This document shows positions 1-64,000 of a stretch of DNA of 64,000 nucleotides, in pieces (position 1 is the first letter of the stretch; each line of letters begins with the position of its first letter). The translations under genes and the position numbers were made by a program. This DNA comes from Limnomonas spitsbergensis (taxonomy: Eukaryota > Chlorophyta > Chlorophyceae > Chlamydomonadales). The notes below the pieces were generated by a model. The model was not told where the DNA came from, searched no databases, and saw only the letters and a program-made list of their open reading frames with translations. The DNA lies in contig JAYJMM010000112.1 in NCBI GenBank assembly GCA_037349105.1, positions 1,860,001-1,924,000 on the forward strand. Direction: 5' to 3'.

Positions 1-499
1 TAGCTGCAACATGGCTGTCTTTGATGCCCACTATAACTCCCGATGTTCCCTTTTGGCCTTGCTGTCCTCGTGGAACGGTCCGGGCGTGGCACTGTTGTAG
101 AAAATTGTATATCCTCCGAGGGATTCCTGCTGCAGGGGTTTCCCCAAGCCCCAAGAAGACAACTGCGGTGACGCCCCACGGATGAGGTTTGTTTCTGAAA
201 GAATGTAATAATAAATGTTTTCTCTTGAAGAATTGTGTCGACTGATATCTACTTTTGTTTGGCTCAGAATCCCACCTCGTTGACCATGAGCCTGGAGTGG
301 GGTGGGAGCATGGTTGTGATAAAGGGAGGGTCGCGTCAACGTCAGTATAATTTGTACCAGAGGGCAATTCAGGCCTCTTTTGGCACCTGCAAATAAAGAT
401 GGGGTTGACAGCAGGTTGTCCAAGGAAGAAAGTTGATGCTCCTACTGTGTCCAAGCCATTCATGAATCGATCATGATCAGGCAGGTGAAGCAAGACAGG
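1..499. other. Left host flank, no recognisable gene
   Basis: A 131-codon frame on the minus strand (31-423) shows no recognisable motif and is probably chance. I see no RNA gene, repeat or coding signal here. The segment ends at the 4-bp duplication that borders the compound retroelement. Confidence 0.5.
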
Positions 500-503
500 T
501 AAA
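500..503. repeat. Left target-site duplication TAAA
   Basis: TAAA directly precedes the terminal TGTCACAG of the compound element and recurs directly after its other end at 58510-58513. A 4-bp duplication is within the range made by Ty3/gypsy integrases (4-6 bp). The chance of a random 4-bp match is 1 in 256, so the support comes mainly from its coincidence with the TGTC/GACA ends. Confidence 0.7.
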
Positions 504-705
504 TGTCACAGTATATTACCGTATACGTGACAGAACCGTTGGAGCCGCCACTAGCGGCCACGGAGCCTCCGCAGCTTCTCTGCGGAGTCTCCGGGTTTGA
601 GCTGAGACCTAGAAACCCGCTTACGCAGGTTGATTTGACAGGTTCTACCGTACTCTGAATTGGGCCTGCCGGGTCCCTGTATCCCGGCAATTGCCTAGGC
701 TAGTT

Positions 706-1155
706 ACTTCGTCCCTTTCTAAAGGACAGACCTCTATTTGTAACAAGCACCGGCCGTCTTCGAGACCAGCAGCTTTCACTGAAGTCAGTACCTTAATCCG
801 AGTCAAGCCTAGCTCAGCCTCAGCTGATCTAGCTGGAGACAAGTACCCCAGTAGAGAACCGAGACCCTTCCGAAGAAGAAGTACGCAGTCTACGTCCCGT
901 CTACCTCACCGCGTGTTGCGCGGTAAGTGCCCTTAACATAGCCCAGCTGGATCGCGCCCAGACGGCCAGAAGGCCTATGCTACCTTAGTCAATTGTTATA
1001 CATACAAACAACCAGTTAGCTGCTTAACTCGCTGAGCACTCGCAGCCAGTGAAGAGTCACTGAGCCTGCCCGTAGGCGTCCATCACTGCCGTGAGGAAAG
1101 AAGTCCGCCACGGACCTGAAGCGCACATCGCGTGTCCTTTAGAAAGGGACGAAGT
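706..1155. repeat. 23-bp perfect inverted repeat in leader
   Basis: The sequence at 706-728 is the exact reverse complement of 1133-1155, with a 404-bp spacer. Both arms contain the core GTCCCTTTCTAAAGGAC. The pair is kept in the partial + unit (16469-16491 and 16896-16918) and in the inverted arm. In copy 3 the rearrangement breakpoint near 41221 falls at one of these arms, which suggests the repeat took part in recombination. Confidence 0.85.
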
Positions 1156-1820
1156 GGATTGAGCCTGATCAGCTTAATTTGCCAATTCCTGCTAAAGGTG
1201 CTTGTGCAGCGAAATTGGAAATTTGTTTGCATGCAAACGACCTTGGACAGCATTTGAACTGCACTTTGCTGTGGTAATCTCCATAGAGAGATTGCCAAGT
1301 TAAACCCTGAGAATCACTGAGCGTGGCAGCTTAGTGTTGAGTCCAGGAGTGGCTTGAAGATCTGGCTGTGGATTTATACACCCAGCAGATAATTTCCTGT
1401 GTGACTGCAGATTGTGATCAGGTGGATCCAATCTTTCATCATTGACAGAAGTGAACTTGTGGATAGAACATCCAAGTTTGAAATCTTGTGGGTGTGCCAA
1501 AGGATCCCCGCAGGAACGCAGAGCTGAGCGGACACTACGCAAGAGGCAACATCCACGCAGGGCGTGTGACATTCACGCGGGACGCGAGACATCTAGAAGC
1601 AGCCCGACCAGCAAGGTGGGGAGAACTGAAAGGGCGAAGGAGGATTCCGCCAGATTAAAACTAGTGAGCAGAAAAGCAGGAAGGCGAGGCCTAACCTGCA
1701 TAGTGCTGTACCTGCCATCCGATCTTGACTTGCAAGCCCTCACCAGATTGCAGTAGGAACAAGGGAGCAGAAGCCTAGCGTTAGCAGATCTTGTAGAGGG
1801 TGTCGCCAGCACGCTTGCAG
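923..1820 (+). other. Possible leader intron
   Basis: A strong donor context (GGTAAGTGCC, cut before 923) and an acceptor context (CGCTTGCAG ending at 1820) bracket most of the leader just before the Gag start at 1851. All copies retain it, including copy 1, whose coding region looks spliced. If it is an intron its removal is not coupled to that of the coding blocks. This is inference from splice-site strings only. Confidence 0.25.
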
Positions 1821-1850
1821 GACCGTGCGGTTCGTTAATTGCCTGTAGAT

Positions 1851-4800
1851 ATGACAGACGTAGATCTAAATCCCGATAGGCACCAGCACCCTGACGCCCA
1901 AAGGAGAAGTGGGCGTCTGAGGGGGCTGGAGCCGGGTGTAAACCTGATGGAAGCTAGTGATGAGATGGCTGCAGAAGCCCTGTTAATGGCGGAGAAGCTG
2001 GCAGGGCCAGCGGAACCATTTGCAGAGGTGCCTGAGCCGGGCCGCGTACCGCCCAGAGAGGCAGGGGCGCAGGCAGATGGTGCAGTGCTCGTAACGCGCA
2101 AAGGCATTGGTCGGGGGGGTCCATTGCCCGCTGGTTCAGACAGCAGTCTGAATTTCGAGCAGTGGCAGACTCAAGCGGGAACTCCAGAACTGATCTTGGA
2201 TCACGTAACGGAAGCGTCCCAAAGCTGTGACACGCGACAGAGAGGTGAACCGGAGGCCGCGCCGCAGCAGAGCCTGCCCAGGGTGGCAAGTGTTGCACAA
2301 CGGGTTAAAAAAGAGCCCAGCCAACCGGATCTAAGGGCCAAAGTAGCCGCAGCCCCAGGCGGGTTTGCAGGCAAGGATAAAACCTTGCCCAGACAAACAG
2401 CGAATGGAAGCAGAGGACATGGAAATTGAGAGTATACTTGCAGAAGTCACACGCATGGAAGCTGAGATCCAAACGGCGGGAACCAGGCAGGTCCCGCGGA
2501 GCAGCAGGAAACCACAGGAAAAGTCAGCTGTACCAGTGGGAAAGCCGTGGGCTGACCTAATATCTGAGGAGGAGCTGCCTCAGCCGATGAAAGAAGAGAA
2601 GGAACGGCAGCCAGTGACAGGATTGCGCCAAAGACAGCCAATGCGACCACGCAAGGTGCTGGTTAAAAGAGGGGTGGGATCCACAGTCTACGGGACACCG
2701 CTGTCCAAGTTTGCGCCCAGTGTGGGCAGACCTGTGCAGACACCCAAGGAGGGATCTAGCAACCAGATGCAAGGCGGCAGCAGCGAGGGATTCCGGCGTG
2801 GATTTTTTCCAAGACCAGCGCAGGCGCAGGATGCCAGACCTAGAGAGCCAGAGCGCTCCAGGGCAGTGGAAGATGTCAGCGTCGAAAAGGAGCCAGAGAA
2901 GCAAATGCAGCCGCTCGGCTGGGCAGGGCTTTTGCAGTGGGCAACAAACCTGTGGAAAGAAGTATGCACCAGGACGTTCTCGCAACTTCAGGATCAAATA
3001 GCAGCCATTGAGGAGTTCAGGGCCCATCATCTGCAGGGATGGGCAACAAAGGCCATGATGGGTATGTCCCACACAGGGCAGGACAGAGCAGCACTGTTGG
3101 CCGCCCTTGGACAGGTGTCCAAGGGAAGGGTAGGACGTGAAGCAGCCCTAGCTGTCAAGGCTCTCGCAGATGAGTGGTGTGATGAGGTGATAGGACATCC
3201 AGTGGAGCACGCTTCCGAACCAGATGATGAGGAGGACCAGGTGTGGGAAGGATTCGAAACAGCAGCGCAACAACCTGCAGATCTCAGGGAAGTCCAGAGG
3301 TGGCAGCAGCAGGCAAGGTCCGCGCCAACACCGACACCCAGATCGGAGTTTTTGAGGTCAGCAGTGAGCCAAGCCTCAGGGGGCGGCCAAGGGGCAGGGA
3401 AGAACCCAGGGCCAGTAGCCCAGCCGCCAGCGAAAGAGTGGAGTTGACTAGCCGATCACTGGCCAGGATGGCTGAGCAGGGCGTAGCAACGCGCAGAGCA
3501 ACCAGGCAGGAATCCTATGCACTCCTGCGCATCGTCGAGGACAAAGAGAACACATGCCAGGAAACCCAGTTGGATAACATTGAGGAATTCCTGAGGAACA
3601 GGCAAGAAGGAGCAGCAAGAGGATGGAGCGCAACAGGGTGAGCCAGCAGGCAGTGTGCGCAGCAGCGGATCAAGAAGGCAGGAAGCCAGAGGGGAAACGC
3701 AATCCGATTCCTTCGCCAGGAATTACACAGGAGGAACGCAGCCAGGAAGACAGTACAGAGGGCAGCCCAGGGGGCAAGCAAGCAGTGAAGGACAGCAGTA
3801 CTGGCAAAGCCAGGAAATACCCAGAGAGCAGGGATACAACAGGGAACAGCCGAACCAGCAAGGCCAGGAGCCGCCCAGGGGGCAGGCAAACAGCTGGGAA
3901 CAGCCAAGGCAGCAAAGTCAGGAGCAACCCAGAGGAGCCGATGAATGCAGCAGGGGAGCACAGCAGGAGCGGCAAGGCCAGGAGCCGCCCAGGGGGCAGG
4001 CAGACAGCTGGGAACAGCCAAGGCAGCAAAGTCAGGAGCAACCCAGAGGAGCCGATGAATACAGCAGGGGAGCACAGCAGGATCGGCAAAGCCAGGAACC
4101 GCCCAGGGAGCAGGCAGGACCAGGCAGAGCACATCCTTGGAGACCCGGGTCGAGCGACAGACCAAGCAGAAGTGAGACCGGGAGGCAGCCGCGCGACGGG
4201 AGTCGAAGCTCCGCAGGAAGAGCAGGCAGACAGCCGTCAAGGGATGATCAGGAGGACAATGACAACAGATTCGACAGATACCGTCCAGGACGCAGCCCGT
4301 CAGGAGGCAGCGGAGGTGGATATGGATCGCGCTCAGAATCACCGAATTCAGATCCAAGGGGAGCGGACAGGCGCAGGCCAAGAACCAGGCAGGAGTCCAG
4401 CGACCAGGAAATGAAAAGGCTCGATAGGGAGCAGGCAAGGGTGAACCTGCAGCTGCAGCAGCAGATGGTCCTGCAGCTGGCAGGGGTAGCCAAGGTCACC
4501 AAGATCCCAGCCATCCAAGGCAACGTACCAGTCCTCGATATGTCACACCCAGGCGCAGTTGCAGCCAGGAAGTATTGCCAGGCGTGTGGATACTGGGGAT
4601 CGCACAACAGGCTGGCAATGTCGGATGACCAGCCAGCGCTGGCTGTGGTGGCCGGTGAAATAGCTGGATCATGCCAGTCGCCGTCAGCTCTGACGTTGCT
4701 TATCAAGTCGCTGGTCAAGCTGTGGGACAGCAAGCCGGCCAGCATGGGGCCACTGATGGCAGCCATCAGGGCAGCGCCCCACGCAGGAAACAGAATTGCC

Positions 4801-7800
4801 AGAGAAGTGGAACGGATCGGGCAGCAGTGGATCGCCCCAGCAGAGGGGCAGGGTTGCGAGGCCTCGCTGCTCACTTTGTGGATCAGGGTGGTCCAGGCGG
4901 AAGTGGGAAAACCAACTTCAGAGGAGAGGACAGCCATCACCAACCTCAGGCTAGGAGTAAAGACTACTCTAGATCCGGACGTCAAGCCAGAAGAGACGGT
5001 GGAAGCATTTGCTCACAGAGTGCTGACAACGGCAGAGTTGCTGCAGATCTCAAGGGATGCAGTAGATCACTTCGGCAGAAGCCACTCTGTCTCGCGCATG
5101 TTCCACGACGGACTCCCAGCTGTTGCTAGAGCCAAGCTGATCAAGTTCGTTATGACGGTGCCCGGGTACCTCAGCATGAACGATGAAGACCAGATCGCAG
5201 TACTCACACAGCAGGTGGTGCTGTGGGAGAGGTTTGCCCTGGAAATGAGTGACCTGGGAGGAACCGGCTTCAGGCAAATAACCAACAGCGGGCCTGGCCA
5301 GGGAGATACACAGCCCAACAGGGGCAGAAAAGAGAGAACGGGACAGTGGGAGATGCGGACACGCCTTGAAGGAGTAGTGCACCCCGCAGGCTCAGCAGCA
5401 GTACCACAGTTGCGGGTGGATGGTAAACCCAGAGGAGTTACCTGGGCGGACCAGACAGGGACGGCAAATTACAGCGCAGAGGGCGCCTTGGGAGCAGCCA
5501 AGGCATGCTACCAGTGTGGTAGCACGGCGCACCTGGCCAGGGATTGCAGGACGCCCAGGGCCAGGGATGAGCGCAGGCCTATGCCCCTGGTTACAGACAT
5601 CACACCTGGACCGGCCAGACAGCCGCAACAGCAGTATCCGCCGCAACAGCAGTATCCGCAGCAACAACAGTACCCTCTACCGCCAAGGCCGCAGCAGGGA
5701 CAGGCTGCAGGCAGGCCGTATGAAAGGAATCAGAACAATAGGCAGTATCCAAGGCCTGGGCCTGGCCAGGGGGGTCAGGCGCAGCAGGCGGCCCACGTGT
5801 CGCATCTCAGCAATGCAACGGTGCAGGCTGAGCCGGAAGGCTGGCACCAGACCATGGCAGAGATGCTCAGCGAGTCCGTGGCACTCATGACGCAGGTTGG
5901 GCTGGCACCCAAGCCTGCGGGTTTCAAACAGGCGGTTCATAACGCCCGTCCTAAGTCGTTTATGCCAGAACCTTTTCAGGAGGAGGAACCAGTGCCAGGA
6001 TTCGTGGAACCTTCCTCCAGGAAGGGGGCAAAGAGGCTGGTATTGAGTAAACTAGCTGACGATATGTCCGACATTCGCTTACAGGTGTTCAAGCTGAACG
6101 AGAGGCTCTCAGCGCTATCTTTCACCACGATGCCAATGGGAGCAGACAACTACGACTACAAGGGTGCCGCTATGAGAGCTGGACAGGACGCAGGACCGAG
6201 CAACACGGTACAACCCAGGCTCCAAAAACAACGGCCGGTGCCAATCGAGGCAGCAATGGCAGAGGCCGGCGCAGCAACCTCAGAGGAGGTGACCAGAGCG
6301 CGCAGAGCCGCGGGAGTCTCTAACAAGGAGAGAGAGTTCGTCAGGGGCTTCATGCCAGCATGCCCTAGCCACCCGTGCGCCTTGTGCGGAAAGCCAGCCA
6401 GGCACTCGGCAGAGGAGTGCGACAGGAGGATTCAGGTCCTTTCGCGGATCCCAGAAACAGCGCCTGCGGTGCAGGCAGCGGCGCCTGCCGCAAAGCAGAG
6501 GAGATATGGCACAGCAGCAGCTGACAGAGCTGCACAAGTAAAATCAGTGCTCAGCAGGGGAGAGCAGGCGCAGCAGCAGCAGCTGCAAGGGCAACCACAG
6601 GTGGCAGGGCCTAGTGTGCAACAGGCCAGCGACGGCGATGGCAGGCAGGCGCAACTGCAGCAGCGGCAGGGGCAGCCAAGGGCAGCAAGGCCTACTGCGC
6701 AACCAGCAAGCGGCAGCGCTAGCAAGGCGCAGGAGGAGGAGATGGAAGAGGAGGAGCAGGAGTGCAGCGTCGAAAAGGTCCCAGAGCCAGGGACCAGCAG
6801 TCGAGACGGGCACATCGGCAGGCTGACCGGGCAAGTTGACGGGCTGAAAAAAGCTCTCAAGTGGAGAGAAAAACAGATGTGGAAGCAGGCAGCAGGAATC
6901 GTCGAGTACCTAGGAGGCCAGCTGGGCAGGTGGAAGAGCATCCAGGATGCTCAGCAAGCCATGGCAGAGGTCCATCAGCAGTACATCCTGCGTGCAGATG
7001 AGCTGACCAAGCTGCATGAAGCCCTGGGAACACAGCACTTGGGGGGGTTGCCAAACCACGGGCAGCCGCTCCCAGTTGAAGTGGACCCAGAGATGGCGGG
7101 GTACTTCAGGAAAATGATGGCGACCCCGTCCCCGTTATCAAACGCGGAGAGCGAGCATTCCGACAAGGGGGAGCCGCAGGGAGAACAGCAACAGGCCGCG
7201 GGTCAGCAGGAAGCTAGGAGCAACGGCTCCAGCGGCTCAGGGAACAGAAGACTCCGACAGCGCAGCAGAAGCGCGCAAAGGGCCATCAGTGAGGAGCGCC
7301 ACGGGATGGTGCCAACACCGGAGGCCAGGGCCCAGCGGCAGGGCAAGGAGCGGTACAACACCAGCGAAGAGCAAGGCGGGGACCGCAGGCGGCAGTCTCC
7401 AAGCAGGGACCGCAGGCAGCGGTCACCCAGCAGGGACCAGCCCAGGGGCAGGTCCAGGGAGCGTCAACCGGAGGAATTTGCCAGGCCTTACAGGCAGGGG
7501 CCAGGGTATCAGCGAGGCCCAGGCCTGAGTCCGCCGGGCAGGGCCCAAGCAGGGGGCAGTGGGGTGGCAGAGCCTAAGCGTAACCTAGGACCCCGCCATG
7601 GTGGAGTCTGCTTCAAGTGCGGCCAGCCAGGGCACTTTGCCAACGAGTGCACCAGCCCTGAGCAGGCAGTGCTAACAGGCGACAGGCCAGGGGCACCTGC
7701 AGGCCCAGCGCGGGGCTATGGAGCCAGAGGGCCCGGCAGGAGCCAGGAGATACCCGAGGGGAACCGGCGCCGGGACTTCGAGACAGCCATGGGGACATCC

Positions 7801-8583
7801 CGCGCAGGGGACTGCCAGCAGGCAGCAGCGGGCCCAAGCGCGTGGCCAGGACCGCCAGCGCGACAAGAACCGCCAGAACAAGGCGAGCAGCCAAGGTGGG
7901 GTGGGACAAGTAACCACACGTGCTTTATGACAGGCCACATGGCATTTAGCCAGGACAAGGGTACCTACCAGGCTGAGGTCAGTCAGGCAGGACCAGTTCA
8001 GGTGGCTCACCAGAGGGTGCCAGAAGGGCAGGTGGCCAGTCAGGTAAACCACTGGACAATGGCAGTAGAGGCGTTGGCCATGAACCATTATGGGACCATG
8101 CCAGCAGGGTCGGCCAGGTCCGTGACACATGCGATGGAATTCTTGAGGGATCTCCAGAGGAGGGGGTGCCCAGCTCCGTGTGAAGGATGGCCAGGTCTGT
8201 TGCAGAGGTTCCTAGACAGGGAATGGGACGCGTATGATGAACAGTGGGATGAGTTTGAGAGACGCGAGCGGGAGGCAGTACCCCAGCACAGCGTAGACGG
8301 GTGGGAGACCGATTCCGGTTCCATCTTGTCAGCAGGCAGATATGAACCTAGAGAACCATCACCATTGCGTGAGGCAGAGTTTGCCCTGTTATGTCCAGGT
8401 ACCCCGGAGGGCAACCAAGACACAGGCAGAGGGGTAGCGGGAGCAGCCGCCGGGACCAGGGAGCCGACCAGCGTGGTGTCTCGGTGCCCAGCGGCCAGAG
8501 GGGCCGCAGCAGGGAGCCAGCTGGACGCTCTGGCGGGGCCCGTTAGGACCCATAAAAGCACTACCTCTCGGTGCAATGCTTGA
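1851..8583 (+). pseudogene. gag: Copy 1 Gag region with zinc knuckles
   Basis: Gag proteins package the element RNA into particles. This one is unusually long, over 2,200 codons to the premature TGA. The N-terminal third is acidic and Gln/Arg-rich. A 114-bp tandem repeat (starting 3862 and 3976, with a partial third) encodes Gln-, Pro- and Arg-rich units. Two clear CCHC knuckles follow, C-YQ-C-GSTAH-LARD-C near 5507-5550 and C-FK-C-GQPGH-FANE-C near 7610-7650. A third Cys-rich motif near 6376-6420 (CALCGKPARHSAEEC) is a knuckle variant. The homologous protease block of copy 3 is absent at 6163/6164. Three frameshifts in the first half show this copy is dead. Confidence 0.8.
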
Positions 8584-8913
8584 GGAGGAGTAGACGAGGA
8601 CGGAGAGGCGCAGCGCAGCAGTGAGAGGGGAGGGAGGTCTGACGCAAGGGGCGAGGACAGCCAGCTTGACCAGTCCTTCAGCAGAGAGAGGTCATACAGC
8701 AGAGAGCGGGCCTACATAGAGCCGTTCCCGCCGTCGCTGCCAGCAGGCGAGCCCTTTGTGCAGTACTTCCGCCTGGGGGAAGAGATGCCAGAGGCGTCCA
8801 CCTCCATGGCCATGCTGACTATGCCAGCACAGTCCAAGGACGGGCCATGTCGGTTGTAAAACCACAGGCTCCTGGGAGGCGGAGCGCAGACATGTGTTAA
8901 CAGAGCAGCAGCC

Positions 8914-11640
8914 ATGCAGGCAGTGGCCAGGATGATTTTCCCGTGGGACGCGGTGACAGCTGTCCTGCTGGGCGCTGCGCTCAAAGGGTACATCCAGCCC
9001 AGCACAAATATGGCAGATTATATGCAGAGGGGATGGTCGCGGCACCCCATCTATGCATACTGCGTTAGCGAGATGGTGGGTCTAGCCATCACAGCAGGCA
9101 TCACAGCGGTGGACGCAGCCGGCTGGGCGCACCCGGACATGCCAGACATTACGCGGGCCGAGGGGATGTGGCAGGGCGCGCAACCCGGGTTCATGCGCAC
9201 GCCGTGGGCGATGGATTGTGTCCATCAGCTGATGGGGCACCCAGCTCTCAGAGACCGCGCATTTTATGTGCCAGTCCAAGCCATGGGCGAGTACGCAGGG
9301 TTGGAGGGGACAGCAGTGCAGGCCCCAGCCGAGGCAGGGCTGTGCCATCCGGGCAGGCCAAGACGGTGTGAGGCGACCATTGAGGCGTCCATTGTCATAC
9401 CCAGGATGGTCGCAGGACAGGCAGTGCCATGGGGGCCGGCACCCGGGGAGGCCAGGTCAGCCATCCCGGTCCAGCAGCTAGTAACTTACTACTATGAGGA
9501 GGTGGAAGATGGGGAGGTACCTGTTTCAGCAGCATGGATCCACATGCACGCCACTCAGGACGACAAGCCCGTCTACCTGTTCGCAAGGCACCAGGACAAC
9601 GTGGCAATCACTAAATGCGCGTCGGTGGATGAGGCAGAGTTCCATGCCTACACATACGCCAGGGGCGCAGATCCTACAGTGTGGACGCTCATGCTTCTGG
9701 CGCTGCAGCGAGCCTTGCTTCCAGGACAACTGTCAGTGGCCATGCGGCACGTGTGGGGCGTAGAGGAGCAGTGGGCTCCTATTGCCATAACAGCCTGTCC
9801 CACCTGGCCTTACGGGCCACAAAGGACACCAGCATCGGGAGCCATGTGGGAAGGAGAGGAGGAGCTTGCGCGCTCGCCATTCGCAGTGGAACAGCTGGAA
9901 GCATGCGTGCTCCAGTGGGTGCGTCAGGAGAGGAGAGCGTGGCACGACAACAGGGCAAGCAGCGTGCTACCCTATTGGCAGGCAGACGCCATAACAATGC
10001 AGTTGTGGAGACAGGCGCATCCGGCAGGGGTGCGCACGCTGCACCCCCTGTTCAGAGGAGCAGGGGAGGTCGGCATTGAGGAGGAATTGGAAGCCCTAGG
10101 GAACCAGCCAAGGATAGGACACGGGCTGGTGGGCAGGCGCGGTCCCGTCTCGGAGGAACCTGCGGCAGCTAACGGTCCTGCCCAGGAAGAAGAGCCAGAA
10201 TGGACCCAGGCAGCATTCGTCACCACATTAGGGGCAGCCGCATCCTCATGGGAATTGCTGGAGCCCATGGGGGACATGGAGATGTCAGCCCTGGAGGCTG
10301 AGACCGGGGATCGGGCGGAGCCCCAGACACCCCCGGACAGCCCCAGCAGACCAATTGCAGGAGACCTGGACAGCGGGGAGCCAAGGCCCAGCACAGAACT
10401 GCGCCACCGCCAGGAGGGCAGGGGGTTGCTAGGAGAGGAACATGAAGACCCTTCGGAAGGGCCACCATCACTGGTGCAGGATTCAGAGTCGGAAGAGGAG
10501 TGGGGCGTTGACGGAAGCCCGTTCCCAGCAAGGATCAGCCTCACAAGAGCTGATGCTGGGGATGCAGATGGGATGGAAGAGCCAACCGACTCAGGCCCTG
10601 GACCAGGGAGTCCAGAGTGGGGCCGCGAGGAGGAGTTGTTACAGCTCCGGCAGGAGTGGATGCGAGGTGTTGTTCAGGAGCAAGCAGCCATGGAAGAGCG
10701 CAGAACCAGGAGAGCCGAGATAGAACGCAGCAGCAAGGTCGCACTAGAAGAGGAGGCACACCAGGTCGCAGTGGGGGTCAGCCCGCGGCAGGCAGTAGAC
10801 CAGTACGCTCGCGAGCCCAAAGGGGCAGCAGCAGGCGGGGCAAGCAGCAGGCGCCTAGGGGGCGCCCAGATCAGCCCGCCAGCACAGGCAGCAGCAAGGG
10901 AGCCCTGGGGTGACCCGGCAGCATACAGAACGGGACGCTGGGTGGCAGTGCTCAGGAACTTCGTGGATCAGCTGGACGTGCTAAGAAGACAGGAAATGGG
11001 GCAGCAAGAGGCAAGCCAGGAGGCTAGCCTGCTTTTCCGACTCAGAATGCTGCCACAGCCCGATCCAAACCCCAGGATGGGAGGTTACAGCAGGGCGGTC
11101 AGGGAGCTACAGGAGGAGCTGACGGAGAGAATATCAGCCCTCAACACGATGGGAGCAAAGGGAGTGGACACCCAACAGCCGTCGGACAGCCGCAGCAGCC
11201 AAGCCCGAACCAGCAGGGGGGAGGACCTTGCAAGGAGGGCTGCCAGCGCTCGGGAATCCATGCGACAGGGCTGGGGGCCAGAGGAGCCCGCGGGTGCCGG
11301 CAGCAGCAAGACGATGCAGCGCGCCACTCACAGGCAGGAGCGGCTGGCACAAGGCAGCACAGGACAGATCCCAGGAGCAGGGCCAGAAAGGGCCGGTGCG
11401 GCTCGGGCTGACACTGCCGAGTTGCGGGGAAAAAAGTCAAAGAAGGCTAGGCGACGCGCAGGAAAGGCGCAGAGGGCAGCCGCGGACAGGAACCGTGGCA
11501 GCAGGCCAGGAATGGACTGCCCAGTCCTGCCACTCAGGATCAGCCAGGTAGACCTGGAGATCACATGGGCCAGGGGGCAGCAGAGGCCAGCGCAGAGTGC
11601 AGAGCCATGCGTACAGCCCACAGAGCACCTACCGCAGCAA
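8914..11640 (+). other. Large unknown polyprotein region
   Basis: About 900 codons between the Gag knuckles and the hydrophobic segment match no family I recognise. The first about 450 codons look folded, with many Trp, Met, Tyr and His residues. The rest is Glu-, Gln- and Arg-rich with likely coiled or disordered stretches. The same region is conserved in copy 2 (from 39240 down to 36613) and copy 3 (from about 50960 down to 48230). This argues for a real function in the element, perhaps structural. Confidence 0.6.
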
Positions 11641-11653
11641 CCCACGAGGAAGA

Positions 11654-11770
11654 TGCCAGCTTGCAGAGGACTCCTCACCTGTACAGCATTTAAGGGGATC
11701 CTTACGGGGACGCTCCAGCTGATACTGGTGTGGCTCCTGCTGTCGGTGTGTGTGCCGGGGGCGCGAGCCA
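11654..11770 (+). other. Hydrophobic signal-like segment in polyprotein
   Basis: The segment holds a run of about 20 apolar residues (core LILVWLLLSVCV) preceded by Lys/Arg and followed by an Ala-Arg-Ala motif. It resembles a signal peptide or membrane anchor. It sits just upstream of the RT block and is identical in copies 2 (25918-25800) and 3 (about 48224-48110). Membrane targeting is an inference, and the polyprotein context makes classical secretion doubtful unless an internal start or cleavage is used. Confidence 0.5.
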
Positions 11771-12196
11771 CCGAGCAGGGGGTACGAGGAGGAGGATTTA
11801 CAGCAGGCCAAGGGGCTTTTGTGTCTGGACAAGAGGCAGCAGCGAAGCTGTCGTCTGGATGGTTGCGCCCGCCAGCAGTCATCCCCATGGGGGGTACCAG
11901 CAGGAGGGGTGCCTGCAGCCAGCAGGAGAGCTGGCACAGCGGCAACACCACTGGCAGGGAAGAGCCGCCCGCGGAGGACGACCCGCAGGCGGCTGAGATG
12001 ATCGACATGTTCCAGCCGGGGGGAGTAGTGGAGCCGCCCGCGGAGTACGTCAAGACCAAGGAGGGGTGGCTGCTGGGCCAGCACCCCGACTTCACTGCGG
12101 AGGCAGCAGGAGAGCCTGGAACAGAGCCTCCGGGATCGCCAAGGAGCATTCGCTTACTCCATGGAGGATCTACCAGGCTACTGCGGCACGCAGGGC

Positions 12197-13235
12197 CTGG
12201 ACACAGCTTGCCTGTCGAGTGGGGCTGTGCGGGCCATGGAGACCGAGGGAGTCGTCCTTTTCGAGCCCTTTGGAGGTATGTGCTCAGGGCTGGAGATGGT
12301 GCTCAGGGCAGGTATCCCAGTGGTGCAGTACTTGTATGCTGATATCAGTGAGGAAGTCAGAGAGATCGCAGGGGGTCGCCTGTTGCAGTTGCACAGGAGA
12401 TACCCTCAGTTGCTTCCGGTCAAAGCGTTTGATAAGGCTTTCAGAGCGTTGCCCCAAGATGTGTATGCCATTACGGCGGAGCACCTCCAGGAGGCGGGTG
12501 CCCAGGAGGGGCGCCAGTGGTTCATGGTAGCAGGCTGGGAGTGCCAGGACCTCTCGTCAGCTGGCAAGGGGCGTGGGCTCGCGGGAGAGAGAAGCAAGTC
12601 TTTCTTCCCGTTAGTCAAGCTGTTGGGTACACTACAGTTCCTGCAGGGGCCTAGGCCGCCAGCGTACCTGATTGAGAATGTGGCCATGCAATTGAATCAG
12701 AAGAGTGTGAAGGCCAGTGTTGAGGCTTTTCAGGAGGTGTGCAGGATTCTGGGGACACCGGCGTTGTTTGACGCAGCGCAGGTGGGGTCTTACGCCCACC
12801 GCACCCGCAACTATTGGGGGAATATCGCCCCTGCAGCAGATATTGAGTTTGTGATTCGTGCGTCGACCAGACCCCACGAGGGGATAGTAGACGACATTCT
12901 GGACAAGGGCAGCAAGGCCCAGGTAGTCTCATGTCCGGACAATGGGGGGTACCGCATCAACGTAACGGGCCAGCCCAGGAAGGTGCTGCCATGTTTGATG
13001 GCCACGCCCTCATCATATTCTTTTCGAAACGGGCAAAATGGGATGGTGTACAGACCCATGGGGGACTTGCAGGAGCCCAACGCAAACGAGCGTGAGCGAG
13101 CCATGGGGTACGCTGTGGGGTCCACATTGCCGCGCCCAGACTTCCCAGAGGCAGCCAGGAGGGCAGCCTTGGGCAGGTGCATGGATTCGTGGGCACTGGG
13201 TGCATGGCTCAATGTGGCACTTGAGTGTGCTACAA
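12197..13235 (+). other. Copy 1 C5 DNA methyltransferase domain
   Basis: The motifs of C5 cytosine methyltransferases appear in order. They are motif I (LFEPFGGMCSGLE, SAM binding), motif IV with the catalytic Cys (GWECQDLSSAGKGRG), motif VI (YLIENVAMQ), motif VIII (HRTRNYWGN), and a motif IX/X-like end (ERERAMGYAVGST then RCMDSWALGAW). The residue before the catalytic Cys is Glu where Pro is usual. In this copy the domain directly follows the pre-RT segment because RT-RH is missing. Confidence 0.88.
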
Positions 13236-13739
13236 TCATACCAGAGGAATTGAAACGCAGGGCAAGGCTGCCAGGCCCGGACAGGGACCCAGTGCTGGGT
13301 GCAACTTTGATGTCCAGCCACTATGCCCTTGCTTCTGCAGGAAACGCATGCTCTGGCAGCGGAGAAGTGGCCGCGTCATACAGGCAGTGCCTGGGAGAAT
13401 CGGCTGCGGCAGACTGGGCCGACGCGGCACAGGAACCAGGTGGGAACACGCCTGAGGAACAAGTTGATGTTGAAATCGTGGTGACCAGGGACACAGAGGG
13501 TGAGAAGGACCCGCCAGGATGCCCTGCAGGACCATCGGTCAGGGTTGATGTGTGGGCAGATGAACCTGTTTTGAGGTTTCTCCGTGAGAAGACATTTGTT
13601 CAGGGAACAGAGCTAGGAGAACAGACCAGAATACAGCGCAGAGCTGCGCCATTCCAGTGGGAATCAGAGAGGGGAGGAGTGCTGATGAGACTCATGCCTG
13701 ACGGTAGACGTTGTGTGGTGCCCATGCCAGAGGACAGGC

Positions 13740-14830
13740 TTGCAGTGATCCAGACAGCCCATGCCGGTACGGGCCATTTTGGCAGCCACCGCACGGCCTT
13801 CATGGTCATGCAGCAGCATTGGTGGCGGGGGCTCAGAGCAGCAGTCAAGAAGGCAGTGCAGGAATGTGGTGTGTGTGACAGGGCCAGGGCGTCCACATTC
13901 AATCACATACAGCCCAACCTGCACCCACTACCCATTGAGGGGTTGTTTTTCCGGTGGGGAGTGGACCTGTGTGGTCCATTTACGACCACTTCCAGGGGCA
14001 ATATGTTTGTGATGGTTTGTGTGGAGCATTACTCCAAATGGGTGGAGATGATCCCCATTCCAAGCAAGGCGTCTGATGTGACGGCCTTAGCGTTCTTTCA
14101 AAATGTTGTTGCACGATTCGGGGGATGCGCAGAAGTGGTGACAGACCAGGGAACAGAGTTCCAGGGTGAATTTCAGGACATGTTGTTGGACTGTTTCATT
14201 GACCACCGCACCACTTCTGCCAACCACCCCCAGGCAGACGGGCTATCAGAGAGGGCTGTCCAGACCCTCAAGGCAGGCCTGCGCAAGTGCTGCGAGGAGG
14301 GCAGCAGCGACGAGTCCTGGGACAAGATGGTGCCCTGGGTAGCCCTAGGCTTCCGGTGCTCGCCGCAGCAGGCCACGCGCATGGCGCCGTACGAGGTGCT
14401 GTTCGGGCAGAGACCCACCTTTCCCTCCAGAGTGGGGGCGGACCTCTGGAGCACAGCCAAGGTGGCAACAGCAGAGGAGGCAGCAGACCTGCTCTTGGCC
14501 AGAGTGGCCAGGATCAAAGAGGCACTGCCAGTCGCGGGTGAGCATCTAAAAATTGCGCAGCACCGCGACAAGCTGCGATATGCACGCATTCGTGGGGGAG
14601 GGTATGTCCCCCAGGTCAGGCGTTTTGCAGAGGGAGATTACGTGTATGTGAAGTATTCATCAGAGCGACGCAGCCTCGATCCCAAGGCCAGGCCTGAGAT
14701 CCTCAGGGTCAAAACATTGGGGGCGACGGGAACCTTGGTGTTGGAGGGGGCAGATGGCCTCACAGTAACAGAGAATGCTGTCAATTGTTCTCCATGCCAC
14801 TTGCCCAACCTCAGGGGAGTGGTTGATTTC
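13740..14830 (+). other. Copy 1 integrase domain
   Basis: An HHCC zinc-binding N-terminus is present (HAGTGHFGSH, then CGVC). The DDE core follows with Asp in VDLCGPF (about 13963), Asp in VVTDQGTEF (about 14142) and Glu in DGLSERAVQ (about 14247). The second Asp to Glu spacing of about 35 residues is as expected. The C-terminal part (GDYVYVKYSS and onward) resembles the GPY/F-type tail of Ty3/gypsy integrases. The role is insertion of element DNA into the host genome. Confidence 0.9.
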
Positions 14831-14860
14831 AGTGGAACCAGACCCAATAACAGCCTGTCA

Positions 14861-15001
14861 TGCGAGGTGTGCCAGCTGCCTGATCGCGGAGAGGTGATGC
14901 TTTTGTGTGATGCCTGCAATACAGGGTGGCACATGGATTGCTTGGTACCAGTACTCGAGGAGGTGCCCGAGGGCGAGTGGTTGTGCCCAACTTGCGCGCC
15001 T
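14861..15001 (+). other. Copy 1 PHD finger
   Basis: The C4HC3 pattern is complete: CEVC, then LLCDAC, then GWHMDC, then WLCPTC. PHD fingers commonly read the histone H3 tail. Here the domain sits at the C-terminal side of the integrase, where chromodomains sit in many Ty3/gypsy elements. A role in choosing chromatin targets is the natural inference. Copy 1 also keeps the basic, Arg-rich tail after it in frame to the stop at 15352. Confidence 0.9.
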
Positions 15002-15352
15002 AAGGACAAGGGAGCTGAGCCCGCGGCAAGGGCAGGACCCGCTGCAGAAGATCGCAGTTTGCAGGTCCAGGGGAGGCCGAGCCCAGCAGCCAGAGCGGCT
15101 GCCAGGACAGCCCAGGAGGCCAACGTCATGGACAGGCCTGAGGTGGAAGTCATGGCCACCAACCCAGCAACAAGGCAAATGGAGCGGGGCATCGCAAGAC
15201 CAATGGCGAACGGATTATACGACATCTCGTACACCACTGGCCGGGGAGAGGCCAATGTCACCCCGAGAGCAGTTACAAGAAGGGCTAAGGTGGCCAAAGA
15301 AGCAGCAAGGGAGGAAGAGGAGTCAGCCCTTGAAGAGCTTACCGAGACCTGA

Positions 15353-16264
15353 GGCCGAGCCCAGAGCGGCAAGGCCGCTGAGCACGTGACGTCACCCACG
15401 CCGTAACTGGCAAGGAGCGGGCAGGCGCCTACAGAGCAGGAATGCAGACGCAGCGCGGCTTGTCCTAGTACCCGGCAGGCAGTGGGCCGACAGCCAGCGG
15501 ACCAAAGACGGAAGATGCAGGAGTGGATTTAAATCTATCGCAGCAGCATAGTGAAAATTTTGTTCTCCAAACACCATAGCAGCAAGGCTACGGTAGTACA
15601 TATGTTATGACGATGATGAGCGAGGAGAACTAGTCAACTCGGGCAATGGTAGCACAGTAGGGGGCGGATCACGCTGCTACGGCGCACAATTCCTGTGGCC
15701 CTTGAAGACCAGGCGGCTATGGCGCAGTGGGGCGAGAGCAGCGGTTGTTCTTAGCTTGACCTGATAAACTTTGAAATTTCTCTGTTTGCTAGCCAGTAGT
15801 GGGCTGAACAGCTTGAATTTGTAGGATTCTGCGCGTTGCGCTTCAGCTGAGACTCGGTGGATTTTTTTTAGTTCTGTTTGAAGAAGGCCTGAACCAGGCA
15901 GATTTGCTGAGACGATTTGAGCTTCTACGTACATATTTTTCCAGAAGTTTCTTTCAGTACCGATACCTTTTTCCGGCTCCCAGCGCATGCCTTTAGGCTT
16001 AACGCTGAGGAGCGGGGGGGCGAGTGAAGTAGTGGGGGCGGTACCCTCAAGACAGGGACACCCAGGCCTTACCCCTAGGCAGAGAGACTTCCTGCTAGGG
16101 CTGAACCTTACAGTAGCCAGTTACAGCTCCTGTCTGAAGTACAAGGAGTCTGTGTGTACGGTAATGTACCGTGTTTATGAGTAGAAGGACACCTCTCTAA
16201 GGCGCCTTTACCGGAGATTCAGGAGTTTACCATATTAGCCCGTTTACTGCTTTATGGTGCGACA
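15353..16264 (+). other. Copy 1 3' region
   Basis: This 0.9-kb stretch lies after the polyprotein stop. I see no coding signal; short open frames are chance. It holds a T-rich run near 15860 and ends GGTGCGACA, the mirror of the leader start. It recurs in inverse orientation at 19564-20471 and 41881-42788, and its last 243 bp recur at 58267-58509. Confidence 0.7.
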
Positions 16265-16270
16265 GCTGTC
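16261..16270. repeat. Unit junction palindrome GACAGCTGTC
   Basis: The last bases of one unit (GACA) and the first of the next (TGTC) are joined by GC, giving a perfect 10-bp palindrome. The same junction occurs at 19558-19567 and 41875-41884. It resembles end-to-end joining of linear element DNA carrying one extra base per end. Confidence 0.8.
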
Positions 16271-17922
16271 ACAGTATATTACCGTATACGTGACAGAACC
16301 GTTGGAGCCGCCACTAGCGGCCACGGAGCCTCCGCAGCTTCTCTGCGGAATCTCCGGGTTTGAGCTGAGACCTAGAAACCCGCTTACGCAGGTTGATTTG
16401 ACAGGTTCTACCGTACTCTGAATTGGGCCTGCCGGGTCCCTGTATCCCGGCAATTGCCTAGGCTAGTTACTTCGTCCCTTTCTAAAGGACAGACCTCTAT
16501 TTGTAACAAGCACCGGCCGTCTTCGAGACCAGCAGCTTTCACTGAAGTCAGTACCTTAATCCGAGTCAAGCCTAGCTCAGCCTCAGCTGATCTAGCTGGA
16601 GACAAGTACCCCAGTAGAGAACCGAGACCCTTCCGAAGAAGAAGTACGCAGTCTACGTCCCGTCTACCTCACCGCGTGTTGCGCGGTAAGTGCCCTTAAC
16701 ATAGCCCAGCTGGATCGCGCCCAGACGGCCAGAAGGCCTATGCTACCTTAGTCAATTGTTATACATACAAACAACCAGTTAGCTGCTTAACTCGCTGAGC
16801 ACTCGCAGCCAGTGAAGAGTCACTGAGCCTGCCCGTAGGCGTCCATCACTGCCGTGAGGAAAGAAGTCCGCCACGGACCTGAAGCGCACATCGCGTGTCC
16901 TTTAGAAAGGGACGAAGTGGATTGAGCCTGATCAGCTTAATTTGCCAATTCCTGCTAAAGGTGCTTGTGCAGCGAAATTGGAAATTTGTTTGCATGCAAA
17001 CGACCTTGGACAGCATTTGAACTGCACTTTGCTGTGGTAATCTCCATAGAGAGATTGCCAAGTTAAACCCTGAGAATCACTGAGCGTGGCAGCTTAGTGT
17101 TGAGTCCAGGAGTGGCTTGAAGATCTGGCTGTGGATTTATACACCCAGCAGATAATTTCCTGTGTGACTGCAGATTGTGATCAGGTGGATCCAATCTTTC
17201 ATCATTGACAGAAGTGAACTTGTGGATAGAACATCCAAGTTTGAAATCTTGTGGGTGTGCCAAAGGATCCCCGCAGGAACGCAGAGCTGAGCGGACACTA
17301 CGCAAGAGGCAACATCCACGCAGGGCGTGTGACATTCACGCGGGACGCGAGACATCTAGAAGCAGCCCGACCAGCAAGGTGGGGAGAACTGAAAGGGCGA
17401 AGGAGGATTCCGCCAGATTAAAACTAGTGAGCAGAAAAGCAGGAAGGCGAGGCCTAACCTGCATAGTGCTGTACCTGCCATCCGATCTTGACTTGCAAGC
17501 CCTCACCAGATTGCAGTAGGAACAAGGGAGCAGAAGCCTAGCGTTAGCAGATCTTGTAGAGGGTGTCGCCAGCACGCTTGCAGGACCGTGCGGTTCGTTA
17601 ATTGCCTGTAGATATGACAGACGTAGATCTAAATCCCGATAGGCACCAGCACCCTGACGCCCAAAGGAGAAGTGGGCGTCTGAGGGGGCTGGAGCCGGGT
17701 GTAAACCTGATGGAAGCTAGTGATGAGATGGCTGCAGAAGCCCTGTTAATGGCGGAGAAGCTGGCAGGGCCAGCGGAACCATTTGCAGAGGTGCCTGAGC
17801 CGGGCCGCGTACCGCCCAGAGAGGCAGGGGCGCAGGCAGATGGTGCAGTGCTCGTAACGCGCAAAGGCATTGGTCGGGGGGGTCCATTGCCCGCTGGTTC
17901 AGACAGCAGTCTGAATTTCGAG
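16267..17922 (+). mobile_element. Partial second unit, 5' part
   Basis: This segment repeats 504-2159 almost perfectly (one difference noticed by eye, near 16349). It includes the leader and the first about 100 Gag codons (ATG at 17614), and then breaks off after the hairpin TTCAGACAGCAGTCTGAA. It forms the left arm of a large inverted repeat. It could be called a 3' LTR of copy 1, but it runs into coding sequence and does not end in CA. Confidence 0.8.
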
Positions 17923-17931
17923 GGTCTTTCA

Positions 17932-19561
17932 CCAGCGGGCAATGGACCCCCCCGACCAATGCCTTTGCGCGTTACGAGCACTGCACCATCTGCCTGCGCC
18001 CCTGCCTCTCTGGGCGGTACGCGGCCCGGCTCAGGCACCTCTGCAAATGGTTCCGCTGGCCTGCCAGCTTCTCCGCCATTAACAGGGCTTCTGCAGCCAT
18101 CTCATCACTAGCTTCCATCAGGTTTACACCCGGCTCCAGCCCCCTCAGACGCCCACTTCTCCTTTGGGCGTCAGGGTGCTGGTGCCTATCGGGATTTAGA
18201 TCTACGTCTGTCATATCTACAGGCAATTAACGAACCGCACGGTCCTGCAAGCGTGCTGGCGACACCCTCTACAAGATCTGCTAACGCTAGGCTTCTGCTC
18301 CCTTGTTCCTACTGCAATCTGGTGAGGGCTTGCAAGTCAAGATCGGATGGCAAGTACAGCACTATGCAGGTTAGGCCTCGCCTTCCTGCTTTTCTGCTCA
18401 CTAGTATTAATCTGGCGGAATCCTCCTTCGCCCTTTCAGTTCTCCCCACCTTGCTGGTCGGGCTGCTTCTAGATGTCTCGCGTCCCGCGTGAATGTCACA
18501 CGCCCTGCGTGGATGTTGCCTCTTGCGTAGTGTCCGCTCAGCTCTGCGTTCCTGCGGGGATCCTTTGGCACACCCACAAGATTTCAAACTTGGATGTTCT
18601 ATCCACAAGTTCACTTCTGTCAATGATGAAAGATTGGATCCACCTGATCACAATCTGCAGTCACACAGGAAATTATCTGCTGGGTGTATAAATCCACAGC
18701 CAGATCTTCAAGCCAAGCCTGGACTCAACACTAAGCTGCCACGCTCAGTGATTCTCAGGGTTTAACTTGGCAATCTCTCTATGGAGATTACCACAGCAAA
18801 GTGCAGTTCAAATGCTGTCCAAGGTCGTTTGCATGCAAACAAATTTCCAATTTCGCTGCACAAGCACCTTTAGCAGGAATTGGCAAATTAAGCTGATCAG
18901 GCTAAATCCACTTCGTCCCTTTCTAAAGGACACGCGATGTGCGCTTCAGGTCCGTGGCGGACTTCTTTCCTCACGGCAGTGATGGACGCCTACGGGCAGG
19001 CTCAGTGACTCTTCACTGGCTGCGAGTGCTCAGCGAGTTAAGCAGCTAACTGGTTGTTTGTATGTATAACAATTGACTAAGGTAGCATAGGCCTTCTGGC
19101 CGTCTGGGCGCGATCCAGCTGGGCTATGTTAAGGGCACTTACCGCGCAACACGCGGTGAGGTAGACGGGACGTAGACTGCGTACTTCTTCTTCGGAAGGG
19201 TCTCGGTTCTCTACTGGGGTACTTGTCTCCAGCTAGATCAGCTGAGGCTGAGCTAGGCTTGACTCGGATTAAGGTACTGACTTCAGTGAAAGCTGCTGGT
19301 CTCGAAGACGGCCGGTGCTTGTTACAAATAGAGGTCTGTCCTTTAGAAAGGGACGAAGTAACTAGCCTAGGCAATTGCCGGGATACAGGGACCCGGCAGG
19401 CCCAATTCAGAGTACGGTAGAACCTGTCAAATCATCCTGCGTAAGCGGGTTTCTAGGTCTCAGCTCAAACCCGGAGACTCCGCAGAGAAGCTGCGGAGGC
19501 TCCGTGGCCGCTAGTGGCGGCTCCAACGGTTCTGTCACGTATACGGTAATATACTGTGACA
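17932..19561 (-). mobile_element. Inverted 5' unit fragment
   Basis: Read on the minus strand this begins TGTCACAG at 19561 and runs through the leader into the first about 97 Gag codons, stopping at 17932. It is joined through GC (19562-19563) to the 3' end of copy 2, so copy 2, like copy 1, is followed head to tail by the start of another unit. Confidence 0.8.
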
Positions 19562-19563
19562 GC

Positions 19564-20434
19564 TGTCGCACCATAAAGCAGTAAACGGGCTAATATGGTA
19601 AACTCCTGAATCTCCGGTAAAGGCGCCTTAGAGAGGTGTCCTTCTACTCATAAACACGGTACATTACCGTACACACAGACTCCTTGTACTTCAGACAGGA
19701 GCTGTAACTGGCTACTGTAAGGTTCAGCCCTAGCAGGAAGTCTCTCTGCCTAGGGGTAAGGCCTGGGTGTCCCTGTCTTGAGGGTACCGCCCCCACTACT
19801 TTACTCGCCCCCCGCTCCCCAGCGTTAAGCCCTCCGGGCATGCGCGGGGAGCCGGAAAAGGGGTGGTACTGAAAGAACTTCTGGAAAAATAAGACGTAGA
19901 AGCTCAAATCGTCTCAGCAAATCTGCCTGGTTCAGGCCTTCTTCAAACAGAACTAAAAAAAATCCACCGAGTCTCAGCTGAAGCGCAACGCGCAGAATCC
20001 TACAAATTCAAGCTGTTCAGCCCACTACTGGCTAGCAAACAGAGAAATTTCAAAGTTTATCAGGTCAAGCTAAGAACAACCGCTGCTCTCGCCCCACTGC
20101 GCCATAGCCGCCTGGTCTTCAAGGGCCACAGGAATTGTGCGCCGTAGCAGCGTGATCCGCCCCCTACTGTGCTACCATTGCCCGAGTTGACTAGTTCTCC
20201 TCGCTCATCATCGTCATAACATATGTACTACCGTAGCCTTGCTGCTATGGTGTTTGGAGAACAAAATTTTCACTATGCTGCTGCGATAGATTTAACTCCA
20301 CTCCTGCATCTTCCGTCTTTGGTCCGCTGGCTGTCGGCCCACTGCCTGCCGGGTACTAGGACAAGCCGCGCTGCGTCTGCATTCCTGCTATGTAGGCGCC
20401 TGCCCGCTCCTTGCCAGTTACGGCGTGGGTGACG
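19564..20434 (-). other. Copy 2 3' region
   Basis: This is the reverse-complement equivalent of 15353-16264 and holds no gene. The polyprotein frame here closes at 20435 because of an upstream frameshift; the ancestral stop is at 20472-20474. Confidence 0.65.
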
Positions 20435-23400
20435 TCACGTGCTCAGCGGCCTTGCCGCTCTGGGCTCGGCCTCAGGTCTCGGTAAGCTCTTCAAGGGCTG
20501 ACTCCTCTTCCTCCCTTGCTGCTTCTTTGGCCACCTTAGCCCTTCTTGTAACTGCTCTCGGGGTGACATTGGCCTCTCCCCGGCCAGTGGTGTACGAGAT
20601 GTCGTATAATCCGTTCGCCATTGGTCTTGCGATGCCCCGCTCCATTTGCCTTGTTGCTGGGTTGGTGGCCATGACTTCCACCTCAGGCCTGTCCATGACG
20701 TTGGCCTCCTGGGCTGTCCTGGCAGCCGCTCTGGCTGCTGGGCTCGGCCTCCCCTGGACCTGCAAACTGCGATCTTCTGCAGCGGGTCCTGCCCTTGCCG
20801 CGGCTCAGCTCCCTTGTCCTTAGGCGCGCAAGTTGGGCACAACCACTCGCCCTCGGGCACCTCCTCGAGTACTGGTACCAAGCAATCCATGTGCCAACCT
20901 GTATTGCAGGCATCACACAAAAGCATCACCTCTCCGCGATCAGGCAGCTGGCACACCTCGCATGACAGGCTGTTATTGGGTCTGGTTCCACTGAAATCAA
21001 CCACTCCCCTGAGGTTGGGCAAGTGGCATGGAGAACAATTGACAGCATTCTCTGTTACTGTGAGGCCATCTGCCCCCTCCAACACCAAGGTTCCCGTCGC
21101 CCCCAATGTTTTGACCCTGAGGATCTCAGGCCTGGCCTTGGGATCGAGGCTGCGTCGCTCTGATGAATACTTCACATACACGTAATCTCCCTCTGCAAAA
21201 CGCCTGACCTGGGGGACATACCCTCCCCCACGAATGCGTGCATATCGCAGCTTGTCGCGGTGCTGCGCAATTTTTAGATGCTCACCCGCGACTGGCAGTG
21301 CCTCTTTGATCCTAGCCACTCTGGCCAAGAGCAGGTCTGCTGCCTCCTCTGCTGTTGCCACCTTGGCTGTGCTCCAGAGGTCCGCCCCCACTCTGGAGGG
21401 AAAGGTGGGTCTCTGCCCGAACAGCACCTCGTACGGCGCCATGCGCGTGGCCTGTTGCGGCGAGCACCGGAAGCCTAGGGCTACCCAGGGCACCATCTTG
21501 TCCCAGGACTCGTCGCTGCTGCCCTCCTCGCAGCACTTGCGCAGGCCTGCCTTGAGGGTCTGGACAGCCCTCTCTGATAGCCCGTCTGCCTGGGGGTGGT
21601 TGGCAGAAGTGGTGCGGTGGTCAATGAAACAGTCCAACAACATGTCCTGAAATTCACCCTGGAACTCTGTTCCCTGGTCTGTCACCACTTCTGCGCATCC
21701 CCCGAATCGCGCAACAACATTTTGAAAGAACGCTAAGGCCGTCACATCAGACGCCTTGCTTGGAATGGGGATCAACTCCACCCATTTGGAGTAATGCTCC
21801 ACACAAACCATCACAAACATATTGCCCCTGGAAGTGGTCGTAAATGGACCACACAGGTCCACTCCCCACCGGAAAAACAACCCCTCAATGGGTAGTGGGT
21901 GCAGGTTGGGCTGTATGTGATTGAATGTGGACGCCCTGGCCCTGTCACACACACCACATTCCTGCACTGCCTTCTTGACTGCTGCTCTGAGCCCCCGCCA
22001 CCAATGCTGCTGCATGACCATGAAGGCCGTGCGGTGGCTGCCAAAATGGCCCGTACCGGCATGGGCTGTCTGGATCACTGCAAGCCTGTCCTCTGGCCTG
22101 GGCACCACACAACGTCTACCGTCAGGCATGAGTCTCATCAGCACTCCTCCCCTCTCTGATTCCCACTGGAATGGCGCAGCTCTGCGCTGTATTCTGGTCT
22201 GTTCTCCTAGCTCTGTTCCCTGAACAAATGTCTTCTCACGGAGAAACCTCAAAACAGGTTCATCTGCCCACACATCAACCCTGACCGATGGTCCTGCAGG
22301 GCATCCTGGCGGGTCCTTCTCACCCTCTGTGTCCCTGGTCACCACGATTTCAACATCAACTTGTTCCTCAGGCGTGTTCCCACCTGGTTCCTGTACCGCG
22401 TCGGCCCAGTCTGCCGCAGCCGATTCTCCCAGGCACTGCCTGTATGACGCGGCCACTTCTCCGCTGCCAGAGCATGCGTTTCCTGCAGAAGCAAGGGCAT
22501 AGTGGCTGGACATCAAAGTTGCACCCAGCACTGGGTCCCTGTCCGGGCCTGGCAGCCTTGCCCTGCGTTTCAATTCCTCTGGTATGATTGTAGCACACTC
22601 AAGTGCCACATTGAGCCATGCACCCAGTGCCCACGAATCCATGCACCTGCCCAAGGCTGCCCTCCTGGCTGCCTCTGGGTACTCTGGGAAGTCTGGGCGC
22701 GGCAATGTGGACCCCACAGCGTACCCCATGGCTCGCTCACGCTCGTTTGCGTTGGGCTCCTGCAAGTCCCCCATGGGTCTGTACACCATCCCATTTTGCC
22801 CGTTTCGAAAAGAATATGATGAGGGCGTGGCCATCAAACATGGCAGCACCTTCCTGGGCTGGCCCGTTACGTTGATGCGGTACCCCCCATTGTCCGGACA
22901 TGAGACTACCTGGGCCTTGCTGCCCTTGTCCAGAATGTCGTCTACTATCCCCTCGTGGGGTCTGGTCGACGCACGAATCACAAACTCAATATCTGCTGCA
23001 GGGGCGATATTCCCCCAATAGTTGCGGGTGCGGTGGGCGTAAGACCCCACCTGCGCTGCGTCAAACAACGCCGGTGTCCCCAGAATCCTGCACACCTCCT
23101 GAAAAGCCTCAACACTGGCCTTCACACTCTTCTGATTCAATTGCATGGCCACATTCTCAATCAGGTACGCTGGCGGCCTAGGCCCCTGCAGGAACTGTAG
23201 TGTACCCAACAGCTTGACTAACGGGAAGAAAGACTTGCTTCTCTCTCCCGCGAGCCCACGCCCCTTGCCAGCTGACGAGAGGTCCTGGCACTCCCAGCCT
23301 GCTACCATGAACCACTGGCGCCCCCCCTGGGCACCCGCCTCCTTGAGGTGCTCCGCCGTAATGGCATACACATCTTGGGGCAACGCTCTGAAAGCCTTAT

Positions 23401-26020
23401 CAAACGCTTTGACCGGAAGCAACTGAGGGTATCTCCTGTGCAACTGCAACAGGCGACCCCCTGCGATCTCTCTGACTTCCTCACTGATATCAGCATACAA
23501 GTACTGCACCACTGGGATACCTGCCCTGAGCACCATTTCCAGCCCTGAGCACATACCTCCAAAGGGCTCGAAAAGGACGACTCCCTCGGTCTCCATGGCC
23601 CGCACAGCCCCACTCGACAGGCAAGCTGTGTCCAGGCCTGCATGTAAATGAGGGGGCGTCACCCGAGGCAGGTCAGCAAGAACATCACTGATCATTGTCC
23701 TGGCCCGCTCCTTGTTGCTGAATGCCTGTTCTGCCGTACTGACAGGCTGCGCCTGCTCATCATCGTAAGTGGCGGCAGAGGATATCTCCTGCCCCACCTG
23801 CGCTGTCACGCAAGCTGCCTCTGCAGCTCGCAACATCTGTACTCTCCTTCTGCCCTCCTGCGCCATGCGCACTATCTGGTCTGCATGCCACTGGTTCACT
23901 CTGCCCAACCCCGTGAGCAAAGCTACTTGTTTCCCACCTGCCTCCTCCTGGACTGCTGGCTCGGGAGCGGCTGTGTCGAGCCTGGCCCCTGTGCGGTCAG
24001 CTGAGGATGGGAGTGGCGATCTGGACGGGATGTCCGCATTCTGGTGGCATGCCCCTGAGCGGTGGACAATGGTAATGTCCAGTTCTTGAAGCATGAGAGC
24101 CCACCTAGCATGCTGGCCCACCAACTTCTGATTGTCCATGAGGTAAGTGAGCGGCTCATGGTCAGTGATGAGATGCACCTTGCATCCAAACAGCATGTGG
24201 CGGTATGTGCGTGCTGCATACACTGCGGCCAGCATCTCCCCCTGGAACGAGGAATAGTTCCTCTCGCTCTTGTTCAGGGATCTGGACGTGCATGCCACCA
24301 TATACTCCCGCCCGCTGTCGTCACACTGCCCTAGCACGGCGCCTATGCCTTGCTGAGAGAAATCTGTGTACAACAAGAACGGCCTTGGCGGCCCCTTGCC
24401 GCCTGGCCCTGTCCCACTGTAATCTGGTCTGCGCAGGACTCTTCCGCCCTCGCACATCTCTGTTTTGATCAACTGGAACGCCTGCGACTGCTCTGGCCCC
24501 CACACAAACGGGACCCCCTTGACCAGCAATGCGTTGATGCATGCCGCCTTTTTCGAGAAATCCGGGACGTAGCACCGGTAGAAATTCAAGAATCCCATGA
24601 CCTCCTGAAAGTTTTTCACCGATGTGGGCTCTGGCAGCGCCATAACTGCTGCTATCTTGGCTGCGTGCGGCGGGAGCCCCTGGGCCGACACATTGTGACC
24701 CAGGTACTCTACTGTTGCACACCCAAACAGGGACTTGTCGGGGTGCGCCCTTAATCCTACACTGTGGAGCATGTCCAACATCAGCTCCACATGCCTGATG
24801 TGTTCTGCCGGTGTGTCACTGTACACTAGCAGATCGTCAATGAATGCCACGCAGAACGCACTCAGGCCTGCCCTGGCAATCTCCTCTTCCATCATACGCT
24901 GAAAGAAGGGAGGCCCATTGCGCAGACCGAAGTTTAGCTTTGTGTACATCCAAAGCTCAGGTCCCATCCAGAAAGCTGTCTTAGGCTGGTCCTCGACCTT
25001 TATAGGGATCTGCATGAACCCCGACCGGAGATCAACCTTGCTGAATATCTTGGCAGTGCCCAGGTTCTGAAAAATAGTCTCCATCCTGGGGATTGCAAAT
25101 TCCTGCTTAGCCGTACACTGGTTTAACCTGCGCATATCGTGCGCTATCCGATGGTCTGTCCACTCCCCAGTCTCAGCACTCTTCTTGGCTGCTACTACTG
25201 AGTTGGCTGCAAACTTGATAGGCCCCCCCTGGGGCACCTTGACTATGATGCCTGCCTCAATCATCGGCTGACACTTTTCCTTAAAAATTGCCGCCTTAGG
25301 CGGTGGCATATTAGGCATATCCCTGGACTTCTGAAAGCACGAACTGACCTCGTCTTCTAAAGCCAGCGTAAACTCACCCTGCGTGCCGCAGTAGCCTGGT
25401 AGATCCTCCATGGAGTAAGCGAATGCTCCTTGGCGATCCCGGAGGCTCTGTTCCAGGCTCTCCTGCTGCTCCGCAGTGAAGTCGGGGTGCTGGCCCAGCA
25501 GCCACCCCTCCTTGGTCTTGACGTACTCCGCGGGCGGCTCCACTACTCCCCCCGGCTGGAACATGTCGATCATCTCAGCCGCCTGCGGGTCGTCCTCCGC
25601 GGGCGGCTCTTCCCTGCCAGTGGTGTTGCCGCTGTGCCAGCTCTCCTGCTGGCTGCAGGCACCCCTCCTGCTGGTACCCCCCATGGGGATGACTGCTGGC
25701 GGGCGCAACCATCCAGACGACAGCTTCGCTGCTGCCTCTTGTCCAGACACAAAAGCCTCTAGGCCTGCTGTAAATCCTCCTCCTCGTACCCCCTGCTCGG
25801 TGGCTCGCGCCCCCGGCACACACACCGACAGCAGGAGCCACACCAGTATCAGCTGGAGCGTCCCCGTAAGGATCCCCTTAAATGCTGTACAGGTGAGGAG
25901 TCCTCTGCAAGCTGGCATCTTCCTCGTGGGTTGCTGCGGTAGGTGCTCTGTGGGCTGTACGCATGGCTCTGCACTCTGCGCTGGCCTCTGCTGCCCCCTG
26001 GCCCATGTGATCTCCAGGTC
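20435..26020 (-). CDS. pol: Copy 2 RT-RH-DNMT-IN-PHD open frame
   Basis: This is the best-preserved enzymatic frame: 1,827 codons from the first Met (25918), and open further back to the transposon insertion at 26020. Counting from 25918, the hydrophobic segment is at residues 14-38. RT spans about 230-480 with FIDD at about 359. RNase H starts at about 510 (YTDFS, GEMLA, TDHEP). The DNMT spans about 765-1115 with catalytic Cys at about 876. The integrase spans about 1285-1640 (Asp about 1352, Asp about 1412, Glu about 1448), and the PHD finger about 1651-1697. A single-base loss near 20808 (against copy 1) replaces the natural C-terminal tail. The 5' end is cut off by the DNA transposon, so this is a partial gene without its own start. 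Confidence 0.85.
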   Translation of the reverse strand, partial: DLEITWARGQQRPAQSAEPCVQPTEHLPQQPTRKMPACRGLLTCTAFKGILTGTLQLILVWLLLSVCVPGARATEQGVRGGGFTAGLEAFVSGQEAAAKLSSGWLRPPAVIPMGGTSRRGACSQQESWHSGNTTGREEPPAEDDPQAAEMIDMFQPGGVVEPPAEYVKTKEGWLLGQHPDFTAEQQESLEQSLRDRQGAFAYSMEDLPGYCGTQGEFTLALEDEVSSCFQKSRDMPNMPPPKAAIFKEKCQPMIEAGIIVKVPQGGPIKFAANSVVAAKKSAETGEWTDHRIAHDMRRLNQCTAKQEFAIPRMETIFQNLGTAKIFSKVDLRSGFMQIPIKVEDQPKTAFWMGPELWMYTKLNFGLRNGPPFFQRMMEEEIARAGLSAFCVAFIDDLLVYSDTPAEHIRHVELMLDMLHSVGLRAHPDKSLFGCATVEYLGHNVSAQGLPPHAAKIAAVMALPEPTSVKNFQEVMGFLNFYRCYVPDFSKKAACINALLVKGVPFVWGPEQSQAFQLIKTEMCEGGRVLRRPDYSGTGPGGKGPPRPFLLYTDFSQQGIGAVLGQCDDSGREYMVACTSRSLNKSERNYSSFQGEMLAAVYAARTYRHMLFGCKVHLITDHEPLTYLMDNQKLVGQHARWALMLQELDITIVHRSGACHQNADIPSRSPLPSSADRTGARLDTAAPEPAVQEEAGGKQVALLTGLGRVNQWHADQIVRMAQEGRRRVQMLRAAEAACVTAQVGQEISSAATYDDEQAQPVSTAEQAFSNKERARTMISDVLADLPRVTPPHLHAGLDTACLSSGAVRAMETEGVVLFEPFGGMCSGLEMVLRAGIPVVQYLYADISEEVREIAGGRLLQLHRRYPQLLPVKAFDKAFRALPQDVYAITAEHLKEAGAQGGRQWFMVAGWECQDLSSAGKGRGLAGERSKSFFPLVKLLGTLQFLQGPRPPAYLIENVAMQLNQKSVKASVEAFQEVCRILGTPALFDAAQVGSYAHRTRNYWGNIAPAADIEFVIRASTRPHEGIVDDILDKGSKAQVVSCPDNGGYRINVTGQPRKVLPCLMATPSSYSFRNGQNGMVYRPMGDLQEPNANERERAMGYAVGSTLPRPDFPEYPEAARRAALGRCMDSWALGAWLNVALECATIIPEELKRRARLPGPDRDPVLGATLMSSHYALASAGNACSGSGEVAASYRQCLGESAAADWADAVQEPGGNTPEEQVDVEIVVTRDTEGEKDPPGCPAGPSVRVDVWADEPVLRFLREKTFVQGTELGEQTRIQRRAAPFQWESERGGVLMRLMPDGRRCVVPRPEDRLAVIQTAHAGTGHFGSHRTAFMVMQQHWWRGLRAAVKKAVQECGVCDRARASTFNHIQPNLHPLPIEGLFFRWGVDLCGPFTTTSRGNMFVMVCVEHYSKWVELIPIPSKASDVTALAFFQNVVARFGGCAEVVTDQGTEFQGEFQDMLLDCFIDHRTTSANHPQADGLSERAVQTLKAGLRKCCEEGSSDESWDKMVPWVALGFRCSPQQATRMAPYEVLFGQRPTFPSRVGADLWSTAKVATAEEAADLLLARVARIKEALPVAGEHLKIAQHRDKLRYARIRGGGYVPQVRRFAEGDYVYVKYSSERRSLDPKARPEILRVKTLGATGTLVLEGADGLTVTENAVNCSPCHLPNLRGVVDFSGTRPNNSLSCEVCQLPDRGEVMLLCDACNTGWHMDCLVPVLEEVPEGEWLCPTCAPKDKGAEPRQGQDPLQKIAVCRSRGGRAQQPERLPGQPRRPTSWTGLRWKSWPPTQQQGKWSGASQDQWRTDYTTSRTPLAGERPMSPREQLQEGLRWPKKQQGRKRSQPLKSLPRPEAEPRAARPLST
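20824..20969 (-). other. Copy 2 PHD finger
   Basis: A complete C4HC3 zinc ligand set is visible, identical to copy 1. It lies directly after the integrase tail and before the frameshifted C-terminus. Confidence 0.88.
21010..22085 (-). other. Copy 2 integrase domain
   Basis: The HHCC motif (H near 22060, CGVC near 21950), the DDE core and the C-terminal tail are all intact in frame. A few conservative changes relative to copy 1 (for example Met to Leu in the segment after the first Asp) do not touch catalytic residues. Confidence 0.88.
22590..23637 (-). other. Copy 2 C5 DNA methyltransferase domain
   Basis: All motifs seen in copy 1 are present: motif I near 23575, catalytic Cys motif near 23290, ENV near 23155, the RTRNYW motif near 23025, and motif IX/X before 22600. 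A 9-bp insertion adds three residues near 22680 (between motifs IX and X) relative to copies 1 and 3. The domain lies between RNase H and integrase and starts exactly after the splice-like acceptor at 23638. Confidence 0.88.
23638..25377 (-). other. Intron-like cassette encoding RT and RNase H
   Basis: In sense orientation this block begins GTGAGTTT at 25377 and ends ACATGCAG at 23638. It is 1,740 bp (580 codons), open in frame and bounded at codon phase 1 on both sides. Copy 1 lacks precisely this block (junction 12194/12195). It encodes the RT motifs (FSKVDLRSGF, KTAFWMGPELW, FIDDLLVYSD) and RNase H (LLYTDFS, GEMLAAVY, TDHEPLTYL). The RT catalytic box is FIDD rather than the usual YxDD, a variant common in Ty3/gypsy elements. 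Whether it is really spliced is inferred from the borders and the copy 1 deletion. Confidence 0.75.
26018..26020. repeat. DNA transposon target duplication GTC, left
   Basis: The uninterrupted copy 3 reads CCAGGTCTACCTGG here. In copy 2 GTC occurs on both sides of the insert (26018-26020 and 36610-36612). If one extra terminal C is assigned to the inverted repeats the duplication would be only T, but 3 bp is more plausible. Confidence 0.75.
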
Positions 26021-26043
26021 ATGGCATTCTATCTTGGGTGGTC

Positions 26044-26279
26044 GAGTTTTGACTGAAATTTGAAATAGAAATCGGCAATACAGCAGTCGTCCAGCAGTCG
26101 CCGAAAAGTCTCTGAGCAGTCTGATTGTCGCCTTAGAGCAGTCGCTACATATTGCCGTATTTTAAACCGTCGATGCCCGCAGTCGCTTCGATAACGTAGC
26201 AGTCGGTACGTCGTATAGCCTGACACAGACTGCTCTAATGACGGCCGACCACGAAGTCTTTATAATTCCACAGCAGTAA
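26044..26279 (+). promoter_or_regulatory. Left subterminal repeats and promoter region
   Basis: At least six GCAGTC motifs lie in this interval, most extended to GCAGTCG, plus one inverted AGACTGC. One carries the longer core CGCCTTAGAGCAGTC that also occurs four times near the right end. In TIR transposons such clusters typically bind transposase. The segment is also the likely promoter of the gene starting at 26280. Confidence 0.55.
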
Positions 26280-27217
26280 ATGGCGAACCAAGATGAGACA
26301 TCTCTTTCCACTTCGCCCGTTGCGTTAATACCAATAGAAGCAGCCACGAAGCATTTGAAAACAAACAGAGTATGGGCATTCACGAAGCCTGACATGACGG
26401 AGACCACAACCAGATGGGTTGCTGGGAGGTTCCCAAAGGATGGGGTTACGCACCGGAGGTTCCTCGACAGGCTGGACAGGGATACGATATGGTTGGAGGC
26501 CGACCTGTTGGCGCTGATCGCAGCCGGACTGGCCTCACCCATGCTGATTGTGGACGAGAGCATCCCCAACGAGGTGCTCGCTAGGCACATCCACGTGACG
26601 GTAAGTGACAATTTTAATACTATCAGGCCGGCTGCCTTGTGTACAGCCCCCCGCCAATTATTGGTAGTGTAACACGCCTTATTTTATTTTCCTCAGGTGG
26701 ACAACCTGCGTAGTCCCGCTCGGAATTCAGGTATTGTGATTGGCAGCGATGGCTCGCGCTGGTTCGTTCATCCCGGCATGGTTATTGTTCTCGTCGGCAA
26801 CGTGATGATGTACGTCACTGATGTGAAGGGGGATCGCTTGCCCTACTCCCCCATCATCGAGGGCCACCTCATAGTGGACCATGCTGATATCGGGAAAGCC
26901 TTCATGCAGGAGAAGCGCTCTCATTTGGTGAGTATTTTTTGCCCCACAAGCACCGTTGCGGAAAGGTGGCAGTAGATGTTGTACAAGATCTTCAGGAGAA
27001 ACCATTTTCGAGGGTAAGGCTTCACGTCGGATCCTAACTGTTACTAACAGTGACTGCTATGTTGCATTCCCCGCAGGACAACTGGAGTGATGACGACGCA
27101 GGTTACATCTGCAAGGAGAAGAGTGCAACCTTCTACCTCTCGGTCATAGGAGTTTCGACGGCCCCGCTGATACCTTTTTACCGTGGTTCGAAGCTTGACC
27201 CGGACGGATCCATCTAG
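26280..27217 (+). CDS. Transposon gene A, three exons, unknown
   Basis: Predicted exons are 26280-26600, 26697-26927 and 27077-27217, giving 230 residues. The introns have donors ACG|GTAAGTG and TTG|GTGAGTA and acceptors CCTCAG and CCGCAG, and both are phase 0. The protein is soluble-looking, with an acidic middle (LDRDTIWLEADLLALI) and a beta-rich region (WFVHPGMVIVLVGNVMMYV). I recognise no family, zinc motif or DDE triad. The stop TAG at 27215 is directly followed by GTAACG, so a longer splice form that joins the exons further right cannot be excluded. Position next to the left terminal repeat suggests the gene belongs to the transposon. Confidence 0.55.
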
Positions 27218-27440
27218 GTAACGGACAGGGCTACGTGTTAACTTGACTGCCAGGCATCATCCATGCAGCAGTTTTTGTATGCCCAGGGCTTCCTGCATCA
27301 GGTCCCCATGGCAGTCAGCTAGAATGCAGCTTAATTACAGCAAAATTACCCTGATGTATATGTAGGTTCTATCACCATTTCGAAGCATGGTGTGCGCACA
27401 TTTCTCATGCATTTAATTCTGCCATGCATGCACCAGTACC

Positions 27441-27587
27441 ATGCATGTTCATTGCCATGCATGGTGTCTGCATGGACTCTACAATGATGATAAGGGCAAG
27501 GTCACCAAGTTCTTATTTGGGGAGGACAAGGCCACAGACATTCAGATCATCCTCTTGGTGAAACAGATCATCTCCAATCTCCATCAC
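27441..27587 (+). CDS. Possible further exon, unknown
   Basis: An open segment reading LYNDDKGKVTKFLFGEDKA and onward has the balanced charge pattern of a real protein and ends at a donor-like CAC|GTATGT. I found no clear acceptor, and the connection to gene A or to the exons at 28090 and 28313 is unproven. Confidence 0.35.
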
Positions 27588-27594
27588 GTATGTA

Positions 27595-27955
27595 GTGGCC
27601 CAGCTCCCCCGCCACTACCCCGCGCCCTCGCTTGTGCCCCGTTCACCCACCACTGCCCATTCCCCCCGCCACTGCCCAGACCCCGCTACTGCCCAATCCC
27701 CCGCTACTGCCCAGTCCCTCCGCTACTGCCCTACCCCTCTGCTGCTGTCCAGTCCCCCCGCTGCTGCCCTGTCCCCCCGCTACTGCCCATTCCGCCCGCC
27801 ACTGCCCAGACCCCGCTACTGCCCAATCCCCCGCTTATGCCCAGTCCCTCCGCTACTGCCCTACCCCTCTGCTGCTGTCCAGTCCCCCCGCTGCTGCCCT
27901 GTCCCCCCGTTACTGCCCTGTTCCCCTGCCACTACCCAGTCCCCTCCTACCCGTG
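27595..27955 (+). repeat. C-rich minisatellite in putative intron
   Basis: Imperfect repeats of about 15 bp (CCCCCGCTACTGCCCA-like) fill this stretch. A longer period repeats the block 27665-27780 at 27785-27900. It lies between a donor-like GTATGT (27588) and acceptors at about 27973 and 28090. Long proline/leucine frames here are products of the repeat. Confidence 0.75.
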
Positions 27956-28090
27956 TTTCATTGTTCACATGCAGGGACGCCAGGGCTCAGGCTGACGACT
28001 TTGTACGATTCCAATCGTCGGTGTTGAATGTCCTGCAATCCATGCACAACGGACAAAGCAGGCGGTCCATCAAGTGCCACTGCAGGCCGG

Positions 28091-28248
28091 TCGATATGAG
28101 CGTGAATTCGCTGACCTGCCTGGAGAACTTGAGCCTTCAACGCGCAGGCAAGTCAAACTCAAAGATGATTATGATGTGGCCCTGTTACATGCTAGCTTGC
28201 ACTCCCCGAGTGCCGATGCAAGAAGGCTTAACTTAAACTTCGCCTACT
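28091..28248 (+). CDS. Possible exon, charged protein segment
   Basis: After the acceptor-like CCACTGCAG the frame reads GRYEREFADLPGELEPSTR and onward, rich in Glu, Arg, Lys and Asp, consistent with coding. An alternative acceptor (CACATGCAG, exon from about 27974) opens a different frame (ADDFVRFQSSVLNVLQSM). I cannot decide between them. Confidence 0.3.
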
Positions 28249-28310
28249 CTTTAACGCATGCTTCAGCTTGCATGATTTTTTTGTGTGATGCTGTTTGTTT
28301 GTTCTTGTAG

Positions 28311-28494
28311 AGATGCAGAAGATCAAGTCCACATTCACGGACCAGGATGGCCTCCAAGTCAACGTCCGGTACACCACCACAGTGCGGTTTGACAACCCTC
28401 GTGAGATGGACACAGAGATTCAGTGCGTCTACCCTATTGCTGCCTTCATGGGGTTCGCTGCCATGGGTGATGTCCAAGATGACAGCCCCACAGC
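28311..28494 (+). CDS. Possible exon, unknown
   Basis: The frame is EMQKIKSTFTDQDGLQVNV and onward, bounded by the acceptor TTCTTGTAG and the donor ACAGCAG|GTTGG. The composition looks like a real beta-rich protein. It may belong to the same transcript as the segments at 27441 and 28091. No family recognised. Confidence 0.4.
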
Positions 28495-28544
28495 AGGTTG
28501 GACTAGCCAGGGCACTGGGCTGTCCGGATGTCTGCCTGAATAGG

Positions 28545-29450
28545 GGTTATTTGGGAAAAGGAAGTAGGCTTGCATGCCAAAGTAGTGTTTTGGTAGGCAG
28601 TAGAGGGTGGAAAACCATTATTGAGGAAGATTTGCTGACCGATTAGCTGTCTAATTTTCTGTGTTGTGTGTGCTTCAATGACGAGTGGACATTTGTTCGC
28701 TGACTGACACAGCACCGATGTGGCAGTTTTGTGTATTCTTTGTCCCAATCTATTACTGGTTGCAGTGTGGCCACAGCTGAGGCGGCTCAGCCATTTAACT
28801 CAGCCCATCAATGTATGGTCATTGACTGATACGGCTAGTTTTGCGTTAAATGCGATTACTTGGCACTACGCCATAATTACTTATTGGCATCACCCCTTCA
28901 GTGGGGTTCTGTCGGCTCTCTTTCATGCCTGATTGGGTCCGGCCTAGGCTCTCGCATTGAAAAGGCTGACGCTACCGGTGGTATAATGATGATGTAATAT
29001 TGAGTGCGTGATGTCTGTCAGCATCCGAAAGTTTGCGCAGTTTTCCAGAAAACACTTAATGGTGCAAACATTTCAGGGAAGACTGATGTCACGGCATTGT
29101 AGTCCCTTCACAGCTCAACTGAGTGAATGAAGTTGGATTGATAATCCATGATCACGGTGTAGCTTATCCCCATCGGCACCTGCATGAATGGGGCCCGTAG
29201 TAAGCAAGCAAGTCGAAGAGGTACTTCAAGTAGTTTGCCACTCAGTTTCATGACTTGTATAAATATGTTCGGTCCTCTTTGATTATCCTCTCCTAGTCAC
29301 AAGCAGATGAATACTTGTCATGTTCAGTAGTGGTAAACAAGCAGGATCATTGACCTACCGCGATCAGTCTAGCATGGTAGATGTGTTCAACTAGTTTATC
29401 TTCCTATCTCTTTGAAAGAGAGGCGATAAATCCTTTAGTCGGGCTTAAGT
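28545..29450. other. Transposon interior without recognisable gene
   Basis: I see only short frames without protein-like composition and no clear repeat. It probably contains the 3' end of the rightward transcripts. Confidence 0.4.
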
Positions 29451-30020
29451 TTATTCACAAGCCATAATACGTCCTCTATTTGTGGCCACAGGCCTTAGCT
29501 CATCTGCAGTATGTATCAGTGTACTAAGCTCAACTGCAACCTGGTGTATCTCAATGAATAAATTAAGAAGCTTTGGGCACAAGCCCAGAATGCAGGAGCG
29601 CCGGATACGAGTGTCTGCATCAAGCACCCACTCTTGCCGAATAGTTCATTCACATCCGGTGATGTCCTGTCACATGACATTAGAAGTCCTGGTGGCCAGT
29701 GGCTCAAGCTTGTTTGCAGTATTCCTCAGGGCAGTAAGCTATACAGCCCATTACAAGTTGTAACTGAATAAATTAAGAAGCTTTGGCATAAAGCCTGGAA
29801 CGCAGCAGCAAATATGCCTACACTAAGCGCCCGCTCTGAGCGCTTTAGTTCATGCACATGATGTCCTCTTTTGGTGGCCGGGGGCCCTAGCTTGTCTGCA
29901 GTATGGTTCGGGGTAGTTAGCCGCTCTGCTACATGTTAGTTCTACTTGAATAAACCAGGAAGCTTTGGTCGCAAGCCCATGACACAGCAGCAATATTGAA
30001 TGCACTAAGCGCTCGCCGGC
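29450..30020 (+). repeat. Degenerate tandem repeat, about 180-215 bp
   Basis: The motif GAATAAA followed by (A/G)GAAGCTTTGG and AAGCC recurs at 29553, 29768 and 29948. Between the copies lie related stretches (CACTAAGCGC, GATGTCCT, GGTGGCC, CTTGTTTGCAGTAT-like). No coding potential; it separates the rightward from the leftward gene. Confidence 0.65.
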
Positions 30021-30359
30021 TTGCCAAGTTCAATCATCTTACATTAGCAGTACCTCCGACTCAAGGGATGTCAGATGTACCGTATTCGACCAAAGTTGTC
30101 AGTTTTTACAAAGCAGCACTGAATCTAGGACAATCAGCAAAGCCAATATAATACTCCTCATGGGAGTCTTTAAAAAACAAGCCCCACTAGGGCATGATGC
30201 ATGTCATCAAATCTTCCTACAAAGACTACTTCTTAGTGGTTGACTTCTTTCCAATCACTCCTCTACCAGCCACTTTGCCCCGACCAGCCCGGGAACCTGG
30301 AACTGTTGTTTGCCGGGTCCTACTAACAGACGGCATGAACATATCACTCAGACAGTCCA

Positions 30360-33300
30360 GCGCAGAGAGGGGGATCCCATGGGAGGGCCCTTGTGCTGCC
30401 ACAGCTACAGTTGCGCTGGGTGCTATCACCAGCGGCATGTTCAGCGCAACGTGGGAGGACCATGCTGCTGCCGCTGCCGCCGTCGCGCTGGGTGCTGTCA
30501 CCAACGGCTTGTCCAGCGCAGCGTGGGAGGGCCCTGCTGCAGGCACTACCGCCGTTGCGCTGGGTACTGTCACCGGCCGCCTGTCCAGCGCAGCGTGGGA
30601 GGGCCCTGCTGCTGCCACTTCCGCCGCTGCGCTGGGTGCTGTCACCGGCGGCTTGTTCAGCGCAGCATGCGAAGGCCCTGCTGCTGGCACTACCGCCGTT
30701 GCGCTGGGTCCTGTCACCTGCAGCTTGTCCATCGCAGCGTGGGAGTGCACTGTTGCTGCCACTGCCGTTGTTGCGTTAGGTGCTGTCACCGGCGGCCTGT
30801 TCAGCGCAACATGGGAGGGCCCTGCTGCTGCCACAGCTGCCGTTGCGCTGGGTGCTGTCACCGGCGGCTTGTTCAGCGCAGCGTGGGAGGGCCCTGCTGC
30901 TGCCACTGCCGCCGTTGCGCTGGGTGCTGTCACCGGCGGCCTGTTCAGCGCAGCATGGGAGGGCCCCGCTGCTGGCATTGCCGCCGTCGCGCTAGGTGCT
31001 GTCACCGGCGGCCTGTACAGCGCAACATGGGAGGGCCCTGCTGCGGGCGCTGCCGCCGTCGCGCTGGGTGCTGTCACCAGCGGCCTGTTCAGCGCAGCAT
31101 GGGAGGGCCCTGCTGCGGGCACTGCCGCCGTCGCGCTGGGTGCCGTCACCAGCGGCCTGTACAGCGCAGCGTGGGAGGGCCCTGCTGCGGGCACTGCCGC
31201 CGTCGCGCTGGGTGCTGTCACTGGCGGCCTGTTCAGCGCAGCATGGGAGGGCCCCGCTGCTGGCATTGCCGCCGTCGCGCTAGGTGCTGTCACCGGCGGC
31301 CTGTACAGCGCAACATGGGAGGGCCCTGCTGCTGCCACAGCCACCGTCGCGCTGGGTGCCGTCACCGGCGGCCTGTACAGCGCAGCATGAGAGGGCCCTA
31401 CTGCGGGCACTGCCGCCGTTGCGCTGGGTGCTGTCACCGGCGGCCTGTTCAGCGCAGTATGGGAGGGCCCTGCTGCTGCCACTGCCGCCGTCGCGCTGGG
31501 TGCTGTCACCGGCGGCCCGTTCAGCACAGCATGGGAGGGCACTGCTGCTGCCACAGCTGCCGTCGCGCTGGGTGCTGTCACCGGCGGCCTGTTCAGCGCA
31601 GCATGGGAGGGCCCCGCTGCTGGCATTGCCGCCGTCGCGCTAGGTGCTGTCACCGGCGGCCTGTACAGCGCAACATGGGAGGGCCCTGCTGCGGGCACTG
31701 CCGCCGTCGCGCTGGGTGCTGTCACCAGCGGCCTGTTCAGCGCAGCATGGGAGGGCCCTGCTGCGGGCGCTGCCGCCGTCGCGCTGGGTGCCGTCACCAG
31801 CGGCCTGTACAGCGCAGCGTAGGAGGGCCCTGCTGCGGGCACTGCCGCCGTCGCGCTGGGTGCTGTCACTGGCGGCCTGTACAGCGCAGCATGAGAGGGC
31901 CCTACTGCGGGCACTGCCGCCGTTGCGCTGGGTGCTGTCACCGGCGGCCTGTTCAGCGCAGTATGGGAGGGCCCTGCTGCTGCCACTGCCGCCGTCGCGC
32001 TGGGTGCTGTCACCGGCGGCCCGTTCAGCACAGCATGGGAGGGCACTGCTGCTGCCACAGCTGCCGTTGCGCTGGGTGCTGTCACCGGCGGCTTGTTCAG
32101 CGCAGCGTGGGAGGGCCCTGCTGCTGGCACTGCCGCCGTTGCGCTGGGTGCTGTCACCGGCGGCCTGTTCAGCGCAGCATGGGAGGGCCCCGCTGCTGGC
32201 ATTGCCGCCGTCGCGCTAGGTGCTGTCACCGGCGGCCTGTACAGCGCAACATGGGAGGGCCCTGCTGCGAGCACTGCCGCTGTCGCGCTGGGTGCTGTCA
32301 CCGGCGGCCTGTTCAGCGCAGCATGGGAGGGCCCTGCTGCGGGCACTGCCGCCGTCGCGCTGGGTGCTGTCACCGGCGGCCTGTTCAGCGCAGCATGGGA
32401 GGGCCCTGCTGCTGCCACTGCCACCGTCGCGCTGGGTGCCGTCACCGGCGGCCTGTACAGCGCAGCATGAGAGGGCCCTACTGCGGGCACTGCCGCCGTT
32501 GCGCTGGGTGCTGTCACCGGCGGCCTGTTCAGCGCAGTATGGGAGGGCCCTGCTGCTGCCACTGCCGCCGTCGCGCTGGGTGCTGTCACCGGCGGCCCGT
32601 TCAGCACAGCATGGGAGGGCACTGCTGCTGCCACAGCTGCCGTTGCGCTGGGTGCTGTCACCGGCGGCTTGTTCAGCGCAGCGTGGGAGGGCCCTGCTGC
32701 TGGCACTGCCGCCGTTGCGCTGGGTGCTGTCACCGGCGGCCTGTTCAGCGCAGCATGGGAGGGCCCCGCTGCTGGCATTGCCGCCGTCGCGCTAGGTGCT
32801 GTCACCGGCGGCCTGTACAGCGCAACATGGGAGGGCACTGCTGCGAGCACTGCCGCTGTCGCGCTGGGTGCTGTCACCGGCGGCCTGTTCAGCGCAGCAT
32901 GGGAGGGCCCTGCTGCGGGCACTGCCGCCGTCGCGCTGGGTGCTGTCACCGGCGGCCTGTTCAGCGCAGCATGGGAGGGCCCTGCTGCTGCCACTGCCGC
33001 CGTCGCGCTGGGTGCCGTCACCGGCGGCCTGTACAGCGCAGCATGGGAGGGCCCTGCTGCGGGCACTACCGCCGTCGCGCTGGGTGCTGTCACCGGCGGC
33101 CCGTTCAGCGCAGCATGGGAGGGCACTGCTGCTGGCACTGCCGCCGTTGCGCTGGGTGCTGTCACCGGCGGCCTGTTCAGCGCAGCATGGGAGGGCCCCG
33201 CTGCTGGCATTGCCGCCGTCGCGCTAGGTGCTGTCACCGGCGGCCTGTACAGCGCAACATGGGAGGGCCCTGCTGCGAGCACTGCCGCCGTCGCGCTGGG

Positions 33301-33690
33301 TGCTGTCACCGGCGGCATGTTCAGCGCAGCATGGGAGGGCCCTGCTGCGGGCACTACCGCCGTCGCGCTGGGTGCTGTCACCGGCGGCCTGTTCAGCGCA
33401 GCATAGCAGGGCCCTGCTGCTGCCACTTCCGCCGTCGCACTGGGTGCCGTCACCGGCGGCCTGTACAGCGCAGCATGGGAGGGCCCTGCTGCGGGCACAA
33501 CCGCCGTCGCGCTTGGTGCTGTCACCGGCGGCCTGTTCAGCGCAGCATGGGAGGGCCTTGCTGCTGGCACTCCCGTTGTGCGCTGGGTGCTGTCACCGGC
33601 GGCCTGTTCAGCGCAGCATGGGAGGGCCCTGCTGCTGCCCCTGCCGCTGTTACGCTGGGTGCTGTCACCGGCGACCTGTGCAGCGCAACA
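30360..33690 (-). repeat. 72-bp coding tandem array, about 46 units
   Basis: Each 72-bp unit encodes 24 residues on the minus strand, of the type PPVTAPSATAAVPAAGPSHA plus about four more. There are roughly 46 units. Higher-order blocks of several units recur (for example around 31200-31560 and 31600-31700, or 32090-32580 and 32660-33180). Because 72 is divisible by 3 and stops are rare, long frames stay open on both strands. The minus frame is preferred because it ends in a plausible basic C-terminus and has ordinary Ala/Pro/Ser composition, whereas the plus frame would be Cys/Arg/His-rich. Confidence 0.85.
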
Positions 33691-34154
33691 AAGGGGGGTC
33701 CTGCATGCCATCCCTGCACAAAACAGAATAGGTTGGTCAGTCATCAGCGCAGCAGATCAGCAAGTATTGGCCTTGGCATGGCTTTAGTTTGACCGTATGG
33801 CCCACTGCAGTCACAGTAATAAATAAAAATATGCGCATAATAATCAAGCTGCTTTCCCGCAACAATGAACATGTGCGCATGTCCAGCCTACCAGCATCAA
33901 CCTTACCTGGCATGTGAACTGGCATGCTGATTGGCGGTGCCCGTAGCAACGCCATACAGTCCTGTGACAGCACCGTCTGCTTCGTAGTTCAACTGTGTCG
34001 AGGCACCCCCGAAGGGAGGCATGGCGGGTGCAACTGCTGACCTGGCATGTAGATACCTGCCTGAGATGAGGTCCAGGGAGGAAAGGGAGCCTGGAAGCTG
34101 AAGGCCGGCATTGGCGCCCGGTCATCTGGAATTACCAGCATGGGGCAGGCCACC

Positions 34155-35031
34155 CCTGCACAACACAGAAAGGTGGGTCAGTCAGCACAGCAGAATGGCC
34201 ATCATTGGCACAGACGTGCCTGCAGTAGAGCTGAATGGCCCATACCAGTCACAGTTACAAATGAAAAATGCGCAATCAATCCAGCAACTGTCTAGCCAAG
34301 ATCAATTTTGTGCTTATGTCCAGCCTACCAGATTGAGCTTACCTAGCATACGGACTGGCACTGCCCGCAGCGACGCCGTACTGTCCGGTGGCAACACCGC
34401 CTGCTACAGAGTCCATGCCAATGGGACCAACATAGTGCAGGCCAGCGCTGCAAAGAACAGAATAGGTTGGTCAGACAGCGCAGCAGATCAGCAAGCATTA
34501 GACCTGGCATGGCTGCATTAGAGCTGCATGGCCCATAACAGTAACAGTAACAAATGAAAAGTGCGTAAACAATCCAACAGCTGCTTAGCCAAGGTTAATC
34601 TGTGTGTATGTCCAGCCTACCAAATTAAGCTTACTTGGCGTACGGACTGGCACTGCCCGCATCGACGCCGTAATGTCCGGTGGCAGCACCGCTTGCTACA
34701 GAGTTCATGCCAATGGGATCAGCAGAATGCAGGCCATCTCTGCACAAAACAGAATAGCTTGGTCAGTCATCAGCGCAGCAGATTAGCAGGCCATGGCATG
34801 GCTTTAGTTTGACCGTATGGCCCACTGCAGTCACGGTCATGATTGAATATTGTTCATTACAATCAAGCAGTTGTCAAGCCCCCAAATCTGGTGCGCATTG
34901 TTTGTAAGACAACCAAAAACAGACCTGAAATACGGGCTCGCACGATGACCAGCGTTGCCTGCAACAGAACCGTCCGGTCTGTTGAGTGCATGGCTAGCAG
35001 TCAACATGCTCCCAAGCAATCCCTCCACTGC
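34155..35031 (-). repeat. Tandemly duplicated 292-bp exon-intron modules
   Basis: Predicted exon starts at 34739, 34447 and 34155 are exactly 292 bp apart. The first two exons are both 105 bp and clearly paralogous (each GLH..., IGM.SVA, ATG.YGV, AGSASPYA). The introns between them also match, and the same intron-like sequence precedes the exon at 33713. This is exon duplication within gene B. Confidence 0.7.
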
Positions 35032-36359
35032 ATTATACTGCCGCGCCATGACAATCCTGGGGTCCATCCTCTGAGAAACCTGACCTCCTCCGCATTCATC
35101 ATCGTCTGTCCTGTAAGAGCAAATTAAGACATTAACCAGTGAATTATACTGATGCCATCACCCAAATCGGCATAAACACAGGTTCTAGTATTTATGTTAG
35201 TATTTCTTACATGTTCCATGAAGCCTCTGAGCTTGGCTGTGGGGAAGGTGTGCCGGCGACGGCTGGGTAGAACCTGCACAAATTTTGAATGTGTTATCAG
35301 GCGGTGATCGTCAGGGTCGGGGATAAGCAGTTCTCTTACCCGGCTGAGAATGTAGATGGACCAGCTCCTGTATAGTGTTGTTCTGGTCCCAAACCATCAT
35401 GGCTCCTCATATTGCTTCCTTGCGCATGCCTGTTATCAAAGGAAGGCTCAGGTAGTCAGGCAAAGCATTGTGGCTAATCGTTTGTACCCATGCAAAACGT
35501 GCCTTGCCTTTCCACATCATGTGCTCTTTTCTGCATGCCCCATGCCCGCATCCATGAGCCGCATGGTACAGTACTTGCCCTTGGAATCATGCAGTGCAGA
35601 CTACAAGTATATGGTGACTACGAGGTGGCTACCTACTGGGTTCTGATCTGGGTTGAGCGGACGTCAACCACTACGGCCGTCTGGTCTGATGGAGGGAAAG
35701 GCGGATGCCTGCGATTCATGCAAAATCGATTATGCTCTCCTGTACCCCTCCGCGCAAGCAAGCATGATGGGGGGGCTAATGACAACGATTTACCCACTTT
35801 TCTACGATATGGTTCGCGAGCCTCGTTACACGAGAAGCAGATTCGCATCGCCAAAGTGGTGTGGGCGAGTTGATACAGGATGAACAAGCGTAGGCCTGGT
35901 TGGAAAATGAAAATAGCCGGATTGCGTGAAGAGTCTGCGCCGGACCGGGAACAGCATTCCAAGAACAACATCATGCTAGTAACAATAGTATTACCAGAAG
36001 TCCTCCGTCTGACCGCGAGACGAAGCCTATTAGCCCAGGACGATTTCGTGTAGCTTTTGCCACCTCCTCAGGCGTTTGTTCCCGAAAGTGACGCAACAGC
36101 GTGTCTCGCCAATCGGCTTTCAGGACAAAAGGCATCCTGGCTGTCTTAACATAAAAAGCAACCGCATCCAGTGCTGCCATGGTATCTGCTGTTTTAACAT
36201 CACTCCCTTTCGGTGAGGGGGGCACAGGCCCGGTAGATCCAGAAGCATTGCGAGAATGTCCTGCGCCACGCGAGGTCATGGCTCAATGCAAGCGAGAGGA
36301 ATAAAGAATCATGAAGATATAGGCGCGATACATTTTCTACCACTAATTTAGATTGCTTA

Positions 36360-36586
36360 CAACGACTGCGACTGCCCATCCTGTACGGCAAAGCAGTCTC
36401 TAGATCGCTTTGTACCAGCAGCGACTGCTTCGCATGTACGGCAAGCAGTCGCAAGCAGTCTCAAGCACTCCGAACATCGCCTTAGAGCAGTCCGAGCGTC
36501 GCCTTAGAGCAGTCCGAGCGTCGCCTTAGAGCAGTCCGAGAGTCGCCTTAGAGCAGTCCGAGCGCCGGAAGTACTACCGGAATAGT
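36360..36586 (-). promoter_or_regulatory. Right subterminal repeats
   Basis: The core TCGCCTTAGAGCAGTCCGAG is repeated four times in tandem (about 36478-36562), with several more GCAGTC or GACTGC motifs upstream (36363-36450). The core orientation is the same as at the left end, not inverted. Likely transposase binding sites and promoter of gene B. Confidence 0.65.
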
Positions 36587-36609
36587 GACCATCCAAGATA
36601 GAATGCCAT

Positions 36610-36612
36610 GTC
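36610..36612. repeat. DNA transposon target duplication GTC, right
   Basis: Partner of 26018-26020. After it the copy 2 polyprotein sequence resumes (TACCTGGCTGATCC). Confidence 0.75.
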
Positions 36613-39600
36613 TACCTGGCTGATCCTGAGTGGCAGGACTGGGCAGTCCATTCCTGGCCTGCTGCCACGGTTCCTGTCCGCGGCTGCCCTCTGCGCCTTT
36701 CCTGCGCGTCGCCTAGCCTTCTTTGACTTTTTCCCCCGCAACTCGGCAGTGTCAGCCCGAGCCGCACCGGCCCTTTCTGGCCCTGCTCCTGGGATCTGTC
36801 CTGTGCTGTCTTGTGCCAGCCGCTCCTGCCTGTGAGTGGCGCGCTGCACCGTCTTGCTGCTGCCGGCACCCGCGGGCTCCTCTGGCCCCCAGCCCTGTCG
36901 CATGGATTCCCGAGCGCTGGCAGCCCTCCTTGCAAGGTCCTCCCCCCCTGCTGGTTCGGGCTTGGCTGCTGCGGCTGTCCGACGGCTGTTGGGTGTCCAC
37001 TCCCTGTGCTCCCATCGTGTTGAGGGCTGATATTCTCTCCGTCAGCTCCTCCTGTAGCTCCCTGACCGCCCTGCTGTAACCTCCCATCCTGGGGTTTGGA
37101 TCGGGCTGTGGCAGCATTCTGAGTCGGAAAAGCAGGCTAGCCTCCTGGCTTGCCTCTTGCTGCCCCATTTCCTGTCTTCTTAGCACGTCCAGCTGATCCA
37201 CGAAGTTCCTGAGCACTGCCACCCAGCGTCCCGTGCTGTATGCTGCCGGGTCACCCCAGGGCTCCCTTGCTGCTGCCTGTGCTGGCGGGCTGATCTGGGC
37301 GCCCCCTGGGCGCCTGCTGCTTGCCCCGCCTGCTGCTGCCCCCTTGGGCTCGCGAGCGTACTGGTCTACTGCCTGCCGCGGGCTGACCCCCACTGCGACC
37401 TGGTGTGCCTCCTCTTCTAGTGCGACCTTGCTGCTGCGTTCTATCTCGACTCTCCTGGTTCTGCGCTCTTCCATGGCTGCTTGCTCCTGAACAACACCGC
37501 GCATCCACTCCTGTCGGAGCTGTAACAACTCCTCCTCGCGGCCCCACTCTGGACTCCCTGGTCCAGGGCCTGCGTCGGTTGGCTCTTCCATCCCATCTGC
37601 ATCCCCAGCATCAGCTCTTGTGAGGCTGATCCTTGCTGGGAACGGGCTTCCGTCAACGCCCCACTCCTCTTCCGACTCTGAATCGTGCACCAGTGATGGT
37701 GGCCCTTCCGAAGGGTCTTCATGTTCCTCTCCTAGCAACCCCCTGCCCTCCTGGCGGTGGCGCAGTTCTGTGCTGGGCCTTGGCTCCCCGCTGTCCAGGT
37801 CTCCTGCAATTGGTCTGCTGGGGCTGTCCGGGGGTGTCTGGGGCTCCGCCCGATCCCCGGTCTCAGCCTCCAGGGCTGACACCTCCATGTCCCCCATGGG
37901 CTCCAGCCATTCCCATGAGGATGCGGCTGCCCCTAATGTGGTGACGAATGCTGCCTGGGTCCATTCTGGCTCTTCTTCCTGGGCAGGACCGTTAGCTGCC
38001 GCAGGTTCCTCCGAGACGGGACCGCGCCTGCCCACCAGCCCGTGTCCTATCCTTGGCTGGTTCCCTAGGGCTTCCAATTCCTCCTCAATGCCGACCTCCC
38101 CTGCTCCTCTGAACAGGGGGTGCAGCGTGCGCACCCCTGCCGGATGCGCCTGTCTCCACAACTGCATTGTTATGGCGTCTGCCTGCCAATAGGGTAGCAC
38201 GCTGCTTGCCCTGTTGTCGTGCCACGCTCTCCTCTCCTGACGCACCCACTGGAGCACGCATGCTTCCAGCTGTTCCACTGCGAATGGCAAGCGCGCAAGC
38301 TCCTCCTCTCCTTCCCACATGGCTCCCGATGCTGGTGTCCTTTGTGGCCCGTAAGGCCAGGTGGGACAGGTTGTTATGGCAATAGGGGCCCACTGCTCCT
38401 CTACGCCCCACACGTGCCGCATGGCCGCTGACAGTTGTCCTGGAAGCAAGGCTCGCTGCAGCGCCAGAAGCATGAGCGTCCACACTGTAGGATCTGCGCC
38501 CCTGGCGTATGTGTAGGCATGGAACTCTGCCTCATCCACCGACGCGCATTTAGTGATTGCCACGTTGTCCTGGTGCCTTGCGAACAGGTAGACGGGCTTG
38601 TCGTCCTGAGTGGCGTGCATGTGGATCCATGCTGCTGAAACAGGTACCTCCCCATCTTCCACCTCCTCATAGTAGTAAGTTACTAGCTGCTGGACCGGGA
38701 TGGCTGACCTGGCCTCCCCGGGTGCCGGCCCCCATGGCACTGCCTGTCCTGCGACCATCCTGGGTATGACAATGGACGCCTCAATGGTCGCCTCACACCG
38801 TCTTGGCCTGCCCGGATGGCACAGCCCTGCCTCGGCTGGGGCCTGCACTGCTGTCCCCTCCAACCCTGCGTACTCGCCCATGGCTTGGACTGGCACATAA
38901 AATGCGCGGTCTCTGAGAGCTGGGTGCCCCATCAGCTGATGGACACAATCCATCGCCCACGGCGTGCGCATGAACCCGGGTTGCGCGCCCTGCCACATCC
39001 CCTCGGCCCGCGTAATGTCTGGAATGTCCGGGTGCGCCCAGCCGGCTGCGTCCACCGCTTTGATGCCTGCTGTGATGGCTAGACCCACCATCTCGCTAAC
39101 GCAGTATGCATAGATGGGGTGCCGCGACCATCCCCTCTGCATATAATCTGCCATATTTGTGCTGGGCTGGATGTACCCTTTGAGCGCAGCGCCCAGCAGG
39201 ACAGCTGTCACCGCGTCCCACGGGAAAATCATCCTGGCCACTGCCTGCATGGCTGCTGCTCTGTTAACACATATCTGCGCTCCGCCTCCCAGGAGCCTGT
39301 GGTTTTGCAACCGACATGGCCCGTCCTTGGACTGTGCTGGCATAGTCAGCATGGCCATGCAGGTGGACGCCTCTGGCATCTCTTCCCCCAGGCGGAAGTA
39401 CTGCACAAAGGGCTCGCCTGCTGGCAGCGACGGCGGGAACGGCTCTATGTAGGCCCGCTCTCTGCTGTATGACCTCTCTCTGCTGAAGGACTGGTCAAGC
39501 TGGCTGTCCTCGCCCCTTGCGTCAGACCTCCCTCCCCTCTCACTGCTGCGCTGCGTCTCTCCGTCCTCGTCTATTCCTCCCCAAGCATTGCACCGAGAGG

Positions 39601-40639
39601 TAGTGCTTTTATGGGTCCTAACGGGCCCCGCCAGAGCGTCCAGCTGGCTCCCTGCTGCGGCCCCTCTGGCCGCTGGGCACCGAGACACCACGCTGGTCGG
39701 CTCCCTGGTCCCGGCGGCTGCTCCCGCTACCCCTCTGCCTGTGTCTTGGTTGCCCTCCGGGGTACCTGGACATAACAGGGCAAACTCTGCCTCACGCAAT
39801 GGTGATGGTTCTCTAGGTTCATATCTGCCTGCTGACAAGATGGAACCGGAATCGGTCTCCCACCCGTCTACGCTGTGCTGGGGTACTGCCTCCCGCTCGC
39901 GTCTCTCAAACTCATCCCACTGTTCATCATACGCGTCCCATTCCCTGTCTAGGAACCTCTGCAACAGACCTGGCCATCCTTCACACGGAGCTGGGCACCC
40001 CCTCCTCTGGAGATCCCTCAAGAATTCCATCGCATGTGTCACGGACCTGGCCGACCCTGCTGGCATGGTCCCATAATGGTTCATGGCCAACGCCTCTACT
40101 GCCATTGTCCAGTGGTTTACCTGCCTGGCCACCTGCCCCTCTGGCACCCTCTGGTGAGCCACCTGAACTGGTCCTGCCTGACTGACCTCAGCCTGGTAGG
40201 TACCCTTGTCCTGGCTAAATGCCATGTGGCCTGTCATAAAGCACGTGTGGTTACTTGTCCCACCCCACCTTGGCTGCTCGCCTTGTTCTGGCGGTTCTTG
40301 TCGCGCTGGCGGTCCTGGCCACGCGCTTGGGCCCGCTGCTGCCTGCTGGCAGTCCCCTGCGCGGGATGTCCCCATGGCTGTCTCGAAGTCCCGGCGCCGG
40401 TTCCCCTCGGGTATCTCCTGGCTCCTGCCGGGCCCTCTGGCTCCATAGCCCCGCGCTAGGCCTGCAGGTGCCCCTGACCTGTCGCCTGTTAGCACTGCCT
40501 GCTCAGGGCTGGTGCACTCGTTGGCAAAGTGCCCTGGCTGGCCGCACTTGAAGCAGACTCCACCATGGCGGGGTCCTAGGTTACGCTTAGGCTCTGCCAC
40601 CCCACTGCCCCCTGCTTGGGCCCTGCCCGGCGGACTCAG
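36613..40639 (-). pseudogene. Copy 2 polyprotein, Gag end and unknown region
   Basis: The frame is open from the Gag side (near 40639) through the second zinc knuckle (about 40517-40560) and the unknown region to about 36945. There one extra C in a C run shifts the frame, and the correct frame continues from about 36903 to the insertion at 36613. The two sites where copy 1 has nonsense codons are TGG and CAA here. Together with 20435-26020 this was one polyprotein gene before the transposon inserted. Confidence 0.8.
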
Positions 40640-41203
40640 GTCCGCGCCAACACCGACACCCAGATCGGAGTTTTTTGAGGTCAGCAGTGAGCCAAGCCTC
40701 AGGGGGCGGCCAAGGGGCAGGGAAGAACCCAGGGCCAGTAGCCCAGACGCCAGCGAAAGAGTGGAGTTGACTAGCCGATCACTGGCCAGGATGGCTGAGC
40801 AGGGCGTAGCAACGCGCAGAGCAACCAGGCAGGAATCCTATGCACTCCTGCGCATCGTCGAGGACAAAGAGAACACATGCCAGGAAACCCAGTTGGATAA
40901 CATTGAGGAATTCCTGAGGAACAGGCAAGAAGGAGCAGCAAGAGGAGCGCAACAGGGTGAGCCAGCAGGCAGTGTGCGCAGCAGCGGATCAAGAAGGCAG
41001 GAAGCCAGAGGGGAAACGCAATCCGATCCCTTCGCCAGGAATTACACAGGAGGAACGCAGCCAGGAAGACAGTACAGAGGGCAGCCCAGGGGGCAAGCAA
41101 GCAGTGAAGGACAGCAGTACTGGCAAAGCCAGGAAATACCCAGAGAGCAGGGATACAACAGGGAACAGCCGAACCAGCAAGGCCAGGAGCCGCCCAGGGG
41201 GCA
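40640..41203 (+). mobile_element. Short plus-strand gag fragment
   Basis: This fragment is equivalent to 3318-3885 of copy 1, but with six Ts where copy 1 has five and without the 4-bp insertion near 3624, so its frame is intact (PRSEFFEVSS and onward). It is joined to minus-strand copy 2 on the left by AGG microhomology. On the right it meets GTGATCACAATCTGCAG, which is leader sequence in reverse. Confidence 0.75.
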
Positions 41204-41878
41204 GTGATCACAATCTGCAGCCACTTACTTCGTCCCTTTCTAAAGGACACGCGATGTGCGCTTCAGGTCCGTGGCGGACTTCTTTCCTCACGGCAGTGAT
41301 GGACGCCTACGGGCAGGCTCAGTGACTCTTCACTGGATGCGAGTGCTCAGCGAGTTAAGCAGCTAACTGGTTGTTTGTATGTATAACAATTGACTAAGGT
41401 AGCATAGGCCTTCTGGCCGTCTGGGCGCGATCCAGCTGGGCTATGTTAAGGGCACTTACCGCGCAACACGCGGTGAGGTAGACGGGACGTAGACTGCGTA
41501 CTTCTTCTTCGGCAGGGTCTCGGTTCTCTACTGGGGTACTTGTCTCCAGCTAGATCAGCTGAGGCTGAGCTAGGCTTGACTCGGATTAAGGTACTGACTT
41601 AAGTGAAAGCTGCTGGTCTCGAAGACGGCCGGTGCTTGTTACAAATAGAGGTCTGTCCTTTAGAAAGGGACGAAGTAACTAGCCTAGGCAATTGCCGGGA
41701 TACAGGGACCCGGCAGGCCCAATTCAGAGTACGGTAGAACCTGTCAAATCATCCTGCGTAAGCGGGTTTCTAGGTCTCAGCTCAAACCCGGAGACTCCGC
41801 AGAGAAGCTGCGGAGGCTCCGTGGCCGCTAGTGGCGGCTCCAACGGTTCTGTCACGTATACGGTAATATACTGTGACA
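41204..41878 (-). mobile_element. Truncated inverted leader next to copy 3
   Basis: Read on the minus strand it starts TGTCACAG at 41878 and follows the leader for about 650 bp. It then jumps within it (17 bp equivalent to about 1408-1424 at 41204-41220), breaking at one arm of the 23-bp inverted repeat. It is joined to the copy 3 3' end by GC, repeating the head-to-tail pattern. Confidence 0.7.
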
Positions 41879-41880
41879 GC

Positions 41881-42788
41881 TGTCGCACCATAAAGCAGTA
41901 AACGGGCTAATATGGTAAACTCCGGAATCTCCGGTAAAGGCGCCTTAGAGAGGTGTCCTTCTACTCATAAACACGGTACATTACCGTACACACAGACTCC
42001 TTGTACTTCAGACAGGAGCTGTAACTGGCTACTGTAAGGTTCAGCCCTAGCAGGAAGTCTCTCTGCCTAGAGGTAAGGCCTGGTTGTCCCTGTCTTGAGG
42101 GTACCGCCCCCACTACTTTACTCGCCCCCCGCTCCCCAGCGTTAAGCCCTCCGGGCATGCGCGGGGAGCCGGAAAAGGGGTGGTACTGAAAGAACTTCTG
42201 GAAAAATATGTACATAGAAGCTCAAATCGTCTCAGCAAATCTGCCTGGTTCAGGCCTTCTTCAAACAGAACTAAAAAAAATCCACCGAGTCTCAGCTGAA
42301 GCGCAACGCGCAGAATCCTACAAATTCAAGCTGTTCAGCCCACTACTGGCTAGCAAACAGAGAAATTTCAAAGTTATCAGGTCAAGCTAAGAACAACCGC
42401 TGCTCTCGCCCCACTGCGCCATAGCCGCCTGGTCTTCAAGGGCCACAGGAATTGTGCGCCGTAGCAGCGTGATCCGCCCCCTACTGTGCTACCATTGCCC
42501 GAGTTGACTAGTTCTCCTCGCTCATCATCGTCATAACATATGTACTACCGGAGCCTTGCTGCTGTGGTGTTTGGAGAACAAAATTTTCACTATGCTGCTG
42601 CGATAGATTTAACTCCACTCCTGCATCTTCCGTCTTTGGTCCGCTGGCTGTCGGCCCACTGCCTGCCGGGTACTAGGACAAGCCGCGCTGCGTCTGCATT
42701 CCTGCTCTGTAGGCGCCTGCCCGCTCCTTGCCAGTTACGGCGTGGGTGACGTCACGTGCTCAGCGGCCTTGCCGCTCTGGGCTCGGCC
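41881..42788 (-). other. Copy 3 3' region
   Basis: Equivalent of 15353-16264 in reverse, non-coding, ending at TGTCGCACC on the plus strand (41881). One base is missing near 42376 relative to copy 2. Confidence 0.65.
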
Positions 42789-43139
42789 TCAGGTCTCGGT
42801 AAGCTCTTCAAGGGCTGACTCCTCTTCCTCCCTTGCTGCTTCTTTGGCCACCTTAGCCCTTCTTGTAACTGCTCTCGGGGTGACATTGGCCTCTCCCCGG
42901 CCAGTGGTGTACGAGATGTCGTATAATCCGTTCGCCATTGGTCTTGCGATGCCCCGCTCCATTTGCCTTGTTGCTGGGTTGGTGGCCATGACTTCCACCT
43001 CAGGCCTGTCCATGACGTTGGCCTCCTGGGCTGTCCTGGCAGCCGCTCTGGCTGCTGGGCTCGGCCTCCCCTGGACCTGCAAACTGCGATCTTCTGCAGC
43101 GGGTCCTGCCCTTGCCGCGGCCGGGCTCAGCTCCCTTGT

Positions 43140-43290
43140 CCTTAGGCGCGCAAGTTGGGCACAACCACTCGCCCTCGGGCACCTCCTCGAGTACTGGTAC
43201 CAAGCAATCCATGTGCCAACCTGTATTGCAGGCATCACACAAAAGCATCACCTCTCCGCGATCAGGCAGCTGGCACACCTCGCATGACAG
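43140..43290 (-). other. Copy 3 PHD finger
   Basis: All C4HC3 ligands are present, as in the other copies. Confidence 0.88.
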
Positions 43291-43329
43291 GCTGTTATTG
43301 GGTCTGGTTCCACTGAAATCAACCACTCC

Positions 43330-44405
43330 CCTGAGGTTGGGCAAGTGGCATGGAGAACAATTGACAGCATTCTCTGTTACTGTGAGGCCATCTGCCCCCT
43401 CCAACACCAAGGTTCCCGTCGCCCCCAATGTTTTGACCCTGAGGATCTCAGGCCTGGCCTTGGGATCGAGGCTGCGTCGCTCTGATGAATACTTCACATA
43501 CACGTAATCTCCCTCTGCAAAACGCCTGACCTGGGGGACATACCCTCCCCCACGAATGCGTGCATATCGCAGCTTGTCGCGGTGCTGCGCAATTTTTAGA
43601 TGCTCACCCGCGACTGGCAGTGCCTCTTTGATCCTGGCCACTCTGGCCAAGAGCAGGTCTGCTGCCTCCTCTGCTGTTGCCACCTTGGCTGTGCTCCAGA
43701 GGTCCGCCCCCACTCTGGAGGGAAAGGTGGGTCTCTGCCCGAACAGCACCTTGTACGGCGCCATGCGCGTGGCCTGCTGCGGCGAGCACCGGAAGCCTAG
43801 GGCTACCCAGGGCACCATCTTGTCCCAGGACTCGTCGCTGCTGCCCTCCTCGCAGCACTTGCGCAGGCCTGCCTTGAGGGTCTGGACAGCCCTCTCTGAT
43901 AGCCCGTCTGCCTGGGGGTGGTTGGCAGAAGTGGTGCGGTGGTCAATGAAACAGTCCAACAACATGTCCTGAAATTCACCCTGGAACTCTGTTCCCTGGT
44001 CTGTCACCACTTCTGCGCATCCCCCGAATCGTGCAACAACATTTTGAAAGAACGCTAAGGCCGTCACATCAGACGCCTTGCTTGGAATGGGGATCATCTC
44101 CACCCATTTGGAGTAATGCTCCACACAAACCATCACAAACATATTGCCCCTGGAAGTGGTCGTAAATGGACCACACAGGTCCACTCCCCACCGGAAAAAC
44201 AACCCCTCAATGGGTAGTGGGTGCAGGTTGGGCTGTATGTGATTGAATGTGGACGCCCTGGCCCTGTCACACACACCACATTCCTGCACTGCCTTCTTGA
44301 CTGCTGCTCTGAGCCCCCGCCACCAATGCTGCTGCATGACCATGAAGGCCGTGCGGTGGCTGCCAAAATGGCCCGTACCGGCATGGGCTGTCTGGATCAC
44401 TGCAA
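43330..44405 (-). other. Copy 3 integrase domain
   Basis: The zinc-binding HHCC and DDE residues are intact. One Glu to Lys change (APYKVLFG) lies in the conserved stretch after the catalytic Glu. Confidence 0.88.
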
Positions 44406-44909
44406 GCCTGTCCTCTGGCATGGGCACCACACAACGTCTACCGTCAGGCATGAGTCTCATCAGCACTCCTCCCCTCTCTGATTCCCACTGGAATGGCGCA
44501 GCTCTGCGCTGTATTCTGGTCTGTTCTCCTAGCTCTGTTCCCTGAACAAATGTCTTCTCACGGAGAAACCTCAAAACAGGTTCATCTGCCCACACATCAA
44601 CCCTGACCGATGGTCCTGCAGGGCATCCTGGCGGGTCCTTCTCACCCTCTGTGTCCCTGGTCACCACGATTTCAACATCAACTTGTTCCTCAGGCGTGTT
44701 CCCACCTGGTTCCTGTGCCGCGTCGGCCCAGTCTGCCGCAGCCGATTCTCCCAGGCACTGCCTGTATGACGCGGCCACTTCTCCGCTGCCAGAGCATGCG
44801 TTTCCTGCAGAAGCAAGGGCATAGTGGCTGGACATCAAAGTTGCACCCAGCACTGGGTCCCTGTCCGGGCCTGGCAGCCTTGCCCTGCGTTTCAATTCCT
44901 CTGGTATGA

Positions 44910-45950
44910 TTGTAGCACACTCAAGTGCCACATTGAGCCATGCACCCAGTGCCCACGAATCCATGCACCTGCCCAAGGCTGCCCTCCTGGCTGCCTCTGG
45001 GAAGTCTGGGCGCGGCAATGTGGACCCCACAGCGTACCCCATGGCTTGCTCACGCTCGTTTGCGTTGGGCTCCTGCAAGTCCCCCATGGGTCTGTACACC
45101 ATCCCATTTTGCCCGTTTCGAAAAGAATATGATGAGGACGTGGCCATCAAACATGGCAGCACCTTCCTGGGCTGGCCTGTTACGTTGATGCGGTACCCCC
45201 CATTGTCCGGACATGAGACTACCTGGGCCTTGCTGCCCTTGTCCAGAATGTCGTCTACTATCCCCTCGTGGGGTCTGGTCGACGCACGAATCACAAACTC
45301 AATATCTGCTGCAGGGGCGATATTCCCCCAATAGTTGCGGGTGCGGTGGGCGTAAGACCCCACCTGCGCTGCGTCAAACAACGCCGGTGTCCCCAGAATC
45401 CTGCACACCTCCTGAAAAGCCTCAACACTGGCCTTCACACTCTTCTGATTCAATTGCATGGCCACATTCTCAATCAGGTACGCTGGCGGCCTAGGCCCCT
45501 GCAGGAACTGTAGTGTACCCAACAGCTTGACTAACGGGAAGAAAGACTTGCTTCTCTCTCCCGCGAGCCCACGCCCCTTGCCAGCTGACGAGAGGTCCTG
45601 GCACTCCCAGCCTGCTACCATGAACCACTGGCGCCCCCCCTGGGCACCCGCCTCCTTGAGGTGCTCCGCCGTAATGGCATACACATCTTGGGGCAACGCT
45701 CTGAAAGCCTTATCAAACGCTTTGACCGGAAGCAACTGAGGGTATCTCCTTTGCAACTGCAACAGGCGACCCCCTGCGATCTCTCTGACTTCCTCACTGA
45801 TATCAGCATACAAGTACTGCACCACTGGGATACCTGCCCTGAGCACCATTTCCAGCCCTGAGCACATACCTCCAAAGGGCTCGAAAAGGACGACTCCCTC
45901 GGTCTCCATGGCCCGCACAGCCCCACTCGACAGGCAAGCTGTGTCCAGGC
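44910..45950 (-). other. Copy 3 C5 DNA methyltransferase domain
   Basis: Same motif order and catalytic Cys as copies 1 and 2, in an open frame. Substitutions are few and outside the motifs. Confidence 0.88.
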
Positions 45951-47685
45951 CTGCATGTAAATGAGGGGGCGTCACCCGAGGCAGGTCAGCAAGAACATCA
46001 CTGATCATTGTCCTGGCCCGCTCCTTGTTGCTGAATGCCTGTTCTGCCGTACTGACAGGCTGCGCCTGCTCATCATCGTCAGTGGCGGCAGAGGATATCT
46101 CCTGCCCCACCTGCGCTGTCACGCAAGCTGCCTCTGCAGCTCGCAACATCTGTACTCTCCTTCTGCCCTCCTGCGCCATGCGCACTATCTGGTCTGCATG
46201 CCACTGGTTCACTCTGCCCAACCCCGTGAGCAAAGCTACTTGTTTCCCACCTGCCTCCTCCTGGACTGCTGGCTCGGGAGCGGCTGTGTCGAGCCTGGCC
46301 CCTGTGCGGTCAGCTGAGGATGGGAGTGGCGATCTGGACGGGATGTCCGCATTCTGGTGGCATGCCCCTGAGCGGTGGACAATGGTAATGTCCAGTTCTT
46401 GAAGCATGAGAGCCCACCTAGCATGCTGGCCCACCAACGTCTGATTGTCCATGAGGTAAGTGAGCGGCTCATGGTCAGTGATGAGATGCACCTTGCACCC
46501 AAACAGCATGTGGCGGTATGTGCGTGCTGCATACACTGCGGCCAGCATCTCCCCCTGGAACGAGGAATAGTTCCTCTCGCTCTTGTTCAGGGATCTGGAC
46601 GTGCATGCCACCATATACTCCCGCCCGCTGTCGTCACACTGCCCTAGCACGGCGCCTATGCCTTGCTGAGAGAAATCTGTGTACAACAAGAACGGCCTTG
46701 GCGGCCCCTTGCCGTCTGGCCCTGTCCCACTGTAATCTGGTCTGCGCAGGACTCTTCCGCCCTCGCACATCTCTGTTTTGATCAACTGGAACGCCTGCGA
46801 CTGCTCTGGCCCCCACACAAACGGGACCCCCTTGACCAGCAATGCGTTGATGCATGCCGCCTTTTTCGAGAAATCCGGGACGTAGCACCGGTAGAAATTC
46901 AAGAATCCCATGACCTCCTGAATGTTTTTCACCGATGTGGGCTCTGGCAGCGCCATAACTGCTGCTATCTTGGCTGCGTGCGGCGTGAGCCCCTGGGCCG
47001 ACACATTGTGACCCAGGTACTCTACTGTTGCACACCCAAACAGGGACTTGTCGGGGTGCGCCCTTAATCCTACACTGTGGAGCATGTCCAACATCAGCTC
47101 CACATGCCTGATGTGTTCTGCCGGTGTGTCACTGTACACTAGCAGATCGTCAATGAATGCCACGCAGAACGCACTCAGGCCTGCCCTGGCAATCTGGCTC
47201 CTCTTCCATCATACGCTGAAAGAAGGGAGGCCCATTGCGCAGACCGAAGTTGAGCTTTGTGTACATCCAAAGCTCAGGTCCCATCCAGAAAGCTGTCTTA
47301 GGCTGGTCCTCGACCTTTATAGGGATCTGCATGAACCCCGACCGGAGATCAACCTTGCTGAATATCTTGGCAGTGCCCAGGTTCTAAAAAATAGTCTCCA
47401 TCCTGGGGATTGCAAATTCCTGCTTAGCCGTACGCTGGTTTAACCTGCGCATATCGTGCGCTATCCGATGGTCTGTCCACTCCCCAGTCTCAGCACTCTT
47501 CTTGGCTGCTACTACTGAGTTGGCTGCAAACTTGATAGGCCCCCCCTGGGGCACCTTGACTATGATGCCTGCCTCAATCATTGGCTGACACTTTTCCTTA
47601 AAAATTACCGCCTTAGGCGGTGGCATATCCCTGGACTTCTGAAAGCACGAACTGACCTCGTCTTCTAAAGCCAGCGTAAACTCAC
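45951..47685 (-). other. Copy 3 RT-RNase H cassette, damaged
   Basis: It has the same GTGAG (47685) and CAG (45951) borders as copy 2. Length is 1,735 bp, explained by a 4-bp duplication near 47195 and absence of a 9-bp repeat near 47625. A TAG stop near 47386 and the 4-bp shift kill the RT. Confidence 0.75.
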
Positions 47686-50600
47686 CCTGCGTGCCGCAGT
47701 AGCCTGGTAGATCCTCCATGGAGTAAGCGAATGCTCCTTGGCGATCCCGGAGGCTCTGTTCCAGGCTCTCCTGCTGCTCCGCAGTGAAGTCGGGGTGCTG
47801 GCCCAGCAGCCACCCCTCCTTGGTCTTGACGTACTCCGCGGGCGGCTCCACTACTCCCCCCGGCTGGAACATGTCGATCATCTCAGCCGCCTGCGGGTCG
47901 TCCTCCGCGGGCGGCTCTTCCCTGCCAGTGGTGTTGCCGCTGTGCCAGCTCTCCTGCTGGCTGCAGGCACCCCTCCTGCTGGTACCCCCCATGGGGATGA
48001 CTGCTGGCGGGCGCAACCATCCAGACGACAGCTTCGCTGCTGCCTCTTGTCTAGACACAAAAGCCCCTAGGCCTGCTGTAAATCCTCCTCCTCGTACCCC
48101 CTGCTCGGTGGCTCGCGCCCCCGGCACACACACCGACAGCAGGAGCCACACCAGTATCAGCTGGAGCGTCCCCGTAAGGATCCCCTTAAATGCTGTACAG
48201 GTGAGGAGTCCTCTGCAAGCTGGCATCTTCCTCGTGGGTTGCTGCGGTAGGTGCTCTGTGGGCTGTACGCATGGCTCTGCACTCTGCGCTGGCCTCTGCT
48301 GCCCCCTGGCCCATGTGATCTCCAGGTCTACCTGGCTGATCCTGAGTGGCAGGACTGGGCAGTCCATTCCTGGCCTGCTGCCACGGTTCCTGTCCGCGGC
48401 TGCCCTCTGCGCCTTTCCTGCGCGTCGCCTAGCCTTCTTTGACTTTTTCCCCCGCAACTCGGCAGTGTCAGCCCGAGCCGCACCGGCCCTTTCTGGCCCT
48501 GCTCCTGGGATCTGTCCTGTGCTGTCTTGTGCCAGCCGCTCCTGCCTGTGAGTGGCGCGCTGCACCGTCTTGCTGCTGCCGGCACCCGCGGGCTCCTCTG
48601 GCCCCCAGCCCTGTCGCATGGATTCCCGAGCGCTGGCAGCCCTCCTTGCAAGGTCCTCCCCCCTGCTGGTTCGGGCTTGGCTGCTGCGGCTGTCCGACGG
48701 CTGTTGGGTGTCCACTCCCTGTGCTCCCATCTTGTTGAGGGCTGATATTCTCTCCGTCAGCTCCTCCTGTAGCTCCCTGACCGCCCTGCTGTAACCTCCC
48801 ATCCTGGGGTTTGGATCGGGCTGTGGCAGCATTCTGAGTCGGAAAAGCAGGCTAGCCTCCTGGCTTGCCTCTTGCTGCCCCATTTCCTGTCTTCTTAGCA
48901 CGTCCAGATGATCCACGAAGTTCCTGAGCACTGCCACCCAGCGTCCCGTGCTGTATGCTGCCGGGTCACCCCAGGGCTCCCTTGCTGCTGCCTGTGCTGG
49001 CGGGCTGATCTGGGCGCCCCCGGGCGCCTGCTGCTTGCCCCGCCTGCTGCTGCCCCCTTGGGCTCGCGAGCGTACTGGTCTACTGCCTGCCGCGGGCTGA
49101 CCCCCACTGCGACCTGGTGTGCCTCCTCTTCTAGTGCGACCTTGCTGCTGCGTTCTATCTCGGCTCTCCTGGTTCTGCGCTCTTCCATGGCTGCTTGCTC
49201 CTGAACAACACCGCGCATCCACTCCTGCCGGAGCTGTAACAACTCCTCCTTGCGGCCCCACTCTGGACTCCCTGGTCCAGGGCTTGCGTCGGTTGGCTCT
49301 TCCATTCCATCTGCATCCCCAGCATCAGCTCTTGTGAGGCTGATCCTTGCTGGGAACGGGCTTCCGTCAGCGCCCCACTCCTCTTCCGACTCTGAATCCT
49401 GCACCAGTGATGGTGGCCCTTCCGAAGGGTCTTCATCTTCCTCTCCTAGCAGCCCCCTGCCCTCCTGGCGGTGGCGCAGTTCTGTGCTGGGCCTTGGCTC
49501 CCCGCTGTCCAGGTCTCCTGCAATTGGTCTGCTGGGGCTGTCCGGGGGTGTCTGGGGCTCCGCCCGATCCCCGGTCTCAGCCTCCAGGGCTGACACCTCC
49601 ATGTCCCCCATGGGCTCCAGCCATTCCCATGAGGATGCGGCTGCCCCTAATGTGGTGACGAATGCTGCCTGGGTCCATTCTGGCTCTTCTTCCTGGGCAG
49701 GACCGTTAGCTGCCGCAGGTTCCTCCGAGACGGGACCGCGCCTGCCCACCAGCCCGTGTCCTATCCTTGGCTGGTTCCCTAGGGCTTCCAATTCCTCCTC
49801 AATGCCGACCTCCCCTGCTCCTCTGAACAGGGGGTGCAGCGTGCGCACCCCTGCCGGATGCGCCTGTCTCCACAACTGCATTGTTATGGCGTCTGCCTGC
49901 CAATAGGGTAGCACGCTGCTTGCCCTGTTGTCGTGCCACGCTCTCCTCTCCTGACGCACCCACTGGAGCACGCATGCTTCCAGCTGTTCCACTGCGAATG
50001 GCGAGCGCGCAAGCTCCTCCTCTCCTTCCCACATGGCTCCCGATGCTGGTGTCCTTTGTGGCCCGTAAGGCCAGGTGGGACAGGTTGTTATGGCAATAGG
50101 GGCCCACTGCTCCTCTACGCCCCACACGTGCCGCATGGCCGCTGACAGTTGTCCTGGAAGCAAGGCTCGCTGCAGCGCCAGAAGCATGAGCGTCCACACT
50201 GTAGGATCTGCGCCCCTGGCGTATGTGTAGGCATGGAACTCTGCCTCATCCACCGACGCGCATTTAGTGATTGCCACGTTGTCCTGGTGCCTTGCGAACA
50301 GGTAGACGGGCTTGTCGTCCTGAGTGGCGTGCATGTGGATCCATGCTGCTGAAACAGGTACCTCCCCATCTTCCACCTCCTCATAGTAGTAAGTTACTAG
50401 CTGCTGGACCGGGATGGCTGACCTGGCCTCCCCGGGTGCCGGCCCCCATGGCACTGCCTGTCCTGCGACCATCCTGGGTATGACAATGGACGCCTCAATG
50501 GTCGCCTCACACCGTCTTGGCCTGCCCGGATGGCACAGCCCTGCCTCGGCTGGGGCCTGCACTGCTGTCCCCTCCAACCCTGCGTACTCGCCCATGGCTT

Positions 50601-53600
50601 GGACTGGCACATAAAATGCGCGGTCTCTGAGAGCTGGGTGCCCCATCAGCTGATGGACACAATCCATCGCCCACGGCGTGCGCATGAACCCGGGTTGCGC
50701 GCCCTGCCACATCCCCTCGGCCCGCGTAATGTCTGGCATGTCCGGGTGCGCCCAGCCGGCTGCGTCCACCGCTTTGATGCCTGCTGTGATGGCTAGACCC
50801 ACCATCTCGCTAACGCAGTATGCATAGATGGGGTGCCGCGACCATCCCCTCTGCATATAATCTGCCATATTTGTGCTGGGCTGGATGTACCCTTTGAGCG
50901 CAGCGCCCAGCAGGACAGCTGTCACCGCGTCCCACGGGAAAATCATCCTGGCCACTGCTTGCATGGCTGCTGCTCTGTTAACACATATCTGCGCTCCGCC
51001 TCCCAGGAGCCTGTGGTTTTGCAACCGACATGGCCCGTCCTTGGACTGTGCTGGCATAGTCAGCATGGCCATGGAGGTGGACGCCTCTGGCATCTCTTCC
51101 CCCAGGCGGAAGTACTGCACAAAGGGCTCGCCTGCTGGCAGCGACGGCGGGAACGGCTCTATGTAGGCCCGCTCTCTGCTGTATGACCTCTCTCTGCTGA
51201 AGGACTGGTCAAGCTGGCTGTCCTCGCCCCTTGCGTCAGACCTCCCTCCCCTCTCACTGCTGCGCTGCGTCTCTCCGTCCTCGTCTACTCCTCCCCAAGC
51301 ATTGCACCGAGAGGTAGTGCTTTTATGGGTCCTAACGGGCCCCGCCAGAGCGTCCAGCTGGCTCCCTGCTGCGGCCCCTCTGGCCGCTGGGCACCGAGAC
51401 ACCACGCTGGTCGGCTCCCTGGTCCCGGCGGCTGCTCCCGCTACCCCTCTGCCTGTGTCTTGGTTGCCCTCCGGGGTACCTGGACATAACAGGGCAAACT
51501 CTGCCTCACGCAATGGTGATGGTTCTCTAGGTTCATATCTGCCTGCTGACAAGATGGAACCGGAATCGGTCTCCCACCCGTCTACGCTGTGCTGGGGTAC
51601 TGCCTCCCGCTCGCGTCTCTCAAACTCATCCCACTGTTCATCATACGCGTCCCATTCCCTGTCTAGGAACCTCTGCAACAGACCTGGCCATCCTTCACAC
51701 GGAGCTGGGCACCCCTTCCTCTGGAGATCCCTCAAGAATTCCATCGCATGTGTCACGGACCTGGCCGACCCTGCTGGCATGGTCCCAGAATGGTTCATGG
51801 CCAACGCCTCTACTGCCATTGTCCAGTGGTTTACCTGACTGGCCACCTGCCCTTCTGGCACCCTCTGGTGAGTCACCTGAACTGGTCCTGCCTGACTGAC
51901 CTCAGCCTGGTAGGTACCCTTGTCCTGGCTAAATGCCATGTGGCCTGTCATAAAGCACGTGTGGTTACTTGTCCCACCCCACCTTGGCTGCTCGCCCTGT
52001 TCTGGCGGTTTTTGTCGCGCTGGCGGTCCTGGCCACGCGCTTGGGCCCGCTGCTGCCTGCTGGCAGTCCCCTGCGCGGGGTGTCCCCATGGCTGTCTCGA
52101 AGTCCCGGCGCCGGTTCCCCTCGGGTATCTCCTGGCTCCTGCCGGGCCCTCTGGCTCCATAGCCCCGCGCTGGGCCTGCAGGTGCCCCTGGCCTGTCGCC
52201 TGTTAGCACTGCCTGCTCAGGGCTGGTGCACTCGTTGGCAAAGTGCCCTGGCTGGCCGCACTTGAAGCAGACTCCACCATGGCGGGGTCCTAGGTTACGC
52301 TTAGGCTCTGCCACCCCACTGCCCCCTGCTTGGGCCCTGCCCGGCGGACTCAGGCCTGGGCCTCTCTGGTGCCCCGGCCCCTGCCTGTAAAGCCTGGCAA
52401 ACTCCTCTGGTCGCCGCTCCCTGGACCTGCCCCTGGGCTGTTCCCTGCTGGGTGACTGGTGCTTGCGGTCCCTTTCGGGAGACTGCCGCCTGCGGTCCCA
52501 GCCTTGCCCTTCGCTGGTATTGCACTGCTCCCTGCCCTGCCGCTGGGCCCTGGCCTCCGGTGTTGGCACCGTCCCGCGACGCTCCTCACTGATGGCCCTT
52601 TGCGCGCTTCTGCTGCGCTGTCGGAGTCTTCTGTTCCCTGAGCCGCTGGAGCCGTTGCTCCTAGCTTCCTGCTGACCCGCGGCCTGTTGTTGTTCTCCCT
52701 GCGGCTCCCCCTGGTCGGAATGCTCGCTCTCCGCGTTTGATAACGGGGACGGGGTCGCCATCATTTTCCTGAAGTACCCCGCCATCTCTGGGTCCACTTC
52801 AACTGGGAGCGGCTGCCCGTGGTTTGGCAACCCCCCCAAGTGCTGTGTTCCCAGGGCTTCCTGCAGCTTGGTCAGCTCATATGCACGCAGGATGTACTGC
52901 TGATGGACCTCTGCCATGGCTTGCTGAGCATCCTGGATGCTCTTCCACCTGCCCAGCTGGCCTCCTAGGTACTCGACGATTCCTGCTGCCTGCTTCCACA
53001 TCTGTTTTTCTCTCCACTTGAGAGCTTTTTTCAGCCCGTCAACTTGCCCGGTCAGCCTGCCGATGTGCCCGTCTCGACTGCTGGTCCCTGGCTCTGGGAC
53101 CTTTTCGACGCTGCACTCCTGCTCCTCCTCTTCCATCTCTTCCTCCTGCGCCTTGCTAGCGCTGCCGCTTGCTGGTTGCGCAGTAGGCCTTGCTGCCCTT
53201 GGCTGCCCCTGCCGCTGCTGCTGTTGCGCCTGCCTGCCATCGCCGTCGCTGGCCTGTTGCACACTAGGCCCTGCCACCTGTGGTTGCCCTTGCAGCTGTT
53301 GCTGCTGCGCCTGCTCTCCCCTGCTGAGCACTGATTTTACTTGTGCAGCTCTGTCGGCTGCTGCTGTGCCATATCTCCTCTGCTTTGCGGCAGGCGACGC
53401 TGCCTGCACCGCAGGCGCTGTTTCTGGGATCCGCGAAAGGACCTGAATCCTCCTGTCGCACTCCTCTGCCGAGTGCCTGGCTGGCTTTCCGCACAAGGCG
53501 CACGGGTGGCTAGGGCATGCTGGCATGAAGCCCCTGACGAACTCTCTCTCCTTGTTAGAGACTCCCGCGGCTCTGCGCGCTCTGGTCACCTCCTCTGAGG

Positions 53601-53714
53601 TTGCTGCGCCGGCCTCTGCCATTGCTGCCTCGATTGGCGCCGGCCGTTGTTTTTGGAGCCTGGGTTGTACCGTGTTGCTCGGTCCTGCGTCCTGTCCAGC
53701 TCTCATAGCGGCAC

Positions 53715-54365
53715 CTGCGCGCGTGGCCATGGCATGCTGTAAGAGCGGCTCGTGCTCTGTTTCAACTGTTGCAGCGGGCCACCCCTCTCTTTCTGCGAAT
53801 CCACACTGGATTCCTGCCCATGCCACTGCTGCTGCCTGGTACCCCCCTGCTGGAGATGCCCGCATTAGTGGCAGCGTAAGGTCCCTGACCCCTTGCGCTC
53901 TCTGTGGGCCCTCTCTGGGTCGTAAGGTCAGTCTTCCTGCTGCCTCTAATACCCCGTTATACTTGAGGAACTCCGGGTTCCCTACCAAGTGCTCATATGC
54001 GTCTGGTGGCGTCTTAACGACCCTGACCACCGTAGGTTCCATAATGGCATTGGGCCCCCCATATCCATACACCACATAAATGAACAGCACTCCATACAGA
54101 TCTGCCCCTCCATTGTCTGTGGTACGTATTTTCTCATCCGTACGCACCAGCTCCGCCCCCATGGCAACTAATTGCTCTGCAATATTGACAGTGATGACAT
54201 GGCACGTGCATGCTGAGTCCATGAGGGCTTTCTGAGCCACCAGGACCTTCCCTTTGACCATAAGTCCCACACACTGCTCCAGATTGCTTCTGTCATTTTT
54301 GAAATACTGCAGCTGGGGTGCAGCTGTCATCGTTCTACTCTCTGGCCTGGTGTTACTGGTCTCAC
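53715..54365 (-). other. Intron-like cassette encoding aspartic protease
   Basis: In sense orientation the block begins GTGAGACC (54365) and ends CGCGCAG (53715). It is 651 bp (217 codons), in frame with no stops. It contains a retropepsin-like active site, ALMDSACTCHVI, near 54200-54225, with Asp-Ser-Ala instead of the commoner Asp-Ser/Thr-Gly. Copy 1 lacks exactly this block (junction 6163/6164). The junction also shares GGTG on both sides, so a microhomology deletion is an alternative to splicing. Confidence 0.7.
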
Positions 54366-57300
54366 CCTTGTAGTCGTAGTTGTCTGCTCCCATTGGCATC
54401 GTGGTGAAAGACAGCGCTGAGAGCCTCTCGTTCAGCTTGAACACCTGTAAGCGGATGTCAGACATATCGTTAGCTAGTTTACTCAATACCAGCCTCTTTG
54501 CCCCCTTCCTGGAGGAAGGTTCCACGAATCCTGGCACTGGTTCCTCCTCCTGAAAAGGTTCTGGCATAAACGACTTAGGACGGGCGTTATGAACCGCCTG
54601 TTTGAAACCCGCAGGCTTGGGTGCCAGCCCAACCTGCGTCATGAGTGCCACGGACTCGCTGAGCATCTCTGCCATGGTCTGGTGCCAGCCTTCCGGCTCA
54701 GCCTGCACCGTTGCATTGCTGAGATACGACACGTGGGCCGCCTGCTGCGCCTGACCCCCCTGGCCAAGCCCAGGCCTTGGATACTGCCTATTGTTCTGAT
54801 TCCTTTCATATGGCCTGCCTGCAGCCTGTCCCTGCCGCGGCCTTGGCGGTAGAGGGTACTGCTGTTGCTGCGGATACTGCTGTTGCGGCGGATACTGCTG
54901 TTGCGGCTGTCTGGCCGGTCCAGGTGTGATGTCTGTAACCAGGGGCATAGGCCTGCGCTCATCCCTGGCCCTGGGCGTCCTGCAATCCCTGGCCAGGTGC
55001 GCCGTGCTACCACACTGGTAGCATGCCTTGGCTGCTCCCAAGGCGCCCTCTGCGCTGTAATTTGCCGTCCCTGTCTGGTCCGCCCAGGTAACTCCTCTGG
55101 GTTTACCATCCACCCGCGACTGTGGTACTGCTGCTGAGCCTGCGGGGTGCACTACTCCTTCAAGGCGTGTCCGCATCTCCCACTGTCCCGTTCTCTCTTT
55201 TCTGCCCCTGTTGGGCTGTGTATCTCCCTGGCCAGGCCCGCTGTTGGTTATTTGCCTGAAGCCGGTTCCTCCCAGGTCACCCATTTCCAGGGCAAACCTC
55301 TCCCACAGCACCACCTGCTGTGTGAGTACTGCGATCTGGTCTTCATCGTTCATGCTGAGGTACCCGGGCACCGTCATGACGAACTTGCTCAGCTTGGCTC
55401 TAGCAACAGCTGGGAGTCCGTCGTGGAACATGCGCGAGACAGAGTGGCTTCTGCCCAAGTGATCTACTGCATCCCTTGAGATCTGCAGCAACTCTGCCGT
55501 TGTCAGCACTCTGTGAGCAAATACTTCCACCGTCTCTTCTGGCTTGACGTCCGGATCTAGAATAGTCTTTACTCCTAGCCTGAGGTTGGTGATGGCTGTC
55601 CTCTCCTCTGAAGTTGGTTTTCCCACTTCCGCCTGGACCACCCTGATCCACAAAGTGAGCAGCGAGGCCTCGCAACCCTGCCCCTCTGCTGGGGCGATCC
55701 ACTGCTGCCCGATCCGTTCCACTTCTCTGGCAATTCTGTTTCCTGCGTGGGGCGCTGCCCTGATGGCTGCCATCAGTGGCCCCATGCTGGCCGGCTTGCT
55801 GTCCCACAGCTTGACCAGCGACTTGATAAGCAACGTCATAGCTGACGGCGACTGGCATGATCCAGCTATTTCACCGGCCACCACAGCCAGCGCTGGCTGG
55901 TCATCCGACATTGCCAGCCTGTTGTGCGATCCCCAGTATCCACACGCCTGGCAATACTTCTTGGCTGCAACTGCGCCTGGGTGTGACATATCGAGGACTG
56001 GTACGTTGCCTTGGATGGCTGGGATCTTGGTGACCTTGGCTACCCCTGCCAGCTGCAGGACCATCTGCTGCTGCAGCTGCAGGTTCACCCTTGCCTGCTC
56101 CCTATCGAGCCTTTTCATTTCCTGGTCGCTGGACTCCTGCCTGGTTCTTGGCCTGCGCCTGTCCGCTCCCCTTGGATCTGAATTCGGTGATTCTGAGCGC
56201 GATCCATATCCACCTCCGCTGCCTCCTGACGGGCTGCGTCCTGGACGGTATCTGTCGAATCTGTTGTCATTGTCCTCCTGATCATCCCTTGACGGCTGTC
56301 TGCCTGCTCTTCCTGCGGAGCTTCGACTCCCGTCGCGCGGCTGCCTCCCGGTCTCACTTCTGCTTGGTCTGTCGCTCGACCCGGGTCTCCAAGGATGTGC
56401 TCTGCCTGGTCCTGTCTGCTCCCTGGGCGGTTCCTGGCTTTGCCGATCCTGCTGTGCTCCCCTGCTGTATTCATTGGTTCCTCTGGGTTGCTCCTGGCTT
56501 TGCTGCCTTGGCTGTTCCCAGCTGTCTGCCTGCCCCCTGGGCGGCTCCTGGCCTTGCCGCTCCTGCTGTGCTCCCCTGCTGCATTCATCGGCTCCTCTGG
56601 GTTGCTCCTGACTTTGCTGCCTTGGCTGTTCCCAGCTGTCTGTGATCACTGCCCCCTGGGCGGCTCCTGGCCTTGCTGGTTCGGCTGTTCCCTGTTGTAT
56701 CCCTGCTCTCTGGGTATTTCCTGGCTTTGCCAGTACTGCTGTCCTTCACTGCTTGCTTGCCCCCTGGGCTGCCCTCTGTACTGTCTTCCTGGCTGCGTTC
56801 CTCCTGTGTAATTCCTGGCGAAGGAATCAGATTGCGTTTCCCCTCTGGCTTCCTGCCTTCTTGATCCGCTGCTGCGCACACTGCCTGCTGGCTCACCCTG
56901 TTGCGCTCCTCTTGCTGCTCCTTCTTGCCTGTTCCTCAGGAATTCCTCAATGTTATCCAACTGGGTTTCCTGGCATGTGTTCTCTTTGTCCTCGACGATG
57001 CGCAGGAGTGCATAGGATTCCTGCCTGGTTGCTCTGCGCGTTGCTACGCCCTGCTCAGCCATCCTGGCCAGTGATCGGCTAGTCAACTCCACTCTTTCGC
57101 TGGCGGCTGGGCTACTGGCCCTGGGTTCTTCCCTGCCCCTTGGCCGCCCCCTGAGGCTTGGCTCACTGCTGACCTCAAAAAACTCCGATCTGGGTGTCGG
57201 TGTTGGCGCGGCCCTGGCCTGCTGCTGCCACCTCTGGACTTCCCTGAGATCTGCAGGTTGTTGCGCTGCTGTTTCGAATCCTTCCCACACCTGGTCCTCC

Positions 57301-58266
57301 TCATCATCTGGTTCGGAAGCGTGCTCCACTGGATGTCCTATCACCTCATCACACCACTCATCTGCGAAAGCCTTGACAGCTAGGGCTGCTTCACGTCCTA
57401 CCCTTCCCTTGGACACCTGTCCAAGGGCGGCCAACAGTGCTGCTCTGTCCTGCCCTGTGTGGGACATACGCATCATGGCCTTTGTTGCCCATCCCTGCAG
57501 ATGATGGGCCCTAAACTCCTCAATGGCTGCTATTTGATCCTGGAGTTGCGAGAACGTCCTGGTGCATACTTCTTTCCACAGGTTTGTTGCCCACTGCAAA
57601 AGTCCTGCCCAGCCGAGCGGCTGCATTTGCTTCTCTGGCTCCTTTTCGACGCTGACTTCTTCCACTGCCCTGGAGCGCTCTGGCTCTCTAGGTCTGGCAT
57701 CCTGCGCCTGCGCTGGTCTTGGAAAAAACCCACGCCGGAATCCCTCGCTGCTGCCGCCTTGCATCTGGTTGCTAGATCCCTCCTTGGGTGTCTGCACAGG
57801 TCTGCCCACACTGGGCGCAAACTTGGACATCGGTGTCCCGTAGACTGTGGATCCCACCCCTCTTTTAACCAGCACCTTGCGTGGTCGCATTGGCTGTCTT
57901 TGGCGCAGTCCTGTCACTGGCTGCCGTTCCTTCTCTTCTTTCATCGGCTGAGGCAGCTCCTCCTCAGATATTAGGTCAGCCCACGGCTTTCCCACTGGTA
58001 CAGCTGACTTTTCCTGTGGTTTCCTGCTGCTCCGCGGGACCTGCCTGGTTCCCGCCGTTTGGATCTCAGCTTCCATGCGTGTGACTTCTGCAAGTATACT
58101 CTCAATTTCCATGTCCTCTGCTTCCATTCGCTGTTTGTCTGGGCAGGTTTTATCCTTGCATGCAACCCCGCCTGGGGCTGCGGCTACTTTGGCCCTTAGA
58201 TCCGGTTGGCTGGGCTCTTTTTTAACCCGTTGTGCAACACTTGCCACCCTGGGCAGGCTCTGCTGC

Positions 58267-58509
58267 CAGTGAGGTAGTGGGGGCGGTACCCTCAAGACAG
58301 GGACACCCATGCCTTACCCCTAGGCAGAGAGACTTCCTGCTAGGGCTGAACCTTACAGTAGCCAGTTACAGCTCCTGTCTGAAGTACAAGGAGTCTGTGT
58401 GTACGGTAATGTACCGTGTTTATGAGTAGAAGGACACCTCTCTAAGGCGCCTTTACCGGAGATTCAGGAGTTTACCATATTAGCCCGTTTACTGCTTTAT
58501 GGTGCGACA
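58267..58509 (+). mobile_element. Terminal 3' fragment closing the cluster
   Basis: This repeats the last 243 bp of copy 1 (about 16022-16264) in plus orientation and ends GGTGCGACA, followed by TAAA. It is fused to Gag of minus-strand copy 3. It provides the outer right end that matches the left end at 504. Confidence 0.85.
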
Positions 58510-58513
58510 TAAA
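58510..58513. repeat. Right target-site duplication TAAA
   Basis: Partner of 500-503, directly after the terminal GACA. Confidence 0.7.
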
Positions 58514-59131
58514 GCCAAGAAACAGGCAGGTACAGCTTTAAGACGATTGCATCCATGCTTGTAAACTAACCATCCACCTCCTGGTCAGCTAGGGGGCATT
58601 GTTGCCAGCATATGCAAGCATCCCTTGTTCTCAGAGAATAGGCCAACAGTGGGCAAGTGCAGCTCATGTCCCTGTGGAGAATAAGGGGTGTACCGTTAGT
58701 GTTGGTGTTTGAACTGGGTCACGGTAGTGATATGATTGCAAGTGTGTATATTCTCACAACTTTCATCTCCTGGAAAAATTAAGCGGGTTAGAGCCTCCGC
58801 TGCCATGTTGTTGTCCAACCAGAGGGAAGCGGCCACTCACTGCCCTTGTGAGTTCTGTCTGGTTCTGGTCCACGAAGCTGACGCTGCTCACCTCCAGTCC
58901 ACCTACAATGATAAGTATTCATTAAGTGATCTATATACCATTGACAGGACTGCGAATCAATTCCTCCAAATTTGGAAGCTTCACCTGAAACCAGAGAGCC
59001 CTAAAACCGTAGCTTCCCACCGTTTTGGGGCCGTTTGGTTGAAGTCCGTCGTGTGCAAATAAAATTTGATGTGTCCAGAACGCAGAGCGCTACTCTCCCT
59101 CCTGACCAACACAAGGCACTTTTAAACGTGT
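58514..59131. other. Right flank upstream of glutaredoxin gene
   Basis: No recognisable gene. A 109-codon open frame (58736-59062) has no protein-like features and lacks a convincing start. The last part must contain the glutaredoxin promoter and 5' leader; I see no clear TATA box. Confidence 0.4.
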
Positions 59132-60328
59132 ATGGGTTTGTCCTCTTCAAAATCTACACAAATGGCATCCGTGCTTGTGAAGACTACGATCGCTAGCAAT
59201 AAGGTGGTGGTTTTCAGCAAGTCGTTTTGCCCCTACTGCGTGAAGGCTAAGAATGCTCTTAAAGCTCTTTTGAAACCGGATCAATTCCTGGTGTTAGAGG
59301 TGAGTCTTTTGTGGTGGTGGCTTGCAGCTGCCTGTGTGGCGGTGTCAGCTGCTGGCACCTTCTGAACATGTTTTTCGGCATCGTAGCTGGACAGCCGCGA
59401 CGACGGCGACGCTATCCAGGCTGCATTGGGCGAAGCGACCGGGGGAACCTCTGTCCCAAGGGTGTTCATCGGTGGAAAGTACATCGGTAAGCGATGGCAC
59501 AGCTGTTTCCCACTTGCACTGGCATGATCGTCGATTTCAGCGCCACTGCTGGACTACCTGCCCTGGCATGGCATTCAAATACCTGCCAGCCAGCAGGTAT
59601 GCACCATCGTAAATACCTGCCAGCCATGCTGCCATGCAACACGCTGTCCTCTCGTTGCATGTCAAAGCCCGAAAGCATTCTGAACCTGCTTCTATTTGAG
59701 GCTGACTACTAGCGGCTTTGTATTTCTTCCGCGGTCACATGGGGCACTGGGCAGTGTTTATTTTCGCGCGCCAGACCACCTTGGGCGGGCAGTTGAGCGT
59801 CCACAAGACCACAACTGGGCCGATGTGCATTGAGGGGTCCATGCCAGATGGACCTAGCCGCACGGCTTTCTGCTTCAGGCTCTCGAGGCCATAAGCTGTG
59901 GTGTCGACAACTTGTGGTTGGAGTGTCCCTCGTCATGTTTTTGACTAGGGCTTATCTTCTGCTCTACGGGGATCATTCCCATGCCACTGTCCTGTGTTGT
60001 CAGCTGCTTGTCCATGGGGGTCACTGTTTTGCTGCTCCCTCTCCTATCGTATGAAGTTCATCTGCCTGTTAACAGGCGCATGTCCCGTGCATCAAATGTG
60101 ATGCTTTGCTGGACTGAAAAAGCTGTACATGTCAATGACGTTACACCCCTGGGCCCTGCTCAAAAGGCTCGGCCGCATGTGCGCCCAACTTCACAAGGTA
60201 ATATATCATTGCTGTCATTCCGTATGCTGACTCATGTGTTATTCTGCCCAGGTGGTGGCGACGATACCGTGAGGATGGCAGGCAATGGGCAGCTCAAGAC
60301 GTTGCTGACAGAGGCTGGAGCCATTTGA
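59132..60328 (+). CDS. GRX: Dithiol glutaredoxin, three exons
   Basis: Exons 59132-59299, 59387-59486 and 60252-60328 give 114 residues. Glutaredoxins reduce disulfides and glutathione-mixed disulfides using glutathione. The CPYC active site is at residues 33-36, the cis-Pro motif TSVPRVFIGG is at about 77-86, and GGDDT, which contacts glutathione, is at about 91-95. This is the classical CPYC class, of normal length for a cytosolic or secretory-pathway form. Donors are GAG|GTGAGT and ATCG|GTAAGC, acceptors TCGTAG and GCCCAG. A second Met at residue 11 could be the real start. It converges on the RBD1-type gene, with stops 565 bp apart. Confidence is high for the family; localisation is not determinable. 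Confidence 0.92.
59765..60125 (+). repeat. Dispersed repeat inside glutaredoxin intron 2
   Basis: This stretch is similar to 62888-63270. Both start near CGC(G/A)CCAGACCAC and end with ATCAAATGTGATGCT and ACTGGACTG-like strings, with CTCCCTNTCCTA in between. Parts also resemble 61330-61430. It looks like an old low-copy interspersed element; no open frame of note. Confidence 0.5.
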
Positions 60329-60892
60329 AGCAGCTAGATGAATGTGAACTCGGATTCAGGATTCAGGATAATCTGAACCTGACCCGTTTATTCTGATTTC
60401 AGTCAAAAGATCCCTCCAGTTGCATGGGATTTACAGAGATCCCTTTGCAGGGATTTCACATCGGTGAACTCTTGTGTATCATGACTTACGAATATTTCCA
60501 ATATTTTTCACTTGCTTTACGACTCGAAATTTAAAAAAGGTCCAAATTCCCAACCCGGGACCAAATTCCCAACATGTGCCCAACTGCCTTGTCAGTTAAG
60601 TTCCAAACTGGCAAAATTTGTTTGTCCCCAACCATTGTGAAGGCGAACAAGGCGTCTTAACTCGGCAAGTCAGCAGGAAAGAAAAAATGATGAACTTATG
60701 ATGGTTGAGTCCTCTCTGAGTCCTCTAGCCCTCCATTGTGCAATGTGCATTTGGTGTTGTTCAAGGTATATTGAAGATAGGGCGAAGCTTGCTGCGAGGA
60801 TGAGACAAATCCAGTTAACGCCTGGCAACACTGAACGTTTCCGAAAGGCAAAGGTCAGTTCACCAGGAACAATGTAACGACTGTGATGAAAA
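60329..60892. other. Intergenic region between convergent genes
   Basis: 3' untranslated sequence of the glutaredoxin and RBD1-type genes. A TGTAAC near 60873 on the plus strand fits the TGTAA polyadenylation signal common in chlorophyte algae, 545 bp after the glutaredoxin stop. The 60470-60660 part is AT-rich without coding signal. Confidence 0.4.
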
Positions 60893-62280
60893 TCAGTCCA
60901 ACGAATATCCTGCGATGAACAGACTGAAGAAAAGAAGCAATGAACCGTAGATGAGCAAATTCTTCTGGCCAGCGGTCAAGGAGTTGGCGCCTAGCCCGTA
61001 CTTCTGGTTCTCTGCAAAGCCAGCCACCACCTGGGAAGCAGAAAGGGCACGTCTTTGATGCAGTGTTACCTGGTTAATATTGTGCAACTAACTTTTAATT
61101 TCCAGGTCTGTCATTCATCACAACTTGCTGGAGGCGGACTGGGTGTAATGAAGCGAGCCCCACCGCTCCGGCCAGCAGCACTAGCCCGGCCAGTGTTTCG
61201 TCATATGTCCAGCGATGGTTAAGAGTGGGAACGAAAAGTGTGCCATGGGGATGCAAGGTTGTTGCATCAACCTCTAAACAATGTAACGTCAAGAGACCGG
61301 GAGGATGCCCCGCTTCACTCGAGGAGGCGGGACATAAACCAGGTGTCGACGCCACACCCCTGGGCCCTGCATTGTAGGGGCATTTATAGCTGCTCAGGAG
61401 GCTCTGCCGCATTTGCGTCCATCTGTCTGGTTATAAATACAAGGTACATGAGAAAGATAAAGGAGGGTCGTCGAAAAAGACTGGAAATACATACACCGGG
61501 AAGTCAGAATCCCCAACCCTCAGCTGTCATCAATTAATACCAGCTCTGCAAAGGGTTTGGATTTGCTAGATACCACTCCAGATCTCGACAAATATCAAGA
61601 TGCTATTGTGATAAAAATGGCATCGCATGACACTCTCACCTTAACACTCGGCACAAATTGCTCCTTGGCCGCGCCACATACTGGGCACACATAGTCGTCT
61701 GGAATGGCCTGAATGAGAGGCAGTGATGTCAACGTGGGAATTACGTGTGCGCAGTAGGCAAGGCCAGCTTGCCCATTACCGTAGCCTCAAATGAGCAACA
61801 ACAAAAACTACCCATGCAAGGATAGCGAGTGTGCATGTCACATTGTCAGGGCATAAGCTGGATGCGGGTATTAGCTATCAGAGAAAGGGGCCTGCCGCTA
61901 TTCTTAAATTATGCACATATCCATGTGTGTGAAGCACCTGGCTTTGGTAACAATCCGCTATGACTTCAATACAAATTCCTGGGTTGCTAGCTAACTTTCG
62001 TATCCAAAACAGCCCTTGAGCGTGCTACTGCTGTCACCATCTTAAGGGGATCTGCCAGCAGGACCACAACTTCACATCAAGAATCTGATGCGCAGTCCAG
62101 CCATCCTACCTCGAATCTCATGCCCCTAGGTATCGGGAACTCTGGATCGCCCTTGTCCGGCTGATATTCAAAGTTGCAGTTCTTGCATTTTGCGCTGCCG
62201 TCACCGATGACCATGAACTTCTCCGCCTCGCGAAGCTTGTCAGCCTGGGCCTTTTTGGCAGCAGCCTCAGAGTCAGGGTT
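60893..62280 (-). CDS. RBD1: Chloroplast rubredoxin RBD1-type, 5' incomplete
   Basis: Exons (minus) are 62280-62110, 61708-61640 and 61030-60893, giving 125 residues with intact splice sites and phase 0 throughout. A rubredoxin iron site is formed by CKNC in the first exon (KCKNCNFEYQPDKGDPEFPI) and CPVC in the second (DDYVCPVCGAAKEQF). The last exon has VVAGFAENQKYGLGANSLT and one C-terminal membrane helix (LLIYGSLLLFFSLFIAGYSL). This layout is that of the thylakoid rubredoxin RBD1/RubA of oxygenic phototrophs, needed for photosystem II assembly. The first exon(s), with start and transit peptide, lie further right, and I could not locate them. This gene is the best evidence that the organism is photosynthetic. 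Confidence 0.9.
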
Positions 62281-64000
62281 CTGCAAACAAAAGGTACAAT
62301 TCATGTCATCATGCAAGTGTGTCGGAAGCTTGTCAGCATTTTCAACACAGGAAATGTCCTGTCTCCTCGAAACATTACCAGCTCGACAAAATAATCCCAA
62401 CCTGAAAGAGCCCGTGATGATTGATGAAGCAGTGCAGGCATGCAGCAGTGCTTGATGCAACAGGCCGATGGGAATGAGGAGTGACATGACACTATGACAC
62501 TGGGGAAGCTGCTGCATGACTTTGAAGGCACATGGCCATTTTTTGTGCACAATTTCATGCAAGGCTGCAGCCGGCTTTGAACATTGCTTGTAATATACGT
62601 ATATACCAGCACAACTTTGACCCCCCGGTAATCGAAGCCAAAACACGCAGGCAAGCGTGTCACTCTCGGTGGGGACCCCCCACACACAGAGGCAGAACCT
62701 CGGCTTCCTGGTGAAACTGAGCTGTTAGAAAGTCCCCAAAATGGAGCCATGGTAGAATGAAGGTTCCTCTCAAGTCTTGACCCTCAAAATATACACTGGT
62801 GAGGACGCGTTGCTGGTGTTTTTTCAAGGCACCAGGCACCACACACTGCTTATGGTCTTCCTATCCCATGCAGCACTCGTTTTAATGCGCACCAGACCAC
62901 TGATGGGCAGCCGTCAGGCGGTCAACACTGGGCCCATTGGGGTGTAACCTGCCCCGGCCTCCAACTGGTCGACCAAGCAACAGGGTGCGCCGCGAAAGCA
63001 CCCCTCCTCTATCAACTAGTATGCAGCGGAAGCACCCTGAAAATAACCGCCTTGATGATAGCAAATGCTGAAGGGGGTGAATGCCTGGGGCCTCACACAC
63101 TGCCTCTGGCCTACATGCACCTCCCATCATGTCCATATGGGCTACCGCCGGTAAGGACTCCCAGATCGAGAACATCTCCACTCCCTATCCTAGCGCATCA
63201 AGTTTCTGTATCCGTTTACGGGCAAATGTCCCATGTATCAAATGTGATGCTGTACTGGACTGTAAAAAATCCACAAAAAAACTTCACACAATACTTAAGA
63301 AAAAACTTTGACACCTGTTAAGCCACCGGCCAGCCGGCCAGCTATGACATCCGCGCTCAAGTGCATAAGTTGTCTTCCCACTTCATCGCGTCGACTTGGC
63401 TGAACCCTTTTGAGGCCGGCAGTGAGGCTTATTTAAGTGTGCACCAGACTGCTACTTTTGGCACGCCGCCTTGCGAGCCACCGCTGGACCCACAGGGCGC
63501 AAAGCTTGACCCCTACGAACGGTAGTTCGGTAGCCCCCAATCGATAGGGCTTGCTGTACCAGGCATGTGAGTGATGAACGCCCAGTGGCCTATTAAACAT
63601 CTTCTGTACTGAACTCTTTAGTCAGGCTAGTCGGCTGGCAATTGGATCTCCAAGAAAGAAAAAACGAATGCAGTGTTCTTCATGGCATGAAAAACTTGGT
63701 GAGGATCTGTCACGACTTCAAAACTGGACACTCGTCAAAATATGGATAGAGCTCAGGACAGTTGGTACTTTCCTTTTACCAAATTTATTCTGGGGGTCAT
63801 CCTGGTCAAGTGGAGCCAGGATAAAGCTGTGGCTAGCATAGCTAACATGGCCATGCCGCACTTGCCGTTAAGCATGCCCTGAACTGGATGAATTACTGGT
63901 GTGGCCGGCGTGGCTGTATGCTCTGCTGGGGACTGAAGAAAGAGAGGACCTGACCTCCGTATATTTCTGATTATCAGTGTTTAATTTAGCGGGTACCGGA
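62281..64000. other. Right flank, no further confident gene
   Basis: It should contain the missing 5' exon of the RBD1-type gene on the minus strand, but no segment shows a convincing transit peptide. The part 62888-63270 is a copy of the dispersed repeat found in glutaredoxin intron 2. The last 700 bp show no coding signal or repeat that I can recognise. Confidence 0.4.
62888..63270 (+). repeat. Second copy of host dispersed repeat
   Basis: Similar to 59765-60125 in the same orientation; conserved blocks at both ends, diverged in the middle. No coding content. Confidence 0.5.

Follow-up and report, generated by a model that had tools for sequence, protein, structure and literature searches.

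The window, by which we mean the whole stretch of 64,000 nucleotides analysed here, spans positions 1860001-1924000 of contig C112 and contains three copies of one element (Table 1). In copy 2 a single frame of 1,908 amino acids encodes reverse transcriptase (RT), RNase H, methyltransferase, integrase and a PHD finger. Its Pfam matches run in the order RVT_1 (1e-22), RT_RNaseH (2.7e-30; two RNase H models matched), Integrase_H2C2 (1e-10) and rve (4.9e-10), and a match to PF00145, the C5 DNA methylase (2.9e-5, 24.1 bits against a cut-off of 22), sits between RNase H and integrase, within Pol. Copy 1 has a gag-like frame, containing zinc knuckles, in its upstream part. With RT, RNase H and integrase in one Pol frame, and with long terminal direct repeats, the element belongs to the Ty3/gypsy-type LTR retrotransposons, and its Pol includes a DNA methyltransferase and a PHD finger. 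Among the best 120 of 562 related proteins, the named relatives come mostly from chlorophyte algae (Haematococcus lacustris, Monoraphidium neglectum, Pleodorina starrii, Tetrabaena socialis and Chlamydomonas eustigma), and one protein of these 120 carries a bacterial MAG label. A chlorophyte is therefore the probable host.

Copy 1 has no clean target-site duplication; its flanks differ, and its 3' side is rearranged relative to copy 2. The two copies stand tail to tail (17900-17950) with 8 bp between the ends of their repeats, and the last 24 bp are missing from the copy 2 repeat. An insertion of about 10.6 kb (26021-36605) splits copy 2 and has 7 bp of the element on either side (copy 1 positions 11551-11557), resembling a target-site duplication. 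At 30244-33792 there is a repeat array with 72-bp steps and an open frame on each strand (1,176 and 1,182 amino acids), and at E 0.05 Pfam matched neither frame. The stretch from copy 2 to copy 3 includes an inverted element fragment (40637-41227), at which the 3' repeat of copy 3 is truncated.

Table 1. Copies of the element in the window, junctions at which a block is absent, and the blocks themselves (window positions)
Feature	Position	Strand	Remarks
Copy 1	terminal repeats 504-2159 and 16267-17922	+	
5' long terminal repeat, copy 1	504..2159	+	99.94% identical to 16267-17922
3' long terminal repeat, copy 1	16267..17922	+	
Copy 2	17931 upward, broken off after 26020, resumes 36606	-	
Copy 3	~58266 to 41227	-	
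I1 junction, copy 1	6155..6172	+	cut 6163/6164; 651-bp block of gag-like frame absent
I1 block, copy 3	53715..54365	-	651 bp, GTGAGA...GCGCAG; coordinates converted by hand
I2 junction, copy 1	12185..12205	+	cut 12194/12195; RT-RNase H block absent
I2 block, copy 2	25377..23638	-	1,740 bp = 580 codons; reverse transcriptase and RNase H
I2 block, copy 3	45951..47685	-	1,735 bp, not a multiple of 3; coordinates converted by hand
I3 block kept in copy 1	12276..13340	+	1,065 bp, GTATGT...CTGCAG; coordinates converted by hand
I3 block, copy 2	22483..23556	-	1,074 bp; C5 DNA methyltransferase match, opens at conserved GG motif
I4 block, copy 2	21590..22383	-	794 bp, not a multiple of 3
I5 block, copy 2	20899..21285	-	387 bp; after integrase core, ends within PHD finger

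A preliminary description of this DNA had drawn attention to the loss of the RT-RNase H stretch from copy 1, and the junction it placed at 12194/12195 proves to be exact. Copy 1 reads GCACGCAGG up to the cut and GCCTGGACAC beyond it, with GCCTGG on the right; the block present in copies 2 and 3, here called I2, begins GTGAGTTT and finishes ACATGCAG, running from GTGAGT to GCAG with the ends and the lengths (1,740 and 1,735 bp) that had been given for it. The microhomology of about 2 bp noted at the time corresponds to a 2-bp ambiguity (GG), under which the joined sequence allows the cut to be placed in three ways, only one of which is GT..AG: AGG/GTGAGT...TGCAG/G. The 580 codons do lie in one frame of copy 2, inside its 1,908 amino acids, and their removal keeps that frame, fusing the pre-RT segment to the stretch that precedes the methyltransferase. 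We infer that the catalytic core of the element could be removed as an intron.

Copy 1 has a second precise gap, omitted from the preliminary description, where a block of the gag-like frame (I1) is absent, and three more blocks, I3, I4 and I5, are lost from other copies in the same manner. I4 holds the integrase zinc-binding domain and the rve match, up to a PQADG motif. At the five borders 5, 3, 4, 6 and 4 placements of the cut are possible, the joints having short overlaps of 2-5 bp, and at each border exactly one placement is GT..AG, which for all five would arise by chance with a probability of about 1e-9 (hand arithmetic, at 1/256 per placement). The borders are read directly from the DNA. 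The lengths of I1 (651), I2 of copy 2 (1740), I3 (1065/1074) and I5 (387) are multiples of three, and those of I4 (794) and of I2 in copy 3 (1735) are not; loss of I4 shifts the frame and leads to a stop 275 bp on. Each of the four Pol-frame donors of copy 2 falls on a GGT glycine codon, in phase 1. Judged on the first 60 of the 120 related proteins, the I3 donor lies within a methyltransferase GG motif conserved in 59/60 relatives, the I4 acceptor within the conserved integrase motif PQADG and the I5 acceptor inside the PHD finger, at the conserved motif GWH. Because three borders fall inside conserved motifs, the splice products would be cut enzymes and not clean domain subsets, and for this reason clean domain cassettes were dropped as the leading reading.

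The assembly (260 Mb, 124 contigs) was searched with 18-mers that span each joint. With 0-1 mismatch these occur at 3 (I1), 47 (I2), 42 (I3), 64 (I4) and 59 (I5) places, and at 47 places the I2 junction is no product of chance. With up to two mismatches the totals rise to 7, 148, 68, 149 and 63 places, against 3, 7, 12, 18 and 29 for the backward controls, which refer to these two-mismatch totals. Since the controls are not negligible, two-mismatch rows were mostly set aside; among the matches listed, most of the I2 rows of this kind belong to another repeat. Intact donors, again with up to two mismatches, were found at 435 (I2), 529 (I3) and 421 (I5) places, with 10, 2 and 7 in the backward controls, so that the joined form accounts for roughly 7-12% at I2, I3 and I5, by hand ratios in which the mismatch limits differ between joined and intact.

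Copies elsewhere in the genome do share the I2 borders. Loci L001-L068 were mapped on copy 3, a gap being scored where more than 60 bp were missing and fewer than 40 bp were extra. The aligned borders are identical in 35/38 I2 gaps (six places were fetched twice), L003, L007 and L014 being off by a few bases; this uniformity is partly ascertained, because I2 loci were chosen by DNA match or by an 18-mer spanning the joint and were therefore picked across it. Outside I2, 44/47 gaps fall on the borders of I3, I4 or I5 (18, 15 and 11 loci). The remaining three are those of L067 and L068, probably a single deletion event, which has no GT..AG placement, and of L048, where no exact border placement was found; L062 has lost most of its I2 block, in an irregular manner that falls outside the gap filter. 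Heterogeneous deletion ends, which the preliminary description would have counted against its own reading, are thus found as exceptions only, at L067/L068, L048 and L062. As observations in their own right, L062 has at 1060-1490 about 0.4 kb with a tRNA-like sequence in place of most of the RT block (ARAGORN, 1162-1236, with an odd four-base anticodon under the bacterial code), and L044 has at 1687-2500 about 0.8 kb of other sequence soon after the I4 joint, after which the element resumes.

The losses also occur together. Counted from positions among the matches listed, at least one of I2-I5 is lost at 131 places, and 14/15 subsets of these losses are directly observed among them, I2+I4+I5 being the subset not seen at these 131 places. 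Single losses (I2 24, I5 23, I4 19, I3 9), where a loss counts as single if the pattern detected no other join, and the copy may be short or divergent, stand beside double losses (I4+I5 9, I3+I4 7, I2+I3 5, I2+I4 2, I3+I5 1, I2+I5 1), triple losses (I3+I4+I5 9, I2+I3+I4 6, I2+I3+I5 1) and the loss of all four (15). In three groups, with spacings of 402, 398 and 398, an I4 loss was missed by the 18-mer and is counted with I4; 7 (I2) and 11 (I3) two-mismatch rows were kept by eye and the others dropped, and the two-mismatch rows of I4 (including an array on contig C28) and of I5 were left out of this count. Some of the neighbouring places on contigs C37 and C105 may have arisen by segment duplication, and the places therefore do not all stand for separate events. 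Two series of evenly spaced matches were seen besides: 18 identical 18-mers resembling the I4 joint with two mismatches, many of them about 4.23 kb apart (G000:C28:2991381-3137049), perhaps a tandem array derived from a spliced copy, and seven I2 donors that follow one another on a single strand at intervals of about 5.97 kb (G000:C84:617086-652928), perhaps a tandem array of block-bearing pieces of the element.

Trees of the sequence flanking I2 bear on how often the block was lost. The downstream tree (1.5 kb after I2, 43 rows, 15 of them joined, with 21 loci lacking the full flank and the duplicates set aside) requires 10 changes, at least 8 of them forced by starred branches, and a single clade of joined copies is rejected on it (AU p 3e-9); with 11 more rows it requires 13 changes, at least 9 forced. 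The upstream tree (1.4 kb, 40 rows covering the flank, 9 with the block, without L087-L091) requires 8 changes, of which 7 or more are forced. On the trees of both flanks joined copies are intermingled with intact ones, from which it follows that the same exact loss of I2 recurred. Five joined lineages fall into starred sets with block-bearing copies on both flanks, namely L027, L013 with L022, copy 1, L029 (upstream with the joined L030) and L007. L027 differs from L058, and L013/L022 from L059, by less than 0.2% on both flanks, and for copy 1 the distance is about 0.3% to copy 2 on the downstream flank and 0.8% to copy 3 on the upstream one. In the enlarged downstream tree, moreover, a subfamily whose block ends in CCTTGCAG, not ACATGCAG, has the identical joint. 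Recurrence plus the same joint arising from differing block ends is something that a single spreading deletion fails to explain. Gene conversion could move a joint between copies, but for the five lineages both flank trees argue against it. It is for I2 only that recurrence is established by tree. Thirteen joined copies that form a clade in the upstream tree, with a methyltransferase that is under purifying selection in the 12 loci of this clade that were tested, first suggested a self-amplifying clade without RT. That idea was dropped for the GGATACAG subfamily, for which 71 block-bearing places of the GGATACAG variant were found; 5 fetched block-bearing copies of this variant fell among its joined copies. 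The joined-only groups that remain, L009/L034 and L026/L036/L037, are thinly sampled.

The Pol blocks I2-I5 are coding sequence under purifying selection. They lie in one open frame of copy 2, and N/S, taken from differences against copy 2 among the copies examined, is 0.13 (I2), 0.21 (I3), 0.21 (I4) and 0.04 (I5, with few sites) relative to the neutral expectation, rising to 0.86 of that expectation after I5. The splice dinucleotides are almost always kept as well: where the block is present, the donor GT is found in 10/10 copies for I2, 45/45 for I3, 48/48 for I4, 10/10 for I5 and in one for I1, and the acceptor AG in 46/46 for I3, 6/6 for I4 and 6/7 for I5, the single deviating acceptor being AA; the 32/32 for the I2 acceptor is ascertained by the search pattern. 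Fourfold silent positions within splice sites, covered by at least 40 copies and not used for picking, are invariant in 4/4 cases against 149/366 elsewhere, an excess (p about 0.03 by hand, among related copies) that weakly suggests selection on the splice sites themselves. Four alpha-tubulin loci of the host, read by eye, have GT..AG introns with CAG/GT donors, so that an ordinary spliceosome with matching borders is present in the host.

Overall, we believe that splicing of coding sequence by the host, followed by retrotransposition of the spliced RNA, is very probably the best explanation of these observations. The preliminary description had taken copy 1 for what reverse transcription of a spliced RNA would leave, and the shared borders, the recurrence and the GT..AG placements all favour that view. 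For example, consider the transcript of a full copy. At least five coding stretches within it carry standard GT..AG splice borders, and in some of the transcripts the host spliceosome would excise one or several of these stretches, in the manner of exitron splicing. Packaging of the spliced RNAs, reverse transcription by enzymes translated from unspliced RNA, and insertion would follow, and the outcome would be DNA copies without RT-RNase H, without methyltransferase, without parts of integrase, or without combinations of these. Splicing at the level of RNA, the supply of enzymes in trans and the mostly leaky character of the splicing are what we infer from such copies. The motifs at the borders may exist for protein reasons and can yet act as cryptic splice sites.

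The main rival has the splicing step in common with this explanation and differs in purpose alone: coding introns would serve as enzyme cassettes in a programme of combinatorial splicing that yields graded Gag/Pol isoforms, with the DNA copies as a by-product. The phase-1 donors at a glycine codon, the 14/15 combinations, the invariance of the silent splice positions examined and the frame-neutral lengths of I1, I2 (copy 2), I3 and I5 all speak for it. Such a length is usual among exitrons without being required of them, and Drosophila copia is a precedent for partly spliced RNA of an LTR retrotransposon. At the same time, three borders lie within motifs that are conserved in relatives (GG in 59/60, PQADG and GWH) and loss of I4 brings a frameshift and a stop, which together make leaky splicing likelier than an evolved domain-cassette programme. 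The spliced Gag-only RNA of BARE1 is a further precedent on the side of a programme (described in part of PMC3735527); even so, we consider programmed splicing unlikely, if worth keeping in mind. The more specific claim that the RT-RNase H, methyltransferase and integrase stretches are removable coding introns, whose combinatorial Gag-Pol isoforms are recorded as DNA copies, strikes us as more doubtful still.

Explanations that dispense with splicing fare worse. Single deletions that arose in DNA, or by template switching while the RNA was being reverse-transcribed, and that were then amplified or spread by recombination, would account for the 2-5 bp overlaps at the joints, and irregular deletions do exist (L067/L068, L048, L062). 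Nonetheless, such events would not be expected to recur at identical borders on both flank trees, to allow a GT..AG placement at all five borders or to leave the joint unchanged where the block end differs between subfamilies, and the sole irregular deletion with resolved borders, that of L067/L068, is not GT..AG; we regard this account as improbable. The reverse order of events, in which the joined form came first and acquired the blocks by a later, introner-like gain, would suit their intron-like ends. However, what lies within the blocks (RT, RNase H, methyltransferase and integrase parts) is either required by a retroelement or shared with relatives, purifying selection acts on the blocks, several joined copies are tips beside intact ones, and no gap longer than 100 amino acids was found among the relatives (the best 120 of 562 proteins, best-scoring long ones only), so we give a later insertion very little credence. 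Collapsed or chimeric repeats in the assembly might be suspected from the tail-to-tail arrangement of copies 1 and 2 and the rearrangements in copies 2 and 3, yet joined copies occur on many contigs, each with variants of its own, and an artefact is scarcely believable.

If host splicing followed by retrotransposition is the correct account, splicing has left a fossil record in this genome, in which more than 100 copies display which coding stretches were excised and in what combinations. It then becomes testable whether splicing of coding sequence limits algal LTR retrotransposons, as an effect of the host, or tunes the ratio of Gag to Pol for the element, and how frequently spliced RNA is packaged and copied. 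A literature search over titles and the openings of abstracts, with few subscription journals, recognised no case in which Pol enzyme blocks are lost combinatorially at fixed splice borders.

Among the systems that are known, the closest type of element found is KnitGypsy-Dnmt3 of Klebsormidium nitens, an LTR Gypsy element that encodes a DNA methyltransferase within its Pol frame and whose copies, in the part of PMC5890265 that describes them, are said to be without introns and to have Ka/Ks < 0.2. The likeness lies in the methyltransferase inside Pol; the element described here differs in its PHD finger (the term PHD has 0 occurrences in the main text of PMC5890265), in its chlorophyte named relatives and in its splice-like losses. 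In BARE1, as portions of PMC3735527 report, one class of spliced RNA favours Gag and encodes only Gag. As in BARE1 and copia, the RNA of an LTR retrotransposon would here be partly spliced, a view drawn in our case from DNA, whereas combinatorial loss of Pol enzymes fixed in DNA goes unmentioned in those portions (PMC3735527). Exitrons, described in excerpts of PMC4484396 as alternatively spliced introns inside protein-coding exons of Arabidopsis and human genes, resemble I2-I5 of copy 2 in being coding and free of stops, although here exitrons would be recognised from DNA copies of a retroelement. The closest process is that behind the spliced integrated retrotransposed elements (SpIREs) of human L1, which make up 131/6,609 (about 2%) of annotated full-length L1PA1-L1PA6 and in which, according to the sections of PMC5860796 concerned, spliced element RNA is re-inserted to give many copies with exact splice joints. 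The element in the window shares with them GT..AG joints, at 5/5 recurrent borders, and independent recurrence, for I2. In this comparison, SpIREs lose the 5'UTR or the 5'UTR/ORF1 (PMC5860796, same sections), whereas the LTR element described here loses large enzyme-coding parts, at five sites and in most combinations.
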